Virus record (IMG/VR): IMGVR_UViG_3300045284_000563 | Span: 1 to 53,474 of that record | DNA: 53,474 nucleotides | Strand: one strand, 5' to 3' | Source: a virus | Shown here: one piece after another, positions 1 to 53,474 of the stretch | How positions within the stretch are numbered: the first letter of the stretch is position 1 | Layout: each line of letters begins with the position of its first letter | Notes under the pieces: generated by a model | What the model was told of the DNA's origin: nothing | What the model saw: only the letters and a program-made list of their open reading frames with translations | Databases searched by the model: none | Translations under genes and position numbers: made by a program

Positions 1-1
1 G

Positions 2-505
2 TGGCAACGCGGCAACGTAGCCAAGCTTCGCGACTACCTCTCGGACGAGGACGATGAGTTCCGTCGAGAAGTACTCGGAGAAGAGGAAGAAGACGAGGAC
101 GAAGAGGAAGAGGAAGAGGAAGAGGAAGAGGAAGAGGAAGAGGACATCCCCGAAGCGGACGCCAAGGACATCCTAGAAGGTCTCGGCGAGTACCTCAAGC
201 ACGAGGGCCACGACGCGGCGAAGGAGTCCGCGCGCATCGCACGTCTCATCGCCGCTGCCGGTGACTCAAACAAAGTTGACAAAGTGCTCGAAGAAGTGAA
301 TCGCCTCGTCGACGGCTCCGGTGTCGAGGCGATCAACGGCGACTACCACGTCGACAACTTCTACCACGACATCGTCGCCCTCTACGTCAACATGGGCGAC
401 ACGTACAACACGACTCTTCTCTACGAGACCGACAAGGATCGCTTCCTCGTCACGAGTTGGGGCGATTGGGTCGAGCACAACGAGCGCAAGTACAAGATCT
501 CCTGA
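2..505 (+). CDS. Acidic protein of unknown function, 5' end missing
   Basis: The reading frame is open from the window edge and stops at TGA 503-505, so the start codon lies outside. The visible 167 residues begin with a charged segment, then a near-pure Glu tract encoded by a GAAGAG hexanucleotide run, then an alpha-helical region and a C-terminal domain rich in Asp, Tyr and Val (NMGDTYNTTLLYETDKDRF) that could be a small beta-sheet fold. An internal ATG at 284 would give only the last 73 residues; the frame and codon use upstream of it look equally coding, so the longer partial gene is preferred. I do not recognise a family. A ribosome-binding site for the next gene follows 13 bases after the stop. 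Confidence 0.7.
   Translation, partial: WQRGNVAKLRDYLSDEDDEFRREVLGEEEEDEDEEEEEEEEEEEEEEDIPEADAKDILEGLGEYLKHEGHDAAKESARIARLIAAAGDSNKVDKVLEEVNRLVDGSGVEAINGDYHVDNFYHDIVALYVNMGDTYNTTLLYETDKDRFLVTSWGDWVEHNERKYKIS
101..142 (+). repeat. GAAGAG hexanucleotide repeat, 7 copies
   Basis: Seven perfect copies of GAAGAG lie in frame inside the partial acidic gene and encode alternating GAA/GAG glutamate codons. It is a coding microsatellite and likely varies in length between relatives. On the minus strand it gives a meaningless poly-Ser ORF. Confidence 0.95.
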
Positions 506-517
506 AAGGAAAAAACG

Positions 518-982
518 ATGGCACACAGATTAGTGAACGCGAAACGACGAAGCTCCCCGAAGGGCAAAGGCGGGAGCTCCGGCGGCGGTAACCCGCGCAA
601 CGACGGACGCATCACCGAAGAGCAGCACGACGACGCGATGCGCGTTCTACGCGCCGAGTACTGGCAAGGCGTGCGCGGGATCGCTCAGAGCGTTGCCGAT
701 CGCGTCAAGGAAGGCGAAGACGAAAACGACGTGATCCACGAAGAGGTAGACGGCTCGTACTGGGTCATCTACACGCACGCGAACTTCCAGGTGCTCATGT
801 GCTCGGACCACCACGACGCCTACTCGGAAGACTTCGGTGAGCCGCCGGTGCAGGACTCGCACATCAACTGGGCAGCGCTCACTTACGCGGCGCTGGCGCG
901 TGATGTTGGAGAGCAAGTGCGAGTCGGCGTCGAGGAAGCTCAGCGGCCTGCACGTCGTCCGCCCCCGCGGAGACGCCGGTGA
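518..982 (+). CDS. Conserved-looking phage protein of unknown function
   Basis: 154 residues, ATG start preceded by AAAGGA. The N-terminus is basic and Gly/Ser-rich and probably disordered. The core (about residues 28-130) has a helical EEQHDDAMRVLRAEYW segment, then a beta-rich stretch around YWVIYTHANFQVLMCSDHH and an acidic SEDFGE motif. The tail is Arg/Pro-rich. The core resembles hypothetical proteins I associate with environmental phages; no enzyme motif is visible. It ends by a 4-base GTGA overlap with the next gene, so the two are probably co-translated. Confidence 0.75.
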   Translation: MAHRLVNAKRRSSPKGKGGSSGGGNPRNDGRITEEQHDDAMRVLRAEYWQGVRGIAQSVADRVKEGEDENDVIHEEVDGSYWVIYTHANFQVLMCSDHHDAYSEDFGEPPVQDSHINWAALTYAALARDVGEQVRVGVEEAQRPARRPPPRRRR

Positions 983-2499
983 TCAACGTAGGCGACGCCG
1001 TAGTTGCCGAGTGGACGTGGGGCGGTCACCGGTTCCAGGCTACCGGCGTCGTCACCAAAGTCTCCGGCAAAACGGTCAAGGTTCGGCTCACAGAACACGC
1101 CGGTGAGCACTTCGCCCCCGGCTTCGTCGTGACAACCCAGGCGCAGAACGTGCGCAAAGAAGGCAACATGAAAACCGCAACCAAGCGCTCTGTTCAAGCG
1201 CCTCGCATGGACTCGTTCACTCGCGCGTATTTCGAAACTGCACTTTGGTCGTCGACGGACGAGTCAAACGACCAGGGCGGCGATCCGCTCGACGACAACT
1301 ACTCGATCGATGACATCTCGCCAGAGACACGCACTGAAATGATCTCGGACTGCGCCGACTTTCAAGAAAGGTACAGCAAGCTACTCGTCGAGAGCGGCAT
1401 GGATTTCTCGCGCGCCGGACACAACTTTTGGTTGAGTCGCAATGGACACGGGGCGGGCTTCTTCGACGACGATCAAGACGAGTTGCAAGAAGCGGCAAAG
1501 TCCTACGGCGAGTTCACCCTGTACGTTGGTGATGATGGGCAAATTCATGGAACACCGCTTAGCGGACACCGCGCAGTCCGCGCCCCCCGCGTCGTGCGCG
1601 ACTTCAACAAGCTCGATGATCTCGTCGCGCACGCCAAAAACGAGCTCGGCGCGACGCATATCGTTTCCTTGCTCATTCGAGGGACCGGCGAGGGCGAAAC
1701 AAAGCTCTACTTCCCCCGCGGTGGACAGTACCCATACGAAGAAGCGCGAGTGTGGCGCAAGGGCGGTTACTGGCACGCAGAAGGCCCCGGCGCGCGTACT
1801 GGAGTAACAAAACTCCCCGACAACGCCATGCCGATCGCGCAGTACGGAAACCCACGGCGATCATCCGGATACGCTCCGGGGCGAGCGGCCGAGCCTCGCT
1901 TCAAACTCGGCGCCCCACGCCCCGGCACGAGCGTCCGCGACTACGAGGCCGTCGACAACCGCGGCCGTCGCATCGCCGGCCCCTCCAAGAGCTACAGCGA
2001 CATGAAGCGTGCGGCGGGAACCGGCGGTCACGTCAAATTCGTACGGCCGGGGGCGAGCGAGGCGAAGCGAGGTGGCGACACCCGCGGGCTCAAACAAGCC
2101 GAAGCGGCCGGCAACAAGTACGGCTTCGAGCAGATCGAGAGCGACCACTTCCGCGACTGGGTTTTCGACCAGCTCATCGAGGCTAGCAAGATGGATCCTG
2201 ATCAAGTGCTCCCGCTAGAAACGAAGGCTGACGCGATGAAGATCGCCGGCAACATGCTCCAGCAACTAGGATGGGATACGAGACGCGATCTTCGGGCAAA
2301 CGACATCGAACGCATGGCAGGTAACGGCGACCCCGCCTACGCCGACGCATTCTACGAAGGCTTCGATCACGCGCTCGAATCGTCTAAGGACTGGCTCGCT
2401 GACGAGCTCCTAGAGATGAAATCTCAAATTCGATCTAGAACGAGCGAGGCTCGACGTCGCCCAAAAGCCAAAAGGTCGGCGCGCAAAAAGCAGCGCTGA
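979..2499 (+). CDS. Phage protein with GHxFWLxRNGHGAGFxD motif
   Basis: 506 residues from a GTG that overlaps the upstream stop (GTGA). The N-terminal 60 residues form a small SH3-like beta segment. Residues around 120-175 carry AGHNFWLSRNGHGAGFFDDD followed by LQEAAKSYGEFTLYVGDDG, a motif pair found in many phage proteins of unknown function. A linker with Arg/Gly-rich sequence follows, then a helical C-terminal part (residues ~370-490) and a very basic tail (RRRPKAKRSARKKQR). The combination suggests a nucleic-acid-associated phage early protein, but no catalytic residues can be named. The last codons CGC-AAA-AAG sit on a possible -1 slippery site leading into the winged-helix frame that follows. 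Confidence 0.8.
   Translation: MINVGDAVVAEWTWGGHRFQATGVVTKVSGKTVKVRLTEHAGEHFAPGFVVTTQAQNVRKEGNMKTATKRSVQAPRMDSFTRAYFETALWSSTDESNDQGGDPLDDNYSIDDISPETRTEMISDCADFQERYSKLLVESGMDFSRAGHNFWLSRNGHGAGFFDDDQDELQEAAKSYGEFTLYVGDDGQIHGTPLSGHRAVRAPRVVRDFNKLDDLVAHAKNELGATHIVSLLIRGTGEGETKLYFPRGGQYPYEEARVWRKGGYWHAEGPGARTGVTKLPDNAMPIAQYGNPRRSSGYAPGRAAEPRFKLGAPRPGTSVRDYEAVDNRGRRIAGPSKSYSDMKRAAGTGGHVKFVRPGASEAKRGGDTRGLKQAEAAGNKYGFEQIESDHFRDWVFDQLIEASKMDPDQVLPLETKADAMKIAGNMLQQLGWDTRRDLRANDIERMAGNGDPAYADAFYEGFDHALESSKDWLADELLEMKSQIRSRTSEARRRPKAKRSARKKQR
2484..2490 (+). other. Possible -1 frameshift site C-AAA-AAG
   Basis: In the zero frame the codons read CGC AAA AAG CAG CGC TGA. Slipping one base back on AAA-AAG leads directly into the open frame at 2490 that encodes the winged-helix domain ending at 2765. 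No ATG, GTG or TTG is available for that domain near its N-terminus. The site is one base short of the classic A-AAA-AAG heptamer. No downstream pseudoknot was evaluated. Confidence 0.35.
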
Positions 2500-2765
2500 C
2501 CGACGACGCGATCCTCCAAGCGATCTACGATCTGGGCGATGCCGACTACGCCGCCGGATTCGGTCGTGCGAGCACGAAAGCGCTCGCGGATCACTTCGGT
2601 ATTGATCCGAAGACGATGCTAGGGCGCATGCAACGACTCGCCAAAACAGGAAAAGTCGTTCGCGTCCGAGATGTCGTACTAGGCCCCGGCGATCGCAAAG
2701 TGATCGGCTGGCAACAGTGGGAAATGACATGGGATCCGGAAAACGATCCTTACGCCACGCCGTAG
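2496..2765 (+). CDS. Winged-helix DNA-binding domain, non-standard start
   Basis: The frame is open from 2439 to TAG 2763-2765 and encodes a convincing winged helix-turn-helix: LTDDAILQAIYDLGDAD, then ASTKALADHFGIDPKTMLGRM (helix-turn-helix), then LAKTGKVVRVRDVVL (wing). The only start-like codon in the right place is CTG at 2496, which overlaps the upstream TGA; the first ATG (about 2620) would cut the recognition helix. Either CTG initiation by translational coupling or a -1 frameshift from the preceding gene must produce it. If fused, the product would be the 500-residue phage protein with a C-terminal DNA-binding domain. Likely role: transcription regulation or DNA targeting. Confidence 0.6.
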   Translation: MTDDAILQAIYDLGDADYAAGFGRASTKALADHFGIDPKTMLGRMQRLAKTGKVVRVRDVVLGPGDRKVIGWQQWEMTWDPENDPYATP

Positions 2766-2816
2766 CCGCCCTACAGTTACTCCGATGCCCTGGGGCCCCG
2801 CACCGCTCCGGCACCG

Positions 2817-2981
2817 CTAAGCTCGACGACGGGCGCGTGATTTGTCTGGCCGCAATTTCGATCGCAAATCTCGACTCATTCGAAGACGCTCAGCATCGAC
2901 GCCCACGCTGTACCCCACGTAATACCCGGTACCGAACGGGACGAAAAACGCGAGAGCCGTAAGAAGCACCAGGGCTATCAT
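2817..2981 (-). CDS. Small single-pass membrane protein
   Basis: 54 residues; ATG at 2981-2979 overlaps the upstream lysozyme-like gene's TGA by 4 bases. Residues 1-27 form one hydrophobic segment (MIALVLLTALAFFVPFGTGY) followed by a basic, Arg-rich cytoplasmic-type tail (about 25 residues, RRRA end). It is the last gene of the leftward operon and directly follows the lysozyme-like gene, so a holin- or spanin-like helper role is conceivable but is inference from position only. Confidence 0.65.
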   Translation of the reverse strand: MIALVLLTALAFFVPFGTGYYVGYSVGVDAERLRMSRDLRSKLRPDKSRARRRA

Positions 2982-3583
2982 CCGCCACCACTCGGCAGGA
3001 GGAGCTTCCTGTACACGCTCGCGTACGTCATCCCTCGGTGCGAGTGCATTGGGAGCACGATCGCGTGACAGTCGTTCGAAGGTAGGTGGTACTCACTAGC
3101 GAGACGAGCACCCATCCACCACGAGTCGCCCTCGAACCGTATCGAGCACCGGCTCGCGTGGTACATCAAAATCTTGACCCCAGCGAGCGCGCACCGGTAC
3201 GTCGCTTCGGCATCGAGTCCGGGTAGGCTTTGCCACTCGTCCTCGGTGATTTGGTAGTCGGGGTCTCGAATCGCCCCGTGGAGCGTCACCCGGTGATTGA
3301 TCTGCGTGAGGCAGAGCTCGCCCCCGGGGCCCTTCTTCTCGCCCGCGTGGACGCCGCGCTCGAGGCCGCTCTCCCACTCCTCGACCATCGTGAGCGCCGC
3401 AAGGCAGCCGGCGAAGGTCCAGCCTCGAGCGAGCTTCACATCGTGGCACGCCCGCACGTCGCCGTCAGCGATGCGGCCGATTCGACCCTTGCGCTCGTCA
3501 CTGGTCTCACCCCAGTAGCGTTCGTGCACGCGGGTCGTGTGGTACTTCAAGAGGAGAACACTAAGAGCGGTTACTACGTCCAT
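2978..3583 (-). CDS. Lysozyme-like (transglycosylase-type) protein
   Basis: 201 residues. The central part resembles the lysozyme-like fold of phage glycosidases: LAALTMVEEWESGLERGV, with Glu in WESG in the usual catalytic position, then GPGGELCLTQI (the GxGxxxCLxQ loop-strand pattern) and a later DAEATYRCALAGVKIL-YHASRC pattern seen in phage lysozyme-like proteins. No signal peptide is obvious; residues 1-12 are mildly hydrophobic. Function would be peptidoglycan cleavage during lysis. It sits next to last in the leftward operon, upstream of a one-TM protein. The family call is by motif only; an unrelated helical protein is possible. Confidence 0.6.
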   Translation of the reverse strand: MDVVTALSVLLLKYHTTRVHERYWGETSDERKGRIGRIADGDVRACHDVKLARGWTFAGCLAALTMVEEWESGLERGVHAGEKKGPGGELCLTQINHRVTLHGAIRDPDYQITEDEWQSLPGLDAEATYRCALAGVKILMYHASRCSIRFEGDSWWMGARLASEYHLPSNDCHAIVLPMHSHRGMTYASVYRKLLLPSGGG

Positions 3584-3817
3584 TTACGTCACTCTAGCAA
3601 AGTATCGTTCGGCGTCTTCGACAATGACAGAGGCCGGAACAGCCAACTTCCGACTGATCTTTCGAAGATGCACCACCGTGGTTTTGGTTGTACCGCTCTC
3701 TAGCCGAGAAACCGCAGACACGGTCACCCCAAGAGCGTCGGCGAGATCCCCCTGAGACGCGCCACGAATTCGACGATTCGTGTAGATGGCGAGACCTACA
3801 GCCTCGTCATAGGTCAC
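3584..3817 (-). CDS. XRE-family helix-turn-helix regulator
   Basis: 77 residues from GTG 3817, which overlaps the upstream stop as GTGA; a longer frame exists but runs antisense-like through the neighbour. The protein is essentially one Cro/C1-type HTH: ASQGDLADALGVTVSAVSRLESGTTK, with the classic Gln at helix 2 and SAVSRLE recognition helix. The C-terminal YF-containing tail may dimerise. It abuts the lysozyme-like gene (stop TAA immediately before its ATG). Likely an operon regulator. Confidence 0.85.
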   Translation of the reverse strand: MTYDEAVGLAIYTNRRIRGASQGDLADALGVTVSAVSRLESGTTKTTVVHLRKISRKLAVPASVIVEDAERYFARVT

Positions 3818-4086
3818 GGACACTCCTTCATCGGCGTGCAGACGACCTCGATCATCCCCTGCCCGGCGCCTTGCTGGTAACAAAAGTAGAGCCCTAAGGG
3901 CGTGCTCTGCACCGAGAGGCCCCACGCGGCGACCTCTGCGGGGATGGTTTGGCACCGGCGGGCCGGCGGCGGTGGCGGTTCCTTCGTGCCGAATAACGGA
4001 AAAAACATGATCAGCGCGATCAACACACCGAAAGCGACAATCGTGAACGCGATGACGTCCGTCCTATCGAGCGCGTACCGTGTCAC
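3814..4086 (-). CDS. Single-pass membrane protein with periplasmic Cys-rich domain
   Basis: 90 residues from GTG 4086 (GTGA overlap with the upstream stop). Residues 10-32 are a clear transmembrane helix (VIAFTIVAFGVLIALIMFF). A Pro run (EPPPPPA) follows, then a small domain with three Cys residues (C45, C68, C82) that could form a disulfide outside the membrane. No family recognised. It lies in the small-gene operon upstream of the XRE regulator. Confidence 0.7.
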   Translation of the reverse strand: MTRYALDRTDVIAFTIVAFGVLIALIMFFPLFGTKEPPPPPARRCQTIPAEVAAWGLSVQSTPLGLYFCYQQGAGQGMIEVVCTPMKECP

Positions 4087-4355
4087 GGTCGCACCTTCCC
4101 GAGAATGCGGTGATGTTCCACTTCCCCGATGAGCTTTCCGAGCTCGCTGAATAGATTTTCGACCGGCGCCCCGCTGAGTATCTTGCCCGCTTCGTTCCTG
4201 ATTGCCATTGCGACAGCCGCCAGAGCCTTGTCTGTCGGCAATTGCTTGACCTCTTCGAGTTTCGCCGCCGCATCGACTATGTCCGCCGCTACAAGTAGAC
4301 TCTCGGCTCCGTCTTTCTGGATGAGAGCGACAAATTTATCTGACAACTCGCTCAT
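4083..4355 (-). CDS. Small helical protein, unknown
   Basis: 90 residues, almost entirely alpha-helical and Ala/Glu/Lys-rich (MSELSDKFVALIQKDGAESL start). ATG 4355 overlaps the upstream gene's stop by 4 bases and its own stop overlaps the next start. No Cys, no membrane segment. Function not recognisable; the overlaps support it being a real operon member. Confidence 0.65.
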   Translation of the reverse strand: MSELSDKFVALIQKDGAESLLVAADIVDAAAKLEEVKQLPTDKALAAVAMAIRNEAGKILSGAPVENLFSELGKLIGEVEHHRILGKVRP

Positions 4356-4678
4356 GGTCGCACCTTTCGCATCGCGCTCGGGCGCGTGACGAGCTCGAGG
4401 CGTTTAAGCCGCTCGAACATTATGGGATCTCTATCGCGCAGCACGTCTTCTGCGTCGTTGTCGTGCGGGAGTGTTTTTTTCACTCTCGCCAGTTCGGCTG
4501 CCCACGCATCAGCGACATCGCAGGCGAGCTCCGACGCCTGAAGATCCATGACCTCGACCTCGTCGTCGACGCGCGCCTTACGCATGAGCTCGCGCGTCTC
4601 GGCGGCGCGATGATCGCCGTCGAAGGATCGTTTCTTGGCTCTTCTCAATCTGCCGGCGAGTTTAGCGCTCGTTTTCAT
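4352..4678 (-). CDS. Small charged protein, unknown
   Basis: 108 residues with a very basic N-terminus (KLAGRLRRAKKRSFDGDHRAA) and an acidic helical middle. ATGA overlap at both ends (4675-4678 and 4352-4355). The N-terminus could bind nucleic acid. No family recognised. Confidence 0.6.
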   Translation of the reverse strand: MKTSAKLAGRLRRAKKRSFDGDHRAAETRELMRKARVDDEVEVMDLQASELACDVADAWAAELARVKKTLPHDNDAEDVLRDRDPIMFERLKRLELVTRPSAMRKVRP

Positions 4679-5100
4679 CGCTTCCTCTTTTCCGCCTCGA
4701 GTTGCTCTAGTCCACGGTACGACGCCATCCTGAGTACCTCGACGCGCGTGAAACGTTTGCCAGGCTCAGATATTCTCTCGGCGATCCGATCGAGCTCCTT
4801 GACGAATGACTTAGAGTATCGAACCGCTGTCGCCACCCCTAGCTCCGAGTCTGGCGTATGATCCTGTCCGTGCGTTCGAATGTACTCGATCAGATCATCA
4901 GCCGGAGCAAACCACTCACCCTTCGGATTTAGCCGCAAATGCGCGAACTGCACGTGCATGGCGCGCTCCTCCGAACGGCCTCCCGGGATCGCTCCGAGCA
5001 ACTTAACGCCAGCCCCTAACCCGCTCATGCGAACCTTGACGCTCCGGCTGTGCCCGATCTTGATCGGACCATTGCCTCTCTGCGCAAAATACACGCTCAT
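4675..5100 (-). CDS. GIY-YIG-like (MUG113/T5orf172 type) nuclease fused to RHH domain
   Basis: 141 residues from ATG 5100, preceded by GGAGAAACG and overlapping the upstream RHH gene as ATGA; an upstream frame extension lacks support. Residues 1-75: SVYFAQRGNGPIKIGHSRS (YF and KIG replace GIY and YIG), Arg in KVRM, and a Glu in RSEERAMHVQFAHLR followed by GEWF, the pattern of MUG113/T5orf172 proteins. Residues ~85-140: VRYSKSFVKELDRIAERI plus FTRVEVLRMASYRGLEQL, a ribbon-helix-helix-like unit. A paralogue with the same two-part plan is at 14480-14938. Likely a DNA-nicking or DNA-processing protein steered by its RHH part. Confidence 0.7.
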   Translation of the reverse strand: MSVYFAQRGNGPIKIGHSRSVKVRMSGLGAGVKLLGAIPGGRSEERAMHVQFAHLRLNPKGEWFAPADDLIEYIRTHGQDHTPDSELGVATAVRYSKSFVKELDRIAERISEPGKRFTRVEVLRMASYRGLEQLEAEKRKR

Positions 5101-5285
5101 CGACGTTTCTCCACCGGTCGTTGTTCCACTGCCACCAGCCCGAGACGGAGCAGCCACGTGCTGAGCCCGAGACCTTCGCCGGCAGCCGCAGCGTCTAGGG
5201 TCGCCTTTTGCTGCGTCGTCATGCGCACGTTGATGACCTCCTCTTTCGGAGCCCTGACGTTCTTCTTGTTTCGTTTGGTATTCAT
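5097..5285 (-). CDS. RHH-type DNA-binding protein
   Basis: 62 residues: a basic N-terminal arm, beta strand VINVRMT, then two helices (QQKATLDAAAAGEGLG, STWLLRLGLVAVEQ), the layout of DUF1778/MobC-like ribbon-helix-helix proteins. It overlaps the GIY-YIG/RHH gene downstream by 4 bases and could form a pair with it, in a regulator or antitoxin-like role (inference). The protein encoded at 45795-45974 has the same overall plan. Confidence 0.7.
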   Translation of the reverse strand: MNTKRNKKNVRAPKEEVINVRMTTQQKATLDAAAAGEGLGLSTWLLRLGLVAVEQRPVEKRR

Positions 5286-5560
5286 CTTTTTCTCTCCAGA
5301 GTTCTCATGGCCGCCGCGGCGTGATCGCGTGCGGCCCGAAACCGTTCCTTCGCCGAGCCAGGACGAATCGACTCCGAAACGCCGGAGAGGATCTTGTCGG
5401 CCCTGTTGAGCGCCTCAAGCCGTATTTCGGCGGACGCGAACAGTAGCGCATGCCGGATCTCGCTTGGGAGCTTACCCAGGCAGTTTCGACAGAACGACTG
5501 CCGGATCGGGATCGCCTTGCCGCAGCCGCGCGTACGGCAGGCGCTTTCGGTCGGGCTCAT
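5282..5560 (-). CDS. Small Cys-rich (zinc-binding?) protein
   Basis: 92 residues from ATG 5560 (ATGA overlap with the upstream stop). The N-terminal part has CRTRGCGKAIPIRQSFCRNC, a four-Cys pattern fitting a small zinc ribbon. The rest is helical and basic. The start further upstream seen in this frame is rejected because it would run through the coding part of the preceding gene. Function unknown; possibly nucleic-acid binding. Confidence 0.7.
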   Translation of the reverse strand: MSPTESACRTRGCGKAIPIRQSFCRNCLGKLPSEIRHALLFASAEIRLEALNRADKILSGVSESIRPGSAKERFRAARDHAAAAMRTLERKR

Positions 5561-6027
5561 GTGACGTCGTCTCCCATCACGAGTTCGTTTGGTACTTGAT
5601 CCGTCTTCTGTCGAAGCGGGTTGACGTTTTGCCAAAGCCCCTCCTCGTTCTCGTACGCAACGAAGCACGTCCAACTGCACCGGCCGTAACGCGCCAGAAC
5701 GAAGCGACATTCAATGCCGGCGCTCGCAGCGAGCACCATAACGAAGTAACAAGCTTCGTCCGCGTCCATTGGTTTGCGCAGGTCGGCAGACGCCGCTTCG
5801 TCCGGCAATATCGCCCGTATCATCTCCCCGTGGATGGGATCGGGCGCGTACACGCACCGGCGATGCAGTTCGTCGATGATCGCGTTCAACTTGTCTCGAC
5901 GGAGCGGTTTATCACCCGTCAATTTGTGGGCGAGATCACGAACGGCCGTCTTGGTGTGTTCGCGTGCGACGGCGATGTTGAGCGCTTTGATCGTCTTGGC
6001 GAGCCCGGTAGGAAATAAGTTCATCAT
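5557..6027 (-). CDS. Transglutaminase-like fold without the catalytic triad
   Basis: 156 residues from ATG 6027 (overlaps upstream TGA; a second ATG follows at once). The sequence follows the phage transglutaminase-like pattern: an RRDKLNAIIDELHRRCVYAPD segment is followed by MDADEACYFVMVLAASAGIECRF in the place of GDCDDxxxLLAALL-AxGIxxRFV, then SWTCFVAY for xSHVxVEV, then LWQNVNP for WxPLDP. In this alignment by eye, the catalytic Cys, His and Asp are Ala89, Cys121 and Asn136. It may be a non-enzymatic scaffold or binding protein. The family call is tentative because it rests on spacing and a few motifs. Confidence 0.5.
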   Translation of the reverse strand: MMNLFPTGLAKTIKALNIAVAREHTKTAVRDLAHKLTGDKPLRRDKLNAIIDELHRRCVYAPDPIHGEMIRAILPDEAASADLRKPMDADEACYFVMVLAASAGIECRFVLARYGRCSWTCFVAYENEEGLWQNVNPLRQKTDQVPNELVMGDDVT

Positions 6028-6224
6028 GAGTTTTTCGCCAGCATCTTGCGGTACTCGAGCAGGTCTCGCGCTCGGACGTCGAAACGCTCGCTCAGATCCA
6101 TCGCCAATTGAAAGTCCGGCGAGAGCAACGCGAACGAGCTCCGCAGCACTGCCGACACGAATGCCACGGCTTCCGCCTTGGTTTGAGGATTGCGCAAGGA
6201 GGCTACGTTGATTTCGGCTCTCAT
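6024..6224 (-). CDS. Small helical protein, unknown
   Basis: 66 residues, helical, with no Cys or membrane segment. ATG 6224 overlaps the upstream gene's stop and its TGA overlaps the next ATG. No family recognised. Its place inside the chain of 4-base overlaps is the main support. Confidence 0.6.
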   Translation of the reverse strand: MRAEINVASLRNPQTKAEAVAFVSAVLRSSFALLSPDFQLAMDLSERFDVRARDLLEYRKMLAKNS

Positions 6225-6445
6225 CGCTTCGTCCTCCGAGCGTCCCCGAGGAGCTCCAACGTGCGCTTGAGCACCGCATCGGCCTCGTCACCGTAGTGGC
6301 GAACGAGCACCTTCGCGATGGCGTGAGCGTCCGTGTCGTAGCCACGCATGTCGTCCCTCGAGTTCTTCTTGAGCGCCCGGTCGACCGCCGCGGGGGTGCC
6401 GGTTGGTTCGACGCCCGAATAGCGACCGTTTGGGCGTTTGGGCAT
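6221..6445 (-). CDS. Small charged protein, unknown
   Basis: 74 residues from ATG 6445, chosen because AGGAGAACC lies just upstream; an ATG-type start 21 bases earlier lacks a better site. Basic N-terminus (MPKRPNGRYSG), then a helical acidic/basic region. No family recognised. Confidence 0.6.
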   Translation of the reverse strand: MPKRPNGRYSGVEPTGTPAAVDRALKKNSRDDMRGYDTDAHAIAKVLVRHYGDEADAVLKRTLELLGDARRTKR

Positions 6446-6462
6446 TGGTTCTCCTGTGAAGG

Positions 6463-6837
6463 TCACAGTTCCCCCTCGAACCCCGCCTCGCGGTACAGAT
6501 TACAAATCGCGCCGTCGAGGAAGCCCCCGTCGAGCCGTCCGAGCTCGCCGTTCAAGAGCCCTCGGAAGCCGCGAAGGGCCGCTTCCCACTCCTTTCCGAG
6601 TACACCGTCTTCGGCGATCTTCGAGTCGTAGCGCGCCTCGTGGGCAGCTGCGTACGCGGCGAGGCTTCGGATGCCCAGAACGAGAGCACTTTCGAAGCCG
6701 TCAAACGGTGAATGCCACGCATAGTCGTGGCGGCTGATGTAACCGGTCGGATCGGCCGGGGTGCGTTTTCGCTGCTCGAGAACAGGGTTCCGAAGTGCGA
6801 GCGCGTAGTAGCGGGTTTGGATTTCATTGACGGTCAT
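6463..6837 (-). CDS. First gene of leftward operon, unknown helical protein
   Basis: 124 residues, predicted mostly helical, with conserved-looking aromatic residues (TRYYALALRNP, YAWHSPFDGFESAL). Its start at 6837 faces the divergent promoter region. As the promoter-proximal gene it is probably expressed early and strongly, but the sequence gives no function. Confidence 0.65.
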   Translation of the reverse strand: MTVNEIQTRYYALALRNPVLEQRKRTPADPTGYISRHDYAWHSPFDGFESALVLGIRSLAAYAAAHEARYDSKIAEDGVLGKEWEAALRGFRGLLNGELGRLDGGFLDGAICNLYREAGFEGEL

Positions 6838-6861
6838 GGCTAGTCAGACGAGCCTCGCTAA

Positions 6862-6888
6862 TGTATATTCAACCGACCCCCATTGAAT
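6862..6888. promoter_or_regulatory. Divergent promoter region with inverted repeat
   Basis: The 80-base gap between the leftward operon (start 6837) and the rhomboid gene (start 6918) is AT-richer than its surroundings. ATTCAA (6867-6872) and TTGAAT (6883-6888) form a perfect inverted repeat with a 10-base spacer, overlapping a TATACA-like -10 box on the minus strand. It looks like an operator. No good -35 is visible. Confidence 0.4.
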
Positions 6889-6917
6889 AACCTAACCGCA
6901 CCCCGCGTCTACCCCAT

Positions 6918-7457
6918 ATGCCCCTCGTGACCCTCCTTCTCGTGGCACTGAACGCGGCCGTTTACGCCCTCGAGCTCTCGAGCGGCGGGATGCCGGTCTG
7001 CGAGAAATTCGGCCTAGTTCCAGCCCATCCGGGCCTGGGCACGCTCCTCACCTACAGCTTTCTGCACGACCCTCGGACCCTCGTTCATCTGGGCTGTAAC
7101 ATGGCCTTTCTGGCCGTTTTCGGGACCGTGGTCGAAAGGGCCATCGGGGGCGCCCGGCTCCTCTGCCTCTACGCCCTCGCGGCGGTCGCCGGGGGCCTCT
7201 TGCATGGCGCGGTCGACCCGACGGCGACCGAAGCCTTGGTGGGCGCCAGCGGGTCGATTTTCGGGCTTATCGCATTCTCTGTCTCGATCAACCGTCGACT
7301 CGTCGGATTCGCCCTCGCGTTCGGCGCCATCAACGTCTGGTACGCGCTCGCCGGCACCGGCGGCAGTATCAGCTTCGGAGCCCACATCGGCGGCCTGCTC
7401 GTAGGCACCGTTTGCGCCCTCGTGCAAACGATCGTCGGGAAAGAGAGGTTTGCCTAA
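6918..7457 (+). CDS. Rhomboid-family intramembrane serine protease
   Basis: 179 residues, about six hydrophobic segments. Motifs in order: HLGCNM (His58, Asn61 in the HxxxN position), GASGSIFGL with nucleophile Ser111, and FGAHIGGLLVG with catalytic His156. This is a complete minimal rhomboid core with no extra domain. The enzyme would cleave transmembrane helices of substrate proteins within the membrane. No Shine-Dalgarno is visible before ATG 6918, so translation may be leaderless or weak. It stands alone on the plus strand, divergent from the small-gene operon. Rhomboids are uncommon on phage-like elements; it may act on host or element membrane proteins. Confidence 0.9.
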   Translation: MPLVTLLLVALNAAVYALELSSGGMPVCEKFGLVPAHPGLGTLLTYSFLHDPRTLVHLGCNMAFLAVFGTVVERAIGGARLLCLYALAAVAGGLLHGAVDPTATEALVGASGSIFGLIAFSVSINRRLVGFALAFGAINVWYALAGTGGSISFGAHIGGLLVGTVCALVQTIVGKERFA

Positions 7458-7476
7458 AAACTTCGCAAAACTAAGC

Positions 7477-7578
7477 GCTGCAACCCCCGGCAGCGCAGCG
7501 CCGAGCGGCGCCGAGCAGGGCGCGCCTCCGCCACGCAAACCGAATCAAAGCTCACTTTTTCACAAGGAGAACTCAATC
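7477..7578 (+). promoter_or_regulatory. GC-rich leader with conserved CAAA-T5 element, copy 1
   Basis: A GC-rich stretch with short repeats of CAGCGC and GCCGAGC is followed by AAACCGAATCAAAG-CTCA-CTTTTT (7537-7560) and then the AAGGAG ribosome-binding site of the next gene. Similar CAAA..CAAAGGAC..TTTTT elements recur at 8320-8344 and 8543-8565. Confidence 0.45.
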
Positions 7579-8223
7579 GTGTCTTTTCAATACACAGAAA
7601 CTTGGATCGAAGGAACGATGCCGCTACTCATGGCGGCGTTCGGAACAGAAGCGGCCGAAAACGTACCCGGCGGTAGCGGCCCCAATACTCGACCGTCTAT
7701 CACAGCCGTCAAGCAGCTTACTCCGCGAGAGATCGCCGAGAAGAGCTGCTACCGCGAGAACGGGAAGCTCGACTCCCCACTCGTGTTCCCTGGCACCGGT
7801 GTACAACGCGCGATCGTCGAAGCCGGCGGCAACCACAAGGAGAAGGGCACCCGCAAGTCGATGAAGTATCGCGTGCCGGCCGCGGTACTCGTCCTCGACG
7901 AGCTTGCGCCGCTCTACAACGAAGACCGGAAAACGCGCATCACGACCTACGAAGTGGACAGTCGCCGGGTCGTCAATCCGAGCACGAAGGGCGCACTGCT
8001 CGCTCACCGTCCACGCATCGAACGCTGGACGTTGAAGTGCACGATTCGCATCAACGAGAACCTCATGGATCCGGCGTTCGTGAGACAGCTCCTCACTGAG
8101 GCCGGAGAACAACTCGGTATCGGCGCCTTTCGCCCCGAGAAGCGCGGACCATTCGGTCTGTTCCACGTCGTCGCGTGGGATTGCGTCGACGGGACGGCCG
8201 CCATGAAGCGGAAGGTAGCCTAA
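7579..8223 (+). CDS. Conserved phage protein (GIGxFRPEKxGPFGxFxV motif)
   Basis: 214 residues from GTG 7579, chosen because AAGGAG lies 10 bases upstream; the longer frame to 7450 would overlap the rhomboid gene and encode low-complexity sequence. The C-terminal half has RPRIERWTLKCTIRINENL, then LTEAGEQLGIGAFRPEKRGP and FGLFHVV, a pattern seen in phage proteins of unknown function. The middle has VPAAVLVLDELAP. No catalytic residues are evident. Fold is probably alpha/beta. It precedes the SANT/Myb gene and shares the repeated leader type. Confidence 0.75.
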   Translation: MSFQYTETWIEGTMPLLMAAFGTEAAENVPGGSGPNTRPSITAVKQLTPREIAEKSCYRENGKLDSPLVFPGTGVQRAIVEAGGNHKEKGTRKSMKYRVPAAVLVLDELAPLYNEDRKTRITTYEVDSRRVVNPSTKGALLAHRPRIERWTLKCTIRINENLMDPAFVRQLLTEAGEQLGIGAFRPEKRGPFGLFHVVAWDCVDGTAAMKRKVA

Positions 8224-8569
8224 CAACTAACGGCACAGCACGGCCCCGCGGGGCGGCGCATCGCGGCGCTCGGCCCAGCGCGCCCGAGCACGACGCCGCC
8301 GAGCACTGACTTGCCCCGCACACCAAATCAAAGGACCGTTTTTCGAACGTGCGTCGCCCAACCTCAAACAGAACTCCGCTGAGCGGTACGGTGCTCAGCA
8401 TGGCGCAACATCGCATTGCAAGGACGAGCAATGCTCGGCAAGTCTCGGCACCGCAGCGCCACGCACCGCTCAGCAAAGCAGCGCTCAGCAAAGCCACCCG
8501 AATCGGCGCGCCGCCGGGCTACGCATCGCTGCGCACAGCCGAGCAAACCAAAGGACACTTTTCTCGCTC
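8224..8569 (+). repeat. 346-base non-coding region with repeated leaders and short tandem repeats
   Basis: No credible gene. It contains two more copies of the CAAA..CAAAGGAC..TTTT element (8320-8344 and 8543-8565, the latter directly before ATG 8570), GC-rich GCCCGAGC repeats, an inverted GCTGAGC/GCTCAGC pair near 8380-8400, and a 13-base direct repeat CGCTCAGCAAAGC at 8467-8479 and 8482-8494. It may be an iteron-like or regulatory region, or the remains of a gene that sat between two repeated leaders. Confidence 0.5.
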
Positions 8570-8875
8570 ATGAAATCGTCGAACACCCCCTTCCACTTCC
8601 CTCGCAACCGCGAGCGCTGGACCCCCGGCGAAGAGCGCAAGCTCCTCGAAATATACGCCTCAACCGGCCGCGTGTGGTGGTGCGGCTCGTGGCGTACGGC
8701 ACCGCGTTACCGGGCCGCGGAAGAGCTCGGACGATCGCCGTCAGCGGTGCAAGATCGTTTCATCGAGCTCCAGCGGTGCCGACAACGAGCGAGAGTTACG
8801 CCTACGCAGGACACACACGACAACACCGACGAGGACGGGTCGCCGCTCAACGCAGACAACGACCCGGACGCATGA
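8570..8875 (+). CDS. SANT/Myb-like DNA-binding protein
   Basis: 101 residues. Residues 15-70 read RERWTPGEERKLLEIYASTG-(linker)-YRAAEELGRSPSAVQDRFIEL, a Myb/SANT-type three-helix unit with a Trp anchor, acidic helix 1 and a recognition helix SPSAVQDR. The C-terminal 30 residues are acidic and probably disordered. It overlaps the following gene as ATGA if that gene uses its upstream ATG. Likely role: DNA binding and regulation. Confidence 0.75.
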   Translation: MKSSNTPFHFPRNRERWTPGEERKLLEIYASTGRVWWCGSWRTAPRYRAAEELGRSPSAVQDRFIELQRCRQRARVTPTQDTHDNTDEDGSPLNADNDPDA

Positions 8876-8898
8876 ACAATCAAGAAAGGAAACCATCC

Positions 8899-9390
8899 GT
8901 GAACGACGCCCCGCTTACCCGCTCGAAACACTCCTCGCCCCCTCGCCCCGCTCCCATGACGTCCGAGGACGTGATTCACGAGCTCGCCGAAGCGCTCCGC
9001 GACACCATCAACGAGATCGATGAGCTATACGTTCGAGCGAACCCTGAGAGCGCCTACCTCGATCTCGCGTGTAAGCTCATCTTCCGCATGAAAACGGTCA
9101 CCATCGTGCCTGTACACGCGCAGGTCGAATCTCGGGAAGCCGAGATACGCCAAGCCGAGGGCGAGGGTGCTGTGCGGATCTTCGAAGCGCTCGACCGGTG
9201 GCTTCTTGCGCGCGAGGCCGGCGCCCGATCCATCGAGACGGGCGTCAACGTCGCAGGTAGACGCGAAATCACGATGACCGAGGGTGCAAACACCAACTAC
9301 GAAGTGAAGGGGTTCTTTCAGGGCGAATCGCTTCAGGATGCCTGCGCGCAGGCGGCGCAGGTCTTGCTGTTCAACGGAGACGACTCGTGA
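8899..9390 (+). CDS. Unknown helical protein
   Basis: 163 residues from GTG 8899, preceded by AAGAAAGGA; ATG 8872, overlapping the upstream stop, is a possible earlier start. The N-terminus is Pro/Ser-rich and flexible, the rest is helical and mixed (TSEDVIHELAEALRDTINEI). A short basic-acidic region resembles a coiled coil. No family recognised. GTGA overlap with the following membrane gene. Confidence 0.65.
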   Translation: MNDAPLTRSKHSSPPRPAPMTSEDVIHELAEALRDTINEIDELYVRANPESAYLDLACKLIFRMKTVTIVPVHAQVESREAEIRQAEGEGAVRIFEALDRWLLAREAGARSIETGVNVAGRREITMTEGANTNYEVKGFFQGESLQDACAQAAQVLLFNGDDS

Positions 9391-9578
9391 ACGCTCGAAA
9401 GGTCCACATCACTGGTTTGACAGGGCTAGTGGTCGTTCAGGGGTGCATTCTCGCATTCACGTGGGTTATCGTCGGCGTTCCGCACACTCGCGTCGCTGTT
9501 ACTTCCGCGATCGTGGCTCACGTGTTTTTCGTGTTGAGCGTGATCGGCACGTGGCGCGTCATTGACGACGAGCGATAA
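9387..9578 (+). CDS. Two-pass small membrane protein
   Basis: 63 residues from GTG 9387 (overlaps upstream stop). Two hydrophobic segments (residues ~8-30 and ~36-57) separated by a short loop. It lies opposite the 3' end of a minus-strand gene, with 153 bases of antisense overlap. Hydrophobic pattern and GTGA coupling support it. Function unknown; holin-like size but no other evidence. Confidence 0.55.
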   Translation: MNARKVHITGLTGLVVVQGCILAFTWVIVGVPHTRVAVTSAIVAHVFFVLSVIGTWRVIDDER

Positions 9579-9788
9579 CGTCTTCCTTGGAGCGTATTTC
9601 CGCCTCTGCGTCTCCGACACGGCCATCAAAGCGTTGAGCCCTAGTGACCCCTTGAGCTCCTCGCACACCTGCCGCACCTTCGGAAGCTTCGATCCGCCGC
9701 GTACGTTCTCGAGTTCTTCGAGGAGCACCGCGGCCTCTGGACCCGTGAGGTCGATGTGGATGTAGCCGGTGGAGCGGTGGATTTTCAC
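9426..9788 (-). CDS. Last gene of leftward operon, unknown
   Basis: 120 residues. The first 65 look genuine (MKIHRSTGYIHIDLTGPEA, a helical LLEELENVRGGSKLPKVRQ); the C-terminal 50 residues, His/Asp/Asn-rich, are encoded opposite the two-TM gene and may be poorly constrained. The start overlaps the dCMP deaminase stop by 4 bases. No family recognised. Confidence 0.5.
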   Translation of the reverse strand: MKIHRSTGYIHIDLTGPEAAVLLEELENVRGGSKLPKVRQVCEELKGSLGLNALMAVSETQRRKYAPRKTLSLVVNDAPRADHAQHEKHVSHDRGSNSDASVRNADDNPRECENAPLNDH

Positions 9789-10240
9789 TTGAAGCCCGCA
9801 TCATACGCCTGTTTGTCACGCGCCGCACGAACAGCGTCCTCGAGCGTGTGCGCCTGAACTCCCACACCCTGCAAGAGCTTCACGCCGCTCGGATCTCGAT
9901 ACGCCACCTCGTACACGACCTTCTTCACCCCCGCGTTGATGATGAGCTTCGCGCACATCCGGCACGGCGAGTGCGTAAGGTACAGGTGCTTCTCTTTGGG
10001 GTTGTTGAAGTCGAGCTTCACGAGCGCGTTCACCTCGGCATGAATGAAACCCGAAAGTCCCGGCTCGGGCGATTCGTGCTCGTGGGGACCACCGGCGTAG
10101 TTACCGTTGTAGCCACCCGAGAGCATCTGCGTGTTGTCGCTCGTGACGATGATCGCGCCGACCTTGAGACGAGGGTCGTAGGATCGCTCAGCGATGACAC
10201 GCGCGATCGCCATCCACGTCTCGGGCCAGGTAGGTCTCAT
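9785..10240 (-). CDS. dCMP deaminase family protein
   Basis: 151 residues from ATG 10240 (ATGA overlap with the MazG-like gene). Zinc-binding deaminase motifs are complete: HAE at residues 68-70 (FIHAEVNAL) and SPCRMC at 92-96. Length matches phage dCMP deaminases, which convert dCMP to dUMP to feed dTTP synthesis. The neighbouring MazG-like hydrolase and the deoxyribosyltransferase-like genes point to a nucleotide-pool module. No thymidylate synthase is intact in the window (see 30676-31041). Confidence 0.85.
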   Translation of the reverse strand: MRPTWPETWMAIARVIAERSYDPRLKVGAIIVTSDNTQMLSGGYNGNYAGGPHEHESPEPGLSGFIHAEVNALVKLDFNNPKEKHLYLTHSPCRMCAKLIINAGVKKVVYEVAYRDPSGVKLLQGVGVQAHTLEDAVRAARDKQAYDAGFK

Positions 10241-10713
10241 AGACGGCGTTTCTCTTGCCACTCGCGTTTCTCCTCTTCTGTCATCGGTTGCGCCCATTCT
10301 TCAACATGACTCCCGCTCGTGCGACACGGACCGAAGTGCCCCTTCTGTCTATCGCACCGATTCCCCATCGGACTTATCCTTGCGCACCGCGCGACGCGGC
10401 GAAACTCTTCAACAGGACGCGCATTCTCCGCGTGCCACTCTCGAAAAAGTTCTAGCTTTTTCTTGCCCCGATCGAGCATCGCCCCTGATTCTTCGTCGGT
10501 GAGGTTCTTTTCCATAAAAAACGCAAGCGCTCCGCTCACATCGCCGAGCTCTTCGATGAGCTTCGGCTTGAGGTCGCCATCCCAGTGCTCGGTGCTCCCC
10601 GCGACGGCGATGAGCTTGCCTAACACCTGTTGAAGCTCGCCCATCTCTTCGAGAAGCTTCGAGGTGCCCGGCCAGACTTTGCTGCCGATCGAGAAGTCGC
10701 CGGAGCCTGTCAC
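10237..10713 (-). CDS. MazG-like nucleotide pyrophosphohydrolase with Cys tail
   Basis: 158 residues. Residues 18-70 fit the MazG helical core: KLLEEMGELQQVLGKLI (EExxE metal site) and LIEELGDVSGALAFF (ExxD). MazG proteins hydrolyse NTPs or dNTPs to monophosphates and pyrophosphate. After residue 95 comes a separate tail with CARISPMGNRCDRQKGHFGPC, three Cys plus His, possibly a zinc knuckle. Co-transcribed with dCMP deaminase downstream. Confidence 0.75.
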   Translation of the reverse strand: MTGSGDFSIGSKVWPGTSKLLEEMGELQQVLGKLIAVAGSTEHWDGDLKPKLIEELGDVSGALAFFMEKNLTDEESGAMLDRGKKKLELFREWHAENARPVEEFRRVARCARISPMGNRCDRQKGHFGPCRTSGSHVEEWAQPMTEEEKREWQEKRRL

Positions 10714-11006
10714 CGTCGTCTCCGCGCCTTGGCTGCCGCTGCGAGCCCCCCGAGCGTTTGCCCGAGACTCTTCAAATTGCCAACGAACTCAGGATTGGTG
10801 ACCACGTCGGCGACGTTCTTCACCGCGCGCACGGTTTCGTTCTCGAGAATGCCGTCGAGCGGGGGCGTGTCGAGCAGCTTGTACTTCCGTATGATGCGAA
10901 GCGCACGCCACGCCGAGTTGTCACCCTCTTCGCTGTCGGGGTTGTCAAACGCGAGCTCGATGAGCTTTTTCGCCTTCTGGCGCTTCTCTTCTTTCAAGTT
11001 CGCCAT
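10710..11006 (-). CDS. DUF2786-like small protein
   Basis: 98 residues. The N-terminal half, KKLIELAFDNPDSEEGDNSA followed by WRALRIIRKYKLLD, has the helix pattern of DUF2786-type domains (two helices with an aliphatic/Tyr end). The rest is helical with a basic tail. Role unknown. It starts right at the previous gene's stop. Confidence 0.6.
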   Translation of the reverse strand: MANLKEEKRQKAKKLIELAFDNPDSEEGDNSAWRALRIIRKYKLLDTPPLDGILENETVRAVKNVADVVTNPEFVGNLKSLGQTLGGLAAAAKARRRR

Positions 11007-11258
11007 CTAGTCGTCCTCGTCGTCATCATCGTCCGCGTCACTCGCGCGACGACGCTTGGCGCCCCGGCGCCCCTTCTCGGTGTACCGCGCGTCCATGGCG
11101 TCGAGCATCGAGTCGGCGAACGTCGACGCGACCTCGACCATGCCGTCGATCACTTCATCCATGTCGTCGGCGTCGGCGACATCGGGGCTGTACGACTGCA
11201 TCGCCGCCACCGCGAACGCGGCCCACAGCTCTTTTTCTTTTGCGTCTCTAGTAGCCAT
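11007..11258 (-). CDS. Small protein with acidic tail
   Basis: 83 residues: helical N-terminus (KELWAAFAVAAMQSY), Asp-rich middle, then a basic RRGAKRRR patch and an acidic DADDDDDEDD end. ATG preceded by a good AAGGATCG site. The WAAFAVAA start is a pattern I associate with small phage proteins. Unknown function. Confidence 0.65.
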   Translation of the reverse strand: MATRDAKEKELWAAFAVAAMQSYSPDVADADDMDEVIDGMVEVASTFADSMLDAMDARYTEKGRRGAKRRRASDADDDDDEDD

Positions 11259-11274
11259 TTTTACTTCGATCCTT

Positions 11275-11595
11275 TCACGTGCAACGTTCGAAAATCATGA
11301 TCGCTGTCAACACGAAGATCACGACCGCCAACAAACGCATGACGTACTCAGGCATGAGCAACGAAACGCGCGGCGACCCCGGTTGAGCCTCGACAATCCT
11401 CTGGTAGTCGTACACCCACTCGCGCCCGGTGAGCACGGTCTGTTTATTCGCTTCCGCTTCTCCGAAATCCATTGCCTCTGAGGCATCAAACGGTCCGGCC
11501 TCAAGCGTGAGGCGCTGTGGTGGACTTGTGAGAGTCCGAAGCGCGTAGCGATAGCGTGACTTCATCGACGTTCGACCTTCCGGCAAGAACCTCAC
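11275..11595 (-). CDS. C-terminally anchored membrane protein
   Basis: 106 residues from GTG 11595 (GTGA overlap); ATG 11565, 30 bases in, preceded by GGAAGG, is an equally plausible start. The last 22 residues (MRLLAVVIFVLTAIMIFERC) are a single transmembrane helix, so most of the protein would face the cytoplasm. The soluble part has REWVYDYQRIVEAQPG. No family recognised. Confidence 0.6.
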   Translation of the reverse strand: MRFLPEGRTSMKSRYRYALRTLTSPPQRLTLEAGPFDASEAMDFGEAEANKQTVLTGREWVYDYQRIVEAQPGSPRVSLLMPEYVMRLLAVVIFVLTAIMIFERCT

Positions 11596-11891
11596 GCGAG
11601 CCCCACCTTCTGCTTTCCAAAAATCCGGTCGTAGCCCTTCTTGTACGCGGGCGTCGCGACCTGCGGCGGCCCGCTAAGCGCCGGCTCAGGCGCGTAGATC
11701 GTCTCGACGTCGTGCCACTCGTCGTCTTCGTCGAGGGCGACCTTCACGATCTCTGCGCCGGTGAGAAGCGACTGCCCGTCTTTCATTGGCGTGAGCGTAC
11801 CGATGCTCGTGCGACCGTTCTTACGGCGCTCGACGAGCCTCGTGTTCGGGCCGACCTCTTGGCCGATGCGAATCTGATCCTTCTTACTCAC
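11592..11891 (-). CDS. Unknown small protein
   Basis: 99 residues from GTG 11891, overlapping the upstream stop as GTGA; the longer open frame upstream is the antisense of the preceding gene and is rejected. Contains a beta-rich LVERRKNGRTSIGTLTPMKD stretch and an acidic strand (VKVALDEDDEWHDVETIY). No family recognised. Confidence 0.6.
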   Translation of the reverse strand: MSKKDQIRIGQEVGPNTRLVERRKNGRTSIGTLTPMKDGQSLLTGAEIVKVALDEDDEWHDVETIYAPEPALSGPPQVATPAYKKGYDRIFGKQKVGLA

Positions 11892-12157
11892 GAGCCCTCC
11901 TTCGGCGCCTGTGCGAGATTCGCTTGGATGGCGACCGTGACGCGCACGTTCCGCTTGATGCAATCGTCGCAAGAGTCGGTTTCGACCAAATGCGTCGTGT
12001 GTTTGTACGATGGCGCCCAGTAAGCTCGGGTGTGCGCGCCCGGGTCGCGCTCGAGTGAGAGACGGCGCACCTCGAGCTTCACCTGACAAGTTGCCGGAGC
12101 ACCACAAGCGCACGGCGGGCGCGGGACATCGTCGGGATCTGTCTTTCGCGTTGCCAT
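11888..12157 (-). CDS. Small Cys-rich protein, probable zinc finger
   Basis: 89 residues from ATG 12157 (TGATG overlap with the upstream stop). CACGAPATC at residues ~16-24 and DSCDDC further on could bind one zinc ion. The remainder is beta-rich. Likely nucleic-acid or protein binding; no family recognised. Confidence 0.6.
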   Translation of the reverse strand: MATRKTDPDDVPRPPCACGAPATCQVKLEVRRLSLERDPGAHTRAYWAPSYKHTTHLVETDSCDDCIKRNVRVTVAIQANLAQAPKEGS

Positions 12158-12495
12158 CACGTCCCTTCCTTCGGCGGCATGTGTTCGAGCGCCCATCGCA
12201 CGTAAGGGCTCTTCACCCCGTCTTTCTTCTTCTCCGGCGGGAGCCGCGCCTTGTACTCCTCGATGCACTTGCGGGCGTAACGCATCTGCGTCGCGTCGGC
12301 GACGAGCTCGTCGTAGATCTTCTTGTCGACAAGCACCAGATGACCGCGCAGAGCCGCGTCAATTTCTCGCGCGAGTTCGAGCCATGTGAAATCGTCCTTC
12401 CAGACGTGTCCGAGACCACTACGCGAGAGGTGGTTTCCCACGACCTTACGAAGGGCGGACGCGAGAACGGCGCCGACTGACGCGCGGGGGGTCAT
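12157..12495 (-). CDS. Unknown helical protein
   Basis: 112 residues, helical (TWLELAREIDAALRGHLVLV, YDELVADATQMRYARKCIEEY), Lys-rich C-terminus. 4-base overlaps on both sides. Function unknown. Confidence 0.6.
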   Translation of the reverse strand: MTPRASVGAVLASALRKVVGNHLSRSGLGHVWKDDFTWLELAREIDAALRGHLVLVDKKIYDELVADATQMRYARKCIEEYKARLPPEKKKDGVKSPYVRWALEHMPPKEGT

Positions 12496-12803
12496 CGGGC
12501 GCGCTCCGCTTGCGCGGCGAACTCAATGAGCGCCATAGCGATCTCGCGCGCTTTGCCCGGAGAAAACATGCCCGGAGATTCGTCTCTGCTACGTCCCGCG
12601 CAAAGGCTCACCCACTGTCCGGCGGCATTGACCTGCCACTGTCCCGGTGAAACCAGATGTGTCCCGCCGGTTTTACGACGAACACGCACGAGCTGTTCGG
12701 CATCCTCTTTCGGCACGATAGAGAACCCGCAACCGGACAACACGCGCGAGAATTCCTCCGGAGCGAGACCTGCGGCTCTCTCGATGGCTTGCTCCTTGGT
12801 CAT
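12492..12803 (-). CDS. Unknown small protein
   Basis: 103 residues. Helical N-terminus (KEQAIERAAGLAPEEFSRVL), a beta-rich middle with a Gly/Trp-rich WQVNAAGQWVSLC segment, then a helical tail (REIAMALIEFAAQAE). Directly downstream of, and overlapping, the RHH gene 12800-12985. No family recognised. Confidence 0.6.
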   Translation of the reverse strand: MTKEQAIERAAGLAPEEFSRVLSGCGFSIVPKEDAEQLVRVRRKTGGTHLVSPGQWQVNAAGQWVSLCAGRSRDESPGMFSPGKAREIAMALIEFAAQAERAR

Positions 12804-12985
12804 CGCTGCGCCTTGAGCCCTTGCTCGATGAGTGTGCGCACGGTCGACGAGAAATTGGTCTCGATCCCGTACTTGTCGCGTAGCTCCGTCTGGTACGCGC
12901 GAATGCGGGCTTCCAAGTCTTTGCTCATCCGAAGCATGCGCGGGACGCTGAAGTCATCCTGCTTCGGTTTCTTCTTCGACGTCAT
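12800..12985 (-). CDS. RHH-type DNA-binding protein
   Basis: 61 residues: basic N-terminal arm, strand FSVPRMLRMS, then DLEARIRAYQTELRDKYG and NFSSTVRTLIEQGLK, which fit a ribbon-helix-helix unit. Probably regulates this part of the operon. A weak TTGCGT/TTACTC promoter (17-base spacing) lies in the 41 bases before it, so an internal promoter here is possible. Confidence 0.65.
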   Translation of the reverse strand: MTSKKKPKQDDFSVPRMLRMSKDLEARIRAYQTELRDKYGIETNFSSTVRTLIEQGLKAQR

Positions 12986-13026
12986 GTGCTACGCAGAGTA
13001 ACAAAGAGCTACAAGCGAACGCAAGC

Positions 13027-13446
13027 CTATTCGGCGGCGCGCTGATCGCTCTGCTGGGCCGCCGCGGCCATCTCTTCGACGTGGGCGAGCGTGGCAGGCA
13101 TGCCGTCGCACCACTCGAGATCTTCGCTCGGAAGCGACAGCCCGAGATGCGTGAAGTCGACGATGAGCTTCGCCGCGCCGGCCTCGCGGAGCATGCCGCC
13201 CGAGATGCGCGGGCCGCAAAGGACCATGACGTCGCAGCGGCGGACCTGCTCACAGTCGGAGCGAAGACCGAGCTCGCGGTTCTCGAGGGTCTCCTCGAGT
13301 AGTTCGGTGCAGACGATCCACGAACACTCGACCGAGAAGCCTTGCCGCCAGAGCCACGCGGCCCACTTCTTCGCGCGAGCGCGATTCTCTTCGATGCCCT
13401 CGCGAGTGAGGGCGGTGAGCGGGTGGGCGCAATAAACCTGAATCAT
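13027..13446 (-). CDS. Nucleoside deoxyribosyltransferase-like (DUF4406-type) protein
   Basis: 139 residues from ATG 13446 (AAAGGAAG 5 bases upstream). The start MIQVYCAHPLTA, the REGIEENRARAKKWAAWLW helix and the CDVMVLCGPRISGGMLREAG segment follow the Rossmann-like nucleoside 2-deoxyribosyltransferase superfamily, with Glu near SGGMLREAG in the catalytic-helix position. Such proteins cut or exchange N-glycosidic bonds of nucleosides or nucleotides. Another superfamily member is at 22656-23084. Confidence 0.65.
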   Translation of the reverse strand: MIQVYCAHPLTALTREGIEENRARAKKWAAWLWRQGFSVECSWIVCTELLEETLENRELGLRSDCEQVRRCDVMVLCGPRISGGMLREAGAAKLIVDFTHLGLSLPSEDLEWCDGMPATLAHVEEMAAAAQQSDQRAAE

Positions 13447-13457
13447 GTGGCTTCCTT

Positions 13458-13931
13458 TCAATTCGGAATGAGATCGTTCACGTTGTTCCCGTCCGAAGCG
13501 AAGGTCTCTTCGTCGGCGTTCAATCGTTCATCGAGCTGCGCTTCTGTCTCGGGGTTCACATGCAGCCGCTTGCAGATTCGAAAGTAGAGGATCCGCCAAC
13601 GCGCGCTCGTGTTGATGTCGGGGTGCTTGTAACCGATCACCTCAGCCGCGTGCGCTAGGTGGAAGATGTAGTGAAGCGGATAGATGTCGAGCTCGCTCGT
13701 GAGCTCCTCGACCATGTCGGTGAAGACGCCCTCGTCGAACACTTGGATGAACGACCGAGACTTCCGAGGATCGCCGACGTGCGAATTCAGAACGTCGGCT
13801 CGAAGCTGTCGCGCGACGCGCTTGGAGATGTGATTCTTCTCGAGCCCGTCGCACCCGCGGATCGCCGTCATCAAGACGCCCTGGTGACGAAGTCCGAGTT
13901 TGCAGGCCCAGTCTTGAACGATGCTCTTCAT
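13458..13931 (-). CDS. Conserved phage protein, unknown
   Basis: 157 residues. The opening MKSIVQDWACKLGLRHQGVL and the segment RGCDGL..KxxxxRxLRADVLNSHVGDP, followed by IYPLHYIFHLAHAAEVIGYKHP and LNPETEAQLDERLNADEETF, match a phage protein family I have seen repeatedly in unrelated phages. Its function is unknown. It is an all-helical soluble protein by eye. Confidence 0.8.
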   Translation of the reverse strand: MKSIVQDWACKLGLRHQGVLMTAIRGCDGLEKNHISKRVARQLRADVLNSHVGDPRKSRSFIQVFDEGVFTDMVEELTSELDIYPLHYIFHLAHAAEVIGYKHPDINTSARWRILYFRICKRLHVNPETEAQLDERLNADEETFASDGNNVNDLIPN

Positions 13932-13942
13932 GTTCTACTCCC

Positions 13943-14161
13943 TCAACGGTTAAATTCGCAGTTGCAGAAACACCAACCGGAACAATCCTCGTGCTTGCCG
14001 GCGGAACACGCGCCGCAGAAACCTGGCATTGAGACCACGCCGGGCGATCGGCGCATCGTGTACACGAAGAGCTCCCAGTACACCCAGCCGCGGCAGAGGA
14101 GCACTTGCTTGGCGTAGTACACGCGGAGCTTCCAGAGATCGCGCCTCGAGAGGGTCGTCAC
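13943..14161 (-). CDS. Small Cys-rich protein
   Basis: 72 residues from GTG 14161 (GTGA overlap); the longer frame is rejected because it runs through the upstream gene. N-terminal helix rich in Trp/Tyr, then FCGACSAGKHEDCSGWCFCNC, seven Cys that could bind two zinc ions. Phage membrane or nucleic-acid-binding role cannot be decided. Confidence 0.6.
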   Translation of the reverse strand: MTTLSRRDLWKLRVYYAKQVLLCRGWVYWELFVYTMRRSPGVVSMPGFCGACSAGKHEDCSGWCFCNCEFNR

Positions 14162-14436
14162 GTCGAGACCCTTACGATGTAGACGGGGCAGCGGTGCGAA
14201 GGCGCGATAGCGCCGCAGTGAGGGCAGCACACGTGCCCTCTCTTGATCCTGGCAGCGACCATCTTCTTCCAGGACTCTTGGGTGTTGATGCCGGGGCCGA
14301 GCGATCTGGCGCGCGCTTTCGACTTCCGGGTGCGGGCCGGAAGCTCCCCGAAGTCAGCCTTGTACCGGCTGAGAGCCGCGGCACTCGCGAACGTCTCGAG
14401 GATGCCGATCTGGAGTTCTTCGGAGTCGTAGCTCAC
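14158..14436 (-). CDS. Small zinc-ribbon-like protein
   Basis: 92 residues from GTG 14436. A helical N-terminus is followed by a basic segment (RTRKSKARARS) and a C-terminal VCCPHCGAIAPSHRCPV, a CxxC...C pattern. Probably nucleic-acid binding. GTGA overlap with the next gene. Confidence 0.6.
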   Translation of the reverse strand: MSYDSEELQIGILETFASAAALSRYKADFGELPARTRKSKARARSLGPGINTQESWKKMVAARIKRGHVCCPHCGAIAPSHRCPVYIVRVST

Positions 14437-14483
14437 GTGCCTACCGTCACCCGTCGGACGACCACTCGCTTCCGTTTCTTCAC
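14433..14483 (-). CDS. Possible 16-residue micro-ORF between two genes
   Basis: A GTG overlapping the stop of the GIY-YIG/RHH gene opens a 16-codon frame (V-KKRKRVVVRRVTVGT) whose TGA overlaps the GTG of the next gene, so all three frames are linked by GTGA. The peptide is almost wholly basic and hydrophobic. It may only keep ribosomes moving between two genes. It could also be chance. Confidence 0.25.
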   Translation of the reverse strand: MKKRKRVVVRRVTVGT

Positions 14484-14938
14484 GCTGCGCGACGACCCGA
14501 GGTGGTAGCGCGTTTTCTGTTGAGCTTCTCTTCGAGAATCGCGCGAATGACGGCGCTCGTTTTTACTTCGGCGCCAGCGACTCGGCTCATTCGTCGCCGC
14601 TCTAGTTCGATAGCGTTTCGAAGTTTGCCCGGGAGGGCATGCACAGCCACGGGCAGAACGGCGTCATAATTATTAGGAGGAGGCAACCGGTTCAGGCGAA
14701 CGAACGAAAAAATATCTTCGTGGGGATCGAACCACTCTCCGGAAATGTGGTGCGCACGAAACCTGATATGGATATCAGTCTCCAGTCCCCGTATGTGTCC
14801 GATCAGGTACAACGGATCGGGGGAACTGATCTGAAGCGCCATTAATCGAGCGCGAAGGTTACCTGTGGTGGTTCCGATTTTGATCGGCCCGCTCGCTCCG
14901 CGTTGAACAAAGTAGACGATCTGCTTTTTTCTCATCAT
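14480..14938 (-). CDS. GIY-YIG-like (MUG113/T5orf172 type) nuclease fused to RHH domain
   Basis: 152 residues; ATG-ATG start with an ATGA overlap to the upstream RHH gene. Residues 7-85: IVYFVQRGASGPIKIGTTTG (YF/KIG in the GIY/YIG positions), Arg in LRARL, Glu in GLETDIHIRFRAHHI followed by GEWFDP, as in MUG113/T5orf172 proteins. Residues ~98-145 carry a C-terminal VAVHALPGKLRNAIELERRR ... KTSAVIRAILEEKL unit that fits RHH. It is a paralogue of 4675-5100 and, like it, lies beside a separate RHH gene. Probable DNA-cleaving or nicking protein with built-in DNA recognition. Confidence 0.7.
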   Translation of the reverse strand: MMRKKQIVYFVQRGASGPIKIGTTTGNLRARLMALQISSPDPLYLIGHIRGLETDIHIRFRAHHISGEWFDPHEDIFSFVRLNRLPPPNNYDAVLPVAVHALPGKLRNAIELERRRMSRVAGAEVKTSAVIRAILEEKLNRKRATTSGRRAA

Positions 14939-15135
14939 GCCGCCCGATGATGACGACGCCGGACCGGTTTGTCCTCGAGTGTCGCCTCCTCGATCATTGC
15001 GCGCACGATAGCGCTAACACTGGGCTCGATACCCGTGAGTCGCTTTATCTCACGGCGACGTCTTTGGATTTTGACGTAGAGCGACCTATTGACGCGGGTG
15101 GCGATCATGATGTCGCTGTCGTTTTCCGTAGCCAT
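14935..15135 (-). CDS. RHH-type repressor at divergent promoter A
   Basis: 66 residues: strand IMIATRVNRSLYVKI, helix QRRRREIKRLTG, helix SVSAIVRAMIEEA, a compact ribbon-helix-helix. It is first in its operon and reads away from the divergent promoter shared with the replication genes. The protein at 23081-23254 is a close paralogue (shared LTGxEPSVSAIVRxMxxEA) placed the same way. Probably an autoregulator of both directions. Confidence 0.8.
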   Translation of the reverse strand: MATENDSDIMIATRVNRSLYVKIQRRRREIKRLTGIEPSVSAIVRAMIEEATLEDKPVRRRHHRAA

Positions 15136-15143
15136 TTTTCGAG

Positions 15144-15208
15144 AAGATAACAGATGTTAACAAGTGGCACAAGTTTTCTTGACGAAGACCCGCACCGTCG
15201 CCTAGCAT
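15144..15208. promoter_or_regulatory. Divergent promoter pair A with CAAG/CTTG half-sites
   Basis: Minus strand: -35 TTGTGC (15172-15167), 17-base spacer, -10 TATCTT (15149-15144), serving the RHH operon. Plus strand: -35 TTGACG (15179-15184), 18-base spacer, -10 TAGCAT (15203-15208), serving the PrimPol operon. Between and over the -35 boxes lie CAAG 15161, CAAG 15170 and CTTG 15178, possible half-sites for the RHH repressor. The same arrangement occurs at 23261-23312. Confidence 0.6.
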
Positions 15209-15244
15209 CGGTTCCCCCTCGGCGTCTGGCAACAACGTGAGCCA

Positions 15245-15427
15245 ATGAACAACGTGCGGCTACAAAAATCGCTTCAACTGCTGCGCGACCTGAACCGGGC
15301 GCGCTCAGCGAAAGCCGCGCCGCTTATTTTGAAGTACGAGACGATCCTGCGTCAGCATGACTACGACGCGCGTGACAAAATCGATCCGAGGCAGCTCTCG
15401 ATCTTCGACCCGATCTTCAAAACATGA
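15245..15427 (+). CDS. Small protein upstream of PrimPol-helicase
   Basis: 60 residues, helical and basic in the first half (LQKSLQLLRDLNRARSAKAA), with DPRQLSIFDPIF at the end. A QLSIFDP-like tail could be a sliding-clamp-binding (QLSLF) peptide; this is inference from the motif. Its TGA overlaps the ATG of the PrimPol-helicase gene by 4 bases, so the two are co-translated. Confidence 0.6.
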   Translation: MNNVRLQKSLQLLRDLNRARSAKAAPLILKYETILRQHDYDARDKIDPRQLSIFDPIFKT

Positions 15428-18180
15428 TGAACGACGCGGCGCCGGTTCACATCTCGCTCCCTGACTCGCTGCTCACAGTCGAGTCCGTCGAGGCCGCAGT
15501 CGAAGTTTACTGGACCTCCGGGCTTAGACCGATCCTCATCCATGCTCCCACCGAAAACGGCGGATGCACCTGCGGCAAGGTTCACGACGTCACAGCGAGC
15601 GGGTCTTCGTCCACCGGCAAACATCCGATCCAGTCGAATTGGCAAAAGCAGCGGGATATTTCCTTCGATGAATTCAGAAACCAACTCGCTCGCCTGAAGT
15701 TCACTCCGAACATCGGTGTCGTGCTCGGCAAGCAACCAAACAGCAACGAGTACCTCATCGCCGTCGACATCGACGACGCAGAACGATTCGCAAGACTCGA
15801 GGAAGAGCTGGGGGCTCTTCCGGAAACACCGCGTTGCGACTCAGGACGAGGTCATCGACTCTTTTACAGTGCTCCGCCGGAGATCGATACGGACCGCCTC
15901 GGAAACGTCACCGGACTCGGTGGAGAGCCTGGCGTCGACATCAAGGTCGAAGGCGGCCAGGTCGTTGTCGCTCCCAGTCTCCACGCAAACGGTAAACGCT
16001 ACACGTGGACCGTCGTCGGCACCGTCACGCCACTGCCGCCGCAGTGGGCGATGCAGCTACTAAAAAAGCTCGAGGCACCCAAGTCCGTCGAGAAGTACAC
16101 GCCTGCTCAGATCAACAAACCTGGACACATACGAAACCGATTCGAGCGTTACCTCGAAGTAGCTGTCACGAACGAAGCAAGGTCGCTCGCCGCCTGCGGC
16201 CAGGGAATGCGAAACAACACGCTCTTCAAAAGCGCGTGTAACCTTTTCAGGTACTGCGGCGGGATGCATCTCTCCCACAAGTGGCAGTGGGTTCACGACG
16301 AGCTACTCCGCGCAGCCAGATCCGCCGGCCTCCCTGAAAACGAATCCCGCAAAACACTCTCGAGCGCAGAAAGAACAGTACGAGAGAGCGGTGAGGTTCG
16401 AACGCCGATGGTGCTCGCCGACCCGGCCCCGTCGGCGCCCCCCGGCTCCCCCCCGCCGGAGGCTACGCATGATGCGGCGGTCGAGACAGCATCGGCCCCA
16501 CCGAGCGACCCATGGCAACTAGCACCGAGTTCGCAAGGGCGACCGATCATCAAAGTTACCACCGAGCTCCACCTCAACGTCGACGAAGCGATTCGCGCCC
16601 TACAAGCCGACGAGAATCTCTACCAACGCGAGAAGAAGCTCGTGTACGTGACGCGCGTCTCACGCGAGCAAAGTAACGCCTCCGCCATCGTCATGGGAGA
16701 CGACGGAAAAGTTCATCGGCAGCTCGTCGAAGGAAGCCCGCAAATCTGCGAACTCGAAATGCCCACAACGCGCGAGCGCTTGACCGCTGCCGCCATTTTT
16801 CAAAAATGGGTCGAGAAGCGTCAGGAGTACGTGCGAATCCTGCCTACGGACGAAATAGTGAGCGCCGTGCACAAAAGAAAACAGTGGAATGGAATCCGGT
16901 CGATCGTCGGCGTCGTAGAGACTCCGACGATGCGACCCGACGGTATGATCGTGCAGACACATGGGTACGACCCGCTCACCCACTACTTGTACATGCCGAG
17001 TGAGAAGTTCCCTGAGGTCGTCGACAGCAACGCGACCCAGGAGAACGCGCGATGGGCGTTCGAATTTCTGAGTGAAGTGTTCGCGGACTTTCCCTATGTG
17101 AGTCCGGCGCACCGATCCGTTCCGGTTGCCGCTATTCTCACTCTGTTGGCGCGCCCGGCGATCTTGGGATCGATCCCTGCGTTCTTGTTTGACGCATCCA
17201 CTCGCGGTTCCGGAAAGACGCTCCAGACCGACGCTATCGCGACCGTGACGACTGGGCGCGGGGCGCCACGCATGAACTACACGATCGACGAGGTCGAGCT
17301 CGAGAAGATCCTCGCTGGGTACGCGCTTAAGGGTTCGACGTTCATCTGCCTCGACAACGTTCCAGCGATGCGCCCATTCGGTGGTGGTCCCATCGATCGA
17401 GTAATCACCGCTCGAGACGAAGTAGATCTGCGGGTACTCGGCGCAACGAAGGTGCTCACACTCCCTTGGCGAGCGCTTCTCATGGCGACCGGCAACAACA
17501 TGAGCCTCTACGGAGACACTGGTCGCCGAGTTCTCATGGCTAGACTCGAACCTACCGAGGAAAACCCGGAGCACAGAACGAAGTTCAAACACGACGATCT
17601 TCTTGAGTGGGTACGAACCCAGCGCCCCCGTCTCGTGTCGGCTGCGTTGCTTCTTCTTCGCGCGTACGTCCGAGCTGGGTTTCCAAACATGGGTTGCGCC
17701 CGCTGGGGCAGCTTCGAAGAGTGGAGTCGACTCGTTCCGCAAGCGATCGTGTTCGCCGGTGGCGCTGATCCGATGGGTGCTCGTCCCGAGTCGGAGGAAG
17801 AAGTCGACAACGAACTTAGAAGCATTCGGTGCATACTCACGAGGCTTCAACAGATTCTTGGTGAAGAGGACTTTCGAATCAGCTCTGTGATCGAGTTGCT
17901 GTACAAGTGCGAGCGCAAACGCGACGCACAAGGGAACATGCAAGAGGACGGGTTAGAAGACCTGCGAGACGCCATCGAATCGCTCGTGGGGCGTCGTGGG
18001 CTCAAGCAGGACGGTCGGAACACGGCTCCCGACCCGGTCGAGTTTGGAAGGCGCCTGGCGTCCTTCAAAGGGCGCGTCATCGGTGGCCTGAGATTGACCT
18101 CGAAAACTGGAGGGGGAGGGATCATGAGATGGCGCATTGCGTCGACAGCAAATCCGGATATAGTAAATTCAACTACTTAG
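15424..18180 (+). CDS. PrimPol-helicase replication protein
   Basis: 918 residues. N-terminal PrimPol domain: Cys/GKHP segment (GGCTCGKVHD..GKHP), acidic motif VDIDD with Asp115-Asp117-Asp118, SGRGHRLFY and GVDIKVEGGQVVVAPSLH with DGxxxV-type catalytic strand. Residues ~235-330 are a helical PriCT-like region, followed by a Pro/Ala-rich linker. The C-terminal helicase part has an RPDGMIVQTHGYDPLT segment, Walker A GSGKT at 595-599, Walker B-like STFICLDN, then TGNNMSLYGDTGRRVLMARLE (sensor and arginine region), the layout of plasmid/prophage PrimPol-helicases. It would start replication by priming and unwinding. It is the first large gene from divergent promoter A. Confidence 0.9.
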   Translation: MMNDAAPVHISLPDSLLTVESVEAAVEVYWTSGLRPILIHAPTENGGCTCGKVHDVTASGSSSTGKHPIQSNWQKQRDISFDEFRNQLARLKFTPNIGVVLGKQPNSNEYLIAVDIDDAERFARLEEELGALPETPRCDSGRGHRLFYSAPPEIDTDRLGNVTGLGGEPGVDIKVEGGQVVVAPSLHANGKRYTWTVVGTVTPLPPQWAMQLLKKLEAPKSVEKYTPAQINKPGHIRNRFERYLEVAVTNEARSLAACGQGMRNNTLFKSACNLFRYCGGMHLSHKWQWVHDELLRAARSAGLPENESRKTLSSAERTVRESGEVRTPMVLADPAPSAPPGSPPPEATHDAAVETASAPPSDPWQLAPSSQGRPIIKVTTELHLNVDEAIRALQADENLYQREKKLVYVTRVSREQSNASAIVMGDDGKVHRQLVEGSPQICELEMPTTRERLTAAAIFQKWVEKRQEYVRILPTDEIVSAVHKRKQWNGIRSIVGVVETPTMRPDGMIVQTHGYDPLTHYLYMPSEKFPEVVDSNATQENARWAFEFLSEVFADFPYVSPAHRSVPVAAILTLLARPAILGSIPAFLFDASTRGSGKTLQTDAIATVTTGRGAPRMNYTIDEVELEKILAGYALKGSTFICLDNVPAMRPFGGGPIDRVITARDEVDLRVLGATKVLTLPWRALLMATGNNMSLYGDTGRRVLMARLEPTEENPEHRTKFKHDDLLEWVRTQRPRLVSAALLLLRAYVRAGFPNMGCARWGSFEEWSRLVPQAIVFAGGADPMGARPESEEEVDNELRSIRCILTRLQQILGEEDFRISSVIELLYKCERKRDAQGNMQEDGLEDLRDAIESLVGRRGLKQDGRNTAPDPVEFGRRLASFKGRVIGGLRLTSKTGGGGIMRWRIASTANPDIVNSTT

Positions 18181-18392
18181 ACGCAGTTACAGTATTACTT
18201 TAGTTGGGGTAGATGGGGGTAGTGGGGGTTGCCTATAGCAGTCATTTCACTTTTTGAAACAGATCTCTATTTTCTTCGTCTCATCAAGAACGCCACAGAT
18301 CTCGAGCGTAGTGTCTTGGTGCGTTTTCCAAAACGCCTCCTAGGCAAAACCCAACCCCTCCCCCTCTACCCCCACTTCAAAAATAGTAAAAA
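18181..18392. other. G-rich intergenic region, candidate replication origin
   Basis: No gene. The plus strand has GGGG(18206), GGGGG(18215), GGGGG(18224). The minus strand at 18350-18373 has four G-runs, GGGGG-TAGA-GGGGG-A-GGGG-TT-GGG, fitting a G-quadruplex. The two G-rich blocks are an imperfect inverted repeat about 110 bases apart. Between them are the perfect palindrome GCGTTTTCCAAAACGC (18321-18336), a direct repeat ACAGATCTC (18259 and 18295), and AT-rich stretches unlike the surrounding GC content. Its place right after the PrimPol-helicase gene fits an origin. Confidence 0.45.
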
Positions 18393-19001
18393 ATGACTCA
18401 CTCTCACGACCGAACTCTGCTAGCGAGCCTGAGCTTTGGCGACCCAGACAAGCGAGAACCGCTTCACGATCTCGCCTGTGAGTACCTCGCCGAACCTATA
18501 CAGAGCCAGCGTCTGGTTCGGTTTGCCACCACATTCAAGGGTGATGTTTCCACAGTTTCCAAATCCGAGGTGGTGATCTCAAAGGGTGAAGGACGATACC
18601 GATCAACGATTGGGTTTTTGGATCTGATGATCGAATGGGAAGAGAATGCAACCGTGCCAAAAGACGAACACGGATGGGCGACACGTTCTCTTGCCAGGGG
18701 AATCGTGGTCGTTGAAGTAAAAATCAACCCGATCGGTATCGGGGATCTGCTTCGACAGATTGGTCTGTACCGAGAATATGTGGGGGGAAACCCAACCCCC
18801 TCCGAGAGACTGAGATTTTTGGAGACAGGAGAACAGGTCGGGCAGTTGTCTTGGGTGTTAGCTACTGCTTACGCGCTCGATGCTGGCCAAATGGATACGC
18901 TACGGCAGTCCTGTGTCCACTGCGTTCGTCTTGGTGACGGTTTCACAAAGTGGTTCGAGGAACGTCAAAAACGTCCGGCACCGAAGCTAGAAGAGTTTTG
19001 A
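18393..19001 (+). CDS. PD-(D/E)XK nuclease-like protein
   Basis: 202 residues. The core TIGFLDLMIEW (Asp77), GIVVVEVKINP (Glu108-x-Lys110) and DLLRQIGLYREYV (Gln122-xxx-Tyr126) give the D...ExK...QxxxY series of restriction-endonuclease-fold nucleases. Codon use is less GC-biased than that of neighbours, suggesting separate acquisition. Its last 59 bases are antisense to the VRR-NUC gene. Likely DNA cleavage, possibly in replication or repair; target unknown. Confidence 0.65.
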   Translation: MTHSHDRTLLASLSFGDPDKREPLHDLACEYLAEPIQSQRLVRFATTFKGDVSTVSKSEVVISKGEGRYRSTIGFLDLMIEWEENATVPKDEHGWATRSLARGIVVVEVKINPIGIGDLLRQIGLYREYVGGNPTPSERLRFLETGEQVGQLSWVLATAYALDAGQMDTLRQSCVHCVRLGDGFTKWFEERQKRPAPKLEEF

Positions 19002-19332
19002 GTTCCTCGCACCACCTCGAGACGGTTTGCTCAACCGTCTCGCCCTTCTCCGACCGAAGTACAGCGTGGGGCACGTCCCATTCTTTGCACCACGCCGCCC
19101 ACGCCCTCTGTTCGGGCGACAGCGGCTTCTTCAGTGACTTGAGCTCCACCTCGATGTGACGACCGCCGCGCGTGATGCCGTATAGGTCGCACTGTCCCGG
19201 GATCGCGAACCGCACCACAACGTCTCCGTGCATTCGGGCGGCGCCGACGTTCCTCCGAAAAAGACGCAACGCTGGCAAGCGGGCCGGCGCGGCGAGAAGG
19301 AGCTCGGTTTGAAGTTGGGACTCGAGGCTCAC
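18943..19332 (-). CDS. VRR-NUC nuclease
   Basis: 129 residues from GTG 19332 (GTGA overlap). RRNVGAAR, IPGQCDLYGIT (Asp49) and GRHIEVELK (Glu63-x-Lys65), then LSPEQRAWAAWCKEW (Gln75) are the motifs of the VRR-NUC branch of PD-(D/E)XK nucleases. Phage VRR-NUC proteins often act on branched DNA or Holliday junctions. Last gene of the leftward helicase operon; converges and overlaps by 59 bases with the nuclease-like gene 18393-19001. Confidence 0.85.
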   Translation of the reverse strand: MSLESQLQTELLLAAPARLPALRLFRRNVGAARMHGDVVVRFAIPGQCDLYGITRGGRHIEVELKSLKKPLSPEQRAWAAWCKEWDVPHAVLRSEKGETVEQTVSRWCEELKTLLASVPDVFDVPRTTL

Positions 19333-19538
19333 TTCGTTCCCACCCACCCGCACTTCCGACACTGCCCCCTCTTCTTGGGTCCAAGCACGAACTCGATCGC
19401 ACGACCGTAGTCGTCGTCGATGAGCCGGCACCCGCACCCGGGACACGTGTTGCGTATCCTGGTATCGAGCGGGAGCGCCATGAAGTGACGGCGATCCTGG
19501 AGAGCTTCGATCTCAGAAATCGATGTCGTCTTCGTCAT
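19329..19538 (-). CDS. Small zinc-ribbon protein
   Basis: 69 residues. CPGCGCRL and CRKCGWVG (two CxxC pairs, about 27 residues apart) form a zinc ribbon around an aromatic/acidic middle. ATG 19538 lies within the 3' end of the helicase gene; ATG 19481 (AGGATCG upstream), just after that gene, is an alternative that leaves out 19 residues. Probably nucleic-acid or protein binding. Confidence 0.6.
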   Translation of the reverse strand: MTKTTSISEIEALQDRRHFMALPLDTRIRNTCPGCGCRLIDDDYGRAIEFVLGPKKRGQCRKCGWVGTK

Positions 19539-21171
19539 TCAAATGATCCATGGGGGAATAACCGACATCGATTTCGGTTTTTGCTTTCTCTCTCGCAGCC
19601 TTGATCGCGTCGATCTTGGCTCGAAGTTTTAGATGCGCCTCGAAGTTCGCTTGCCACTCCGGGTCGCTCGCGAACGACGCCTTTACTTCTTCGCTCCACG
19701 CCCACGGCGGCCACGTTCCGTATCGGCCTTTGTATTTTGCGCTCGCGAATCCGGGCTTGTAGCCTTTCAGTCGAGCCTTCTGCACCATCATGTTGAAGTA
19801 CATGCGGCGCATCTCTTCGGGTGAAGAAGCGAGCTGTCGCAGTTGGTCTTCGCTCTCTCTCGGAAGATCTTCAGACGGATCCGGTGGCGGCGCCTCGAGC
19901 CCGCAGTACGAGCAGAGTCGCTTGTACACCGGCAGGTAGGCGAAGCATCCCTTGCAGATACGAGTAGGCGTCTTCTTTTCAATCGGGCGTCCGCGAGCGT
20001 GAAGCTCCCAGTAGAGATCTTCGTGAGGGAACCCGAGTCGCGGAATGTTGCCGGCGTGATCGAGAAGGAGTGGCGGAACGCTCGGGTGTTCGGTGCAACC
20101 TGGCCGGCAACCCGGGTGCCATGGACGAAAAATGCGGCCCCCCGACTGTCGCCAGAGAACGAGTGACTGTGTCGGTCTCGCGTGCACGACACATTTCGCG
20201 CTGGGGACATCGACACCCTCGAGCAAGATCCCCACGTTGGTAATCGCGTCGAGATCTCCGGTTCCGAGAGCCCGCACAACGCGACGACGCTCGGTCTCTG
20301 TGGTGTTCGCGTCTAAGTGCGCGATGCGAACCCCTGCCTTCCAAAACCTGTCGCAGATGTCTATCGAGTGCTGAATGCTCACCGCGAAAATGAAAGTTCT
20401 GCGACGGGGGCCCTCGACGAGTCCGTTGGCTCCTTTTTCTCTTGGGTACATATGAGCGAGTTTTTCCCAATGCTCGAGGAGTCCACCCACGAGCGACTGG
20501 TCGCGCATCATGTCGCCGAGTACCTCTTCGTCGTAGTCGCCGCCGACGAGTCGAACACCGGAGAGATCGATCTCGGTCGGACCGCTGTAGCAATACGGCG
20601 CCACGATGAATCCGTCTTTGATGAGCGTCTCGTAGGTGCAGACGACCTCCAGGCATTCGAAGAGATCTCCGAGCGGGCGACCGTCGTAGCGCGTTGGGGT
20701 AGCAGTGAACCCAAGAATGATCGACTGCTTGTAGTGTTCGAGAAGTGCGAGGTAGCTGTCACTCACGGCGCGGTGCGCCTCGTCGATGAGTACGATGCCC
20801 GCGGGGGGCTTGTAGCGGCGCGCGAGCGTTTGGATCGACGCGACCTGTACGGTGGCGCTCGGGTTCGTGCGCGCATCGTCGGAACGGATGACGCCGACGT
20901 TCGTAATCCCGACTCTGTGGAGCTCTTCGACGCATTGGTCGATGAGCTCCATACGGTGCGCGACGAAGAGTACCGGAACCGACGAGGTTCGGATGACGCT
21001 CGCGATCATTGTCATCTTTCCACCTCCGGTGGGAGCCACGAGCAGGATGCGGCGCTTGCCGTCGCGTACGCGTTCTCGGAGGGTTTGGATCGCTTTGGAT
21101 TGGTAGGGGCGGAGCTTCGGCGACGGGGCCGAGAAGAGGGGGACGCGATCGAAGAGGGGGAGGGTGGACAT
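19513..21171 (-). CDS. SF2 DEAH-type helicase with C-terminal zinc domain
   Basis: 552 residues. N-terminal LRPYQSKAIQTLRE (Q-like) is followed by Walker A GGGKMT at 49-54, where the usual Thr next to Lys is Met53, DEAH at 130-133, FTATPTR, and the C-terminal RecA half with motif VI LWRQSGGRIFRPW. A Cys domain (CKGCFAYLPVYKRLCSYCG) and a charged helical tail follow. Resembles helicases of type I restriction and UvrB/RecG-like phage helicases. Likely role is DNA unwinding or annealing in replication and repair. Confidence 0.9.
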   Translation of the reverse strand: MSTLPLFDRVPLFSAPSPKLRPYQSKAIQTLRERVRDGKRRILLVAPTGGGKMTMIASVIRTSSVPVLFVAHRMELIDQCVEELHRVGITNVGVIRSDDARTNPSATVQVASIQTLARRYKPPAGIVLIDEAHRAVSDSYLALLEHYKQSIILGFTATPTRYDGRPLGDLFECLEVVCTYETLIKDGFIVAPYCYSGPTEIDLSGVRLVGGDYDEEVLGDMMRDQSLVGGLLEHWEKLAHMYPREKGANGLVEGPRRRTFIFAVSIQHSIDICDRFWKAGVRIAHLDANTTETERRRVVRALGTGDLDAITNVGILLEGVDVPSAKCVVHARPTQSLVLWRQSGGRIFRPWHPGCRPGCTEHPSVPPLLLDHAGNIPRLGFPHEDLYWELHARGRPIEKKTPTRICKGCFAYLPVYKRLCSYCGLEAPPPDPSEDLPRESEDQLRQLASSPEEMRRMYFNMMVQKARLKGYKPGFASAKYKGRYGTWPPWAWSEEVKASFASDPEWQANFEAHLKLRAKIDAIKAAREKAKTEIDVGYSPMDHLNDEDDIDF

Positions 21172-21172
21172 G

Positions 21173-22480
21173 TTAAACCAGGCAGGTCAGACGCTCAGAG
21201 GCGCGCGTGATTGCAGTGTACGCAAGACGTCTCGTATTCTCGTTCGAGTAATCCTGTCGCCAGTCCACGACGACGACCGCGTGTTTGAACTGGCTTCCCT
21301 GGCTCTTGTGAATCGTCATCGCGTAGCCGAAATCGAAAAGTCGACCCGCGTTTCCCATCGTGTGGACGTCGATCCCAGCCGCCTTCAACTCGTCGACCGA
21401 CGCGAACGGCTTAGCTCGGCGAAACTGATCGCGACAGATTTCGTGCTCCGTCTCTGGTAGACCCTCGTCTGGAAATTCGATCTTCGCGCGCATGAGCCAC
21501 CACTCCTCCTTGTACGGTGAGGTAGCTTCCTCGGTGAGAAGTCCGCGCATCCCGTTGTAGATCGGAGGGTAGTTCCGGAGCGCGATGAGCGGCTCGCCGG
21601 TTTGCGGTGGCTTGCCAGCGAAACCCAGATGCCCTCGAACGGTTCGGTTCACGTGCACCCGAGTGGCGTTGCGCCAGCACAAGACGGCGGCGCCGAGTTT
21701 GTTCTCCGTCAACATCTCGGCAAGCCTTGGATGCGTCATGTCGCGAGTATTGCCGAACCGAAGTTGGTCTCCGTCTGCAAGCTCTCTAGCTAACCGTCCC
21801 TCTTCGCGTAGTACGCGCGAGAGCTGAATGATTGGGCTGCCCTCGGCTTGTCGATGAATCTTCTCAAGGCGCAACATCGGGCGCGTGACGAGTGAGCCTT
21901 CGCTCATCACCGGCGGAAGCTGTCCGTGGTCGCCGACAGCGAGGATCCGAACACCGTGCTGTTGGATGTCCGCGACAATGCGGGCGTCCACCATGCTCGC
22001 CTCGTCCAGCACCACGAGATCGTAGTTCCGATCGAGCTCGATGCGTTTTTCCCAACCGAGGAGCTCCTCGGTCACGCTGTCGATGAACGGTCGATAGAGA
22101 AGTCGATGGATCGTTCCACAGAACGGACGCTCGGCTTCCTCGCTGCCTGACGAGTAAAAAAGATGTCCCCAGTGTCCGTCGAGCTTGCTGTCGTCGTCCG
22201 TGCAGATGCGACTGGTAGTAGAGACTCCGGAGCCGTTTAGCTTGCGACCGAGAACGCTCGAAGCGCGACCGGTGAAGCAGATGTACGCGACGCGCAGATG
22301 GCTCATCTCGTGAGCGAAGAGACCGAGCAGGGAACTCTTCCCAACTCCGGCGTAGCCTCCTACGGTCAGCAACGGACTGTTCGGTGTGCGTACCCAGTCG
22401 AGCATCGACTCGTAGACGCGGCGCTGATCGGGGGAGAGATCGGCGCGCGTGAGGCGGAGGTCGGCAGCGGCGCTGGTCAT
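21173..22480 (-). CDS. SF1B Dda/RecD-like helicase
   Basis: 435 residues from ATG 22480 (ATGA overlap). Walker A GYAGVGKSS at 42-50, Walker B LVVLDEASMVD, motif III GDHGQLPPV, and a C-terminal MTIHKSQGSQFKHAVVVVDW (motif V) and YTAITRASERLTCLV (motif VI). This is the layout of T4 Dda and RecD2. It would move 5'-3' and help replication-fork progress. One of three helicases in the module besides PrimPol. The longer frame upstream is antisense-derived and rejected. Confidence 0.9.
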   Translation of the reverse strand: MTSAAADLRLTRADLSPDQRRVYESMLDWVRTPNSPLLTVGGYAGVGKSSLLGLFAHEMSHLRVAYICFTGRASSVLGRKLNGSGVSTTSRICTDDDSKLDGHWGHLFYSSGSEEAERPFCGTIHRLLYRPFIDSVTEELLGWEKRIELDRNYDLVVLDEASMVDARIVADIQQHGVRILAVGDHGQLPPVMSEGSLVTRPMLRLEKIHRQAEGSPIIQLSRVLREEGRLARELADGDQLRFGNTRDMTHPRLAEMLTENKLGAAVLCWRNATRVHVNRTVRGHLGFAGKPPQTGEPLIALRNYPPIYNGMRGLLTEEATSPYKEEWWLMRAKIEFPDEGLPETEHEICRDQFRRAKPFASVDELKAAGIDVHTMGNAGRLFDFGYAMTIHKSQGSQFKHAVVVVDWRQDYSNENTRRLAYTAITRASERLTCLV

Positions 22481-22659
22481 CGTCTCGCAATCTCGTGCAA
22501 TTCTTTTTTCGAAGGTCCCTTCGCTTCGCGCGCCTCCGCAATCACGTGTCCGTGCCCGAGCTCGCGAAGCGCCTCGATGACGTCGTGCCCGGTGAGGTCG
22601 TCCATTTTGAGCGCCATCGTCGCAAGCGTGACTAGCATTTCGTGTTCGGTGATCTTCAT
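22477..22659 (-). CDS. Small helical protein, unknown
   Basis: 60 residues, helical (MLVTLATMALKMDDLTGHDV, KGPSKKELHEIARR). Overlaps both neighbours by 4 bases, between the deoxyribosyltransferase-like gene and the Dda-like helicase. A helicase partner is possible from position only. Confidence 0.6.
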   Translation of the reverse strand: MKITEHEMLVTLATMALKMDDLTGHDVIEALRELGHGHVIAEAREAKGPSKKELHEIARR

Positions 22660-23084
22660 CCGAGCGCCTCGGCGAGCTCACCCATGTTGGTGAGAATGAT
22701 CGCCTCGCGGAACATGAGCTCGGGTTCGGTGTCGTCGAACGCAACCACGTAGCCTTGTTTTCCTTGCCCCATCGCGTAGCCGAATTCGAACGACGCCGAG
22801 CGCCCGCATGGGAGCACGTAGACGATAGCCTCGCACCAGCGGACGTGACCGATGTCTGCCTCGTAGCTCTCGACAGCGCGCGGATGTTCGAGCATCTGTC
22901 GCCAAACATCCGGCGCGACCTTGTCGACGAATGCGGTCGGAGCGCCGACTTGTTTCCAGGTGAACCCGTCGTCGTCTTTCTTCGGGTGCCGAAAGTCGTA
23001 GACGTCATGACCGAACTCTCGAAGCGCGCTCACGATGGTGGGCTGCAACGGATTGCGCCAGGACGATGCAACGTAGATTTTCAT
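22656..23084 (-). CDS. Nucleoside 2-deoxyribosyltransferase-like protein
   Basis: 142 residues from ATG 23084 (ATGA overlap with the RHH gene). MKIYVASSWRN at the N-terminus, VYDFRHP, the central Asp/Glu-rich helix, and SASFEFGYAMGQGK with the Glu in the catalytic-helix position of the nucleoside 2-deoxyribosyltransferase family. May act on nucleotide pools or modified bases. A second superfamily member is at 13027-13446. Confidence 0.7.
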   Translation of the reverse strand: MKIYVASSWRNPLQPTIVSALREFGHDVYDFRHPKKDDDGFTWKQVGAPTAFVDKVAPDVWRQMLEHPRAVESYEADIGHVRWCEAIVYVLPCGRSASFEFGYAMGQGKQGYVVAFDDTEPELMFREAIILTNMGELAEALG

Positions 23085-23254
23085 CGCTTCTTTCCGTTCT
23101 TCTCGGCGGCTTCCGCGAGCATGACGCGCACGATCGCGCTGACACTTGGTTCGACACCGGTTAGTTTTTTTGCCTCCTTCTGTCGCTCTACGATTTTTGC
23201 GTAAAGCGCCCGGTCGACACGTGTCGCGATCTGGACGTCGGTCTCGTTTTCCAT
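23081..23254 (-). CDS. RHH-type repressor at divergent promoter B
   Basis: 57 residues, ATG 23254. Strand VQIATRVDRALYAKI, helix ERQKEAKKLTG, helix SVSAIVRVMLAEA: ribbon-helix-helix. It shares its core with 14935-15135 and also starts its operon from a divergent promoter. Probably controls the helicase operon and the exonuclease operon together. Confidence 0.8.
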   Translation of the reverse strand: MENETDVQIATRVDRALYAKIVERQKEAKKLTGVEPSVSAIVRVMLAEAAEKNGKKR

Positions 23255-23260
23255 GGATAA

Positions 23261-23312
23261 TATCTAGCAAAACGTTTCAAGCTTGACAACTTGCTACGCG
23301 CCCCAGTACACT
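23261..23312. promoter_or_regulatory. Divergent promoter pair B with CAAG/CTTG half-sites
   Basis: Plus strand: -35 TTGACA (23283-23288), 18-base spacer, -10 TACACT (23307-23312), then AGAAAGGAG and ATG 23348. Minus strand: -35 TTGTCA (23289-23284), 17-base spacer, -10 TAGATA (23266-23261). The two -35 boxes overlap. A perfect palindrome TCAAGCTTGA (23277-23286) plus CTTG 23290 gives three CAAG/CTTG units, as in region A. Confidence 0.65.
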
Positions 23313-23347
23313 CGGCGCAGAGAGTTTAGAGAGAGAAAGGAGACTGA

Positions 23348-24043
23348 ATGGACGACGCTCCCAACGCGAGCGCGCGGATTCGTTATTGCGCGCTCTTGGA
23401 TACAGAAACGACGGGGTTGAGTCCGGCTACCGATCGAACGATCGAGGTTGCCGTTGCGTTATTCGACCTCAAACACGCCGAAGTCGTGGCGAGTTTCGCT
23501 AGCCTCATCAAAGGCGAAGCGAAGAACGAATCGGAAGAGGCGAACAACATCCCGCCGACGATGCTCCCGGAGGCGCGAGAGCCGGAGCTAGTGTGGCGCG
23601 CGGCGCGTTGGATCATTGAACCGGCGCAAGTGGTCATCGCTCACAACGCCGATTTCGACAAACAGTTCACGCCAGATCTCGGCAAACCCTGGGTGTGCAG
23701 CGAGAACGATATCAAGTGGCCCGGCCGCGCCCGCGGCGGTTCACTCGTTCATCTCGCGCTCTCGCTTGGGCTCGGTGTCGCGCACGCGCACCGGGCAATG
23801 TCCGATGTTGACACGCTTGCGCGAGTTCTGACTCGGCTCGCAGCGCTCGGGCACGAGCTCGAACCGATCATCGTCCATGCGATGCGCCCAAAAGTCATGT
23901 GCCACTCACTCGCGCCGTTCGAACAGAAAGACGTCGTGAAGAACGCCGGTTTCCGATGGGACGGTGATCGAAAAGTTTGGTGGCGAAGAATGCCGCTCGA
24001 GGATACAGAAGCGCTGCCGTTCAAGGTGAGGGTGGTGCAGTGA
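23348..24043 (+). CDS. DEDDh 3'-5' exonuclease
   Basis: 231 residues. LLDTETTGL (Asp18, Glu20), AHNADFDKQF (His99, Asp102) and AHRAMSDVDTLARV (His148, Asp153) make a complete DnaQ-like exonuclease core. Residues ~180-231, VKNAGFRWDGDRKVWWRR, are an extra small domain of the kind that often has a W...GF.W...K.W pattern. First gene after promoter B. Likely proofreading or end processing in the recombination module. Confidence 0.85.
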   Translation: MDDAPNASARIRYCALLDTETTGLSPATDRTIEVAVALFDLKHAEVVASFASLIKGEAKNESEEANNIPPTMLPEAREPELVWRAARWIIEPAQVVIAHNADFDKQFTPDLGKPWVCSENDIKWPGRARGGSLVHLALSLGLGVAHAHRAMSDVDTLARVLTRLAALGHELEPIIVHAMRPKVMCHSLAPFEQKDVVKNAGFRWDGDRKVWWRRMPLEDTEALPFKVRVVQ

Positions 24044-24468
24044 CAAGAAAAGGACGTCCGCTAACGCACGGAATGAGCTACACGAGAACGTACCGATCGT
24101 GGAAGATGATGTGGAGTCGAGTCCGTGGATCGTCGGACGAACGACATACGCGAGATTGGTCGGAACGTGGAATCACGGTATGCGATAGGTGGATCAAGTT
24201 CGAAAATTTTCTCGCGGACATGGGGGAGCGTCCAGAAGGGAAAACACTGGACCGGATCAAAAATGAACTTGGGTATTCATTAGACAATTGCAGGTGGGCG
24301 ACCCCCTCAGAACAACAGCGCAACACTCGACGAACGAAGATGTTGACGCATCGAGGGATTACTCTTTGCCAAAAAGACTGGGCGAAGCGTCTCGGTATGT
24401 CGAGTCCTGGTTTGGGTGCTCGACTGAAGAAAATGACGGTTGAGGAAGCGTTATCGGTGGAAAAGTGA
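24040..24468 (+). CDS. HNH endonuclease (freestanding, homing type)
   Basis: 142 residues from GTG 24040 (GTGA overlap at both ends). SYTRTYRSWKMMWSRVRG, then GITVCDRWIKFENFLADMG, RPEGKTLDRIKNELGYSLDN and CRWATPSEQQRN are the motifs of phage HNH homing nucleases; the C-terminus (LTHRGITLCQKDWAKRLGMS) resembles a NUMOD-type HTH. It sits exactly where the N-terminal half of the next nuclease would be expected. Less GC-rich than neighbours. Confidence 0.85.
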   Translation: MTRKGRPLTHGMSYTRTYRSWKMMWSRVRGSSDERHTRDWSERGITVCDRWIKFENFLADMGERPEGKTLDRIKNELGYSLDNCRWATPSEQQRNTRRTKMLTHRGITLCQKDWAKRLGMSSPGLGARLKKMTVEEALSVEK

Positions 24469-25592
24469 AAGTCTATCTTCTTGAGACGAAAACCACCTCC
24501 GAGGATCTCGGCCCCGGCTCCACCTTCTGGAAACGCACCATCCTCGACCCTCAGCTCTCGCTCTATCTTCCTGCGCTCCGCAAGATGGGCCACGACCCTC
24601 ACGGGTGCGTCTACGACGTGCTTCGGAAGCCCGGACAACTCCCGTCAACCGTTGCTCTGCTCGATGAGCAAGGTCTCAAGATCGTACTCGACGCGAGCGG
24701 TCAGCGCGTAACCACCAAAGCCGGAAAATGGCGTCAGACCGGCGACGCTGATGCGGGCTATGTACTTCAGTCTCGTCCAGAGACTCCAGAGGAGTACGGC
24801 CTCCGGTGTCTCGAGGCCATCGCCGAGAACCCGGACCGGTACTACGCGCGTGGCGTCGTCGTGCGGCTCGAGTCTGACGAGCGCGAAGCGGCGTTCGACA
24901 CCTGGAACACGGCAACGCAGATGCGAGAAGCGCGACGCCTCAACATCTACCCTCGTAACCCTGATTCCTGCGTGAACTGGGGCCGCGAGTGCGACTACTT
25001 GAACGTGTGCGCCGGCATGGCGGACATCAACGACCCGCTGTTCTTTCGATTCGAGGAAGACGTTCATGAAGAACTCGCTGAGGAAGGCGTAGCTACGAAA
25101 CTGACCGACGACGCGAGCTTGCTCACGCAGAGCGCGATGCGCGCCTACCGGTCATGTCCGCGTAAGTTTCAGTTGCGATACGTGGCGAGAATTCGACCGA
25201 TCAAGAAACCTGAGACGCTCACCACTGGTCACAGTGTTCACGCGGCGCTCGATGCGTTCCGAAGAACCGGTGGAGATATCGACGCAGCGAAGAAAGCGCT
25301 CGAGACCGAAGATCTGTTCGTTCGCGCAAAGGAAGAGGCGATGCTCATGGGCTACGCCGCTCGCTGGGGCAAGCCCACCGGCGTTGTCGCAATCGAGCAG
25401 ACGTTCCGGATCCCTTTGATCAACCCCGACACCGGTGCGGCATCGCGCACGTTCTCGCTCGGCGGCAGAGTGGACGCGATCGTCTCTGCTGATTCGGCTC
25501 AAGAGCTCATGAGCGCGATGCCGGTAGTGCCGGCGGACAACTTGGAAGCGACGCTCGAGGCGTCAATCAAACAACTGGAAGGAGTCCCATGA
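24465..25592 (+). CDS. Cas4/RecB-type nuclease with circularly permuted halves
   Basis: 375 residues; GTG at 24465. The halves are in swapped order. First, the usual C-terminal half: LLETKTTSEDLGPGST (ExK Glu7, Lys9), LDPQLSLYLPAL (QxxxY Gln30, Tyr34), and a three-Cys cluster C169, C176, C182. Then the usual N-terminal half: SAMRAYRSCPRKFQLRYV (C231), GHSVHAAL (His259), VVAIEQTF (Glu311), SLGGRVDAIV (Asp337). So all nuclease motifs and four Fe-S cysteines are present once, but permuted. It likely makes an active 4Fe-4S exonuclease if the halves pair. The next gene is a Sak4-like ATPase. Confidence 0.85.
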   Translation: MKVYLLETKTTSEDLGPGSTFWKRTILDPQLSLYLPALRKMGHDPHGCVYDVLRKPGQLPSTVALLDEQGLKIVLDASGQRVTTKAGKWRQTGDADAGYVLQSRPETPEEYGLRCLEAIAENPDRYYARGVVVRLESDEREAAFDTWNTATQMREARRLNIYPRNPDSCVNWGRECDYLNVCAGMADINDPLFFRFEEDVHEELAEEGVATKLTDDASLLTQSAMRAYRSCPRKFQLRYVARIRPIKKPETLTTGHSVHAALDAFRRTGGDIDAAKKALETEDLFVRAKEEAMLMGYAARWGKPTGVVAIEQTFRIPLINPDTGAASRTFSLGGRVDAIVSADSAQELMSAMPVVPADNLEATLEASIKQLEGVP

Positions 25593-26497
25593 TCGATCCG
25601 AAGCGCATCACCGAAGGTAAACAGAAACGCGAGCCGCGAGTACTCATCTACGGAGGTGACGGCGTCGGCAAAACTCGCTTCGCCGCCGGGGCTCCGGACC
25701 CGTTTTTCATCGACGCGAACAGGGGCAGTCTCGAGTACGACGTCAAGCGTGTGATACCGGATACGTGGCCAGAGGTCCTCGAGCTGATCGATGCGGTCGA
25801 AAAAAACTCGATCAAGTGCAAGAGTCTCGTTCTCGACGCGGTCGGCGATCTCGAGCACATGGGTAACGCTGAGTTCTTTCCCGGAACGACGATCGACAAA
25901 TGGGACGGCGGCTACGGGCGCGGAGAAACGTACGCGCTCACACGTTGGCGCGAACTTCTGGGAGCTCTCGAGCGTGTGTGGACCTCCGGAAAGACCATCA
26001 TTCTAGTCGGACACATGCAAGTGAAACACTTCGACGACCCGACCGGGCCCGGGTTCGATCGGTTTGGAGTGGCCATGCGCGAAAGGATCGCTGGTCTCAT
26101 CCGACAGTGGTCGGACTACGTATTTTTTGCGCGTGAAGAGGTTTCTCAACAAAAGGTGAGCGGCGACATCAAAGCCGTAACCAACGGAACGCGCTGGATC
26201 TACACGCACCGTTGTCCGGCGTTCGATGCCAAGTCACGAGGCACAACTCTCTTTCCGGACAGAATCCTTCTCTCGTGGGACGAGTTTGCTAAATCGAGAT
26301 CCGCGGACGCAGAGCGCGCGGTCGAGCTCCGTAAAGAGATCGACTCGATGCTCGTCGAGATCGGGGACAAGAAGCTCGACGAAATGGTGAAGGAGTACCT
26401 CAGGGCGAACCCGGGGATGATCGTCGAGGCGCGCAACCGCGTGTCTGCTCGATTGGACGAGACGCGCGCAAGTGCGTCGCAACAGGCAACAAAGTAA
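25589..26497 (+). CDS. Sak4-like recombinase ATPase
   Basis: 302 residues, ATGA overlap with the nuclease gene. Walker A GGDGVGKTRF at 22-31, Walker B-like KSLVLDAVGDLE, then a RecA-like core with a helical C-terminus. The size, motifs and position between a Cas4-like nuclease and an SSB-like gene fit Sak4-type phage single-strand-annealing/recombination ATPases. Confidence 0.8.
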   Translation: MIDPKRITEGKQKREPRVLIYGGDGVGKTRFAAGAPDPFFIDANRGSLEYDVKRVIPDTWPEVLELIDAVEKNSIKCKSLVLDAVGDLEHMGNAEFFPGTTIDKWDGGYGRGETYALTRWRELLGALERVWTSGKTIILVGHMQVKHFDDPTGPGFDRFGVAMRERIAGLIRQWSDYVFFAREEVSQQKVSGDIKAVTNGTRWIYTHRCPAFDAKSRGTTLFPDRILLSWDEFAKSRSADAERAVELRKEIDSMLVEIGDKKLDEMVKEYLRANPGMIVEARNRVSARLDETRASASQQATK

Positions 26498-26508
26498 AAG
26501 GAGAGATC

Positions 26509-26988
26509 ATGATCAACGCTGGAAACTACGAAGGCAAAGCGATCAAGGGGAAGGTGCAACTCGGAGAAACCCCGAACGGCACGCTCCAGATTGCGATCGA
26601 CATGGATCTGTTCGAGAAGGACAAAAACGAAACCATCGGTCAGATGACGACGTTCCTGTACTTCAGCGACTCGGCTGCCGTGTACTCCTACGAGCGACTT
26701 CGCTTGCTCGGGTGGAAGGGCAAGGGGCCGGAGGACATCGACAAGCTCGATGACATTTTCGACGTGAAGGTTCCGGTTCGGGTGACGGCTCCAGAGTCCT
26801 ACAAGGACAAAGACGGATCGATGAAGACGGGAACTAGCAAGCTCGAAATCATGGCCGGCGCGGGCACCGTCATTCTGAACAAGCCCCTCGACGCGAACAC
26901 GTTCAAGGCAAGGCTCCGAGCTATCGGTGGCGGCGGTGGCGGAAGCGCTCCGGCCGGCGGTGGGGGCGCGAACCCTCCCCCGTTCTGA
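26509..26988 (+). CDS. SSB-like protein
   Basis: 159 residues, AAGGAGAG before ATG. N-terminal beta-rich domain (YEGKAIKGKVQLGETPNG) fits an OB fold, as in DUF669-type phage SSBs. The tail is GGGG/Pro-rich and ends PPPF rather than the usual acidic DDDIPF, so partner binding may differ. Lies after the Sak4-like gene, in the usual place for a recombination SSB. Family call partly from context. Confidence 0.6.
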   Translation: MINAGNYEGKAIKGKVQLGETPNGTLQIAIDMDLFEKDKNETIGQMTTFLYFSDSAAVYSYERLRLLGWKGKGPEDIDKLDDIFDVKVPVRVTAPESYKDKDGSMKTGTSKLEIMAGAGTVILNKPLDANTFKARLRAIGGGGGGSAPAGGGGANPPPF

Positions 26989-26997
26989 TCCAAAAAA

Positions 26998-27024
26998 AGG
27001 TGTATAGCAGGTGAATAGAAGGTG
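26998..27024 (+). repeat. 11-base tandem repeat AGGTGnATAGn
   Basis: AGGTGTATAGC (26998-27008), AGGTGAATAGA (27009-27019) and AGGTG (27020-27024) give 2.5 units between the SSB and UvrD genes. The last partial unit is also the left arm of the hairpin that follows. Possibly a regulator-binding repeat. Confidence 0.6.
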
Positions 27025-27045
27025 GGCGCCGGGCGTCCACCTTTT
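27019..27045 (+). terminator. Strong hairpin, probable rho-independent terminator
   Basis: AAGGTGGGCGC (27019-27029), loop CGG, GCGTCCACCTT (27033-27043): an 11-bp stem with one G-T wobble, followed by TT. The T-run is short, so termination may be partial. It separates the SSB-like gene from the UvrD-like helicase gene. Confidence 0.55.
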
Positions 27046-27071
27046 ACACATCGGGAAAAGGAGATCCCACC

Positions 27072-28499
27072 ATGACCAAGAAAAACTGGACCAAGTATCA
27101 GCTCGCGATTTTCAATAACGTTGCCACTGGAACGGGCCACACTGTCGTCAGCGCCGTCGCCGGTAGCGGTAAAACCACCACGATCGTCGAAGCCCTGACC
27201 CACATCCCGTCGGGCTGTACGACGCTCTTCGTGGCCTTCAATAAGAGCATCGCCAACGAGCTCGATAAGCGCGCTCCTCGCGGTGTTGAGGTCTCCACGC
27301 TGCATTCCTACGGTCTAAAGACCATCACCCGCGCTTTCGGGCGCCTCCGCATCGACGCCAAGCGAGTGGACGACATGGTGCGCGCCATGCACGGCGACGA
27401 GTCGAAAACGTTCGACTTTCGTCGTGACCTCGCGAAAACGGTCTCGCTCGCCAAGGGGATGCTCGCCAGCGACGAAGCCGAGATCGACGCCATCATCGAC
27501 GCTTTCGGTATCGAGTCGGCGAAGAACGGGTCTAGGGCAGCGTTCGTCGCGGACGTGCTCAAGATCCTGCTTCGGTGCACCGAGGTCTCTGAGGACGGGC
27601 GCATCGACTTCGATGACATGATCTGGCTCCCGGTCGTGTTGAAGCTCACGCAATTGCAGTTCGATCGCGTGTTCGTCGACGAGACCCAGGACCTGAACGC
27701 GGCTCAGATCGAGATGACGATGCGCGCGGTCAAGCCCGGTGGCCGTATCTGCGCGGTCGGCGACCCTCGGCAGGCGATCTACGGTTTTCGTGGTGCGGAC
27801 TCGAGCGCCGTTGACAACGTCGTGAAGAGACTCGACGCGACCGTGCTCCCGCTCAGTGTGTGTTACCGCTGCTGCAAAGCGGTCATCCAAACGGCGAAAG
27901 AGGTCGTTCCGGAGATCGAGTGGGCGCCGGACGCCGAGGACGGCATGGTGAGCGATGCGACGGTTCAGGAAATGAAGCAAGGAGCTCGCGCGGGCGACTT
28001 CATCCTGAGCCGCTCGAATGCGCCGCTGATTTCGCTTTGCATGTACTTCATCAGGGAAGGCCGCCCGGCGAACATTCAGGGTCGCGACGTCGGCGCGAGT
28101 CTCGCTGCGTTCGTCAAGAAGAGCAAGGCGAAGAACGTGGAGGCGCTCTGTGACTACGTCGAGGACTGGCGCGACAAGGAATGCGCTCGTCTCGCTGCGA
28201 AGCACCGCGACACCCAGGCGGTCGAAGACCGCGCGGAGTGCATTCTGGCGCTTAGTGAGGGTGCAGCGTCAGTCGCCGACGTCATCGAACGCATCGAATC
28301 GATGTTCGCCGACAAGGACGACCTGTCGAGGATCACGCTATCAACGACGCACAAGGCCAAGGGCCTAGAGCGAGACCGGGTGTGGATACTCGCATCGACC
28401 TACCGACGCCGGCCGGGCGCGGAAGAGGAAAATCTCTACTACGTGGCAGTGACTAGGGCCCGCAAGGAGCTCTTCCTCGTCGAGGGGAAGATCAAGTGA
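27072..28499 (+). CDS. UvrD/Rep-like SF1 helicase
   Basis: 475 residues, AAGGAG before ATG 27072. Walker A AGSGKTT at 30-36, VFVDETQD, AVGDPRQAIYGFRGAD, and C-terminal STTHKAKGLERDRVW and YYVAVTRARKELF: the complete UvrD-type motor, compact, with reduced 1B/2B regions. 3'-5' unwinding in replication or recombination. Transcribed after a hairpin; GTGA overlap with the next gene. Confidence 0.9.
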   Translation: MTKKNWTKYQLAIFNNVATGTGHTVVSAVAGSGKTTTIVEALTHIPSGCTTLFVAFNKSIANELDKRAPRGVEVSTLHSYGLKTITRAFGRLRIDAKRVDDMVRAMHGDESKTFDFRRDLAKTVSLAKGMLASDEAEIDAIIDAFGIESAKNGSRAAFVADVLKILLRCTEVSEDGRIDFDDMIWLPVVLKLTQLQFDRVFVDETQDLNAAQIEMTMRAVKPGGRICAVGDPRQAIYGFRGADSSAVDNVVKRLDATVLPLSVCYRCCKAVIQTAKEVVPEIEWAPDAEDGMVSDATVQEMKQGARAGDFILSRSNAPLISLCMYFIREGRPANIQGRDVGASLAAFVKKSKAKNVEALCDYVEDWRDKECARLAAKHRDTQAVEDRAECILALSEGAASVADVIERIESMFADKDDLSRITLSTTHKAKGLERDRVWILASTYRRRPGAEEENLYYVAVTRARKELFLVEGKIK

Positions 28500-28858
28500 A
28501 CCGATTCGTTGATGTCCCTGCCGCCGCCATCCGTGAAAGGTTGGCGGCGGCTGGTTTTCACCTACTACCCGCGGCGAGCGGAGAGGAAGTCTACGAGCGC
28601 CCACACGACAAAGACGGTCGGTATGTCGTCAAGGTGTACTCGTCGATTCAGCGCGGGTCGTCAGGCGTGCGCGAATGCGGAGAGGACGCAATCCGCGTGG
28701 TCGCGCTCCTCGTCACACCAAGAAAGACGTATCCGCTCTTCAAGTCGAAGCGCGTGTACCGGACAGGGAGCGTCGAAGCGGTACTCGGTCGCATGATTGA
28801 ACGCGCACGCGAGGGGTATGCGATCTGCAACGAACATCGAAAGAAGATGGCCGGGTGA
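28496..28858 (+). CDS. Small protein, unknown
   Basis: 120 residues from GTG 28496 (overlaps helicase stop). Contains a beta-rich segment (DGRYVVKVYSSIQRG) and RVVALLVTPRKTYPLFKS, then a helical, basic end. No family recognised. GTGA overlap with the next gene. Confidence 0.65.
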   Translation: MNRFVDVPAAAIRERLAAAGFHLLPAASGEEVYERPHDKDGRYVVKVYSSIQRGSSGVRECGEDAIRVVALLVTPRKTYPLFKSKRVYRTGSVEAVLGRMIERAREGYAICNEHRKKMAG

Positions 28859-29190
28859 CAGAGGAAGAAAAAGCCCCCGACACGATGCCCGTGCCGACAC
28901 CCCCGCTCGAGAGCGGCGTCGCTGCCGCCCCACGGCGAAAGCGCCCCGAGCCCGTCATCCGCCCGGTCGACGCGATGCTCGCTGAAATCGAGAAGCGCGA
29001 AGGCGTCGTCGAGCCAACGCTCGTGCTCGTCGTGCTCAAAGCGTACCGCTCGCTCGAGGCGACGAACCGCGCGCAGCGCGAGATCATCGAGAAACACGTC
29101 GAAATGATCTCTAGCTTGAAAAGAACGGACGAGCGTATGCGAGTGCAACTCAAAGCCGAGCAGAAAGCACGAAGGAGAGCATCGAGATGA
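28855..29190 (+). CDS. Coiled-coil protein
   Basis: 111 residues from GTG 28855. Pro-rich flexible N-terminus, then heptad-like helices (KAYRSLEATNRAQREIIEKH, SLKRTDERMRVQLKAEQ) and a basic tail. Probably dimeric. Function unknown. Confidence 0.6.
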   Translation: MTEEEKAPDTMPVPTPPLESGVAAAPRRKRPEPVIRPVDAMLAEIEKREGVVEPTLVLVVLKAYRSLEATNRAQREIIEKHVEMISSLKRTDERMRVQLKAEQKARRRASR

Positions 29191-29441
29191 GTGACGAATC
29201 AAAAGTAACTGACGAAGCTCACTGGCTCTTGTACTCGGCTTTCATTCCGCACACGGACGAGTGGTTCACGGTGGCTCAATGGCTCGATATACACAACAAA
29301 GCCAAATACAACTGGGCGGTCGAGAACCGTGATGTCGGACTGCTCTTGGCTGCTTTCGAACTGCTTGTTCGGACCGGACATCTTGAAGGGGGTACGGACG
29401 AGTTTGGTGCGCGTGTTTTTAGAAGGAGAATTTCAAGATGA
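29187..29441 (+). CDS. Small protein, unknown
   Basis: 84 residues, with Trp/Tyr-rich N-terminal part (EAHWLLYSAFIPHTDEWF) and a basic end. Fold like a winged helix is possible (VAQWLDIHNKAKYNWAVEN, then LLAAFELLVRTGHLE), but no clear match. ATGA overlaps at both ends. Confidence 0.6.
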   Translation: MSDESKVTDEAHWLLYSAFIPHTDEWFTVAQWLDIHNKAKYNWAVENRDVGLLLAAFELLVRTGHLEGGTDEFGARVFRRRISR

Positions 29442-29815
29442 ACTACAACGGAATGAAAATCGACATGCGAACGCAAACGGGAGTTCGAGATCAGGTACAC
29501 GCCTCGATGATGGCCCTCAAGGTGCAAGCGCGACAGATTTGGGGCGACAGACGGTACACGCTCTTCGAGGTTACGGTCCGGTTGATGGTCGGCGTTGGCG
29601 ATCTCGCTCGGCTCGCGCGCGATAGAGGGGCGCCGATAGCGCCGAACTTTGCGATAGATCAGGAGAGCTGGAATCACGAGCTCAAGAAAGAGCTCGGCAA
29701 CATCGTCTTCTCGACCATCCGCTGGATCGATGATCTCGGCCTAGACGTGCTCGAGTGTCTCGATCTCGCGATCGAGGCTCAGGAGAAGTTCGCGAACAGC
29801 GGGAGGCCGCGGTGA
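29438..29815 (+). CDS. MazG-like helical protein (weak)
   Basis: 125 residues. The segment NHELKKELGNIVFSTIRWID, followed by DLGLDVLECLDLAIEAQE, resembles the second half of MazG-type hydrolases, with Asn in place of the usual Asp in ExxD. Otherwise unrecognised. A second MazG-like gene is at 10237-10713. Confidence 0.45.
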   Translation: MNYNGMKIDMRTQTGVRDQVHASMMALKVQARQIWGDRRYTLFEVTVRLMVGVGDLARLARDRGAPIAPNFAIDQESWNHELKKELGNIVFSTIRWIDDLGLDVLECLDLAIEAQEKFANSGRPR

Positions 29816-30129
29816 GCGCACGAAGAGATCGGATCGAGCAGCTTCGTGATCAGCAAAGGGCAATCGATGCGGAAATTAGAGTACTCGAGACTGAAGAGCG
29901 TCACGCGAATCAGATCGTTCAGCTCGAACAAAATCCGAACGTGCTCAAGGCTGAGCCCGGAGCCAACATCCGCGACTATTGCAACGATCTCGTGCTGCAC
30001 GCGAAACGGTTGAACTGCACGATACGCGGGGCTTTCAATCTCATGCCGCTAGAGGCTTCCCCGTCCACTGACGCGGCTGAATTGGTACTACGGGGCTACT
30101 ACGACAAGCTGCCGGTGAGGCCGCGATGA
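29812..30129 (+). CDS. Helical protein with N-terminal coiled coil
   Basis: 105 residues from GTG 29812 (GTGA overlap); a longer frame is rejected as it overlaps the preceding gene. N-terminus RRDRIEQLRDQQRAIDAEIR is a coiled coil; C-terminus contains an NIRDYCNDLVLHAKRLNCTI segment. Unknown function. Confidence 0.6.
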   Translation: MSARRDRIEQLRDQQRAIDAEIRVLETEERHANQIVQLEQNPNVLKAEPGANIRDYCNDLVLHAKRLNCTIRGAFNLMPLEASPSTDAAELVLRGYYDKLPVRPR

Positions 30130-30329
30130 AAGGCGTGACGCAGGTGGTAGTCATGCGACGTGGTGAACGTTGGCGCGCGAAGGCTCTTGCGGCCCCTGGT
30201 TTGATGGCCGAAGGGACAACGAAAGCCGGAGCTATCGAGTCGTTGCGGCAACTTTTGATCTCAAACTTCAGCGATCTCGACGAAGTCGACGATGTGGATC
30301 TGTTGCTCGATGTGCCGTTCAGGGGTTGA
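30126..30329 (+). CDS. HicB-like small protein (weak)
   Basis: 67 residues. VTQVVVMRRGERWRAKALAA followed by GLMAEGTTKAGAIESLRQLL is like the short beta-alpha fold of HicB-type proteins (strand, strand, helix). No HicA partner is visible nearby. Acidic C-terminus. ATGA overlap upstream. Confidence 0.4.
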   Translation: MKGVTQVVVMRRGERWRAKALAAPGLMAEGTTKAGAIESLRQLLISNFSDLDEVDDVDLLLDVPFRG

Positions 30330-30336
30330 AAAACAA

Positions 30337-30675
30337 ATGCTCAAAAGCGAACGCACCTTCACAACGACCTACACCGGTGGCGCTCCGAACGGGATCGCAA
30401 TCCTTCGCACCGATGGCTCGCTACTCGTGCAGCCTGACCGGGGTATGAAGTTCGTCATCGACGGAGTCGCCGAGGCCGTGCTCGAAGAGAACGCCGCGTA
30501 CCTCGCGTGGCGTGAGTCTCAAGGCGGAACGCCGGGCACGCCGCCAGAGGATCTCGGAGAAGATCACGGGTACGTACCGCCACGCGAACCGTGTGATGAG
30601 TGTGACGGGAACGGGATCATACAGAAGAACGACTACGATTCTTTTACGTGTCCGAAGTGTAAAGGGGCCGGGTGA
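30337..30675 (+). CDS. Protein with DnaJ-type zinc finger
   Basis: 112 residues from ATG 30337. The N-terminal part is beta-rich; the end has CDECDGNGII...CPKCKGAG, two CxxCxGxG-type units that bind one zinc as in DnaJ. Possible chaperone-like adaptor role; otherwise unknown. The TGA is directly followed by the next ATG. Confidence 0.65.
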   Translation: MLKSERTFTTTYTGGAPNGIAILRTDGSLLVQPDRGMKFVIDGVAEAVLEENAAYLAWRESQGGTPGTPPEDLGEDHGYVPPREPCDECDGNGIIQKNDYDSFTCPKCKGAG

Positions 30676-31041
30676 ATGTTGATAGGTATCTCAGGTTTGG
30701 CAGGCTCAGGCAAAGACAAGTGCGCGGAAGAGAACTACGCGCGATATCGCAACTACATCGATCGTCGAAGTGCCAAGCACGCCAGCGAGCACGGGGGTGA
30801 GCAACCCAAGGGTATGGATCGGAAGCGCATCTTCGAGAGCGCGAGCCCGTATCTATCCCATGCTTGCGAGACGTCGTTCATATGGACGACGAACCCGATC
30901 GCGCTCGCGAAGATGTTCAAGGAGCGCGACAACGAAGCAGCCGATCTCGAGTACCTGCGACTCGCTCGAAAGTGGAAGCGGGTGTGCGTCAAGCGCTGGC
31001 CGAACCTTTTCCCTCAGCCGTGGATGCAAGGCGCGTCGTGA
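30676..31041 (+). CDS. Apparent fusion: P-loop kinase start with ThyX-like C-terminus
   Basis: 121 residues. Residues 1-15, MLIGISGLAGSGKDK, are the start of a deoxynucleoside monophosphate kinase-type P-loop (GxxGSGKD). From about residue 17 the sequence no longer follows a kinase. Residues ~50-110, RKRIFESASPYLSHACETSF, then IWTTNPIALAKMFKERDN and DLEYLRLARKWKRV, resemble the C-terminal half of flavin-dependent thymidylate synthase (the substrate/FAD helix region), without the upstream RHRxxS motif. Probably a remnant of an in-frame deletion between a kinase and a ThyX gene. It is unlikely to be active. Family assignments are tentative. Confidence 0.45.
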   Translation: MLIGISGLAGSGKDKCAEENYARYRNYIDRRSAKHASEHGGEQPKGMDRKRIFESASPYLSHACETSFIWTTNPIALAKMFKERDNEAADLEYLRLARKWKRVCVKRWPNLFPQPWMQGAS

Positions 31042-31439
31042 GCGATCGCACGATCGCGGACATGTCTCTAGAGGAGCAGATCCAGCGCCTCGTCAATCAG
31101 CGCAATGAACTGTGGCGTCTCTTGGACAGTTTTTCCTTCGAGTTCGGCGGCAACGCGGGAGAAGGGGGTTCGTGGATGCGTGACGACGATTACGTCTCGC
31201 CGGAGGCGCGCGTGGAAGTTGATGACGATGGCACCGTCGTCGTTGAAATCAAGAGCAACATGGAGGGGCTTTGCGCAGTCAGAAACGCAGCGGAGAAACT
31301 CTGGCACCAGGCGAGAGCAATCGTCGGCAACACGTATGTCGTCGAAGGATACAATCCTCACGTCGACGAAGCACTTCCGCAAGGCGAGCTGCCGAAGGGG
31401 CACGAGCTGTACTCTCGCACTACTACGAAAGCGTGGTGA
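31038..31439 (+). CDS. Unknown protein
   Basis: 133 residues from GTG 31038 (GTGA overlap). N-terminal coiled-coil-like helix (SLEEQIQRLVNQRNELWRLL), then a beta segment with an RVEVDDDGTVVVEIKSN hairpin and a helical region. No family recognised. Its stop faces the oxygenase gene's stop 5 bases away. Confidence 0.6.
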   Translation: MSDRTIADMSLEEQIQRLVNQRNELWRLLDSFSFEFGGNAGEGGSWMRDDDYVSPEARVEVDDDGTVVVEIKSNMEGLCAVRNAAEKLWHQARAIVGNTYVVEGYNPHVDEALPQGELPKGHELYSRTTTKAW

Positions 31440-31444
31440 GCAAT

Positions 31445-31888
31445 CTAGAGGTTCGCAGCGATCGTCACACGCTCGACGTCGACCTTGAGCACCCAGTGCC
31501 ACAGGCTTTGCGGAAAAACGATTAGCTGTCCGGCGCGATCCGGAACAACGACGTCCGGCTCGAAGTAGAGCGCGCTTTTGCTGTTCGTGAGGCACCACAC
31601 CGCTATCAGATCTCGCCCGATGCCGTGTCGGTGCTTCGTGTACTCCGCGCCCGGGGGCAGTATGGTGCCCCAGCAGGTACCGAGAGCGCTCTTGAAGCCC
31701 GCGCGTTCTAGGCGGCGCCACATGGCTTCTCCGAGCCAGTCCGTGCCGATTCGAAACCCGTGCGTCTGCCAGCCGCCGATGGAGTGGTTGGCGGTCTGCC
31801 CTACTGGATCTCGGGCGCGCTCGAGTTGAAGTCGCGCGACGAGATCGGCGCATCCGATCGCTTCCGAGTCGGAGTGGAGCTCAAACAA
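31445..31888 (-). CDS. 2OG-Fe(II) oxygenase-like (DSBH) protein
   Basis: 147 residues from TTG 31888, overlapping the upstream stop. KHRHG (His86, His88) and SLWHWV (His131) provide possible iron ligands, and Arg140 in VERVTIAANL fits the 2-oxoglutarate site of phage-type hydroxylases. The strand pattern (TCWGTILPPG, LIAVWCLTNSKSALYFE, AGQLIVFPQ) is a double-stranded beta helix. Possible target: a structural protein or nucleobase; position behind a virion-like gene favours a structural substrate (inference). Confidence 0.65.
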   Translation of the reverse strand: MFELHSDSEAIGCADLVARLQLERARDPVGQTANHSIGGWQTHGFRIGTDWLGEAMWRRLERAGFKSALGTCWGTILPPGAEYTKHRHGIGRDLIAVWCLTNSKSALYFEPDVVVPDRAGQLIVFPQSLWHWVLKVDVERVTIAANL

Positions 31889-33374
31889 AAGCGATCGTTG
31901 CCGGCGTGACGGGCACGCCCTTCATGGCGAGCTGGAGTGTTCGCGTGAAGAGTCCCGAGAGGAACGTCGGTACGGGCACCGTCGCGGGTGCTCCAGGCGG
32001 GTTCGGGGGCGGTGACGCGGTTTCCGGTGCTACGAACTGAGCGAGCGGCCCGGCGAGCTCGGTGTTGGTCGGCGGCGCTCCCGAAAGCGAAACGTCGCGA
32101 GCTCCGGTCCGTTTATTGATGACCTCGTCGCCGAGATTGCCCTTGGTGTGCACGCTGTTGTTGTTCGGGGTGTTCATGAGCCCGGTGTTGTTCGTGTCGA
32201 TCCCCGAGTACGCCGTCGTGAGCCGAATGATCTTGGGCGTCACTTGATCGACCGTGTAGAGCGTGCCCATCTGATCGGCGAACTCGATGAGATCGCCGTT
32301 GCTCACGACGCCAGTTTGATCCTCGGTCGTCGGTACGTCCTTTGATCCGGTCGTGACGAGGAAGTCACCCTCGAGCGCTGGCGTTGCCGCACCCTGTTGT
32401 GCGAGCGCGAAGTAGCTCGGCGGCAGGTACGCGAGGTGCCGCTCGATGAGAAGCTGCGCTTCGTCGGTGAGCACGAAGAACGTGCGGTCGCCCTGTCCGG
32501 CGCCGATGCCGGTACCTGGCGTCGCGTTCACAGGGATGTCGGGAAGGTCGTCGGAGAGCTCGCACAGCGTGATCTCGCCGAGGCTGTTGGCGAACCCGCC
32601 GACGCTCACGATGGCTAGGTTCACGATCACAGCGATGTCCGTTCCGAACGACTCGCCGAAGTCGAATAGTGCTGGGCGACGGCCTGTGAGATCGGCCTGC
32701 GCCGTGAACGGTCCTGCGCCGGACGAGTCCAAGTACGTGAGCTCGACCGTACGCGCGCCAGGTCCGGGGTCGATTGCCGGCGTCGTCGCCACACCGTTCG
32801 TGTCGTCGTCAGCGCTCGAATAGACCGCGGCGTGATCGAGCGAGCACGGAGCAGCCACCTCTTTGAACGCTTCCGAGTTTCCGCTCGTGCCGGCGTATGG
32901 CGCGGTGAGTGTGATCTCGGTCGCGTCGACGATCGCGAGCACTGTGTAGAAGACGCCTTCTTGAATCAGAAACTGAATGCTGTCGCCAGGTACGAGTGAC
33001 GCCACCTGCGTCAGCGCAGTCTTGACCGAGTTCGATCCATTCGAAACGAAGAAGCTTCCGGGGAGCGTCTTCGTTGAGCGAAGCGGGTACGGTAGCACGG
33101 GCGGCGTCGACGTCCGCGGCCGGCAAGGGAACGGCGGCGGCGCCGTGGGAGTGTTCTGTTCGTTCATGTTGAGCGTGAGCGTGCGCGTTGCGCTCGTCGC
33201 GTCGTTCGACATCGAGTCGTCGGCGACGGTGAGCCCGAAGATCTGCCCGAGCACCGGATCGGTCGTCGCGTCTTGGTAGAGTGCGACGGCTTGAAGGAGG
33301 GCTTTGGCTTGGAGGGGTCCGAAGGGGGTCCCTGCAACGCTGACGGTCCACGCGAGAACGATTTGGTCGGACAT
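31881..33374 (-). CDS. Virion-type structural protein with duplicated Ig-like beta domain
   Basis: 497 residues from ATG 33374; the longer open frame upstream is antisense to the integrase gene's 5' region and is rejected. After an N-terminal helical part, a 60-residue beta module occurs twice: GSFFVSNGSNSV..VPGDSIQF..YTVLAI...LTAPYAG and GDFLVTTGSKDV..VSNGDLIEF..YTVDQV...LTTAYSG. This pattern, a GS-rich strand, a Gly-Asp turn, YTV, then LTxxYxG, is common in phage tail or capsid decoration proteins. Pro-rich C-terminal linker and a final helix follow. Likely virion component. Confidence 0.65.
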   Translation of the reverse strand: MSDQIVLAWTVSVAGTPFGPLQAKALLQAVALYQDATTDPVLGQIFGLTVADDSMSNDATSATRTLTLNMNEQNTPTAPPPFPCRPRTSTPPVLPYPLRSTKTLPGSFFVSNGSNSVKTALTQVASLVPGDSIQFLIQEGVFYTVLAIVDATEITLTAPYAGTSGNSEAFKEVAAPCSLDHAAVYSSADDDTNGVATTPAIDPGPGARTVELTYLDSSGAGPFTAQADLTGRRPALFDFGESFGTDIAVIVNLAIVSVGGFANSLGEITLCELSDDLPDIPVNATPGTGIGAGQGDRTFFVLTDEAQLLIERHLAYLPPSYFALAQQGAATPALEGDFLVTTGSKDVPTTEDQTGVVSNGDLIEFADQMGTLYTVDQVTPKIIRLTTAYSGIDTNNTGLMNTPNNNSVHTKGNLGDEVINKRTGARDVSLSGAPPTNTELAGPLAQFVAPETASPPPNPPGAPATVPVPTFLSGLFTRTLQLAMKGVPVTPATIAFV

Positions 33375-33576
33375 GGGTGGAGAATACACCCTCTCCGGGG
33401 CCTGCTGGCGGCCCTCGTGCGGGACGTCGCCAGGACGACCTCTGGAACGGTCCGCACTCGAAGCCGCGTGGAAGCGCCGCGAGAAGCCGCTCGGAAGCCG
33501 GTCACAACGCGCAGGGGGGTCGCTCGCGCGTCGCACTGTGATCGCACATTGCGCGTTCCGATTGCGCGCCGAGCGC

Positions 33577-33605
33577 TTGTCCGGTATTGGTTCCCTACCG
33601 GACAA
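33577..33605. promoter_or_regulatory. 10-9-10 perfect inverted repeat before the integrase gene
   Basis: TTGTCCGGTA (33577-33586), spacer TTGGTTCCC, TACCGGACAA (33596-33605). The repeat ends 7 bases before the integrase ATG. The arms and 9-base spacer look like a tyrosine-recombinase core site (two arms around a short spacer) or a dimeric operator controlling the integrase. No direct terminator-type T-run follows. Confidence 0.55.
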
Positions 33606-33612
33606 ACGTCGA

Positions 33613-34722
33613 ATGTCTTCCATTGAGAGTGCAAAAGACGCGGATGAGCCGACCGTCGAGGTGGTGCCCGCTGGCACCGAGCTCGTCTTGGCTCCGTCCG
33701 AGGCCCTCACGGCGGCTCGCCAGCGAGCGGACGAGTACCGGCGGCACACGAAGGCCAGCGAGACCCAGAGGGGCTACAAGGGTGACTGGGAGCGTTTTCT
33801 GGCCTGGGCGACGGCCAACGGGGCAGTGGCGCTGCCCGCCACCCCCGAGACCGTCTCGCTACATCTGGTGTGGCTCGCCGACAGGGGCCTGAGCGTCGGA
33901 ACCATCGAGCGTTTTCTGACGTCGGCGCGGCACTACCACCGCGCGGCCGGCCTCGACTTCCCTCGAAACGCCTACGTCGTTTCTGAGACCCTCAAGGGGA
34001 TTCGACGCACCGTGGGGGTGAAACGCACCAAGAGAGCCCCTCTCGGACTCAGGGCGCTTTCAGAGGCGTGCGAACGCGCCCTGCGTGAGGCCGAGCACCG
34101 TGGCGAACCGGACGTAGGACTGCAACGACGAGCGATGCTCACCGTTGGGTGGTGGTGCATGCTCAGAAGCGCCAACTTGGTGGCTATCCAACGCGAGCAC
34201 GTGCGGCTCGTGCGGGTCGAGGACGACGAGTGGGTTGACGACAGCGACCGACCCAACGGGCTCATCCTGCATCTTCCGGGTAGTAAGACAGACCAACTCA
34301 AGAAGGGGCGCGACGTCGCGGTTCATGCGCAGGCAGACGAATCGGTGTGCCCGGTGCGTGCGCTCGCCGCGTACTTTAACTCCAACCGGTTCGAGGCCGG
34401 AGAGCTCATTTTTCCAGTGAGTCCTCGCACGATCTCGCGGCTCATCAAACGACTCGTTGCGAACCCAGCTCATGGGCACACGACAATGCGTCAAATCGCT
34501 GAGTGCGAAGCGTGCGCGACGGCTGCTCGTAGATTTGCGAGCCACAGTTTGCGCCGGGGCTCGGCCACCAAGCTCTCGCGCGAAGGCGTTTCTGATCGTG
34601 AGATCATGCGGCAAGGCGGGTGGAAGAGCGAGAAGGTGATGCGGGGCTACGTCGAGGACGCGACGCTCTTCGAGAACAACCCGACGAAGGGGTTAGCGAA
34701 AAAGAAGGAAGAACCTAAATGA
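33613..34722 (+). CDS. Tyrosine recombinase (integrase)
   Basis: 369 residues from ATG 33613. N-terminal SAM-like DNA-binding region (RYKGDWERFLAWATANGA-type core helices, residues ~40-160), then the catalytic domain: Arg185 in CMLRSANL, Lys225 in GSKTDQLKKG, His311-xx-Arg314 (SHSLRRG), Trp337 in GGWKSEKVM in the His/Trp position, and nucleophile Tyr346 (MRGYVED). All active-site residues are present. It would integrate or resolve the element. The inverted repeat just upstream may be its site. A stretch ECEACATAARR between K and HxxR is an unusual insert. Its stop overlaps the next ATG. Confidence 0.92.
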   Translation: MSSIESAKDADEPTVEVVPAGTELVLAPSEALTAARQRADEYRRHTKASETQRGYKGDWERFLAWATANGAVALPATPETVSLHLVWLADRGLSVGTIERFLTSARHYHRAAGLDFPRNAYVVSETLKGIRRTVGVKRTKRAPLGLRALSEACERALREAEHRGEPDVGLQRRAMLTVGWWCMLRSANLVAIQREHVRLVRVEDDEWVDDSDRPNGLILHLPGSKTDQLKKGRDVAVHAQADESVCPVRALAAYFNSNRFEAGELIFPVSPRTISRLIKRLVANPAHGHTTMRQIAECEACATAARRFASHSLRRGSATKLSREGVSDREIMRQGGWKSEKVMRGYVEDATLFENNPTKGLAKKKEEPK

Positions 34723-34889
34723 AAAAACGTCTCAGCGCTCAGGAGGAAGAGGAGTTTTTTCGACACCTCGGGGGCGTCTCTTGGATCATCGTCGTCCGTT
34801 ATCTGCGGCACGTGATTATTTGCGTGTCAATCAACTCAAGGGAATGGATCGCGAGGCGAGTGAATTTCTCGTCGATGTCGCTCACGTGA
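34719..34889 (+). CDS. 5' half of a possibly frameshifted small gene
   Basis: ATG 34719 overlaps the integrase stop (ATGA). The frame runs through MKKRLSAQEEEEFFRHLGG and ends at TGA 34887-34889 after 56 codons. Past a TTTTTT run at 34755-34760 the codons look less natural than those of the overlapping frame 34781-35047. A -1 slip on the T-run would join the two frames. So this may be the start of one longer protein or an independent short one. Confidence 0.4.
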   Translation: MKKRLSAQEEEEFFRHLGGVSWIIVVRYLRHVIICVSINSREWIARRVNFSSMSLT

Positions 34890-35047
34890 GACAGAGTGGC
34901 GACTTTACGTTGGAGGATCTTTTCATCAAGTGGGGGCTGGTAGCAACCTGGCATCCCAGCGACAGTCTCGACGGCGACAACAGAGCGGCTGAAATGAACG
35001 TGCGGGTGGCGCAGTCGAGTCGCGATGCGCGAAAGGCGCCTCGATGA
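34781..35047 (+). CDS. 3' half of a possibly frameshifted small gene
   Basis: 88 codons from TTG 34781, the frame being open further upstream. The later part (SEFLVDVAHVRQSGDFTLED, LFIKWGLVATWHPSDS) looks coding and its TGA overlaps the next ATG (35044) in the usual ATGA way. TTG start here is possible; a -1 frameshift from 34719 is the alternative. No family recognised. Confidence 0.5.
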   Translation: MDHRRPLSAARDYLRVNQLKGMDREASEFLVDVAHVRQSGDFTLEDLFIKWGLVATWHPSDSLDGDNRAAEMNVRVAQSSRDARKAPR

Positions 35048-35301
35048 CCATGTTCCGCGATCTCACAACCCAGATTCGCATCGCGCTCGCGACGCATCCG
35101 AAGGTCACCATCAACCACCCCAAGCCGAAGCAGCTCTGGCGCTGGTTGAAGAAAGAGCTCCCGGTGTGCGACGTCACCTTCGACGACCACGCCGTGCACG
35201 TGACCTGGAAGGCCGGCGAAGGGGAAACGGATGAGGGTGAGAAGTTGATCCCGGGGCAGTACGTCGAGGTCGTCTTGGCGGAAGGGACGACTCGCCGATG
35301 A
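35044..35301 (+). CDS. Small protein, unknown
   Basis: 85 residues. Basic helical N-terminus followed by two short beta strands (CDVTFDDHAVHVTWKAGEGE) and an acidic loop. ATGA overlaps at both ends. No family recognised. Confidence 0.6.
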   Translation: MTMFRDLTTQIRIALATHPKVTINHPKPKQLWRWLKKELPVCDVTFDDHAVHVTWKAGEGETDEGEKLIPGQYVEVVLAEGTTRR

Positions 35302-35603
35302 ACGCTAGCCGATCTTGCCCCCATTGCGCCGCCAACGGCATCGTAGCGACGTTGGAGTTGACAACCACTGCACGTGGGCAGGTCGAACGGTGCTGGCAGT
35401 GCGGGGGCGAGTACGCCGGAGATGATTTGGTTTGGCCGAAGTTTTGCGAGTTATGCGTCGATCCGATCAACAAGCCGCACATCGACGAAGACGGTACGAG
35501 GCGTTGGCGTGCGTGTCCGAACCTAGCAACGAGGAAGGTTCTCGACGACAGCGGGCGAGAGCTCAACGTCTGTGAAGAACATTTTGGAAAGGAGGCACAA
35601 TGA
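35298..35603 (+). CDS. Zinc-ribbon protein
   Basis: 101 residues. CPHCAANG and CWQCGGE form one zinc ribbon; FCELC and a later C-x(2)-H-type NVCEEHF with Cys could form a second. Probably nucleic-acid binding. ATGA overlaps at both ends. Confidence 0.65.
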   Translation: MNASRSCPHCAANGIVATLELTTTARGQVERCWQCGGEYAGDDLVWPKFCELCVDPINKPHIDEDGTRRWRACPNLATRKVLDDSGRELNVCEEHFGKEAQ

Positions 35604-35881
35604 ACGCCAGTCGACGTCGAAAGAAAGTCGAGCGAAAGGTGCTCGTCGGTCTCTCGCGCGATGAGGCTATGAACCGCGCGCAGAAAATCGCCGATGCCGC
35701 AGCGAAGAAACTTCCGCGCGGCGTTCGCGTTGTTGTCGCCGTGACGGACGTTACAGGTGAGTGGGTCGGCGTCGGGAGCAACACGAACCCGAAGGACATC
35801 GAAGCAATTCTCAGATCCGCGCTGCTAGGTGTCGACAAGAGCGAACCGAAGATCATCGAAGTAGAAGGAGAAAGCACATGA
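35600..35881 (+). CDS. Small basic protein, unknown
   Basis: 93 residues, basic N-terminus (NASRRRKKVERKVL), helix RDEAMNRAQKIADAAAKK and a beta strand VRVVVAVTDVTGEWVGV. The start MNASR resembles that of the preceding gene (MNASRSC), which may mark a short local duplication. ATGA overlaps at both ends. Confidence 0.6.
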   Translation: MNASRRRKKVERKVLVGLSRDEAMNRAQKIADAAAKKLPRGVRVVVAVTDVTGEWVGVGSNTNPKDIEAILRSALLGVDKSEPKIIEVEGEST

Positions 35882-36552
35882 ACGTCGAACCGTTGAAAGC
35901 TAGCTACAGTGAGGCGAGGCGCGCGCAGCGCGAGTACGCAGCGTCGGTCCGGAAGTTGAGGCAAGCGCGTCTCGACAAAGCAGAAGGCAATCTCGCCCGT
36001 GCGCGTCTCGCCAAGACGGCGATCGAGCGCGAAGACGAGGCGCTCAAGAAGGCGTACGCAGCCATCGCTGCCGGGTGCCGTGTCTTCAACATGAACACGG
36101 TACTTCGGGACGCGGGGCTTTTCGAAGGCACGCACATGCCGAAGATCGCAATCGTTCGTGCCGATGCGCAGACCGTGCAATTCCGTCGAGCAATGGGCGG
36201 TGATACGTGTCGCTTTGTCGGCTCTCGTCGCGGATACCCGCATGACATCGAATCCAAGCACACGATGTTTGCGCAATCACTGTTCGGCGAGAAGGTCACT
36301 TGGGACTGGCGTCGAGCACACAACATCTGGCAGATCGAACAATACGAAGCCGTCGTGCCGTTCATCCCGCCGCGCTTTCGTCCGGCGAATCTCGAGAACT
36401 ACTTCGTCATGTGGGAGCCGATCTGGAAGAAGGTTCCACCGCAGCCCGACCCGTTTCTCTTGCGTCCGCTCGGTAGCAGGCTCTTCGCCGTCGTCGCGCA
36501 ATGGGACATGACGCCGCTCGAACAATCGATTCTCGAGGGCAGGATCGGATGA
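35878..36552 (+). CDS. Conserved phage protein, unknown
   Basis: 224 residues from ATG 35878 (overlaps upstream stop); a longer frame is rejected. Coiled-coil N-terminus, then a core with FNMNTVLRDAGLFEGTHMP and a C-terminus with AVVPFIPPRFRPA, YFVMWEPIWK, DPFLLRPLGSRLFAVVAQWD. The PFIPPxxRP...DPxLLRxLG...VxAxWDxTxLE pattern matches a phage protein family of unknown function that I know from tailed phages. Confidence 0.75.
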   Translation: MNVEPLKASYSEARRAQREYAASVRKLRQARLDKAEGNLARARLAKTAIEREDEALKKAYAAIAAGCRVFNMNTVLRDAGLFEGTHMPKIAIVRADAQTVQFRRAMGGDTCRFVGSRRGYPHDIESKHTMFAQSLFGEKVTWDWRRAHNIWQIEQYEAVVPFIPPRFRPANLENYFVMWEPIWKKVPPQPDPFLLRPLGSRLFAVVAQWDMTPLEQSILEGRIG

Positions 36553-36905
36553 AAAAGACCGCCATCGACGACCACCCCACCGTCCTCGAGCTCCGCAAAG
36601 ACACCGAAGCGTTGAAGCATCTCGCCGAGCTCGAGGAGGAAGTACGTATCCCGCCCGAGCGCGGGGGCTACCATTTCTCGGAGTGGGAGAAGAGTTTCAT
36701 CGGGAGCGTCCGCGAGCAGCACGATAGGACGCTCGACTTCACCGAAGCGCAGCGAGCCAAGATCAAAGAGATCTGGCAGGCGTCCGATCTCAAGAAGCGC
36801 GCGAGCCCGGACGAGAAGGTCGAGAACCTGTTTTCGGCGTTGAGTCCGGCGCGGCAGGCAGAACAACGCGCACGCGCGGCAAAGGTGAAATTTCCATGGG
36901 AATAG
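36549..36905 (+). CDS. Helical protein, unknown
   Basis: 118 residues from ATG 36549 (ATGA overlap). Charged and helical throughout (LELRKDTEALKHLAELEEEV, FTEAQRAKIKEIWQAS). The last codons overlap the start of the small membrane protein that follows. Function unknown. Confidence 0.65.
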   Translation: MKKTAIDDHPTVLELRKDTEALKHLAELEEEVRIPPERGGYHFSEWEKSFIGSVREQHDRTLDFTEAQRAKIKEIWQASDLKKRASPDEKVENLFSALSPARQAEQRARAAKVKFPWE

Positions 36906-37054
36906 TGCTTTGGGCCTCGTTCGGTTTCTACTACGCGATCGGCTTCTTCATGAGTCTCTATGTCGTAGATAAAAACGGAGCACCCCCGTCGCTCTGGTAC
37001 GTACCGTTCATCGCGCTTGTGTGGCCGGTGCTTCTCATCATGAGCATGGATTGA
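36896..37054 (+). CDS. Two-pass small membrane protein
   Basis: 52 residues, ATG 36896 inside the 3' end of the preceding gene. Two hydrophobic segments, IVLWASFGFYYAIGFFMSLYV and WYVPFIALVWPVLLIMSM, with a short polar loop between. Shorter than usual calling limits but clearly membrane-like. Holin-like size; function unknown. Confidence 0.6.
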   Translation: MGIVLWASFGFYYAIGFFMSLYVVDKNGAPPSLWYVPFIALVWPVLLIMSMD

Positions 37055-37066
37055 AAGGAAACTGAG

Positions 37067-37189
37067 ATGTCGAAGTCAAAAGTAAAAACTGGGCGTTTCT
37101 GGTTCGATCGAATTCGCAAGCAACCCGCGGCGCCGCCCCGTAAGCCGAAGAGCACGACGATACTGGGCAAGAAGAAGCCGGCGAAATGA
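37067..37189 (+). CDS. Small basic protein
   Basis: 40 residues, ATG preceded by GAAAGGAAACTGAG. Lys/Arg/Pro-rich (KPKSTTILGKKKPAK end) with an RFWFDRI patch. Possibly nucleic-acid binding. Small size and clear ribosome site are the evidence. Confidence 0.5.
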   Translation: MSKSKVKTGRFWFDRIRKQPAAPPRKPKSTTILGKKKPAK

Positions 37190-37195
37190 ACTGTC

Positions 37196-37300
37196 GTGAG
37201 CCACTCAGGACGGATCGCTGAGGCACTCGCGGTCCTGATTGTTTATGGTGTCGCCTTTTGGGCGATACTCAATGGGTGGCGCCCACCGGGCGCAGACTAG
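37196..37300 (+). CDS. Single-pass small membrane peptide
   Basis: 34 residues from GTG 37196. One hydrophobic segment, ALAVLIVYGVAFWAILN, then a short Trp/Arg/Pro end. Encoded between the basic peptide and the zinc-finger gene. Supported by composition only. Confidence 0.4.
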   Translation: MSHSGRIAEALAVLIVYGVAFWAILNGWRPPGAD

Positions 37301-37309
37301 GCGAACGTC

Positions 37310-37588
37310 GTGACCTATCGATGCGGCATCAGCGGTTTCGGCGTGGAGCGGCCACCGACAATCACATGCGATGGGTGCGGTGTTCGCGTCGAGATTCGCT
37401 CGTTGCCGCCGAAGTGGTTTTTGGACGGCAAAGCAAAGCCCGGGTGGAAATTGGTGCGCCACGAGGAGAAACCGGGCGGCGGTTTCCGGATGCGCTCGGA
37501 CTATTGCCCGGAGTGCAAGGATAGAACCCCCAACCCCGCGAGCGGGGAGGAAGCAATGTGGCGCCTGCGCGGTGGTGGGCTCAACTGA
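37310..37588 (+). CDS. Zinc-ribbon protein
   Basis: 92 residues from GTG 37310. CDGCGV and a later YCPECKD give two CxxC pairs of a zinc ribbon; the protein has a beta-rich middle (WKLVRHEEKPGGGFRMR). Its 3' end overlaps by 8 bases with a minus-strand gene. Function unknown. Confidence 0.6.
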   Translation: MTYRCGISGFGVERPPTITCDGCGVRVEIRSLPPKWFLDGKAKPGWKLVRHEEKPGGGFRMRSDYCPECKDRTPNPASGEEAMWRLRGGGLN

Positions 37589-37760
37589 ACGCGCCGACGC
37601 CGTGCCAGTCGTTGACGCCTTGCGGGGGCGGCGGCTCGGTCTTTGATTGATCGCCGGATAGGCGCCAGCCCGATCGAGCGCCCGCGAAAAGGGCCGTGGC
37701 GGCCGCGGCCGCGATCGCGAACGGGAACCAGCCGGGGAGATCGTGCTTCTTCCGAGCCAT
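37581..37760 (-). CDS. Small single-pass membrane protein
   Basis: 59 residues, ATG 37760. Basic start (MARKKHDLPG), a hydrophobic Ala-rich helix (WFPFAIAAAAATALFAGA), then a soluble Pro-rich tail. Single-pass, with the tail outside. Faces the Zn-protein gene 37310-37588, with an 8-base overlap. Confidence 0.55.
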   Translation of the reverse strand: MARKKHDLPGWFPFAIAAAAATALFAGARSGWRLSGDQSKTEPPPPQGVNDWHGVGAFS

Positions 37761-37783
37761 GCGTGTAGAATAACCGAACGACG

Positions 37784-37972
37784 ATGGCGAAGGAACGGGC
37801 GATTTGCAAACGGTGCCACCGGCTACAGATCGTGGGATCGCACGTGGGGGCGAATCCTCTACTCAGGCCCGGTTACTGCGCGTCTTGCTCGGAAGCGATC
37901 AATAGCGCCGAGACACCTAGGCGTGCGCGCTCATCTTCGGGTACGGCGGATAAACCCCGGCCCTCGCAGTAA
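37784..37972 (+). CDS. Small zinc-binding protein
   Basis: 62 residues. CKRCHRLQIV and YCASCSEA give a CxxC...CxxC zinc site; the tail is basic and Ser/Pro-rich. It starts 23 bases from the divergent membrane gene and its 3' end overlaps the minus-strand structural gene by 56 bases. Unknown function. Confidence 0.55.
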   Translation: MAKERAICKRCHRLQIVGSHVGANPLLRPGYCASCSEAINSAETPRRARSSSGTADKPRPSQ

Positions 37973-39278
37973 CCGTCGGTTTCGGAGCGACCCTCGGTGG
38001 CGGTGCGGTCACCACGACCGGCTTTTTCGCAGGCGTCGTCTCGTGAACCTGCACGAGATGCTTCGGCGCTGTCTTCGCTTTGATGTACGCAGCGAGCTGC
38101 TTCTGCTGATCGGGAGTGAGCCTTGCGAGTGCGATGTAGGCGATGAGGTCTTTTTGCTCTTGCGGCGTGAGCTTGGCGAGCTGCGCCATGGCGTCCGAGT
38201 TCTTCGCCGCCGTTACGGCCTTCGTCGCTGTGTTGACCGTCGCCTCGTTCGTGCCCATCCGTCTTGCGATTTCGGACGCCGCCAGGTTGGCAATCTCGGG
38301 GTGATTGACGATCGCCGTCGCGACGCGCGTTGCTTCGGGCGGTATCGATCTCGCGACCTCGGTGAGCATCGGCGGGAGCGCAATCTTGTTGAGCTGCCCC
38401 GCGGCAAAGCTCGCAGCCTCGTTGACGAGCGCTTGCTGCACGTTCTGGCCATGCGCGATGGCTGCGCCGACGTCGAATGCCTTTTTGGCTGCGTCGCTTG
38501 GAAGCGCTTCGCGCGCCGCGGCGAGGGCGATCTCGTCGAGGGGCTGACCGTTCGCCACAGCCTTGACCGCGCCGTAGGCGACATCGAAACCCTTCGAGGC
38601 GAGTGCACCACCCGGCAGGGCGTTCTTCGCACCGGCCACGATAGCGTCGGTGATGTTCTCGCCGTTCGCGAGCGCGGCGCCCGCGGCGATCGCTGCGTTG
38701 ACGCCCGTGCCGATGACGGGTACGAACGACATGACGGCTTGCACCGCTTTCGCGATGTCGGACGGAGACACAGACACGCTCGTGACGACGAGGCTCTGGT
38801 TTCCTGTCGCCGCCCTGGCCGCCGCCTGCACAACCTTCGTGGGGTTGAATACGTCGAGCGGAGACGACTTGTTCGCGTAGTAGGCGTTGACGCGCGCTTG
38901 CACGATGTTCGATGCACCCTTGAGCGCCGCTTCGGTCTCCGCCGTCGTGAGCGGCGCACCTTTCTTGATCATCGCGTCGAGCAAGTAGTGATGCATCTCG
39001 AAGAGCATCTGGTCTTGTTTTTGGAGCCCTTTGATCGCTTCGGTCACCTGCGTGCCGATGAGATCGAGCATCTGCTGCGACGGAAGCTGACCTGGATGCG
39101 CGCGGCTCCAGTCGGCCATTGCGACCCGTGTGGGGCGATACCATCCCTGTGGGATGGTCTGAAATGCAGGCTGCACGGCGCTTACCCCTAGCTCTGTGAA
39201 GCCGATATCGCCGAACGAGAGCGCTCCGAAGTCCCAGCCGAGCGCTAGCGCAACTTGTGACGTGTGTTGTGCGTGCAT
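37917..39278 (-). CDS. Repeat-rich, Ala-rich virion-like protein
   Basis: 453 residues from ATG 39278. N-terminal 170 residues are mixed. Around residues 185-290 a module of about 38 residues occurs about three times: AAIAAGAALANGENITDAIV, then GAVKAVANGQPLDEIALAAA, then GAAIAHGQNVQQALVNEAA, with ALPxxA and ALPSDA links. An amphipathic, Gly/Ala-rich VMSFVPVIGTGVNAAIA segment precedes them and may insert in membranes. The C-terminus is Pro/Lys-rich. Likely a structural or DNA-delivery protein; the family is unknown. Confidence 0.65.
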   Translation of the reverse strand: MHAQHTSQVALALGWDFGALSFGDIGFTELGVSAVQPAFQTIPQGWYRPTRVAMADWSRAHPGQLPSQQMLDLIGTQVTEAIKGLQKQDQMLFEMHHYLLDAMIKKGAPLTTAETEAALKGASNIVQARVNAYYANKSSPLDVFNPTKVVQAAARAATGNQSLVVTSVSVSPSDIAKAVQAVMSFVPVIGTGVNAAIAAGAALANGENITDAIVAGAKNALPGGALASKGFDVAYGAVKAVANGQPLDEIALAAAREALPSDAAKKAFDVGAAIAHGQNVQQALVNEAASFAAGQLNKIALPPMLTEVARSIPPEATRVATAIVNHPEIANLAASEIARRMGTNEATVNTATKAVTAAKNSDAMAQLAKLTPQEQKDLIAYIALARLTPDQQKQLAAYIKAKTAPKHLVQVHETTPAKKPVVVTAPPPRVAPKPTVTARAGVYPPYPKMSAHA

Positions 39279-39288
39279 GGTGTCCTTC

Positions 39289-39717
39289 TCAAAACCATTC
39301 GCTGATTAGCGATTCGATCTTCGCGAGAATCGTGACGCCGTGATGGTAACCCCACGGTCGTGTCTCGCCTCCAGGCGGATGGTAGTGTTGCTCTATCCAC
39401 GTCGCGTACGTTTTGCCGTTTCCAGCGATGAACGGCGCGAGCGCTCCGTACTGCATCGAGGTGAAGCCTGGTGTTGATCGAAGCACGTTCGCGCTAATCG
39501 CGAGCTCGGGCAGAGCCGAGACCTCGGAACCCGTTGCCCGACGCCAACCAGACGGAACCGAAAGTGGAACGATGGTGCTCTCGCCGTAGGTCGGTGATGG
39601 GGTCACCGGAGGTACTGGTGCTGGAAGCGCCTCTCGTGCTTTCGCATTTCGGCTCCATAGAAATATGCCCGAGGACGCTGCCAGAGCTCCGAGCGAGATG
39701 ACGAGCAACGTATTCAA
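39289..39717 (-). CDS. N-terminally anchored membrane protein
   Basis: 142 residues. N-terminal transmembrane segment (LLVISLGALAASSGIFLW), Pro-rich linker, then a globular domain with GFTSMQYGALAPF, KTYATWIEQHYHPPGGETR and PWGYHHGVTIL. The domain motifs recall proteins in phage-like elements, family not known. ATGA overlap with the lysozyme-like gene. Probably part of the virion or lysis set. Confidence 0.65.
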   Translation of the reverse strand: MNTLLVISLGALAASSGIFLWSRNAKAREALPAPVPPVTPSPTYGESTIVPLSVPSGWRRATGSEVSALPELAISANVLRSTPGFTSMQYGALAPFIAGNGKTYATWIEQHYHPPGGETRPWGYHHGVTILAKIESLISEWF

Positions 39718-40277
39718 GGTTCATATCTCCTGAACATGGGGTAGGTCGGCTCCGGCGGCGGAAGTGGTCGCGGCTCGGGGCGCCCGGAGAGCCACCTATA
39801 GGCGCCGTAACCCGCTGCGGCGACAATTGCGAGCACCCCCACCGTTGCGGCCACCACCCTTCCGTTCTTTTCTCTTGGAATCGGTGGTGTCACCGGTTGC
39901 GGGATGATCGGAGGCCCCCCGTGGGGCGGATAGACGACGTGCGAGTACCACTTCAGATAAGATTCGTTCTTGAACGTAGACCACGGTTTCCATGTGACGC
40001 CGCCGTTAGAAACCGCCAGCGCCGCGCGTGCGTTGTACTGCGGATTAAGCAAGCTCAGCGGGTCGTACTGCGGGTTCCATGTCGTGTTGATCTGCCAAAG
40101 ACCGAAGCTCGTGCTAGTGCCGTTGAGCCTGTTGCACGGGTGCACGCCGATGTTCGGATCACCTTGTGCGCACGGGTTGCCTCCGCTCTCAGCCATCGCT
40201 ACCGCTGCTGCGAGCACTGGATCTGGAAATCCAGTTGCAGCGGCCAGATCTTGAAGGTCTTTCAGTGAGTAGATCAC
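39714..40277 (-). CDS. Membrane-anchored lysozyme-like (SLT) protein
   Basis: 187 residues. N-terminal lytic-transglycosylase-like domain: AVAMAESGGNP with probable catalytic Glu30, then SFGLWQINTTWNPQY (GLWQI motif) and YNARAALAVS, with a KWY end. A Pro-rich linker and a single transmembrane helix near residues 141-160 (GRVVAATVGVLAIVAAAGYG) follow, then a Pro-rich tail. The orientation would place the enzyme on the outer side. Likely used for cell-wall entry or release. In the same small operon as a membrane protein and an SGNH hydrolase. Confidence 0.8.
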   Translation of the reverse strand: MIYSLKDLQDLAAATGFPDPVLAAAVAMAESGGNPCAQGDPNIGVHPCNRLNGTSTSFGLWQINTTWNPQYDPLSLLNPQYNARAALAVSNGGVTWKPWSTFKNESYLKWYSHVVYPPHGGPPIIPQPVTPPIPREKNGRVVAATVGVLAIVAAAGYGAYRWLSGRPEPRPLPPPEPTYPMFRRYEP

Positions 40278-40849
40278 ACGGTTCTTTGCAGCGGCAAAAG
40301 ATCATTGCGGCCTAGCGTTTGTAATATTTCGTGCGCCCACGGCGCGTACGAAGTCGGGTGGAGTCCGTCGGAAGCGAGTGGTGTGTTGGTCGCCGGCACT
40401 GTCGGTATTCCGAGCGCAGCAATGGCTTTGCGTGTGGCGGGCGCGTTGACGGATGCCGGCGGCTCGATCCACACGGCGCGCGCCCCGATACCTTGAATGC
40501 CTCGCACCAGTGTCTGGTAGTGCCCGCTGTTCGGCGAAGATCCGTCGTTTACTCCGAGCGAGACGAGCACGATGTCGGGCTTGAACGTCGTGAGCCAATC
40601 GCCACAGTTTGCGCACGCCGCGTTGTGGTTGGCCCATTGCCAAGTGGTCGTGCCCACATGTCCTTCCGCGCGAAATTCAGGGAACAGTTTCGCGAGCTCG
40701 GGTCCAAGTCCAACTGCGTAAGAGTCTCCGATAAGAGCTACCCTAGGCGACGTCATGCCCTCCTGACGTCGTTTGACCCCAATCACGGCTACGCCGAGAG
40801 CGCCGAGCGCGAGCCCGCTGGCAGCGACGATTTTCCACGGAAAGCCCAC
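40274..40849 (-). CDS. SGNH/GDSL-type hydrolase, membrane-anchored
   Basis: 191 residues from GTG 40849. N-terminal hydrophobic anchor (residues 6-26, KIVAASGLALGALGVAVIGV), then block I LIGDSYAVGL with nucleophile Ser43, block III SLGVNDG with Asn101, and block V SDGLHPTSY with Asp161 and His164. This is a complete esterase/deacetylase of the SGNH type. It may deacetylate or cut ester-linked cell-wall or capsule sugars. Overlaps the lysozyme-like gene by 4 bases. Confidence 0.85.
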   Translation of the reverse strand: MGFPWKIVAASGLALGALGVAVIGVKRRQEGMTSPRVALIGDSYAVGLGPELAKLFPEFRAEGHVGTTTWQWANHNAACANCGDWLTTFKPDIVLVSLGVNDGSSPNSGHYQTLVRGIQGIGARAVWIEPPASVNAPATRKAIAALGIPTVPATNTPLASDGLHPTSYAPWAHEILQTLGRNDLLPLQRTV

Positions 40850-40898
40850 GGTCTCACGATTCTACTTGACTCTGATCTGTAGGTCGATGACGGCGTTT

Positions 40899-41150
40899 CT
40901 AAGGCCAGAATGCCGCGTATTTTTGCTCGCCAGCATGGACGTAGAGCGCGATCGCGCTGCGCTCGTCGTACTGCCATTCGAACCCGTTCCACATCCACCG
41001 GTAGAGCTTCGTGATGCCCGGCGTGCCGCGTTGCACGTCGTTTTCGTACTGCCAGAGCTGCTCGTCGGTGAGCTCTTGCATCGGCACCCACTGGCCGCCG
41101 TCGTGCATGCCGGGGCGTACCGCCCACCATATAAACCAGTGCGGGTTCAT
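40899..41150 (-). CDS. Trp-rich small protein
   Basis: 83 residues from ATG 41150 (ATGA overlap with the collagen-like gene). Trp/Tyr-rich (PHWFIWWAVRPG, YRWMWNGFEWQY), possibly a carbohydrate- or membrane-interacting protein. A longer frame is rejected. Unknown family. Confidence 0.6.
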   Translation of the reverse strand: MNPHWFIWWAVRPGMHDGGQWVPMQELTDEQLWQYENDVQRGTPGITKLYRWMWNGFEWQYDERSAIALYVHAGEQKYAAFWP

Positions 41151-41785
41151 TGTTTGAAGATGGTCAAGGACCAGGTGAGCCCTTCGAGTAGTGTGTCGGC
41201 TTGCACACCGGCGAAAAACCGAGCTACCCAGGCGGGAGTAAGAACATCGCCGTTCGTCAGGGAGATCAACCTGATGGTCGTGAGACTCAGATTGAAATCG
41301 TCGACGATCGACGCACACACTTGGCCTGCCGCTATCGCGCCGGCACTGAACGCCGCTGTCGTCAAAACGTCTCCGTTCTTGTCGATGGCGAATCCGTAGA
41401 ACGTGACGGACGCGCCGTCGTCTTTCTCGACGGAGCTACCGCAAGTCGATAAGACACTCACGTTTGGACCTGTGTACGTGAGTGTTCCGTTCGCTCCGAG
41501 CGCGAACGATCCGGTCGCATCGGTTAGATCGAAGTCGGCTGCGACTGCGGTGACGGGAACGTAGACGTTGTCGTTTCCGTTGGTGCCTATGGTCAGATCG
41601 GCGTTTACCAGCCGTAACCACGCGGTGCCGATGACTCCTGTCGGTCCCGTCGGTCCAGTTGGCCCTGGCGGCCCTACGCTTCCGGGACCGGTCGGACCGG
41701 TCGGGCCGATTGTTCCCGACGGGCCAACGCCCCGCTCGGGGTATGTCTCTCGACCGCGAGAGTTTCTACCGATGACGTAGGGCAA
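41147..41785 (-). CDS. Collagen-like virion protein with GR-x7-YP anchor
   Basis: 212 residues from TTG 41785 (AAGGATC upstream). N-terminal VIGRNSRGRETYPER is the shared anchor, then a GPTGPTGPG-type collagen stretch (about 10 triplets), then a beta-rich head domain of about 160 residues with TIGTNGNDNVYVPVTAV and LGANGTLTYTG. Collagen-like repeats trimerise in phage fibres. The head has no named family. First gene after a promoter-like site at 41805-41832. Confidence 0.75.
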   Translation of the reverse strand: MPYVIGRNSRGRETYPERGVGPSGTIGPTGPTGPGSVGPPGPTGPTGPTGVIGTAWLRLVNADLTIGTNGNDNVYVPVTAVAADFDLTDATGSFALGANGTLTYTGPNVSVLSTCGSSVEKDDGASVTFYGFAIDKNGDVLTTAAFSAGAIAAGQVCASIVDDFNLSLTTIRLISLTNGDVLTPAWVARFFAGVQADTLLEGLTWSLTIFKQ

Positions 41786-41804
41786 GTGCGGATCCTTGAG
41801 GCCC

Positions 41805-41832
41805 TTCTAACCCCTCGGATTCTACTCGACAA
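41805..41832 (-). promoter_or_regulatory. Probable promoter for the collagen-like gene
   Basis: On the minus strand, TTGTCG (41832-41827), a 16-base spacer, TTAGAA (41810-41805), followed by AAGGATCC and the TTG start at 41785. Lies in the 96-base gap between the O-methyltransferase gene's stop and the collagen-like gene. Confidence 0.4.
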
Positions 41833-41881
41833 CGAGCGGGCGCAACCACTTTCGTTTGTATCTAGCGGATAGTAGAGACTT

Positions 41882-42589
41882 CTAGCGCCACGCGGATGTG
41901 TGTTTGCGCCAGAAAACGCCGGTCCAGTCGATGCGTGTGAGCGGCTCCGTGATCCCGTGCCTCTCCCGAAAATCGTCCGTAGCGGTGCGTGCACCGATGA
42001 GCGAGTAGTCGTCGACGATGACAAATCCGCCCGGTGAAACGCGACCGTAGAGCGCCTCGAGTGTTTGGATCGTCGACCCGTACATGTCACCGTCTAGTCG
42101 AAGGATTGCGAGTTGCTTCACAGGTCCCGGTAGTGTGTCTTTGAACCACCCCTTGAGAAATACGACGCGCTCGTCGAGCAAGTCGTATTTCAAGAAGTTC
42201 TTGCGCACTTCGTCGATGCTGACACGAAGGGCGTCGACCGTGTGGTGGCCGTCTCCTCGATCTACCGGGTAGCGATCTTGATCAGGTGGCGGGAGTCCGG
42301 CGAAAGAGTCAGCGACCCAGACAACACGATCTTCTTTTTCTTCGAGGTCGAGAAGCGCGCGCATGAAGATGCATGCGCCTCCGCGCCACACTCCGGCCTC
42401 TAAAAAGTCGCCCGGCACGTGGTCGGCGAACACGGCGCGGGCGCATTCTTCGATGTTGTCGAGGCGGACGTGGCCGATCATTGTCTCGGCCGTCTCAGGC
42501 CAGTCGCCGCCCCACATGCGTCGAAGTTTCGCTTCTCCTTCGAGTTGTGCGCTGTCGGTAAGGCGACCTTTGAGATCTTCCAGATCCAT
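41882..42589 (-). CDS. TylF-like O-methyltransferase
   Basis: 235 residues. SAM-binding strand GDFLEAGVWRGGACIFMRAL, the acidic RVVWVADSFAGLP (Asp of motif II), LAILRLDGDMYGST and PGGFVIVDDYSL (paired Asp, metal site) match the TylF/macrocin O-methyltransferase family. It would methylate sugar hydroxyls. Downstream of two glycosyltransferase genes in the same direction, so it probably methylates the glycan they build. Confidence 0.85.
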   Translation of the reverse strand: MDLEDLKGRLTDSAQLEGEAKLRRMWGGDWPETAETMIGHVRLDNIEECARAVFADHVPGDFLEAGVWRGGACIFMRALLDLEEKEDRVVWVADSFAGLPPPDQDRYPVDRGDGHHTVDALRVSIDEVRKNFLKYDLLDERVVFLKGWFKDTLPGPVKQLAILRLDGDMYGSTIQTLEALYGRVSPGGFVIVDDYSLIGARTATDDFRERHGITEPLTRIDWTGVFWRKHTSAWR

Positions 42590-43831
42590 CTACTTGCGTT
42601 TCAGGATCGTGAGGCCGTTGTTGTTTCGGAAGCGTTCTACCACCTGCCACTCTGGGTGCGCGGCGACGAACTCTTCCACGGCGGTCCATAGCCCCGGCCT
42701 GGTGCTGTCCTCGCTCATGTCTCCGAAGACTTCGGTGTCGTGCATGATGATGTACTTCTTCGCGCACACTCCGTGCTTTTCTAGTTCAGCCTTGAGCTGC
42801 CGATAGACGTGGTAGGTGTCGATGAAGAGCAGATCGACGGGCTCGATCGTCAAGTCGAGCGTGTCTCTGCGCTCGAACGCGAGATCGGTTCCGGCCTCTT
42901 TCGCGAGTTTCCCTTGCAGTGCGAAGTCGGCGTCGCGGATGTCGTAGCAACGGAGTTTTTTCGGTCTGGCGCGCAGGAACGCCCAAGTGGAACGGCCGAT
43001 GCCGAATTCGGTCACGCTTTCACATTCTTTGGCGTACTTGCAGAGCGTCTCCATGTGCTCGTTGATGTCTGCGGGGGTGTCTCGAAAGAGTACGAAGTGT
43101 CGTTCGATTTCGTCCATGGTTCCGTTCCTGATCCCATCTCCGATGTTGTGGCAAACTTTTTCCAGGTAAGTGTCCCAAATTTCACGTTCGCGATTGACGA
43201 TAGGCGTCCGCTCGTGCACGTGTCCGGTGCTGACCCCACCACGGTGCCAGCAGACTAGATCGCGTAGTGTTACGCCGTGCCAACCGGCTTTTGACAAGAG
43301 CGTGTGGATCCAACCGTCGCCGTACCAAATGAGAAGCTCGGCAGGTACCGGGAAGGCAAGCTCGGTCGCTCTGCGCGTCATGGCGAAGAAGGATCCGCCG
43401 GTGCCTTGCGTGTCGGTCGGTTCAACGGAGGGGGTGTAGTGTCGATCGATCTCTTCGACGTTGTGAACAATGCGCCCGAACCATAACTCGTTTTCGTTGT
43501 TCTTTTTTGCCTGCTCGTAGCGCATCAACAGCGACTCCGCCCAACCAGGAGCCGTTGCGAGATCAGCGTTTGCGACCACGAAGATCTCGGCGCTCGAGGC
43601 GAGAAATCGCGCCGCGAGCTCGTTCCAGGCCGGGTAGACGTACACATTTTTTTCGTGTCGAATTATCGAAATCTCGTTCGACATCTCGTAGAGCGCCAGC
43701 TTCACATCGGTCGAGCCTCCGTTGTCGACCGCAACCACATCCACCGAGGGGTGTTGGAAAGAGCGCAACGCCTTGAGCAAGAGCTCGCGATCTTCTGCAA
43801 AGCAAGCGGTGCCCAGCATAATTCGCGTCAT
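42590..43831 (-). CDS. Glycosyltransferase 2 / methyltransferase two-domain protein
   Basis: 413 residues from ATG 43831 (ATGA overlap). N-terminal GT-A domain (residues 1-~270): RIMLGTACFAEDRELLLKAL, VVAVDNGGST, VVANADLATAPGW (nucleotide-sugar/metal Asp region), LIWYGDGWIHTLLSKAGW. C-terminal Rossmann domain: VTEFGIGRSTWAFLRA, PVDLLFIDTYHVYRQLK, YIIMHDTEV: a CmcI/Methyltransf_24-type SAM-dependent methyltransferase. So one protein may transfer a sugar and then methylate it or the peptide. Adjacent to TylF gene and GT/propeller gene. Confidence 0.75.
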   Translation of the reverse strand: MTRIMLGTACFAEDRELLLKALRSFQHPSVDVVAVDNGGSTDVKLALYEMSNEISIIRHEKNVYVYPAWNELAARFLASSAEIFVVANADLATAPGWAESLLMRYEQAKKNNENELWFGRIVHNVEEIDRHYTPSVEPTDTQGTGGSFFAMTRRATELAFPVPAELLIWYGDGWIHTLLSKAGWHGVTLRDLVCWHRGGVSTGHVHERTPIVNREREIWDTYLEKVCHNIGDGIRNGTMDEIERHFVLFRDTPADINEHMETLCKYAKECESVTEFGIGRSTWAFLRARPKKLRCYDIRDADFALQGKLAKEAGTDLAFERRDTLDLTIEPVDLLFIDTYHVYRQLKAELEKHGVCAKKYIIMHDTEVFGDMSEDSTRPGLWTAVEEFVAAHPEWQVVERFRNNNGLTILKRK

Positions 43832-45798
43832 GGTTTGATCCATTTCATGGCTTCGATCTCCTTGATGTCGACCTGCGATATCCACGCCTCTCTGTCGCGA
43901 ACTCCGTAGGAAAGAACGAGTTGTTCGTTGTCCAGGGCGAGACCGGCGCAGAACTCGATACCGAATCCGGCAAAGACCCACGCAGGGGAGACGGCGATCA
44001 CGCTGAACTTCTTGTCAAGTCGCACGAACCGATGAAGGTAGACCCGACTTTCGTCCGTTTCGATGGTCTCGTGTGTGACGCAAAGGTAACCGTCTTGCAG
44101 TGCGATAGCCGCTCCGCCACGTAGATGTTCGAGGGCGAAGGGACACTTTCGGAGCGGCCCGGGAAGAATTGCCGTCGGATCGAGTGAGTAAATCCACGTG
44201 AGCATGCCGTCGATAGCGAGCGGCATCCAATTCTTCTCGTGCATTTGGTTGGTTGGCTGCACCTCACGGCGCGTGACGTCACCCTCGTCATTGAAAAAGA
44301 GTCGTGCAATGAGCCGTCGATCTGTGTCGTGGTCACAGACCGTGGCACTCGCCCCAAGAACGTTGCCGTCCAGTTCGTCGAGCGAGACCAGCCGAATATC
44401 TTCGTACCCGACGATGCGCGACGGCACTCGAAGTGAACGATCTAGGTCTCGGATTAGCCTGTGGTCTACAAGTTCCACGTTGGGTGTGAGTTTGCCGAGG
44501 TAGTTCTCCGTACGCACGATGCCCTCAGGGTCGTGGACGGTGTATTCACGCCCGTTCAGTGAGTAGTTTACGGTCCGCACCACGCACCAGAGCTCGCCCT
44601 TGTGCCAGCAGATACTCGGGTTCATCGGATGCCATCCGTTTGGTGGCCTGAACGTGATCTCTGTGTTGTGCGCGGTTGGGCAGAAGCTCGAGAGAGCCGG
44701 TGGCCGGAGCATTGATCGGGCCTCGAATCGGCGGGGATTCGATTGCGTGATGCTGAGCCGGTCTAGTTCGTGATTATCCGAGACGCCAAGGCGGGCGCGT
44801 TTGGCAGCGTGAAAATCTAGCTCGGCTTGTGCGCGTTCAGGGCCGGGCGGGAGTACGAATCGAAGCACGTCGTAAGGGAGTTCGTAGAGCGCCGGCATAT
44901 GGCGGAACCAGTCGCGCTCGGGGCCACAGCCTTTGTAGCGCCCCACTGCCGCAGCCATTCGTGACCACGCAATGGCCTGATCGGCGCGTCCGAGTTTGCA
45001 CGCGCACAATCCTGCCATCCAAGCGCACTCCGCGAAATGGGCGTTCGCAGAAAGACCTCGTGCAGCGGCCACGATGGCCTCGTCGAACAATTCTAAATTG
45101 AAAAGTTGCTCGGCCTGTTTGTATGCGGCCCAGGCGGCTTCGTCGCCTACCTTTCGAAGCCCGACACATTCACCGAACGCTATGGCGGCGAGCTCCTTAG
45201 CGCCGATCCCTTCGTAAGACGCACCGAGATAGTAACGCCAACGTGGATCGTCTGGGTGTTTCTTGATGTAATCCGTGAGGAGTCTGATATCGCGTTCGAA
45301 CTTTTTTTGCGCCTGCTCGTGGGATTTGCCGAGCTCGTAGAAAGTTGCGCCTTCGAGTGTTTCGAACGACCTGACTATGAGTGTTTCGTGCGTCGGTCCG
45401 GTGAAGTACGCTCCCGACGAAGCGCGAACGATTTTTTCTTTCGGGTATGATCCGTCTGCCGCTTCGATGCGTATCGAATCGGCCCGCACATTAGAAAGCG
45501 TCGCACGGAGATCGAGATTTCCGAAGTCTAGGCGCTCGTCGGAGTCGACGATGAGTGTCCAGGTTGCCCCGAGCGCTTTGGCGGCTTTGAGTCCGGCGTT
45601 GCGCGCCGTCGAGAAGTCCGACCATTTGTGTTTGACGATTTCTAGCTTGTCGCCCGCGACTTCTTTCGCTCGTTCGACGGTGCCGTCTTTGATGCCGGTG
45701 TCGAGCAAGAGAACAAGGTCGACGTGATCTACGACGCTTAGGAGCGCGTCCGCGATTTCGTGTTCGCGACTGTCCGTGATGGTGACGCTGACGATCAC
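43828..45798 (-). CDS. Three-part glycosyltransferase, TPR, GH130-like protein
   Basis: 656 residues from GTG 45798 (GTGA overlap with the RHH gene); the longer frame is rejected. Residues ~1-185: GT-A domain with VDHVDLVLLLDTGIKD, FSTARNAGLKAA and WTLIVDSDERLDF. Residues ~190-320: TPR-like helices. C-terminal ~290 residues: five-bladed propeller-like domain of GH130/GH43 type, with WHPMNPSICWHKGELW, YEDIRLVSLDEL, GHRGGAA-like and GIEFCAGLALDNEQLVLSYG. Such an enzyme could add sugars to a fibre and trim or read glycans. Peak size for a phage glycosyltransferase. Confidence 0.7.
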   Translation of the reverse strand: MIVSVTITDSREHEIADALLSVVDHVDLVLLLDTGIKDGTVERAKEVAGDKLEIVKHKWSDFSTARNAGLKAAKALGATWTLIVDSDERLDFGNLDLRATLSNVRADSIRIEAADGSYPKEKIVRASSGAYFTGPTHETLIVRSFETLEGATFYELGKSHEQAQKKFERDIRLLTDYIKKHPDDPRWRYYLGASYEGIGAKELAAIAFGECVGLRKVGDEAAWAAYKQAEQLFNLELFDEAIVAAARGLSANAHFAECAWMAGLCACKLGRADQAIAWSRMAAAVGRYKGCGPERDWFRHMPALYELPYDVLRFVLPPGPERAQAELDFHAAKRARLGVSDNHELDRLSITQSNPRRFEARSMLRPPALSSFCPTAHNTEITFRPPNGWHPMNPSICWHKGELWCVVRTVNYSLNGREYTVHDPEGIVRTENYLGKLTPNVELVDHRLIRDLDRSLRVPSRIVGYEDIRLVSLDELDGNVLGASATVCDHDTDRRLIARLFFNDEGDVTRREVQPTNQMHEKNWMPLAIDGMLTWIYSLDPTAILPGPLRKCPFALEHLRGGAAIALQDGYLCVTHETIETDESRVYLHRFVRLDKKFSVIAVSPAWVFAGFGIEFCAGLALDNEQLVLSYGVRDREAWISQVDIKEIEAMKWIKP

Positions 45799-45974
45799 TT
45801 GTTGACCCGTCGTGCTTCCGAGAGCGCGAGCATGCGCACCCACGCCGAGGCGGTACCGATGCCCGTTCGTTGTGCAGCGCGGACGATCTCGCGTTTTTCG
45901 GCGCCGGAAACGCGGAAGATCAGTCGATCGTCTTTACGCTCGGATTCCGTTTTCTTGGGTCGACCTAGACGCAT
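45795..45974 (-). CDS. RHH-type regulator of the glycan cassette
   Basis: 59 residues from ATG 45974. Basic arm RLGRPKKTESER, strand LIFRVS, helices GAEKREIVRAAQRTG and ASAWVRMLALSEA: ribbon-helix-helix, like 5097-5285. First gene of the cassette, directly downstream of a promoter with an inverted repeat, so autoregulation is likely. Confidence 0.7.
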   Translation of the reverse strand: MRLGRPKKTESERKDDRLIFRVSGAEKREIVRAAQRTGIGTASAWVRMLALSEARRVNK

Positions 45975-45984
45975 TCCGAGCGAG

Positions 45985-46013
45985 ATAATGTACTAACGAA
46001 AAAAGTACGTCAA
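45985..46013 (-). promoter_or_regulatory. Promoter and operator of the glycan cassette
   Basis: Minus strand: -35 TTGACG (46013-46008), 17-base spacer, -10 CATTAT (45990-45985). Within the spacer GTACT and AGTAC (45990-45994 and 46004-46008) form a perfect 5-9-5 inverted repeat, a likely binding site for the RHH protein encoded next. The region is AT-rich for this genome. Confidence 0.5.
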
Positions 46014-46018
46014 GCACG

Positions 46019-46834
46019 TCATTGCTTCTTGTAAAATCGCCCCAATCCTGTCGTGCTCCCGTCGACGTTGTTCGTGGCGATGTTGAAATATTGACTGTTG
46101 TCCGCATCGCCTGGGCCGATGCGGTACCAGGAAAAACGCTCTACGAAACTACGGCGATGTAGCCCGGCGACCATTTTCTGCATGAATTCGAATACGGTGT
46201 TGTCGGACGGGTTTGATGGGAGCGCGGTAAAGTTGATCACGGCGAATTCTTTGAGCCAGATCGGTTTGTGATATTTTTCCCAGATGGCGTCTAGGTTCGC
46301 AAGAATGGCGTTGGCGCCAATGGTCGGGTCCGGTTGAAGGGCGCTGTCGTAGTACTGATCGACTGGGATGAAATCGAAGTCAGGGCTACCGAGAAGTGTG
46401 ACGAACTGATCGAACCAGGCGCCCGGGGTCGTGATCAGAGTAGGAGTGCCCATCGTAGGCGCGCTGATGCGCATTCCTGTTGCACGAATTGAAGGCCAAA
46501 GCGCGGCAGCTTGTGCCGGCGTCATGTTTGCCTGGTCGGCGTGGTCAGGTTCGTTGAAAGTAAGCAACTCGCCTGTCGACGAATTCGCCTGTGCGAGTAC
46601 GAGATTTCCTGCCGAGTATTGAGATCCGTAGGCGGCTCCAGTGCTATCGCCGTAGATCATCGGAATGAAAGAGACCCCAGGCGGGATCGAGAACCCTTGC
46701 GCCAACGGATCCGTGGAGACGTAGTAGTTATACGTCCAGTGGATCGGGTTTAGCTCTGCTGCGACCTCGGCTTGAGACAGCCACGCGGCGTTGCCGGCAG
46801 CGACAGAGTTCCACTGCTGGTTTAGCGGATTCAC
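46019..46834 (-). CDS. GH128-like (Asl1-type) glycoside hydrolase
   Basis: 271 residues from GTG 46834; the frame is open a little further upstream but lacks a better start. TFNEPDHADQ (Glu95, acid/base), SAPTMGTP, DFIPVDQYY, and IWLKEFAVI (Glu196, nucleophile) fit the TIM-barrel GH128/Asl1 family of glucanases. Secretion signal absent. May be a polysaccharide-degrading depolymerase of the virion or associated with the glycan cassette. Sits between the cassette and a collagen-like gene. Confidence 0.75.
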   Translation of the reverse strand: MNPLNQQWNSVAAGNAAWLSQAEVAAELNPIHWTYNYYVSTDPLAQGFSIPPGVSFIPMIYGDSTGAAYGSQYSAGNLVLAQANSSTGELLTFNEPDHADQANMTPAQAAALWPSIRATGMRISAPTMGTPTLITTPGAWFDQFVTLLGSPDFDFIPVDQYYDSALQPDPTIGANAILANLDAIWEKYHKPIWLKEFAVINFTALPSNPSDNTVFEFMQKMVAGLHRRSFVERFSWYRIGPGDADNSQYFNIATNNVDGSTTGLGRFYKKQ

Positions 46835-46886
46835 AGGAGCGATTTGAAATACGCCACCTTTTTTGTTGGCATTCGCGTTCAGACCG

Positions 46887-48320
46887 TCAAAAGTTCACGC
46901 GGGTCTGCTCGCCAGCAGAACCCGCACCTCCTGTCGATCCGCTGGCAGCGGTTCCTGCGCTTCCTCCGACGCCGAGCGCCGAATTGGCCGTTTGTGATTG
47001 CAGGTTGAATACGATTCCGAAACCACCAGCAGCTCCGCCTCCACCGTCACCGCCTCCAGCGCCTCCGCTGCCGGTGCCTCCAGTGCCTCCAGCGCCTCCG
47101 TCAATAGAGAGACCGCCTGTCACGGAGCCAATGATATTGCCTGCGACTACGATTCCGAAACCGCCACCACCGCCGGATCCTCCACCACCGCCGCCTCGAG
47201 CGCCTGCGGCGGGTGATCCACCGTTGCCGCCGGTTCCACCTTTGGCCGAGATGAAGCCGGCAGCCGCGCCTGTGACGATGAGCGTACGCGTTGCGAAAAG
47301 GAGGCCATGTCCGCCTTGCGCGCCGCCTCCACCTCCGCCGCCTGCTGTGCCGTCGCCTCCACCGCCACCGCCACCAGGACCACCGGCGCCACCGTTAAAC
47401 GAGAGCGCGCTACCAGTTACGCTGATGTTGACGCCGCGGTTGAAGATCGCCAACAGATCAAGGCGATGAGGGAGGTTGCCGCCGTCTCGAGTAACTGTGA
47501 TTCCCGCTCGCGTTGCGCCGCCCGGGTTTGCGCCCGCAGTACCGCCTTTGCCGGACGTACTTGTCGAGCCGCCTGACGATCCGTTTCTAGGTTGCGGTGC
47601 GGCAGCTTGATTGCCGCCTGCTGCGCCGCCCGCACCGCCTGCGGTGCCTAGACCTGCTGCGCTTGGAATGGTGAGCCCGTCTGCTTCGGTCGTGCCGCCG
47701 GCTGTGCCTGCTCCGCCGCCTGCGGCGCCGTTGCCTGCTGCTGCGCCCACACCGCGGAAGATCGTGTCCACAGGCATGCCTGTGAGATCGGTTATGCCGC
47801 TGCACCATAGCCGGAAGCCGGCGACGTCGATCTTTGCGGTTCCCGTGAGTGTGATCGACGAATAGTAGGTGTCGCGTGTGAGCGTCGTCGTGCCGCTTGA
47901 TTGACTCAGCGCTCCGTCGCTGCCATCCCCGAAGAGCGAGAAGAGCATGTACGAATTGACGAGTGCAGCGTTGGTAACGCCAGGTCCCGTTGGTCCAGTC
48001 GGTCCGGTGGGCCCGGTGGAGCCGCGTGGCCCAGTCGGTCCGGTGATGCCTTGAGCTCCACTAGGTCCGGTCGGTCCGGTGATGCTTACGCCGGCCGGAC
48101 CTGTCGGCCCTCCGGGGCCTGCCGATCCACCGGGACCCGTTGGTCCTGCTGATCCGCCTGGACCTGTCGGCCCCCCAGGGCCCGTTGGTCCACCTGGACC
48201 TGTTGGTCCTGCTGATCCGCCACCACCCGGGCCCGTTGGTCCCCCGGGACCTGTTGGACCGCTGCCGGAAGAGCCCGGCCCTGTGGGTCCTGTAGGCCCT
48301 TTGCAGATCAGAGGGATCAT
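46887..48320 (-). CDS. Large collagen-like and glycine-rich fibre protein
   Basis: 477 residues. Residues ~7-115: collagen-like GPTGPGGPT-type triplets (about 33). Residues ~115-175: a beta-rich [16 protein letters not shown] and [14 protein letters not shown] region. Then long Gly/Ala-rich blocks (GGxGGxGG) separated by short beta segments such as [11 protein letters not shown] and [16 protein letters not shown], suggesting a polyglycine-II type helical bundle as in some phage adhesins. It lacks the GR..YP anchor. Likely host-recognition or tail-fibre protein. Confidence 0.75.
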
Positions 48321-48321
48321 T

Positions 48322-49059
48322 TTACGGTAAGTTTGCTGCGACGAGTGTTGAGGGGCCCAATTGTTGGACTAGTGCGGCAGGGATCTGCCACACCTCGAGC
48401 GAGCAACTGGCGAATAAGCCGCTGTCGCCTCCAACGGTCAAGAACGGGCTACTGTCTAGGCCCACGTAGGTCATCGTGATCGCCGGATCGCCTCTCCCGT
48501 CTACTGCTGATCTTACTCTGATCGTCGCTCGTGTTTTTCCGGCAGGCACTGCGAAATAGCACGTCTGTGTAAGCGTAGCGTTGACAAGAGGAGGATCGGG
48601 CGCTTCGTTGTCTTGAACGACCTTAGCTTCTGTAGAGCTGTCGTTGACGTTGAACCATCCGGTAGGATAGGCGCCCACTGGATCGTCGAAGGATACAGCG
48701 ATCCACGCTCCTGTTGTTCCGCCGTCCGGCGGTGTCGCCGCACCTAACACGTTCAGAGAGTACGTACATCTGAGCACGGCGCCTGGAGTTAGTCCGGTTA
48801 GTACGACTTGCATCGGGTTGGCTGAAGCGTCGCGCATGACCTCCAGGCCGCCGGTTCCAGCATAGGCGTTGTTGGATGCGGTGTTCGTCTCTATAACTTG
48901 GTCGTATCCAAAAGGTCCGAGGCTCGCTGTGGGCGAGCCTGCCGGTCCCGTGGATCCCGACGAACCCGTAGGTCCTGTTGGTCCGCTGCTCGAGGGTGCG
49001 GAGGGTGGAGAGGGGTAGGTCTCTCGAGCGTACCGTCCTCTTCCGGCGATGTATGGCAT
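48322..49059 (-). CDS. Collagen-like virion protein with GR-x7-YP anchor
   Basis: 245 residues. N-terminal [13 protein letters not shown] (anchor), a short Gly-Pro stretch ([17 protein letters not shown]), then a beta-sandwich-like domain with [27 protein letters not shown]-type loops and [12 protein letters not shown] short collagen stalk with one head domain. Probably a decoration or short fibre. Head family unknown. Confidence 0.7.
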
Positions 49060-49065
49060 TCGAAA

Positions 49066-49998
49066 TTACACTTCTGCAATCGTGCTGCTGATGAGTGTGA
49101 CTGCCGTTTGCGCGAGTGCTCGACCGTTGAGGGTCGCACCGGCTTGCATGGCGATGCCTGTTGCTCCGAGAATTTCTCCGTTGACTGTCACACCCGGGAA
49201 GATGGTGACTTGTCCAGTCACGGCCCAGAAAACGTTTTCAGGGAGAATACCGCCCACTAGAAGCACGTCTTGATGAATGTCGAGCGTTCCTTGGACTTGG
49301 ATGATGATGCCGTCTCCAGCTCCGCCGTTTATCGTCAACGGGCCCGCAGTGATGCTGGAGGCGCCCGTGTATCGATAGACGAACCCAGCCGTGAGTGGCG
49401 AATCGGCGGCGATATCGCCACCGGCTGACGAGGTGTCCGGCGTTCTCCCTATGGCGTCGTTGTACGCGGTGATCATGTCGGCGCTGGCGAGCACCACCTT
49501 GGCGGGTGCCGGCACCGCGTAGTCGGGCGCAAATACGTGTCCGAGTTGCGGGGGCACTCCAGGAAACACTTGCGAGGACGTGGAGAACTGACCTCCGCCG
49601 TCGAGTACGAGTGCGAATCCTGTGATGCTCGCAGAGGCCGCCGGGTTGATACCCATGTCGCCGTCGACTGTCGATCCGCCTGTGGTCGTGATGCCAGATT
49701 GCGCGAAGATGGCGAAGTCGCCGGCCGTGAGTAGATCGACGAATTCCGTTGGAGGAGTAGGTCCCGTTGCTCCCGTCACTCCAGTAGATCCGCTAGGACC
49801 GGTGGAGCCACCCATACTGCGGAGACTGATTGCTTGGTCACGAGGGCGCGACGCCCAACTCCAGCCGCCGTACTCGCTGTCGAAATGTGGGGCGCCGTGC
49901 CGACGCTCTCGATACGCCGCTTCGTCAATGAGCTGCCTCGGCGCGCCGTTCTCTGAATGGCCGCCTTTGTTCTTCAGATTTTTCAATTTGCGGCGCAT
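49066..49998 (-). CDS. DUF3494 ice-binding-like domain on collagen-like stalk
   Basis: 310 residues. N-terminal basic and mixed region, then a short GSTGPSGSTGVTGATGP stalk (residues ~68-82), then a ~225-residue domain matching DUF3494 (type I ice-binding): FAIFAQSGITTTGGSTVDGD, MGINPAASASITGF, PAPAKVVLASADMITAYNDA, GDIAADSPLTAGFVYRYTG, GDGIIIQVQGTLDI, NVFWAVTGQVTIFPGV, GEILGATGIAMQAGATLNGR. The usual features of this beta-solenoid are all present in order. In a virion it is probably a surface adhesin. Ice binding is unproven. Confidence 0.85.
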   Translation of the reverse strand: MRRKLKNLKNKGGHSENGAPRQLIDEAAYRERRHGAPHFDSEYGGWSWASRPRDQAISLRSMGGSTGPSGSTGVTGATGPTPPTEFVDLLTAGDFAIFAQSGITTTGGSTVDGDMGINPAASASITGFALVLDGGGQFSTSSQVFPGVPPQLGHVFAPDYAVPAPAKVVLASADMITAYNDAIGRTPDTSSAGGDIAADSPLTAGFVYRYTGASSITAGPLTINGGAGDGIIIQVQGTLDIHQDVLLVGGILPENVFWAVTGQVTIFPGVTVNGEILGATGIAMQAGATLNGRALAQTAVTLISSTIAEV

Positions 49999-50020
49999 GA
50001 GGTATCCTTTTGTGTGAAAT

Positions 50021-50049
50021 AGCCCCGCGTCGCGTCAACGACCGGGGCT
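50021..50049 (+). promoter_or_regulatory. Strong hairpin upstream of the HNH-AP2 gene
   Basis: AGCCCCG (50021-50027), bulge C, GTCG, loop CGTCAA, CGAC, CGGGGCT (50043-50049). It lies between the divergent DUF3494 and HNH-AP2 starts, 30 bases before GTG 50079. It may be the terminator or translation-control hairpin of the HNH gene. No T-run follows. Confidence 0.45.
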
Positions 50050-50078
50050 CGGCTCGGCCTCAAACTAGGAGGCGAACG

Positions 50079-50777
50079 GTGACAGAGTATAGAAAAACCT
50101 GCGAGGTGTGTACCGTATGTTTTGTTACGACACATCCGGCGCAACGATCTTGCGGTCAGGTTTGTGGCTACAAACTTAGAGGCGCGGGCACAAGTGTCGC
50201 TGCGGCAAGAAGGCGCGTGGCTGTCGCGCCTCCGCCTGAGCCAGGCGTTCTGTTCATTCCGCTCACACGGGGCAAATTTGCGAAAGTGGACGAAGGGGAC
50301 TTCGTGCACGTATCTCAATGGAACTGGGCACACTACCGAGACAAGTACGGGCGAGAATACGCTGTTAGGGGTTACGGCATATTCCTTCATCGGCAACTCA
50401 TGCAAGCCGAGAGAGGAGAACAAATTGACCACAAAAATGGCAACGGACTCGACAACAGAAGAGACAACCTTCGCAAGGCTACTGCGACCGAGAACAACAG
50501 AAATCGCATGAAACTTCGTGCGCCGTGCGCATCGAAATATAAAGGAGTGTGGCGCCACTACGACAAATGGGGCGCCGCGATTTGGGACAAAGGTAAGAGC
50601 ATCAAGCTCGGACGATTTGATACCGAAGCGAAGGCTGCCGAAGCTTACGACGCAGCGGCCAGGCGACTGCACGGCGAGTTTGCCCGCGTCAACTTTCCGA
50701 TCAACGGGGAGCAGTCGGCGATTCATCGTTCGTTCCCTTCGACCGGTTCGCCGAGCAAGTTCACGAGCACTGCGTAG
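50079..50777 (+). CDS. HNH-AP2 homing endonuclease
   Basis: 232 residues from GTG 50079 (AGGAGGCGAACG upstream). N-terminal Cys-pair zinc site (CEVCTVCF ... CGQVCG), then an HNH core (LHRQLMQAERGEQIDHKNGN, LDNRRDNLRKATATENNRNR), then an AP2 domain (SKYKGVWRHYDKWGAAIWDK, LGRFDTEAKAAEAYDAAARR). The only plus-strand gene in the fibre region. Typical freestanding homing endonuclease that inserts near its target. Its 3' end overlaps a minus-strand gene by 55 bases. Confidence 0.9.
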   Translation: MTEYRKTCEVCTVCFVTTHPAQRSCGQVCGYKLRGAGTSVAAARRRVAVAPPPEPGVLFIPLTRGKFAKVDEGDFVHVSQWNWAHYRDKYGREYAVRGYGIFLHRQLMQAERGEQIDHKNGNGLDNRRDNLRKATATENNRNRMKLRAPCASKYKGVWRHYDKWGAAIWDKGKSIKLGRFDTEAKAAEAYDAAARRLHGEFARVNFPINGEQSAIHRSFPSTGSPSKFTSTA

Positions 50778-51010
50778 GCGAGTAGCGCTAAGAAGCTCGT
50801 GCCGGTGCCGGCGATGAATGTGTTGACGATGCGCCCGTGTCCGACGTCGAGAAGTCCGCTCACGCCAGCCGCTGCGCCGACCCAAAACCCGAAGCATTGA
50901 GCGCACCCGAGCAACGCAGGCCACAACTTTCGAATCGGCCTGAAGAGGGTGCTATCGACGACGATGAGTGTCGTGCCGACAGCCGCGCAGAGGACGAGGA
51001 ACTCACGCAT
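50723..51010 (-). CDS. Three-pass membrane protein (DUF1360-like, weak)
   Basis: 95 residues. Three hydrophobic segments: FLVLCAAVGTTLIVV, CFGFWVGAAAGVSGL, FIAGTGTSFLALLAYAVLV. The LGCAQCFGFWVG turn has a CxxC-type motif found in DUF1360 proteins. ATG abuts the previous gene's stop. Possible holin or virion membrane protein. Confidence 0.5.
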   Translation of the reverse strand: MREFLVLCAAVGTTLIVVDSTLFRPIRKLWPALLGCAQCFGFWVGAAAGVSGLLDVGHGRIVNTFIAGTGTSFLALLAYAVLVNLLGEPVEGNER

Positions 51011-51565
51011 TTACGGCAATTCCATGACCGACAAGTTGGTGAACGCCAGTTGCACCAGCGCGTTGCCGCCCGCGACTTCCGTTAAAACTACTGCGATCAC
51101 GACAGGGACTCCGATTGGCAATGGCTGTGAAAATCCAGACGGCGTAAGGCTGCCGTCTGCATTACCGGCAAGTGCGGTGAGCGCCTCGACTCCGATCACA
51201 GGCGAGCCGATAGTTCCGCCAATGACGGGAGGCGTTCCGGAGCCTATTACCCAGCCGTTGGATGTGGTTTCGCCGCCCGAAACACTTAGACCTGTTCCGG
51301 GTATAATTTCCATTGCTAGTGCGTAAGTGTCGGCGCCCGCTCCGTTTTGTAAGAGGAGGTTCGACGATAGCTGAAGCACACCACTGACCTTTGGCGTGAA
51401 CAGGATCGCAGCGATGAGGCTGTTGGCCGGTGTAAAAGGCACCGTGAGTATTGTCGTGTCGGCGATATTTCGATTGCGCAGCGCCGCTACCGCTGCGCCC
51501 GCTGCCGCGGATCCTTCCGGGTACGTGCCGAATACGTTACGGCCTCTTCCTAGAATTCGTGCCAT
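51011..51565 (-). CDS. Virion protein with GR-x7-YP anchor
   Basis: 184 residues. N-terminal ILGRGRNVFGTYPEG (anchor), then a beta-sandwich-like domain: TTILTVPFTPANSLIAAIL, VSGVLQLSSNLLL, GVPVVIAVVLTEVAGG, LVQLAFTNLSVMEL. Pattern of a small jelly-roll decoration domain. No family recognised. The paralogues at 52418-52936 and 52941-53447 have similar VTGxLxFSGxV strands. Confidence 0.7.
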   Translation of the reverse strand: MARILGRGRNVFGTYPEGSAAAGAAVAALRNRNIADTTILTVPFTPANSLIAAILFTPKVSGVLQLSSNLLLQNGAGADTYALAMEIIPGTGLSVSGGETTSNGWVIGSGTPPVIGGTIGSPVIGVEALTALAGNADGSLTPSGFSQPLPIGVPVVIAVVLTEVAGGNALVQLAFTNLSVMELP

Positions 51566-51574
51566 CGGATCACC

Positions 51575-52219
51575 TCAACCTGGAGTTTCTAAAGCGAGCT
51601 GTCCGAGTGGACCTTGAAACACGGATCCGGCGGCGAGCTCGCTGCATTTCAGGATCGCGCCCGGAATTCCAGGCTCGTCCACAGATCCGTTCAGGAACAT
51701 GGTCGCAGTGGCGTCTGAGAAAAAGTAGTACACGCGAACGATCGGCGGCGCTGTGACGGGCGTTGTGCCAGGGATGCCGTCCACGACGACCGGCATCGGA
51801 TCGACGATCGTGATGGCGTCCAAGCTCCGCAGAAGGATCGACGGGTCGGCGATGACGGCAGTATCGACCCGATCGAGCGACGCCGACGGAACGAGCGTGT
51901 AGAAGGTCACGCCGCCGTCTACGCTCACCTGGATTGTGGTCGATACGTTGAGCTGTCCCGGCTCGTCCATGCTAACGCTCTGGGAGTTCAACCTGAAGTC
52001 GACCTCTAGCGTGTTGCCCATGGTGAAATCTGGGAACACGACCGACATCGGATCGAGCGCTGAGTTTCGAGGAAGGAACGGTGTGTTGGGCGTAAGCGAA
52101 TTTACGACCTCCATTTCATCGACGATCCCGTCGTACCCGACACGCACGAGCGCTCCGCTGCCGCCACTCGACGCTCTTTCGGGGTAGACCTCTTGCGATT
52201 TTCTGCCTGTGGTCTTCAT
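51575..52219 (-). CDS. Virion protein with GR-x5-YP anchor
   Basis: 214 residues. N-terminal TTGRKSQEVYPERASSGG (shorter anchor), then a beta-rich domain with NTLEVDFRLNSQSV, TTIQVSVDGGVTFYTLVPS and IVRVYYFFSDATATMFLNG. Likely a structural head or fibre-like protein. Next gene downstream is 51011-51565. Confidence 0.65.
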   Translation of the reverse strand: MKTTGRKSQEVYPERASSGGSGALVRVGYDGIVDEMEVVNSLTPNTPFLPRNSALDPMSVVFPDFTMGNTLEVDFRLNSQSVSMDEPGQLNVSTTIQVSVDGGVTFYTLVPSASLDRVDTAVIADPSILLRSLDAITIVDPMPVVVDGIPGTTPVTAPPIVRVYYFFSDATATMFLNGSVDEPGIPGAILKCSELAAGSVFQGPLGQLALETPG

Positions 52220-52404
52220 GGATTCTTCTTGTTCACTAGCTCGACGAGTCGAGCAACTTGCTCCGGTTCGAGCTTGATGTCTCCCACCGAACTTTTCTCG
52301 CTGTCGTTGTCGTAGATCCGCATTGACCCGTCATCGAACAGTGTCACCGTTGGACACCGCTTGTGCCCGCAGCACATCGTCTCCTGGTGAATGGCCTTGG
52401 GCAT
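52216..52404 (-). CDS. Small protein with Cys/His cluster
   Basis: 62 residues. CCGHKRCP near the N-terminus suggests a small zinc or disulfide site; then beta strand TVTLFDDGSMRIYD and a C-terminal helix. Overlaps the following gene by 4 bases. Unknown function; location among structural genes suggests a virion role. Confidence 0.6.
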   Translation of the reverse strand: MPKAIHQETMCCGHKRCPTVTLFDDGSMRIYDNDSEKSSVGDIKLEPEQVARLVELVNKKNP

Positions 52405-52417
52405 TGATGCTCTCCTC

Positions 52418-52936
52418 TCAACCGGTCGCGGGTAACACTTCTTCGATCTCGATAGTCGAAGCGTCCACGTTCAGCGTGATCGCATCATTCACGGAAGCCG
52501 CCACGAGGACTTGAACGTTCACGAGAGTTCCGACTGCGAGCGGGATAGTGGTGAGCAACTCGAATGGGATGGCGGCGAGCCCGTTTCCGGTGACCGTTTC
52601 TTCGAGTATTGGCGGGACTACTCCCGCGTCGTCCACTTGCACTTCCAGAAGCACGTTCACCGGTGACAGTGAGTTGTTCTTGACGACCACCACGCCTTTG
52701 AAAAGAACGAGTCCGGTGACGCGGGGCGTGAACGGCACATCTTCATCTGGCGTAACTGCGCCGCTTTCGATGTAGTCCCAAGGGATCTGAGTTCCGCCGT
52801 CGCCTGCGGTGACGACGTCGATGGTCTCATTCGGGCCCATCGCGAAATTTCGCGCAATCGACAACGCTCCCGATCCCCGGGGTGTGTCCGGGTAGAAGTG
52901 GTGCGCGTATTTGCGGCCGATTCTGAATTCGCCCAT
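52418..52936 (-). CDS. Virion protein with GR-x6-YP anchor, tandem paralogue 1
   Basis: 172 residues. N-terminal EFRIGRKYAHHFYPDTPRG (anchor), then a conserved ALSIARNFAMGP, then a beta-rich domain: VTGLVLFKGVVVVKNN, VNVLLEVQVDDAG, PFELLTTIPLAVGTLV. Ends IEEVLPATG. Same plan as the neighbour 52941-53447, so this is a tandem duplicate. Confidence 0.75.
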   Translation of the reverse strand: MGEFRIGRKYAHHFYPDTPRGSGALSIARNFAMGPNETIDVVTAGDGGTQIPWDYIESGAVTPDEDVPFTPRVTGLVLFKGVVVVKNNSLSPVNVLLEVQVDDAGVVPPILEETVTGNGLAAIPFELLTTIPLAVGTLVNVQVLVAASVNDAITLNVDASTIEIEEVLPATG

Positions 52937-52940
52937 TGGT

Positions 52941-53447
52941 TCACCCGGTCGCGAATGGCTTCTCTTCGATCTCGAGTGTCGTGTTGTTCGTGCTCAAGAC
53001 GACGTCGACGTCCGCGGTGGCCGTGACTTGAAGTTGGATCTGTGCGGTGACGCCAACCGGGAGTAGCGCGAGACTCAAGATTTCGAAAGCGATGGCCGCC
53101 TCGCCGTTCGCATCGACCGTCTCTTGAACGAGCGGTACGAGCAGCGTGCTGCCGTTCACTTGGATCTGCACCTGTACGGTCACAGGCGCAGCGTCGTTGT
53201 TCGTGACCTGAACGACGCCAGAGAAGAGAATTCTTCCGGTGACGCGAGGGGTGATCGGTACGTTGACTCCGACAGGATCGCCGCTTTCAATGAAAGCCCA
53301 CGGCACTTGAACGCCGCTGGTATCGATGGTGGTGGGCGTTCCCGGGCCTTCTGCAAAGTTTCGCGCGAACGACAGCGCCCCTGCGCCTCTCGGCGTATCC
53401 GGGTAGGTGTGTTGCGCGTACCTCCGTCCAATCCTGAACTCGCCCAT
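52941..53447 (-). CDS. Virion protein with GR-x6-YP anchor, tandem paralogue 2
   Basis: 168 residues from ATG 53447 (GAGGAG upstream). N-terminal EFRIGRRYAQHTYPDTPRG, ALSFARNFAEGP, then beta strands VTGRILFSGVVQVTNN and VTVQVQIQVNG. Ends IEEKPFATG, parallel to 52418-52936. A tandem copy. The N-terminus is the best-conserved part; likely binds a common virion site. Confidence 0.75.
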   Translation of the reverse strand: MGEFRIGRRYAQHTYPDTPRGAGALSFARNFAEGPGTPTTIDTSGVQVPWAFIESGDPVGVNVPITPRVTGRILFSGVVQVTNNDAAPVTVQVQIQVNGSTLLVPLVQETVDANGEAAIAFEILSLALLPVGVTAQIQLQVTATADVDVVLSTNNTTLEIEEKPFATG

Positions 53448-53448
53448 G

Positions 53449-53474
53449 TCAGCGCTCCTCGTTCTTGAAAATGT
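53449..53474 (-). CDS. Possible 3' end of an upstream gene
   Basis: On the minus strand the window edge carries a short open frame ending ATT TTC AAG AAC GAG GAG CGC TGA, stop at 53451-53449. It may be the end of another structural gene (IFKNEER) or only the leader with the GAGGAG ribosome site of the next gene. Confidence 0.25.

Follow-up and report, generated by a model that had tools for sequence, protein, structure and literature searches.

The locus considered here raises the question of whether a nuclease gene whose two halves stand in exchanged order encodes a genuine enzyme and, if so, how such a chain arose. It lies in the window, by which we mean the whole analysed stretch of 53,474 nucleotides of the virus record IMGVR_UViG_3300045284_000563. 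In PD-(D/E)XK nucleases of the RecB and Cas4 kind, the part with the first cysteine, the His helix, and the GRVD motif usually precedes the part with the ExK motif. In the window nuclease, the motifs run from E7/K9 (ExK) and Q30/Y34 (QxxxY) through Cys169/176/182 to Cys231, His259, E311, and D337 (GRVD), and each named catalytic or cysteine residue occurs once, in agreement with the rotated order described in the initial annotation. We defined three segments, namely A (Cys1 and the His helix), B (β1–β2 with GRVD), and C (ExK to Cys4), and the window nuclease has the order C-A-B (Table 1). The breakpoint had been placed right before the ExK strand, and there the only possible start was found: the frame opens only seven codons upstream of GTG 24465, which is the sole start codon ahead of this strand, so the gene truly begins at the ExK strand, and the in-frame stop just upstream shows that this frame lacks no front half. 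The TGA stop overlaps the ATG of the next gene. The linker that joins the native termini consists of the native C-terminal tail, with its HEEL motif, followed by the native N-terminal tail, with LLTQS. Taking all the evidence below together, we consider it highly probable that the gene encodes an intact, circularly permuted PD-(D/E)XK exonuclease of the RecB/Cas4 type, with a four-Cys site, which belongs to a phage recombination module and arose by duplication and trimming.

Table 1. Coordinates in the window of the permuted nuclease gene, its parts, and the adjacent genes.
Feature	Position	Strand	Remarks
DnaQ-like 3'-5' exonuclease gene	23348..24043	+	overlaps next gene by GTGA
HNH endonuclease gene	24040..24468	+	overlaps nuclease start by GTGA
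Circularly permuted (C-A-B) PD-(D/E)XK exonuclease gene	24465..25592	+	GTG start, 375 aa
Segment C (normally C-terminal)	24465..25064	+	ExK, QxxxY, three Cys
ExK codons in segment C	E7 24483-24485; K9 24489-24491	+	
QxxxY codons in segment C	Q30 24552-24554; Y34 24564-24566	+	
Cys codons in segment C	Cys169 24969-24971; Cys176 24990-24992; Cys182 25008-25010	+	
Linker between Cys182 and Cys231	25011..25154	+	joins native termini
Segment A (normally N-terminal)	25110..25265	+	Cys231 25155-25157; His259 helix 25239-25241
Segment B, β1-β2	25269..25484	+	E311 25395-25397; GRVD Asp337 25473-25475
New C-terminal tail past β2 strand	25485..25589	+	length and sequence vary among CAB relatives
Sak4-like single-strand annealing ATPase gene (phrog_124)	25589..26497	+	overlaps nuclease stop by ATGA
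Probable single-strand DNA binding protein gene	26509..26988	+	from position and weak indirect similarity to annotated Tunturi SSB; family searches gave no match of its own
UvrD-type helicase gene	27072..28499	+	

The motif set of PF12705 (PDDEXK_1) is complete in the window nuclease (H259, D337, E7/K9, and Q30/Y34), but the usual chain order is not, and a full-length stretch appears only after rotation. In the native order, the profile matches with 52.3 bits against a gathering cut-off of 22, in two separate stretches, with residues 220–340 aligned to profile positions 2–132. Once the halves had been swapped, a comparison already suggested in the initial annotation, a single near-full-length stretch (2–246 of 247) scored 59.1 bits. 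The same operation raised the score of another CAB protein, L098, from 42.8 to 58.3 bits (one stretch, 4–246 of 247) and that of a BCA protein, L024, from 35.2 to 45.3 bits (one stretch, 3–196), while the linear protein L018, rotated to the CAB order, lost its match (at E 0.01). With phrog_1218, the match went from 4e-21 in two stretches to 1.7e-23 in one. The Cas4 name first given to the protein does not hold: TIGR00372 (Cas4, NCBIfam) reaches 17.7 bits where its cut-off is 65, no CRISPR adaptation genes occur among the neighbours examined (DnaQ, HNH, Sak4, SSB-like, and UvrD), and the protein is a phage Sak4-linked exonuclease (phrog_1218/PF12705).

Segment HMMs for A, B, and C were built from relatives and used in viral-contig scans, one bacterial-genome scan, and one phage search, with all three segments required within one ORF. 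This yielded 153 distinct, mostly viral sequences, some of them near-identical, of which 80 are linear (ABC), 54 are BCA, and 19, including the window, are CAB. The permutation is not the single case it had been taken for, since its order recurs and a second rotation exists beside it. The break in CAB always lies between the GxxD strand (β2) and the ExK strand (β3), and that in BCA separates the His helix from the helix after it. Among the BCA proteins is the one annotated as 'exonuclease' in Tunturi_1 and Tunturi_2, two isolated phages of Tunturiibacter with complete genomes. In one genome-contig scan, two linear genes and one BCA gene were found in MAGs. The latter (L191, Chthoniobacterales MAG, JACSRX010000002.1, match 5001–5606) has Sak4 nearby; the locus is possibly a prophage and a hint to a host. 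A plasmid search gave no match, nor did the Tunturi protein, as a single query, match any of the viral contigs.

We take the linear order as ancestral on the grounds that the wider superfamily has this order. An in-frame, head-to-tail tandem duplication of such a linear gene, followed by trimming that removed the front of the first copy and the back of the second, would produce C-A-B; in other phages, a permutation of the same enzyme at a different loop separately gave BCA. This account, which the initial annotation had put forward, fits best because both native tails are complete where the old ends are joined: the Cys4–Cys1 linker has a median of 46 residues in BCA and 47 in CAB, compared with a median of 48.5 for the sum of the tail after Cys4 and the tail before Cys1 in linear relatives, and the permuted linkers keep the native 'HxEL' end and then the native 'LTxS' start. 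The duplication route to circular permutation predicts intermediates (PMC3320104). The search of relatives returned the linear form but not the duplicated one: no ORF among the ~150 relatives contained a complete extra segment in the segment HMM scan, double C matches in the raw scans being a single C profile interrupted by an insertion or deletion, and six-frame segment scans found no remnants of a second nuclease copy near the gene. Because neither a duplicated nor a half-trimmed intermediate occurs among these relatives, the duplication step itself is one that we infer.

The main rival is fission followed by fusion, another recognised route to circular permutation (PMC3320104), in which a linear gene would have been split at the β2–β3 hairpin into AB and C genes that were later fused as C-AB. 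The final anatomy would be identical and the enzyme would work alike, the origin alone differing. However, this route demands a re-ordering of genes on top of the split and the fusion, C and AB nowhere occur as separate genes among the ~150 relatives, and both complete native tails stand at the join, as a head-to-tail duplication would leave them; we regard it as unlikely.

Under duplication and trimming, the number of events can be estimated from trees in which the segments were put in a common order. On these order-normalised trees, the order has to change 4 to 6 times. By the AU test, one common origin was rejected for all permuted forms (p 0.022), for all BCA proteins (p 0.036), and for the main BCA group together with CAB (p 0.044), whereas for the two large BCA clades it was not (p 0.245), so the sequences indicate at least two permutation events and probably three, with modest statistical weight; one origin for CAB is possible. 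The protein L119 (335–1417, with L120) is BCA yet groups with the linear ABC proteins and has its own version of the break (...ALAALTTTTK / METKTTDPFDLARA...), apparently a separate permutation. A broader reading, to which we give even chances, is that natural circular permutation has a hot spot in the Sak4-linked nucleases of phages, where all three orders are in use through at least three independent duplication-and-trim events. Two features would favour its recurrence, namely that the native ends come together at the Fe-S site and that new termini are tolerated in two surface loops, and it may be driven by functions that the phage itself supplies for annealing and recombination.

The structure prediction asked for in the initial annotation was favourable with a broad alignment but not with a narrow one. 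With only 11 permuted rows, AlphaFold2 gave a poor model (pLDDT 50.7), whereas a 110-row alignment, in which full permuted proteins were joined by C-A pieces of BCA proteins and by pieces of linear relatives (A-B and C), yielded one compact fold with a pLDDT of 93.1 and a pTM of 0.87, all five models exceeding 92 pLDDT. The good model thus depended on the rows with fragments of linear and BCA relatives. In this model, the strands 2–11, 307–319, and 326–341, together with the helices, fit one core domain. Since both halves are predicted to pack into one nuclease domain, the front of the chain would supply E7/K9 and its rear H259/E311/D337, and the four Cys residues would come together across a 49-residue linker. 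The weak regions of the model are the linker near residues 201–220 (pLDDT ~67–69) and the new C-terminal tail. Foldseek against BFVD retrieved phage PD-(D/E)XK nucleases (best E 7e-13, TM about 0.5). Against the PDB, it retrieved nothing significant (top match AddAB 4ceh, E 0.046), which is expected because Foldseek requires collinear chains; a sequence search of solved structures found no relative.

The same linker is long enough, and in its middle part modelled with low enough confidence, for the C part of one chain to pair with the AB part of another in a domain-swapped dimer or oligomer. Although the monomer prediction is compatible with such a swap too, the monomer model is itself of high confidence and the linker does not exceed the combined length of the native tails, so that we hold an exchange between chains to be quite improbable.

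Conservation was assessed in 125 sequences (56 ABC, 53 BCA, and 16 CAB). Apart from gaps, K9, Q30, Y34, His259, E311, D337, Cys231, Cys176, and Cys182 are invariant, as is E7 save for an Asp in 13 BCA proteins; Cys169 is replaced in five ABC proteins only. All four cysteines are kept throughout the CAB and BCA sequences and occupy the usual places of 4Fe-4S nucleases, one before the His helix and three after QxxxY, which, judged from the sequences, probably form a site that binds a 4Fe-4S cluster. Pairwise dN is 0.02–0.24 in each of A, B, and C, against a dS of 0.4–2.6 or saturated, with dN/dS of ~0.03–0.3 per segment, so both halves are under purifying selection. The record of the window has one PDDEXK_1 match, the permuted nuclease, and no second PDDEXK_1 gene; of 19 other records (up to 124 kb), 18 likewise have one match and the exception holds two. 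The rotated motifs, the invariant residues, the purifying selection in all segments, the high-confidence predicted fold, and this sole match in the record raise the earlier 'possibly active' to probably active.

The new C-terminal tail, variable as it is across CAB relatives, might be expected of a decayed, inactive relic of a duplicated nuclease, but the retention of every catalytic and cysteine residue in all CAB sequences, the low dN/dS in the three segments, and the lack in this record of another PDDEXK_1 gene as a replacement make decay very improbable. That the order is an assembly artefact or a chimeric contig, the refutation foreseen in the initial annotation, is practically negligible, even though the window is a linear metagenome virus record with undefined ends: neither chance nor a contig join explains CAB in 19 distinct sequences from many metagenomes, with conserved neighbours, and BCA in 54, among them proteins of two isolated phages whose genomes are complete.

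The nuclease gene is part of a run of genes that overlap one another, DnaQ-HNH-nuclease-Sak4, as the GTGA overlap before it and the ATGA overlap after it show. Sak4 lies directly downstream of the nuclease in 11 of 13 CAB, 32 of 34 BCA, and 43 of 47 ABC loci, that is, in 86 of the 94 loci with enough sequence. Judging from family and neighbours, the nuclease most likely acts in the manner of a RecB/Cas4/AddB-type exonuclease within a recombination module of DnaQ, nuclease, Sak4, SSB-like protein, and helicase, where it would resect phage DNA ends and so provide the single strands annealed by Sak4.

The HNH gene is a passenger, absent beside several CAB relatives. Depending on the phage, differing HNH genes stand upstream or downstream of the CAB nuclease (window 24040–24468; L001, L007, L011, L015, L017, and L186), or there is none; these HNH genes are mobile insertions. 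HNH insertion was rejected as a general cause of the permutation, as no HNH gene lies beside the CAB genes L012, L016, L188, and L098. Rfam gave no credible match that would point to an intron or an RNA element, whether within the nuclease gene or next to it. At L003:935–1795, a ParB-like gene, identified from reading its sequence, separates the CAB nuclease from Sak4.

Comparisons of the window nuclease with known systems place it nearest to the linear phrog_1218/PF12705 phage exonucleases beside Sak4 (L018, L102, and L020), which have the same segments, catalytic and cysteine residues, and neighbours, with 50–56% identity in segment C. The difference is that these are A-B-C with free native termini, while the window nuclease is C-A-B with the native termini joined. 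The exonuclease of Tunturi_1/Tunturi_2 (XJP11549.1, XOB77130.1) is likewise permuted and followed by Sak4 and SSB, with ~27% identity over the common C-A stretch, but its break differs (B-C-A, with new ends after the His helix). Cas4 (TIGR00372) shares with the window nuclease the RecB-like type and the set of cysteines, one of the N-terminal and three of the C-terminal type; the window nuclease, however, falls far below the Cas4 cut-off, belongs to a phage recombination module, and has a rotated chain. The nuclease domain of AddB/AddAB (PDB 4ceh), which is of the Fe-S nuclease type, is unpermuted and lies within a large helicase-nuclease, and its match to the window nuclease is insignificant.

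Natural circular permutants are uncommon. They are known in prokaryotic DNA methyltransferases and in the HD domains of Cas10 (PMC3320104, PMC7824862, PMC3150331), whose folds are unrelated to that of the window nuclease. In agreement with the earlier statement that no such Cas4 permutation had been described, we found none in Cas4/RecB nucleases in the open literature, in a search that did not extend to the NAR review of 2012 on the PD-(D/E)XK superfamily. One family with a linear form and two rotations, the same neighbours, and the same active site constitutes a natural experiment on the positions at which a PD-(D/E)XK nuclease tolerates opening, as well as on the origin and spread of permutations. 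New termini for the engineering of Fe-S nucleases are indicated, too. Order-dependent annotation (HMM, Foldseek) detects just half of such permuted proteins.

The deposited 'exonuclease' genes of Tunturi_2 (L004:2749–3786) and Tunturi_1 (L033:2752–3786), both phages of Acidobacteriota, are BCA, and their annotation is silent on the permutation. Two BCA nucleases (L040 and L047) lie ~63 kb apart in IMGVR_UViG_3300020229_000001 (94 kb). The window itself is a tailed phage with a large replication module: it carries a gene for a primase/polymerase-like protein (15424–18180, +), and the genes at 19513–21171, 21173–23008, 43828–45843, and 46887–48320 (all −) comprise two helicases, one of them Dda-like, a glycosyltransferase, and tail-fibre genes.

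What the first reader, a model, noticed from the sequence alone, without database searches (positions are those of the whole stretch)
41882..46013. Glycan-making cassette within the fibre region
A TylF O-methyltransferase, a GT2/methyltransferase fusion, a GT/TPR/GH130-like fusion, and an RHH regulator form one operon between collagen-like genes. The set looks like a pathway that makes a methylated glycan, probably on the Thr/Ser/Pro-rich collagen stalks next to it.
Basis: partly seen in the sequence, partly recalled or inferred. Interest (0 to 1): 0.72.

Follow-up and report, generated by a model that had tools for sequence, protein, structure and literature searches.

The report
Swappable glycan-making genes beside viral collagens
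An unclassified virus carries a small set of genes that most likely builds a methylated sugar chain on its own threonine-rich collagen-like fibres, and close relatives exchange fibres and sugar genes together as one block.

Summary
Four overlapping minus-strand genes (41882-45974) encode an RHH protein, a GT2-TPR/GH130-like fusion, a GT2/methyltransferase fusion and a TylF sugar O-methyltransferase, between collagen-like fibre genes. TylF is certain (Pfam 6e-95). GH130 is sub-threshold by sequence but strong by predicted fold (Z 20). The GT2-TPR half folds like SunS/ThuS (Z 23/21) and matches GmaR, enzymes that glycosylate peptides and proteins.

The window belongs to an uncharacterised virus lineage of 30 IMG/VR loci sharing a capsid-region protein. 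18 of 29 records carry the GT2-TPR/propeller protein; partner enzymes vary, and TylF is peculiar to this window. All 15 records with Pfam collagen also carry a glycosyltransferase; only 4 of 14 without collagen do (p=5e-5; dereplicated, at least 50 kb, p=0.0015). In these collagens 75% of Gly-X-Y triplets have Thr at Y, against 9-48% in other viral and bacterial collagens. A colinear relative (about 89% DNA identity) replaces the whole fibre-plus-glycan block.

Most likely the cassette builds a methylated O-glycan on collagen-stalk threonines. Sugar, linkage and target are inferred. The principle is known (mycobacteriophages, PBCV-1 A064R, mimivirus L230), so this is a new variant of a known kind.

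The parts
45795..45974 (-). Small RHH (NikA-like) DNA-binding protein, first gene of the operon
   Evidence: Pfam NikA-like E=4.7e-5, below its cut-off; a 48%-identical homologue sits just upstream of the same GT gene in L082/G025
43828..45798 (-). GT2-TPR glycosyltransferase (residues 1-290) fused to a GH130/GT108-like beta-propeller (residues 367-656); the conserved core of the cassette
   Evidence: Pfam GT2 1.7e-6 and PHROG 13126 8e-24; PDB profile hits GmaR 3e-9 and SunS 1e-8; AF2 model vs SunS Z 23.3, GH130 Z 20.4; 18 of 29 lineage records; EDxR motif invariant in 15 of 15 homologues
42590..43831 (-). GT2 glycosyltransferase fused to a class I SAM methyltransferase (CmcI / Methyltransf_24-like)
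   Evidence: Pfam GT2 4.5e-5, Methyltransf_24 0.0042, CmcI 0.027; 64% identical gene next to the same partner in L012; matched inside one 1587-aa protein in L088
41882..42589 (-). TylF-type sugar O-methyltransferase
   Evidence: Pfam TylF 6.2e-95; PDB 4cdz 9e-71, mycinamicin 3''-O-MT and NovP about 1e-65
46019..46834 (-). GH128-like glycoside hydrolase catalytic core in the same fibre block
   Evidence: PF11790 8.8e-34; 28% identical gene in the fibre block of L092/G013
41147..41785 (-). Collagen-like fibre protein with the lineage's N-terminal 'GR..R.TYP' motif
   Evidence: PF01391 weak, several phage tail-fibre PHROGs; G-P-T repeats
46887..48320 (-). Collagen-like fibre protein, longest Gly-X-Y runs 14 and 11 triplets
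   Evidence: phrog_5073 tail fibre 1.9e-15; repeat runs
48322..49059 (-). Collagen-like fibre protein with the TYP motif
   Evidence: repeat and N-terminal motif
49066..49998 (-). Fibre protein with short collagen stalk and an Ice_binding-like domain; marks the edge of the exchanged block
   Evidence: PF11999 6.9e-46; DNA similarity to G012 resumes at 49079
41150..49078 (.). Block replaced as a unit between this virus and its close relative G012
   Evidence: blastn: 89% identity up to 41149, nothing until 49079

Best explanation
The operon builds a methylated O-glycan on the virus's own fibres. Inferred order: (1) the GT2-TPR domain, the part of the 656-aa protein that resembles SunS, ThuS and GmaR, docks the unfolded fibre chain in the cytoplasm through its TPR repeats and attaches the first sugar to Thr (or Ser), most likely at the Y position of Gly-X-Thr collagen triplets; (2) the fused GH130/GT108-like propeller and the GT2 domain of the next protein extend the chain; (3) the fused methyltransferase and TylF cap it with O-methyl groups; (4) the chains trimerise into stalks carrying the glycan. 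The glycan would stiffen the hydroxyproline-free triple helix and give the virion a changeable surface. Because glycan and fibre must match, they are exchanged together as one cassette. Shown: the domains, the operon spacing, the synteny, the association with collagen, the Thr bias and the block replacement. Inferred: acceptor, sugars, linkages, order and benefit.
For: Operon with overlapping genes. TylF matches solved sugar O-methyltransferases. GT2-TPR matches protein glycosyltransferases by profile and fold. In the TPR-containing flagellin transferase FlmG, the TPR part binds the protein substrate (PMC7591256). The propeller keeps the EDxR motif in 15 of 15 homologues, aligned with the GH130 'GIEDAR' stretch in a weak profile match. 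GT2, MT, GT2-TPR and propeller regions are matched in one 1587-aa protein in L088/G019. 18 of 29 lineage records carry the protein. Collagen+ records: 15 of 15 have a GT; collagen-: 4 of 14 (p=5e-5, or 0.0015 dereplicated and at least 50 kb). Loci with the flanking markers but no cassette also lack collagen: G010, G017, G023, G031. Thr at Y in 75% of 2180 triplets, vs 8.9% viral, 20.2% EHEC prophage, 48.3% Gram-positive (PMC3368898 Table 4). Some cassettes hold NDP-sugar enzymes: dehydratase + RmlD + GT25 in L030, sugar C-methyltransferase in L085. Block replacement against G012.
Against: No virion, glycan or expression data. G002/G003 carry the cassette beside fibres without collagen, and G029 has a GT2 without collagen, so collagen cannot be the only target. 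Thr-rich repeats may reflect repeat expansion, not glycosylation. The collagen/GT association is not corrected for phylogeny and all records may be fragments. The GH130-like domain misses Pfam's cut-off and its substrate is unknown. The GT2/MT protein has no PDB profile hit and its structure was not predicted. The window's own collagen runs are short.
Confidence: 0.6

Rival explanations
1. The cassette glycosylates other virion proteins (globular fibre heads or capsid proteins), not the collagen stalks; the collagen association is a by-product of sharing one hypervariable locus.
For: G002/G003 have a large cassette next to non-collagen fibres. The fibre proteins of the lineage share an N-terminal TYP motif that a TPR could recognise.
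Against: Collagen and GT presence are strongly associated over whole records, and the collagen repeats are exceptionally rich in Thr at Y.
Confidence: 0.2
2. The cassette alters the host's surface polysaccharide (serotype conversion or superinfection exclusion).
For: Phage-borne glycosyltransferases often do this (established for gtr operons, own knowledge). The cassette is optional and swapped.
Against: No transmembrane segments in the cassette proteins, whereas gtr systems use a flippase and membrane GTs. The closest solved relatives of the main GT act on peptides or proteins. The genes sit in the fibre block.
Confidence: 0.1
3. The cassette glycosylates modified DNA bases or a secreted small molecule.
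For: GT plus methyltransferase sets also occur in those pathways; TylF is an antibiotic-tailoring family.
Against: No partner genes for base modification or scaffold synthesis seen in the cassette; relatives lacking the cassette exist; the cassette travels with fibres.
Confidence: 0.05

Closest known systems
SunS / ThuS S-glycosyltransferases (SPbeta prophage and Bacillus) and Listeria GmaR flagellin GT
   Same: GT2 catalytic domain plus TPR, same fold over residues 1-266 (Z 21-23; GmaR 3e-9 by profile)
   Different: No GH130-like propeller; targets are bacteriocin peptides or flagellin; only about 18% identity
PBCV-1 A064R (GT-GT-methyltransferase fusion building the methylated end of a capsid glycan; PMC9614988)
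   Same: Virus-encoded glycosyltransferase and O-methyltransferase domains in one chain; glycan-gene mutants change antigenic class
   Different: Algal virus, N-glycan on the capsid protein, different GT families; homology not tested
Mimivirus L230 (collagen-glycosylating enzyme; PMC9614988)
   Same: Virus enzyme that glycosylates its own collagen-like protein
   Different: Acts on hydroxylysine with a fused lysyl hydroxylase and a GLT25D1-like domain; here Thr is the likely site. A GT25 gene occurs in relative L030
Virion glycosylation in mycobacteriophages (own knowledge; papers listed, primary paper not read)
   Same: Phage GTs thought to act on virion proteins; TylF-like O-methyltransferase genes in some mycobacteriophages
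   Different: Tailed phages; no collagen link tested here; no mycobacteriophage match to the GT2-TPR/propeller protein
Bacillus BclA collagen-like glycoprotein (own knowledge, not found in the paper library)
   Same: Gly-Pro-Thr collagen carrying methylated O-glycans
   Different: Spore protein; relation of the enzymes not tested

Membership tests
TylF/MycF sugar O-methyltransferase family (PF05711) | Profile match above the curated cut-off over the full domain | tested here: met
   317.8 bits vs cut-off 23, profile positions 54-264 of 264
TylF/MycF sugar O-methyltransferase family (PF05711) | LDGD and DDY motifs (metal-binding acidic residues, from own knowledge of MycF/NovP) | tested here: met
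   LRLDGDMY and VDDY aligned with 4cdz; positions 165 and 193
SunS/GmaR-type GT2-TPR protein glycosyltransferases | GT2 domain with DxD followed directly by TPR repeats, same fold | tested here: met
   DSDE at residue 85; SunS Z 23.3 over 260 residues, rmsd 2.3
SunS/GmaR-type GT2-TPR protein glycosyltransferases | Transfer of sugar to a peptide or protein | not testable with these tools
   needs an enzyme assay
GH130 / GT108 mannoside phosphorylases and mannosyltransferases | Five-bladed propeller fold | tested here: met
   Z 20.4, 255 aligned, rmsd 3.3 (GH130); Z 16-17 (GT108 MPTs)
GH130 / GT108 mannoside phosphorylases and mannosyltransferases | Sequence score above Pfam PF04041 cut-off | tested here: not met
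   13.1 bits vs 26; only 1 of 15 homologues at E<=0.01. So it shares the fold and may work like GH130/GT108, but is not filed as a member
GH130 / GT108 mannoside phosphorylases and mannosyltransferases | EDxR catalytic motif (role of the Asp from own knowledge) | tested here: met
   E, D and R invariant in 15 of 15; aligned with the GH130 'GIEDAR' stretch in a weak profile match
Virus-encoded virion glycosylation systems | Glycan present on virion protein | not testable with these tools
   needs mass spectrometry
Virus-encoded virion glycosylation systems | GT genes linked to virion surface genes across relatives | tested here: met
gtr-type serotype-conversion cassette | Membrane flippase and membrane-anchored GT | tested here: not met
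   No clear transmembrane segment in the cassette proteins by hydropathy
Tailed phages (Caudoviricetes) | Terminase large subunit and portal | tested here: inconclusive
   PF03237 and PF04860 absent from 22 lineage records including the window; divergent versions not excluded

The most novel reading that the evidence does not exclude
A lineage of apparently tailless, jelly-roll-like DNA viruses of prokaryotes carries Gly-X-Thr collagen spikes in which dense O-glycosylation of Y-position threonines replaces proline hydroxylation as the triple-helix stabiliser, and exchanges matched spike-plus-glycosylation cassettes, giving changeable surface types.
Probability: 0.3. Interest if true: 0.8.

Novelty: new variant of a known kind. 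Interest (0 to 1): 0.62.

Why it matters
It links a virus-encoded glycan pathway to a chemically plausible target through several independent signals, in a lineage whose capsid-region proteins match nothing in Pfam or PHROGs. If true, it shows how viruses without proline hydroxylation could stabilise collagen, gives a new protein-glycosyltransferase architecture (GT2-TPR plus GH130-like propeller), and offers a natural pair of matched fibre/glycan blocks in closely related genomes with which the role of virion glycans in adsorption could be tested directly.

Tried and rejected
Genome-contig scans with the GT2-TPR/propeller alignment and with the capsid-region alignment found no bacterial or archaeal relative, so the host is unknown. 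PDB profile search with the GT2/MT protein: nothing. GT2/MT has no relative in INPHARED phages. The capsid-region protein model is poor (pLDDT 59); its best matches are jelly-roll capsid proteins but at Z <= 6.6, within what chance can give, so no fold is claimed. A scan for viral relatives of the GH128-like hydrolase found none. My first collagen regex required Pro and missed Ala/Thr-rich repeats; I replaced it by Pfam PF01391 over whole records. The idea that TylF or RHH is a core member was dropped. The TylF profile search rang in no control genome, so TylF absence in relatives rests on that search plus local tblastn. TylF relatives L003-L011 lie outside this lineage and show no long Gly-X-Y runs within their fetched flanks, so TylF alone is no marker of collagen glycosylation.

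Full report
OBSERVATION. The window is one whole IMG/VR virus record of 53474 bases, linear and possibly a fragment. Reading the sequence gives tighter limits: RHH 45974-45795; GT2-TPR/GH130-like 45798-43828, whose GTG start overlaps the RHH stop; GT2/MT 43831-42590, in an ATGA overlap; TylF 42589-41882, starting on the base after the previous stop. This spacing is what a single operon shows. The same block also holds a GH128-like hydrolase (46019-46834, PF11790 8.8e-34).

DOMAINS. TylF is unambiguous (6.2e-95) and matches solved sugar O-methyltransferases (4cdz, mycinamicin 3''-O-methyltransferase, NovP) at 3e-64 or better, with the LDGD and DDY motifs kept. The GT2 domains pass Pfam's cut-offs narrowly. 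The methyltransferase half of the GT2/MT protein is weak by profile (Methyltransf_24 0.0042, CmcI 0.027) but is found in many other viral contigs at about 37-54% identity. GH130 fails its cut-off (0.045). An AlphaFold2 model from four sequences (mean pLDDT 73) resolves two domains: residues 1-266 align to SunS (Z 23.3) and, over 1-273, to ThuS (Z 21.0); residues 367-656 align to GH130 phosphorylases (Z 20.4) and to the mannosyltransferases MPT of Leishmania (GT108; Z about 16.5). The sequence profile independently hits GmaR and SunS. Thus the N-terminal half belongs with GT2-TPR enzymes that glycosylate peptides or proteins. In FlmG, a TPR-containing flagellin O-glycosyltransferase of another GT fold, the TPR part is what binds the protein substrate (PMC7591256). 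The propeller keeps E, D and R of the EDxR motif in 15 of 15 homologues; a weak profile match aligns it with a GH130 'GIEDAR' stretch. I describe it as GH130/GT108-like, not as a GH130 member.

RELATIVES. The GT2-TPR/propeller protein finds L012/L032 (67% identity), L030/L031 (58%) and, for the propeller alone, L002. In L012 the GT2/MT gene follows it as in the window (64% identity), then a different methyltransferase and a CgeB-like GT stand where TylF is. In L002 the propeller is a separate ORF near a GT2-TPR-like frame and a Gly-X-Y-containing ORF. In L088/G019 one 1587-aa protein is matched by the GT2, MT, GT2-TPR and propeller regions of the window's two proteins. Such fusions and splits are the classic sign that the parts work together.

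THE LINEAGE. A capsid-region protein from L012's contig finds 30 IMG/VR loci. None of the three adjacent capsid-region proteins has a Pfam or PHROG match. Terminase PF03237 and portal PF04860 are absent from 22 records including the window, while positive controls ring. The predicted capsid-protein fold has only weak matches, nearly all to jelly-roll capsid proteins (Z at most 6.6), so a tailless virion is possible but unproven. The window does not contain this protein, probably because the contig stops before it (in relatives it lies upstream of the fibre genes), but it shares GDSL, lytic transglycosylase and fibre genes with lineage members and is colinear with G012, which carries the capsid-region protein (L048).

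CASSETTE CONTENT ACROSS THE LINEAGE. 18 of 29 records have the GT2-TPR/propeller protein or its propeller. TylF was found in none (no positive control in that search), RHH clearly only in G025. Partners vary: methyltransferase + GT2 (G012), NDP-sugar dehydratase + RmlD + GT2 + GT25 + methyltransferase (L030), sugar C-methyltransferase (L085/G016), GT4-type GT + methyltransferase-like protein (G009), GT4-type GT + Anp1-like protein (G014), a lone GT2 between two collagens (G015). This looks like a variable glycan locus with a frequent initiating enzyme.

LINK TO COLLAGEN. Over whole records, all 15 with Pfam collagen have a Glycos_transf_2 or Glycos_transf_1 hit, against 4 of 14 without collagen: p=5e-5, 9e-5 after removing near-identical records, 0.0015 for records of at least 50 kb. 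Exceptions are G002/G003 and G029 (GT, no collagen) and G014 (collagen repeats below the Pfam cut-off). Loci with the flanking marker genes but without a cassette (G010, G017, G023, G031) have fibres without collagen. The test ignores phylogeny.

THREONINE. Across 29 collagen-like open frames of the lineage (one is an antisense frame and overlapping pieces may be counted twice), 1629 of 2180 Gly-X-Y triplets (75%) have Thr at Y. Published Y-position Thr frequencies are 8.9% (viruses), 20.2% (EHEC prophage collagens), 48.3% (Gram-positive bacteria) and 3-4% (human) (PMC3368898 Table 4). The same paper names Thr glycosylation as a known way to stabilise collagen and notes that bacteria and viruses lack prolyl hydroxylation. 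This gives the glycan a plausible site and benefit. In the window itself the runs are short and about half of the triplets have Thr at Y.

BLOCK REPLACEMENT. G012 (IMGVR_UViG_3300047409_000726) matches the window colinearly along most of its length, at 88-94% around 31.4-41.1 kb. Similarity ends at 41149, just past the 40899-41318 gene and at the end of the collagen gene 41147-41785, and resumes at 49079 (74-76%). Taking G012's two contig ends as joined (inferred from colinearity), its counterpart of about 8.3 kb holds other fibre genes with collagen at two places and a diverged GT2-propeller gene (31%), a methyltransferase and a GT2, in opposite orientation. Fibres and glycan genes were thus exchanged together between close relatives.

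MECHANISM. Best reading: cytoplasmic O-glycosylation of fibre chains by the GT2-TPR enzyme, chain extension by the fused propeller and the second GT2, capping by two methyltransferases, then trimerisation. Hydropathy shows no clear membrane segment in any cassette protein, which disfavours a gtr-like host-surface pathway. Acceptor residue, sugars, order and benefit are inferred.

KNOWN RELATIVES OF THE IDEA. PBCV-1 A064R combines two GTs and an O-methyltransferase in one protein and mutations in it change antigenic class; mimivirus L230 glycosylates viral collagen at hydroxylysine (PMC9614988). Mycobacteriophage virion glycosylation is reported (primary paper not read). The present system differs in its enzymes, its likely Thr target and its virus lineage, so it is a new variant of a known kind.

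Noticed in passing
L035:6551-9472 (G001) and homologues in L040-L069: Three adjacent capsid-region proteins define a lineage of 30 IMG/VR loci with no Pfam or PHROG hit and no terminase or portal hit; the poor model resembles jelly-roll capsids weakly. Possibly an undescribed group of large tailless DNA viruses of prokaryotes.
   Followed up: partly
window 49066-49998: Fibre protein with a full Ice_binding-like (PF11999) domain, E=6.9e-46, behind a short collagen stalk; only its N-terminal segment is conserved across the lineage.
   Followed up: no
fibre genes in window 41147-53447 and lineage loci: Many otherwise unrelated fibre proteins share an N-terminal motif of the form GR..R.TYP, probably an attachment or assembly signal.
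   Followed up: partly
window 50010-50777 (+): HNH/AP2 homing-type endonuclease gene on the opposite strand inside the fibre block; homologues at the same place in L030 and L032.
   Followed up: no
L090:5106-7781 (G027): B12-binding radical SAM protein interrupted by an intein with a LAGLIDADG domain, next to a glycan cassette.
   Followed up: no
window 37917-40849: Small proteins with one hydrophobic N- or C-terminal segment (SGNH/GDSL esterase, SLT lytic transglycosylase) in one cluster, as in viruses with an internal membrane.
   Followed up: no
L012:1590-4772: 1060-aa fibre-region protein with kelch repeats (galactose-oxidase-like) followed by glycine-rich repeats.
   Followed up: no
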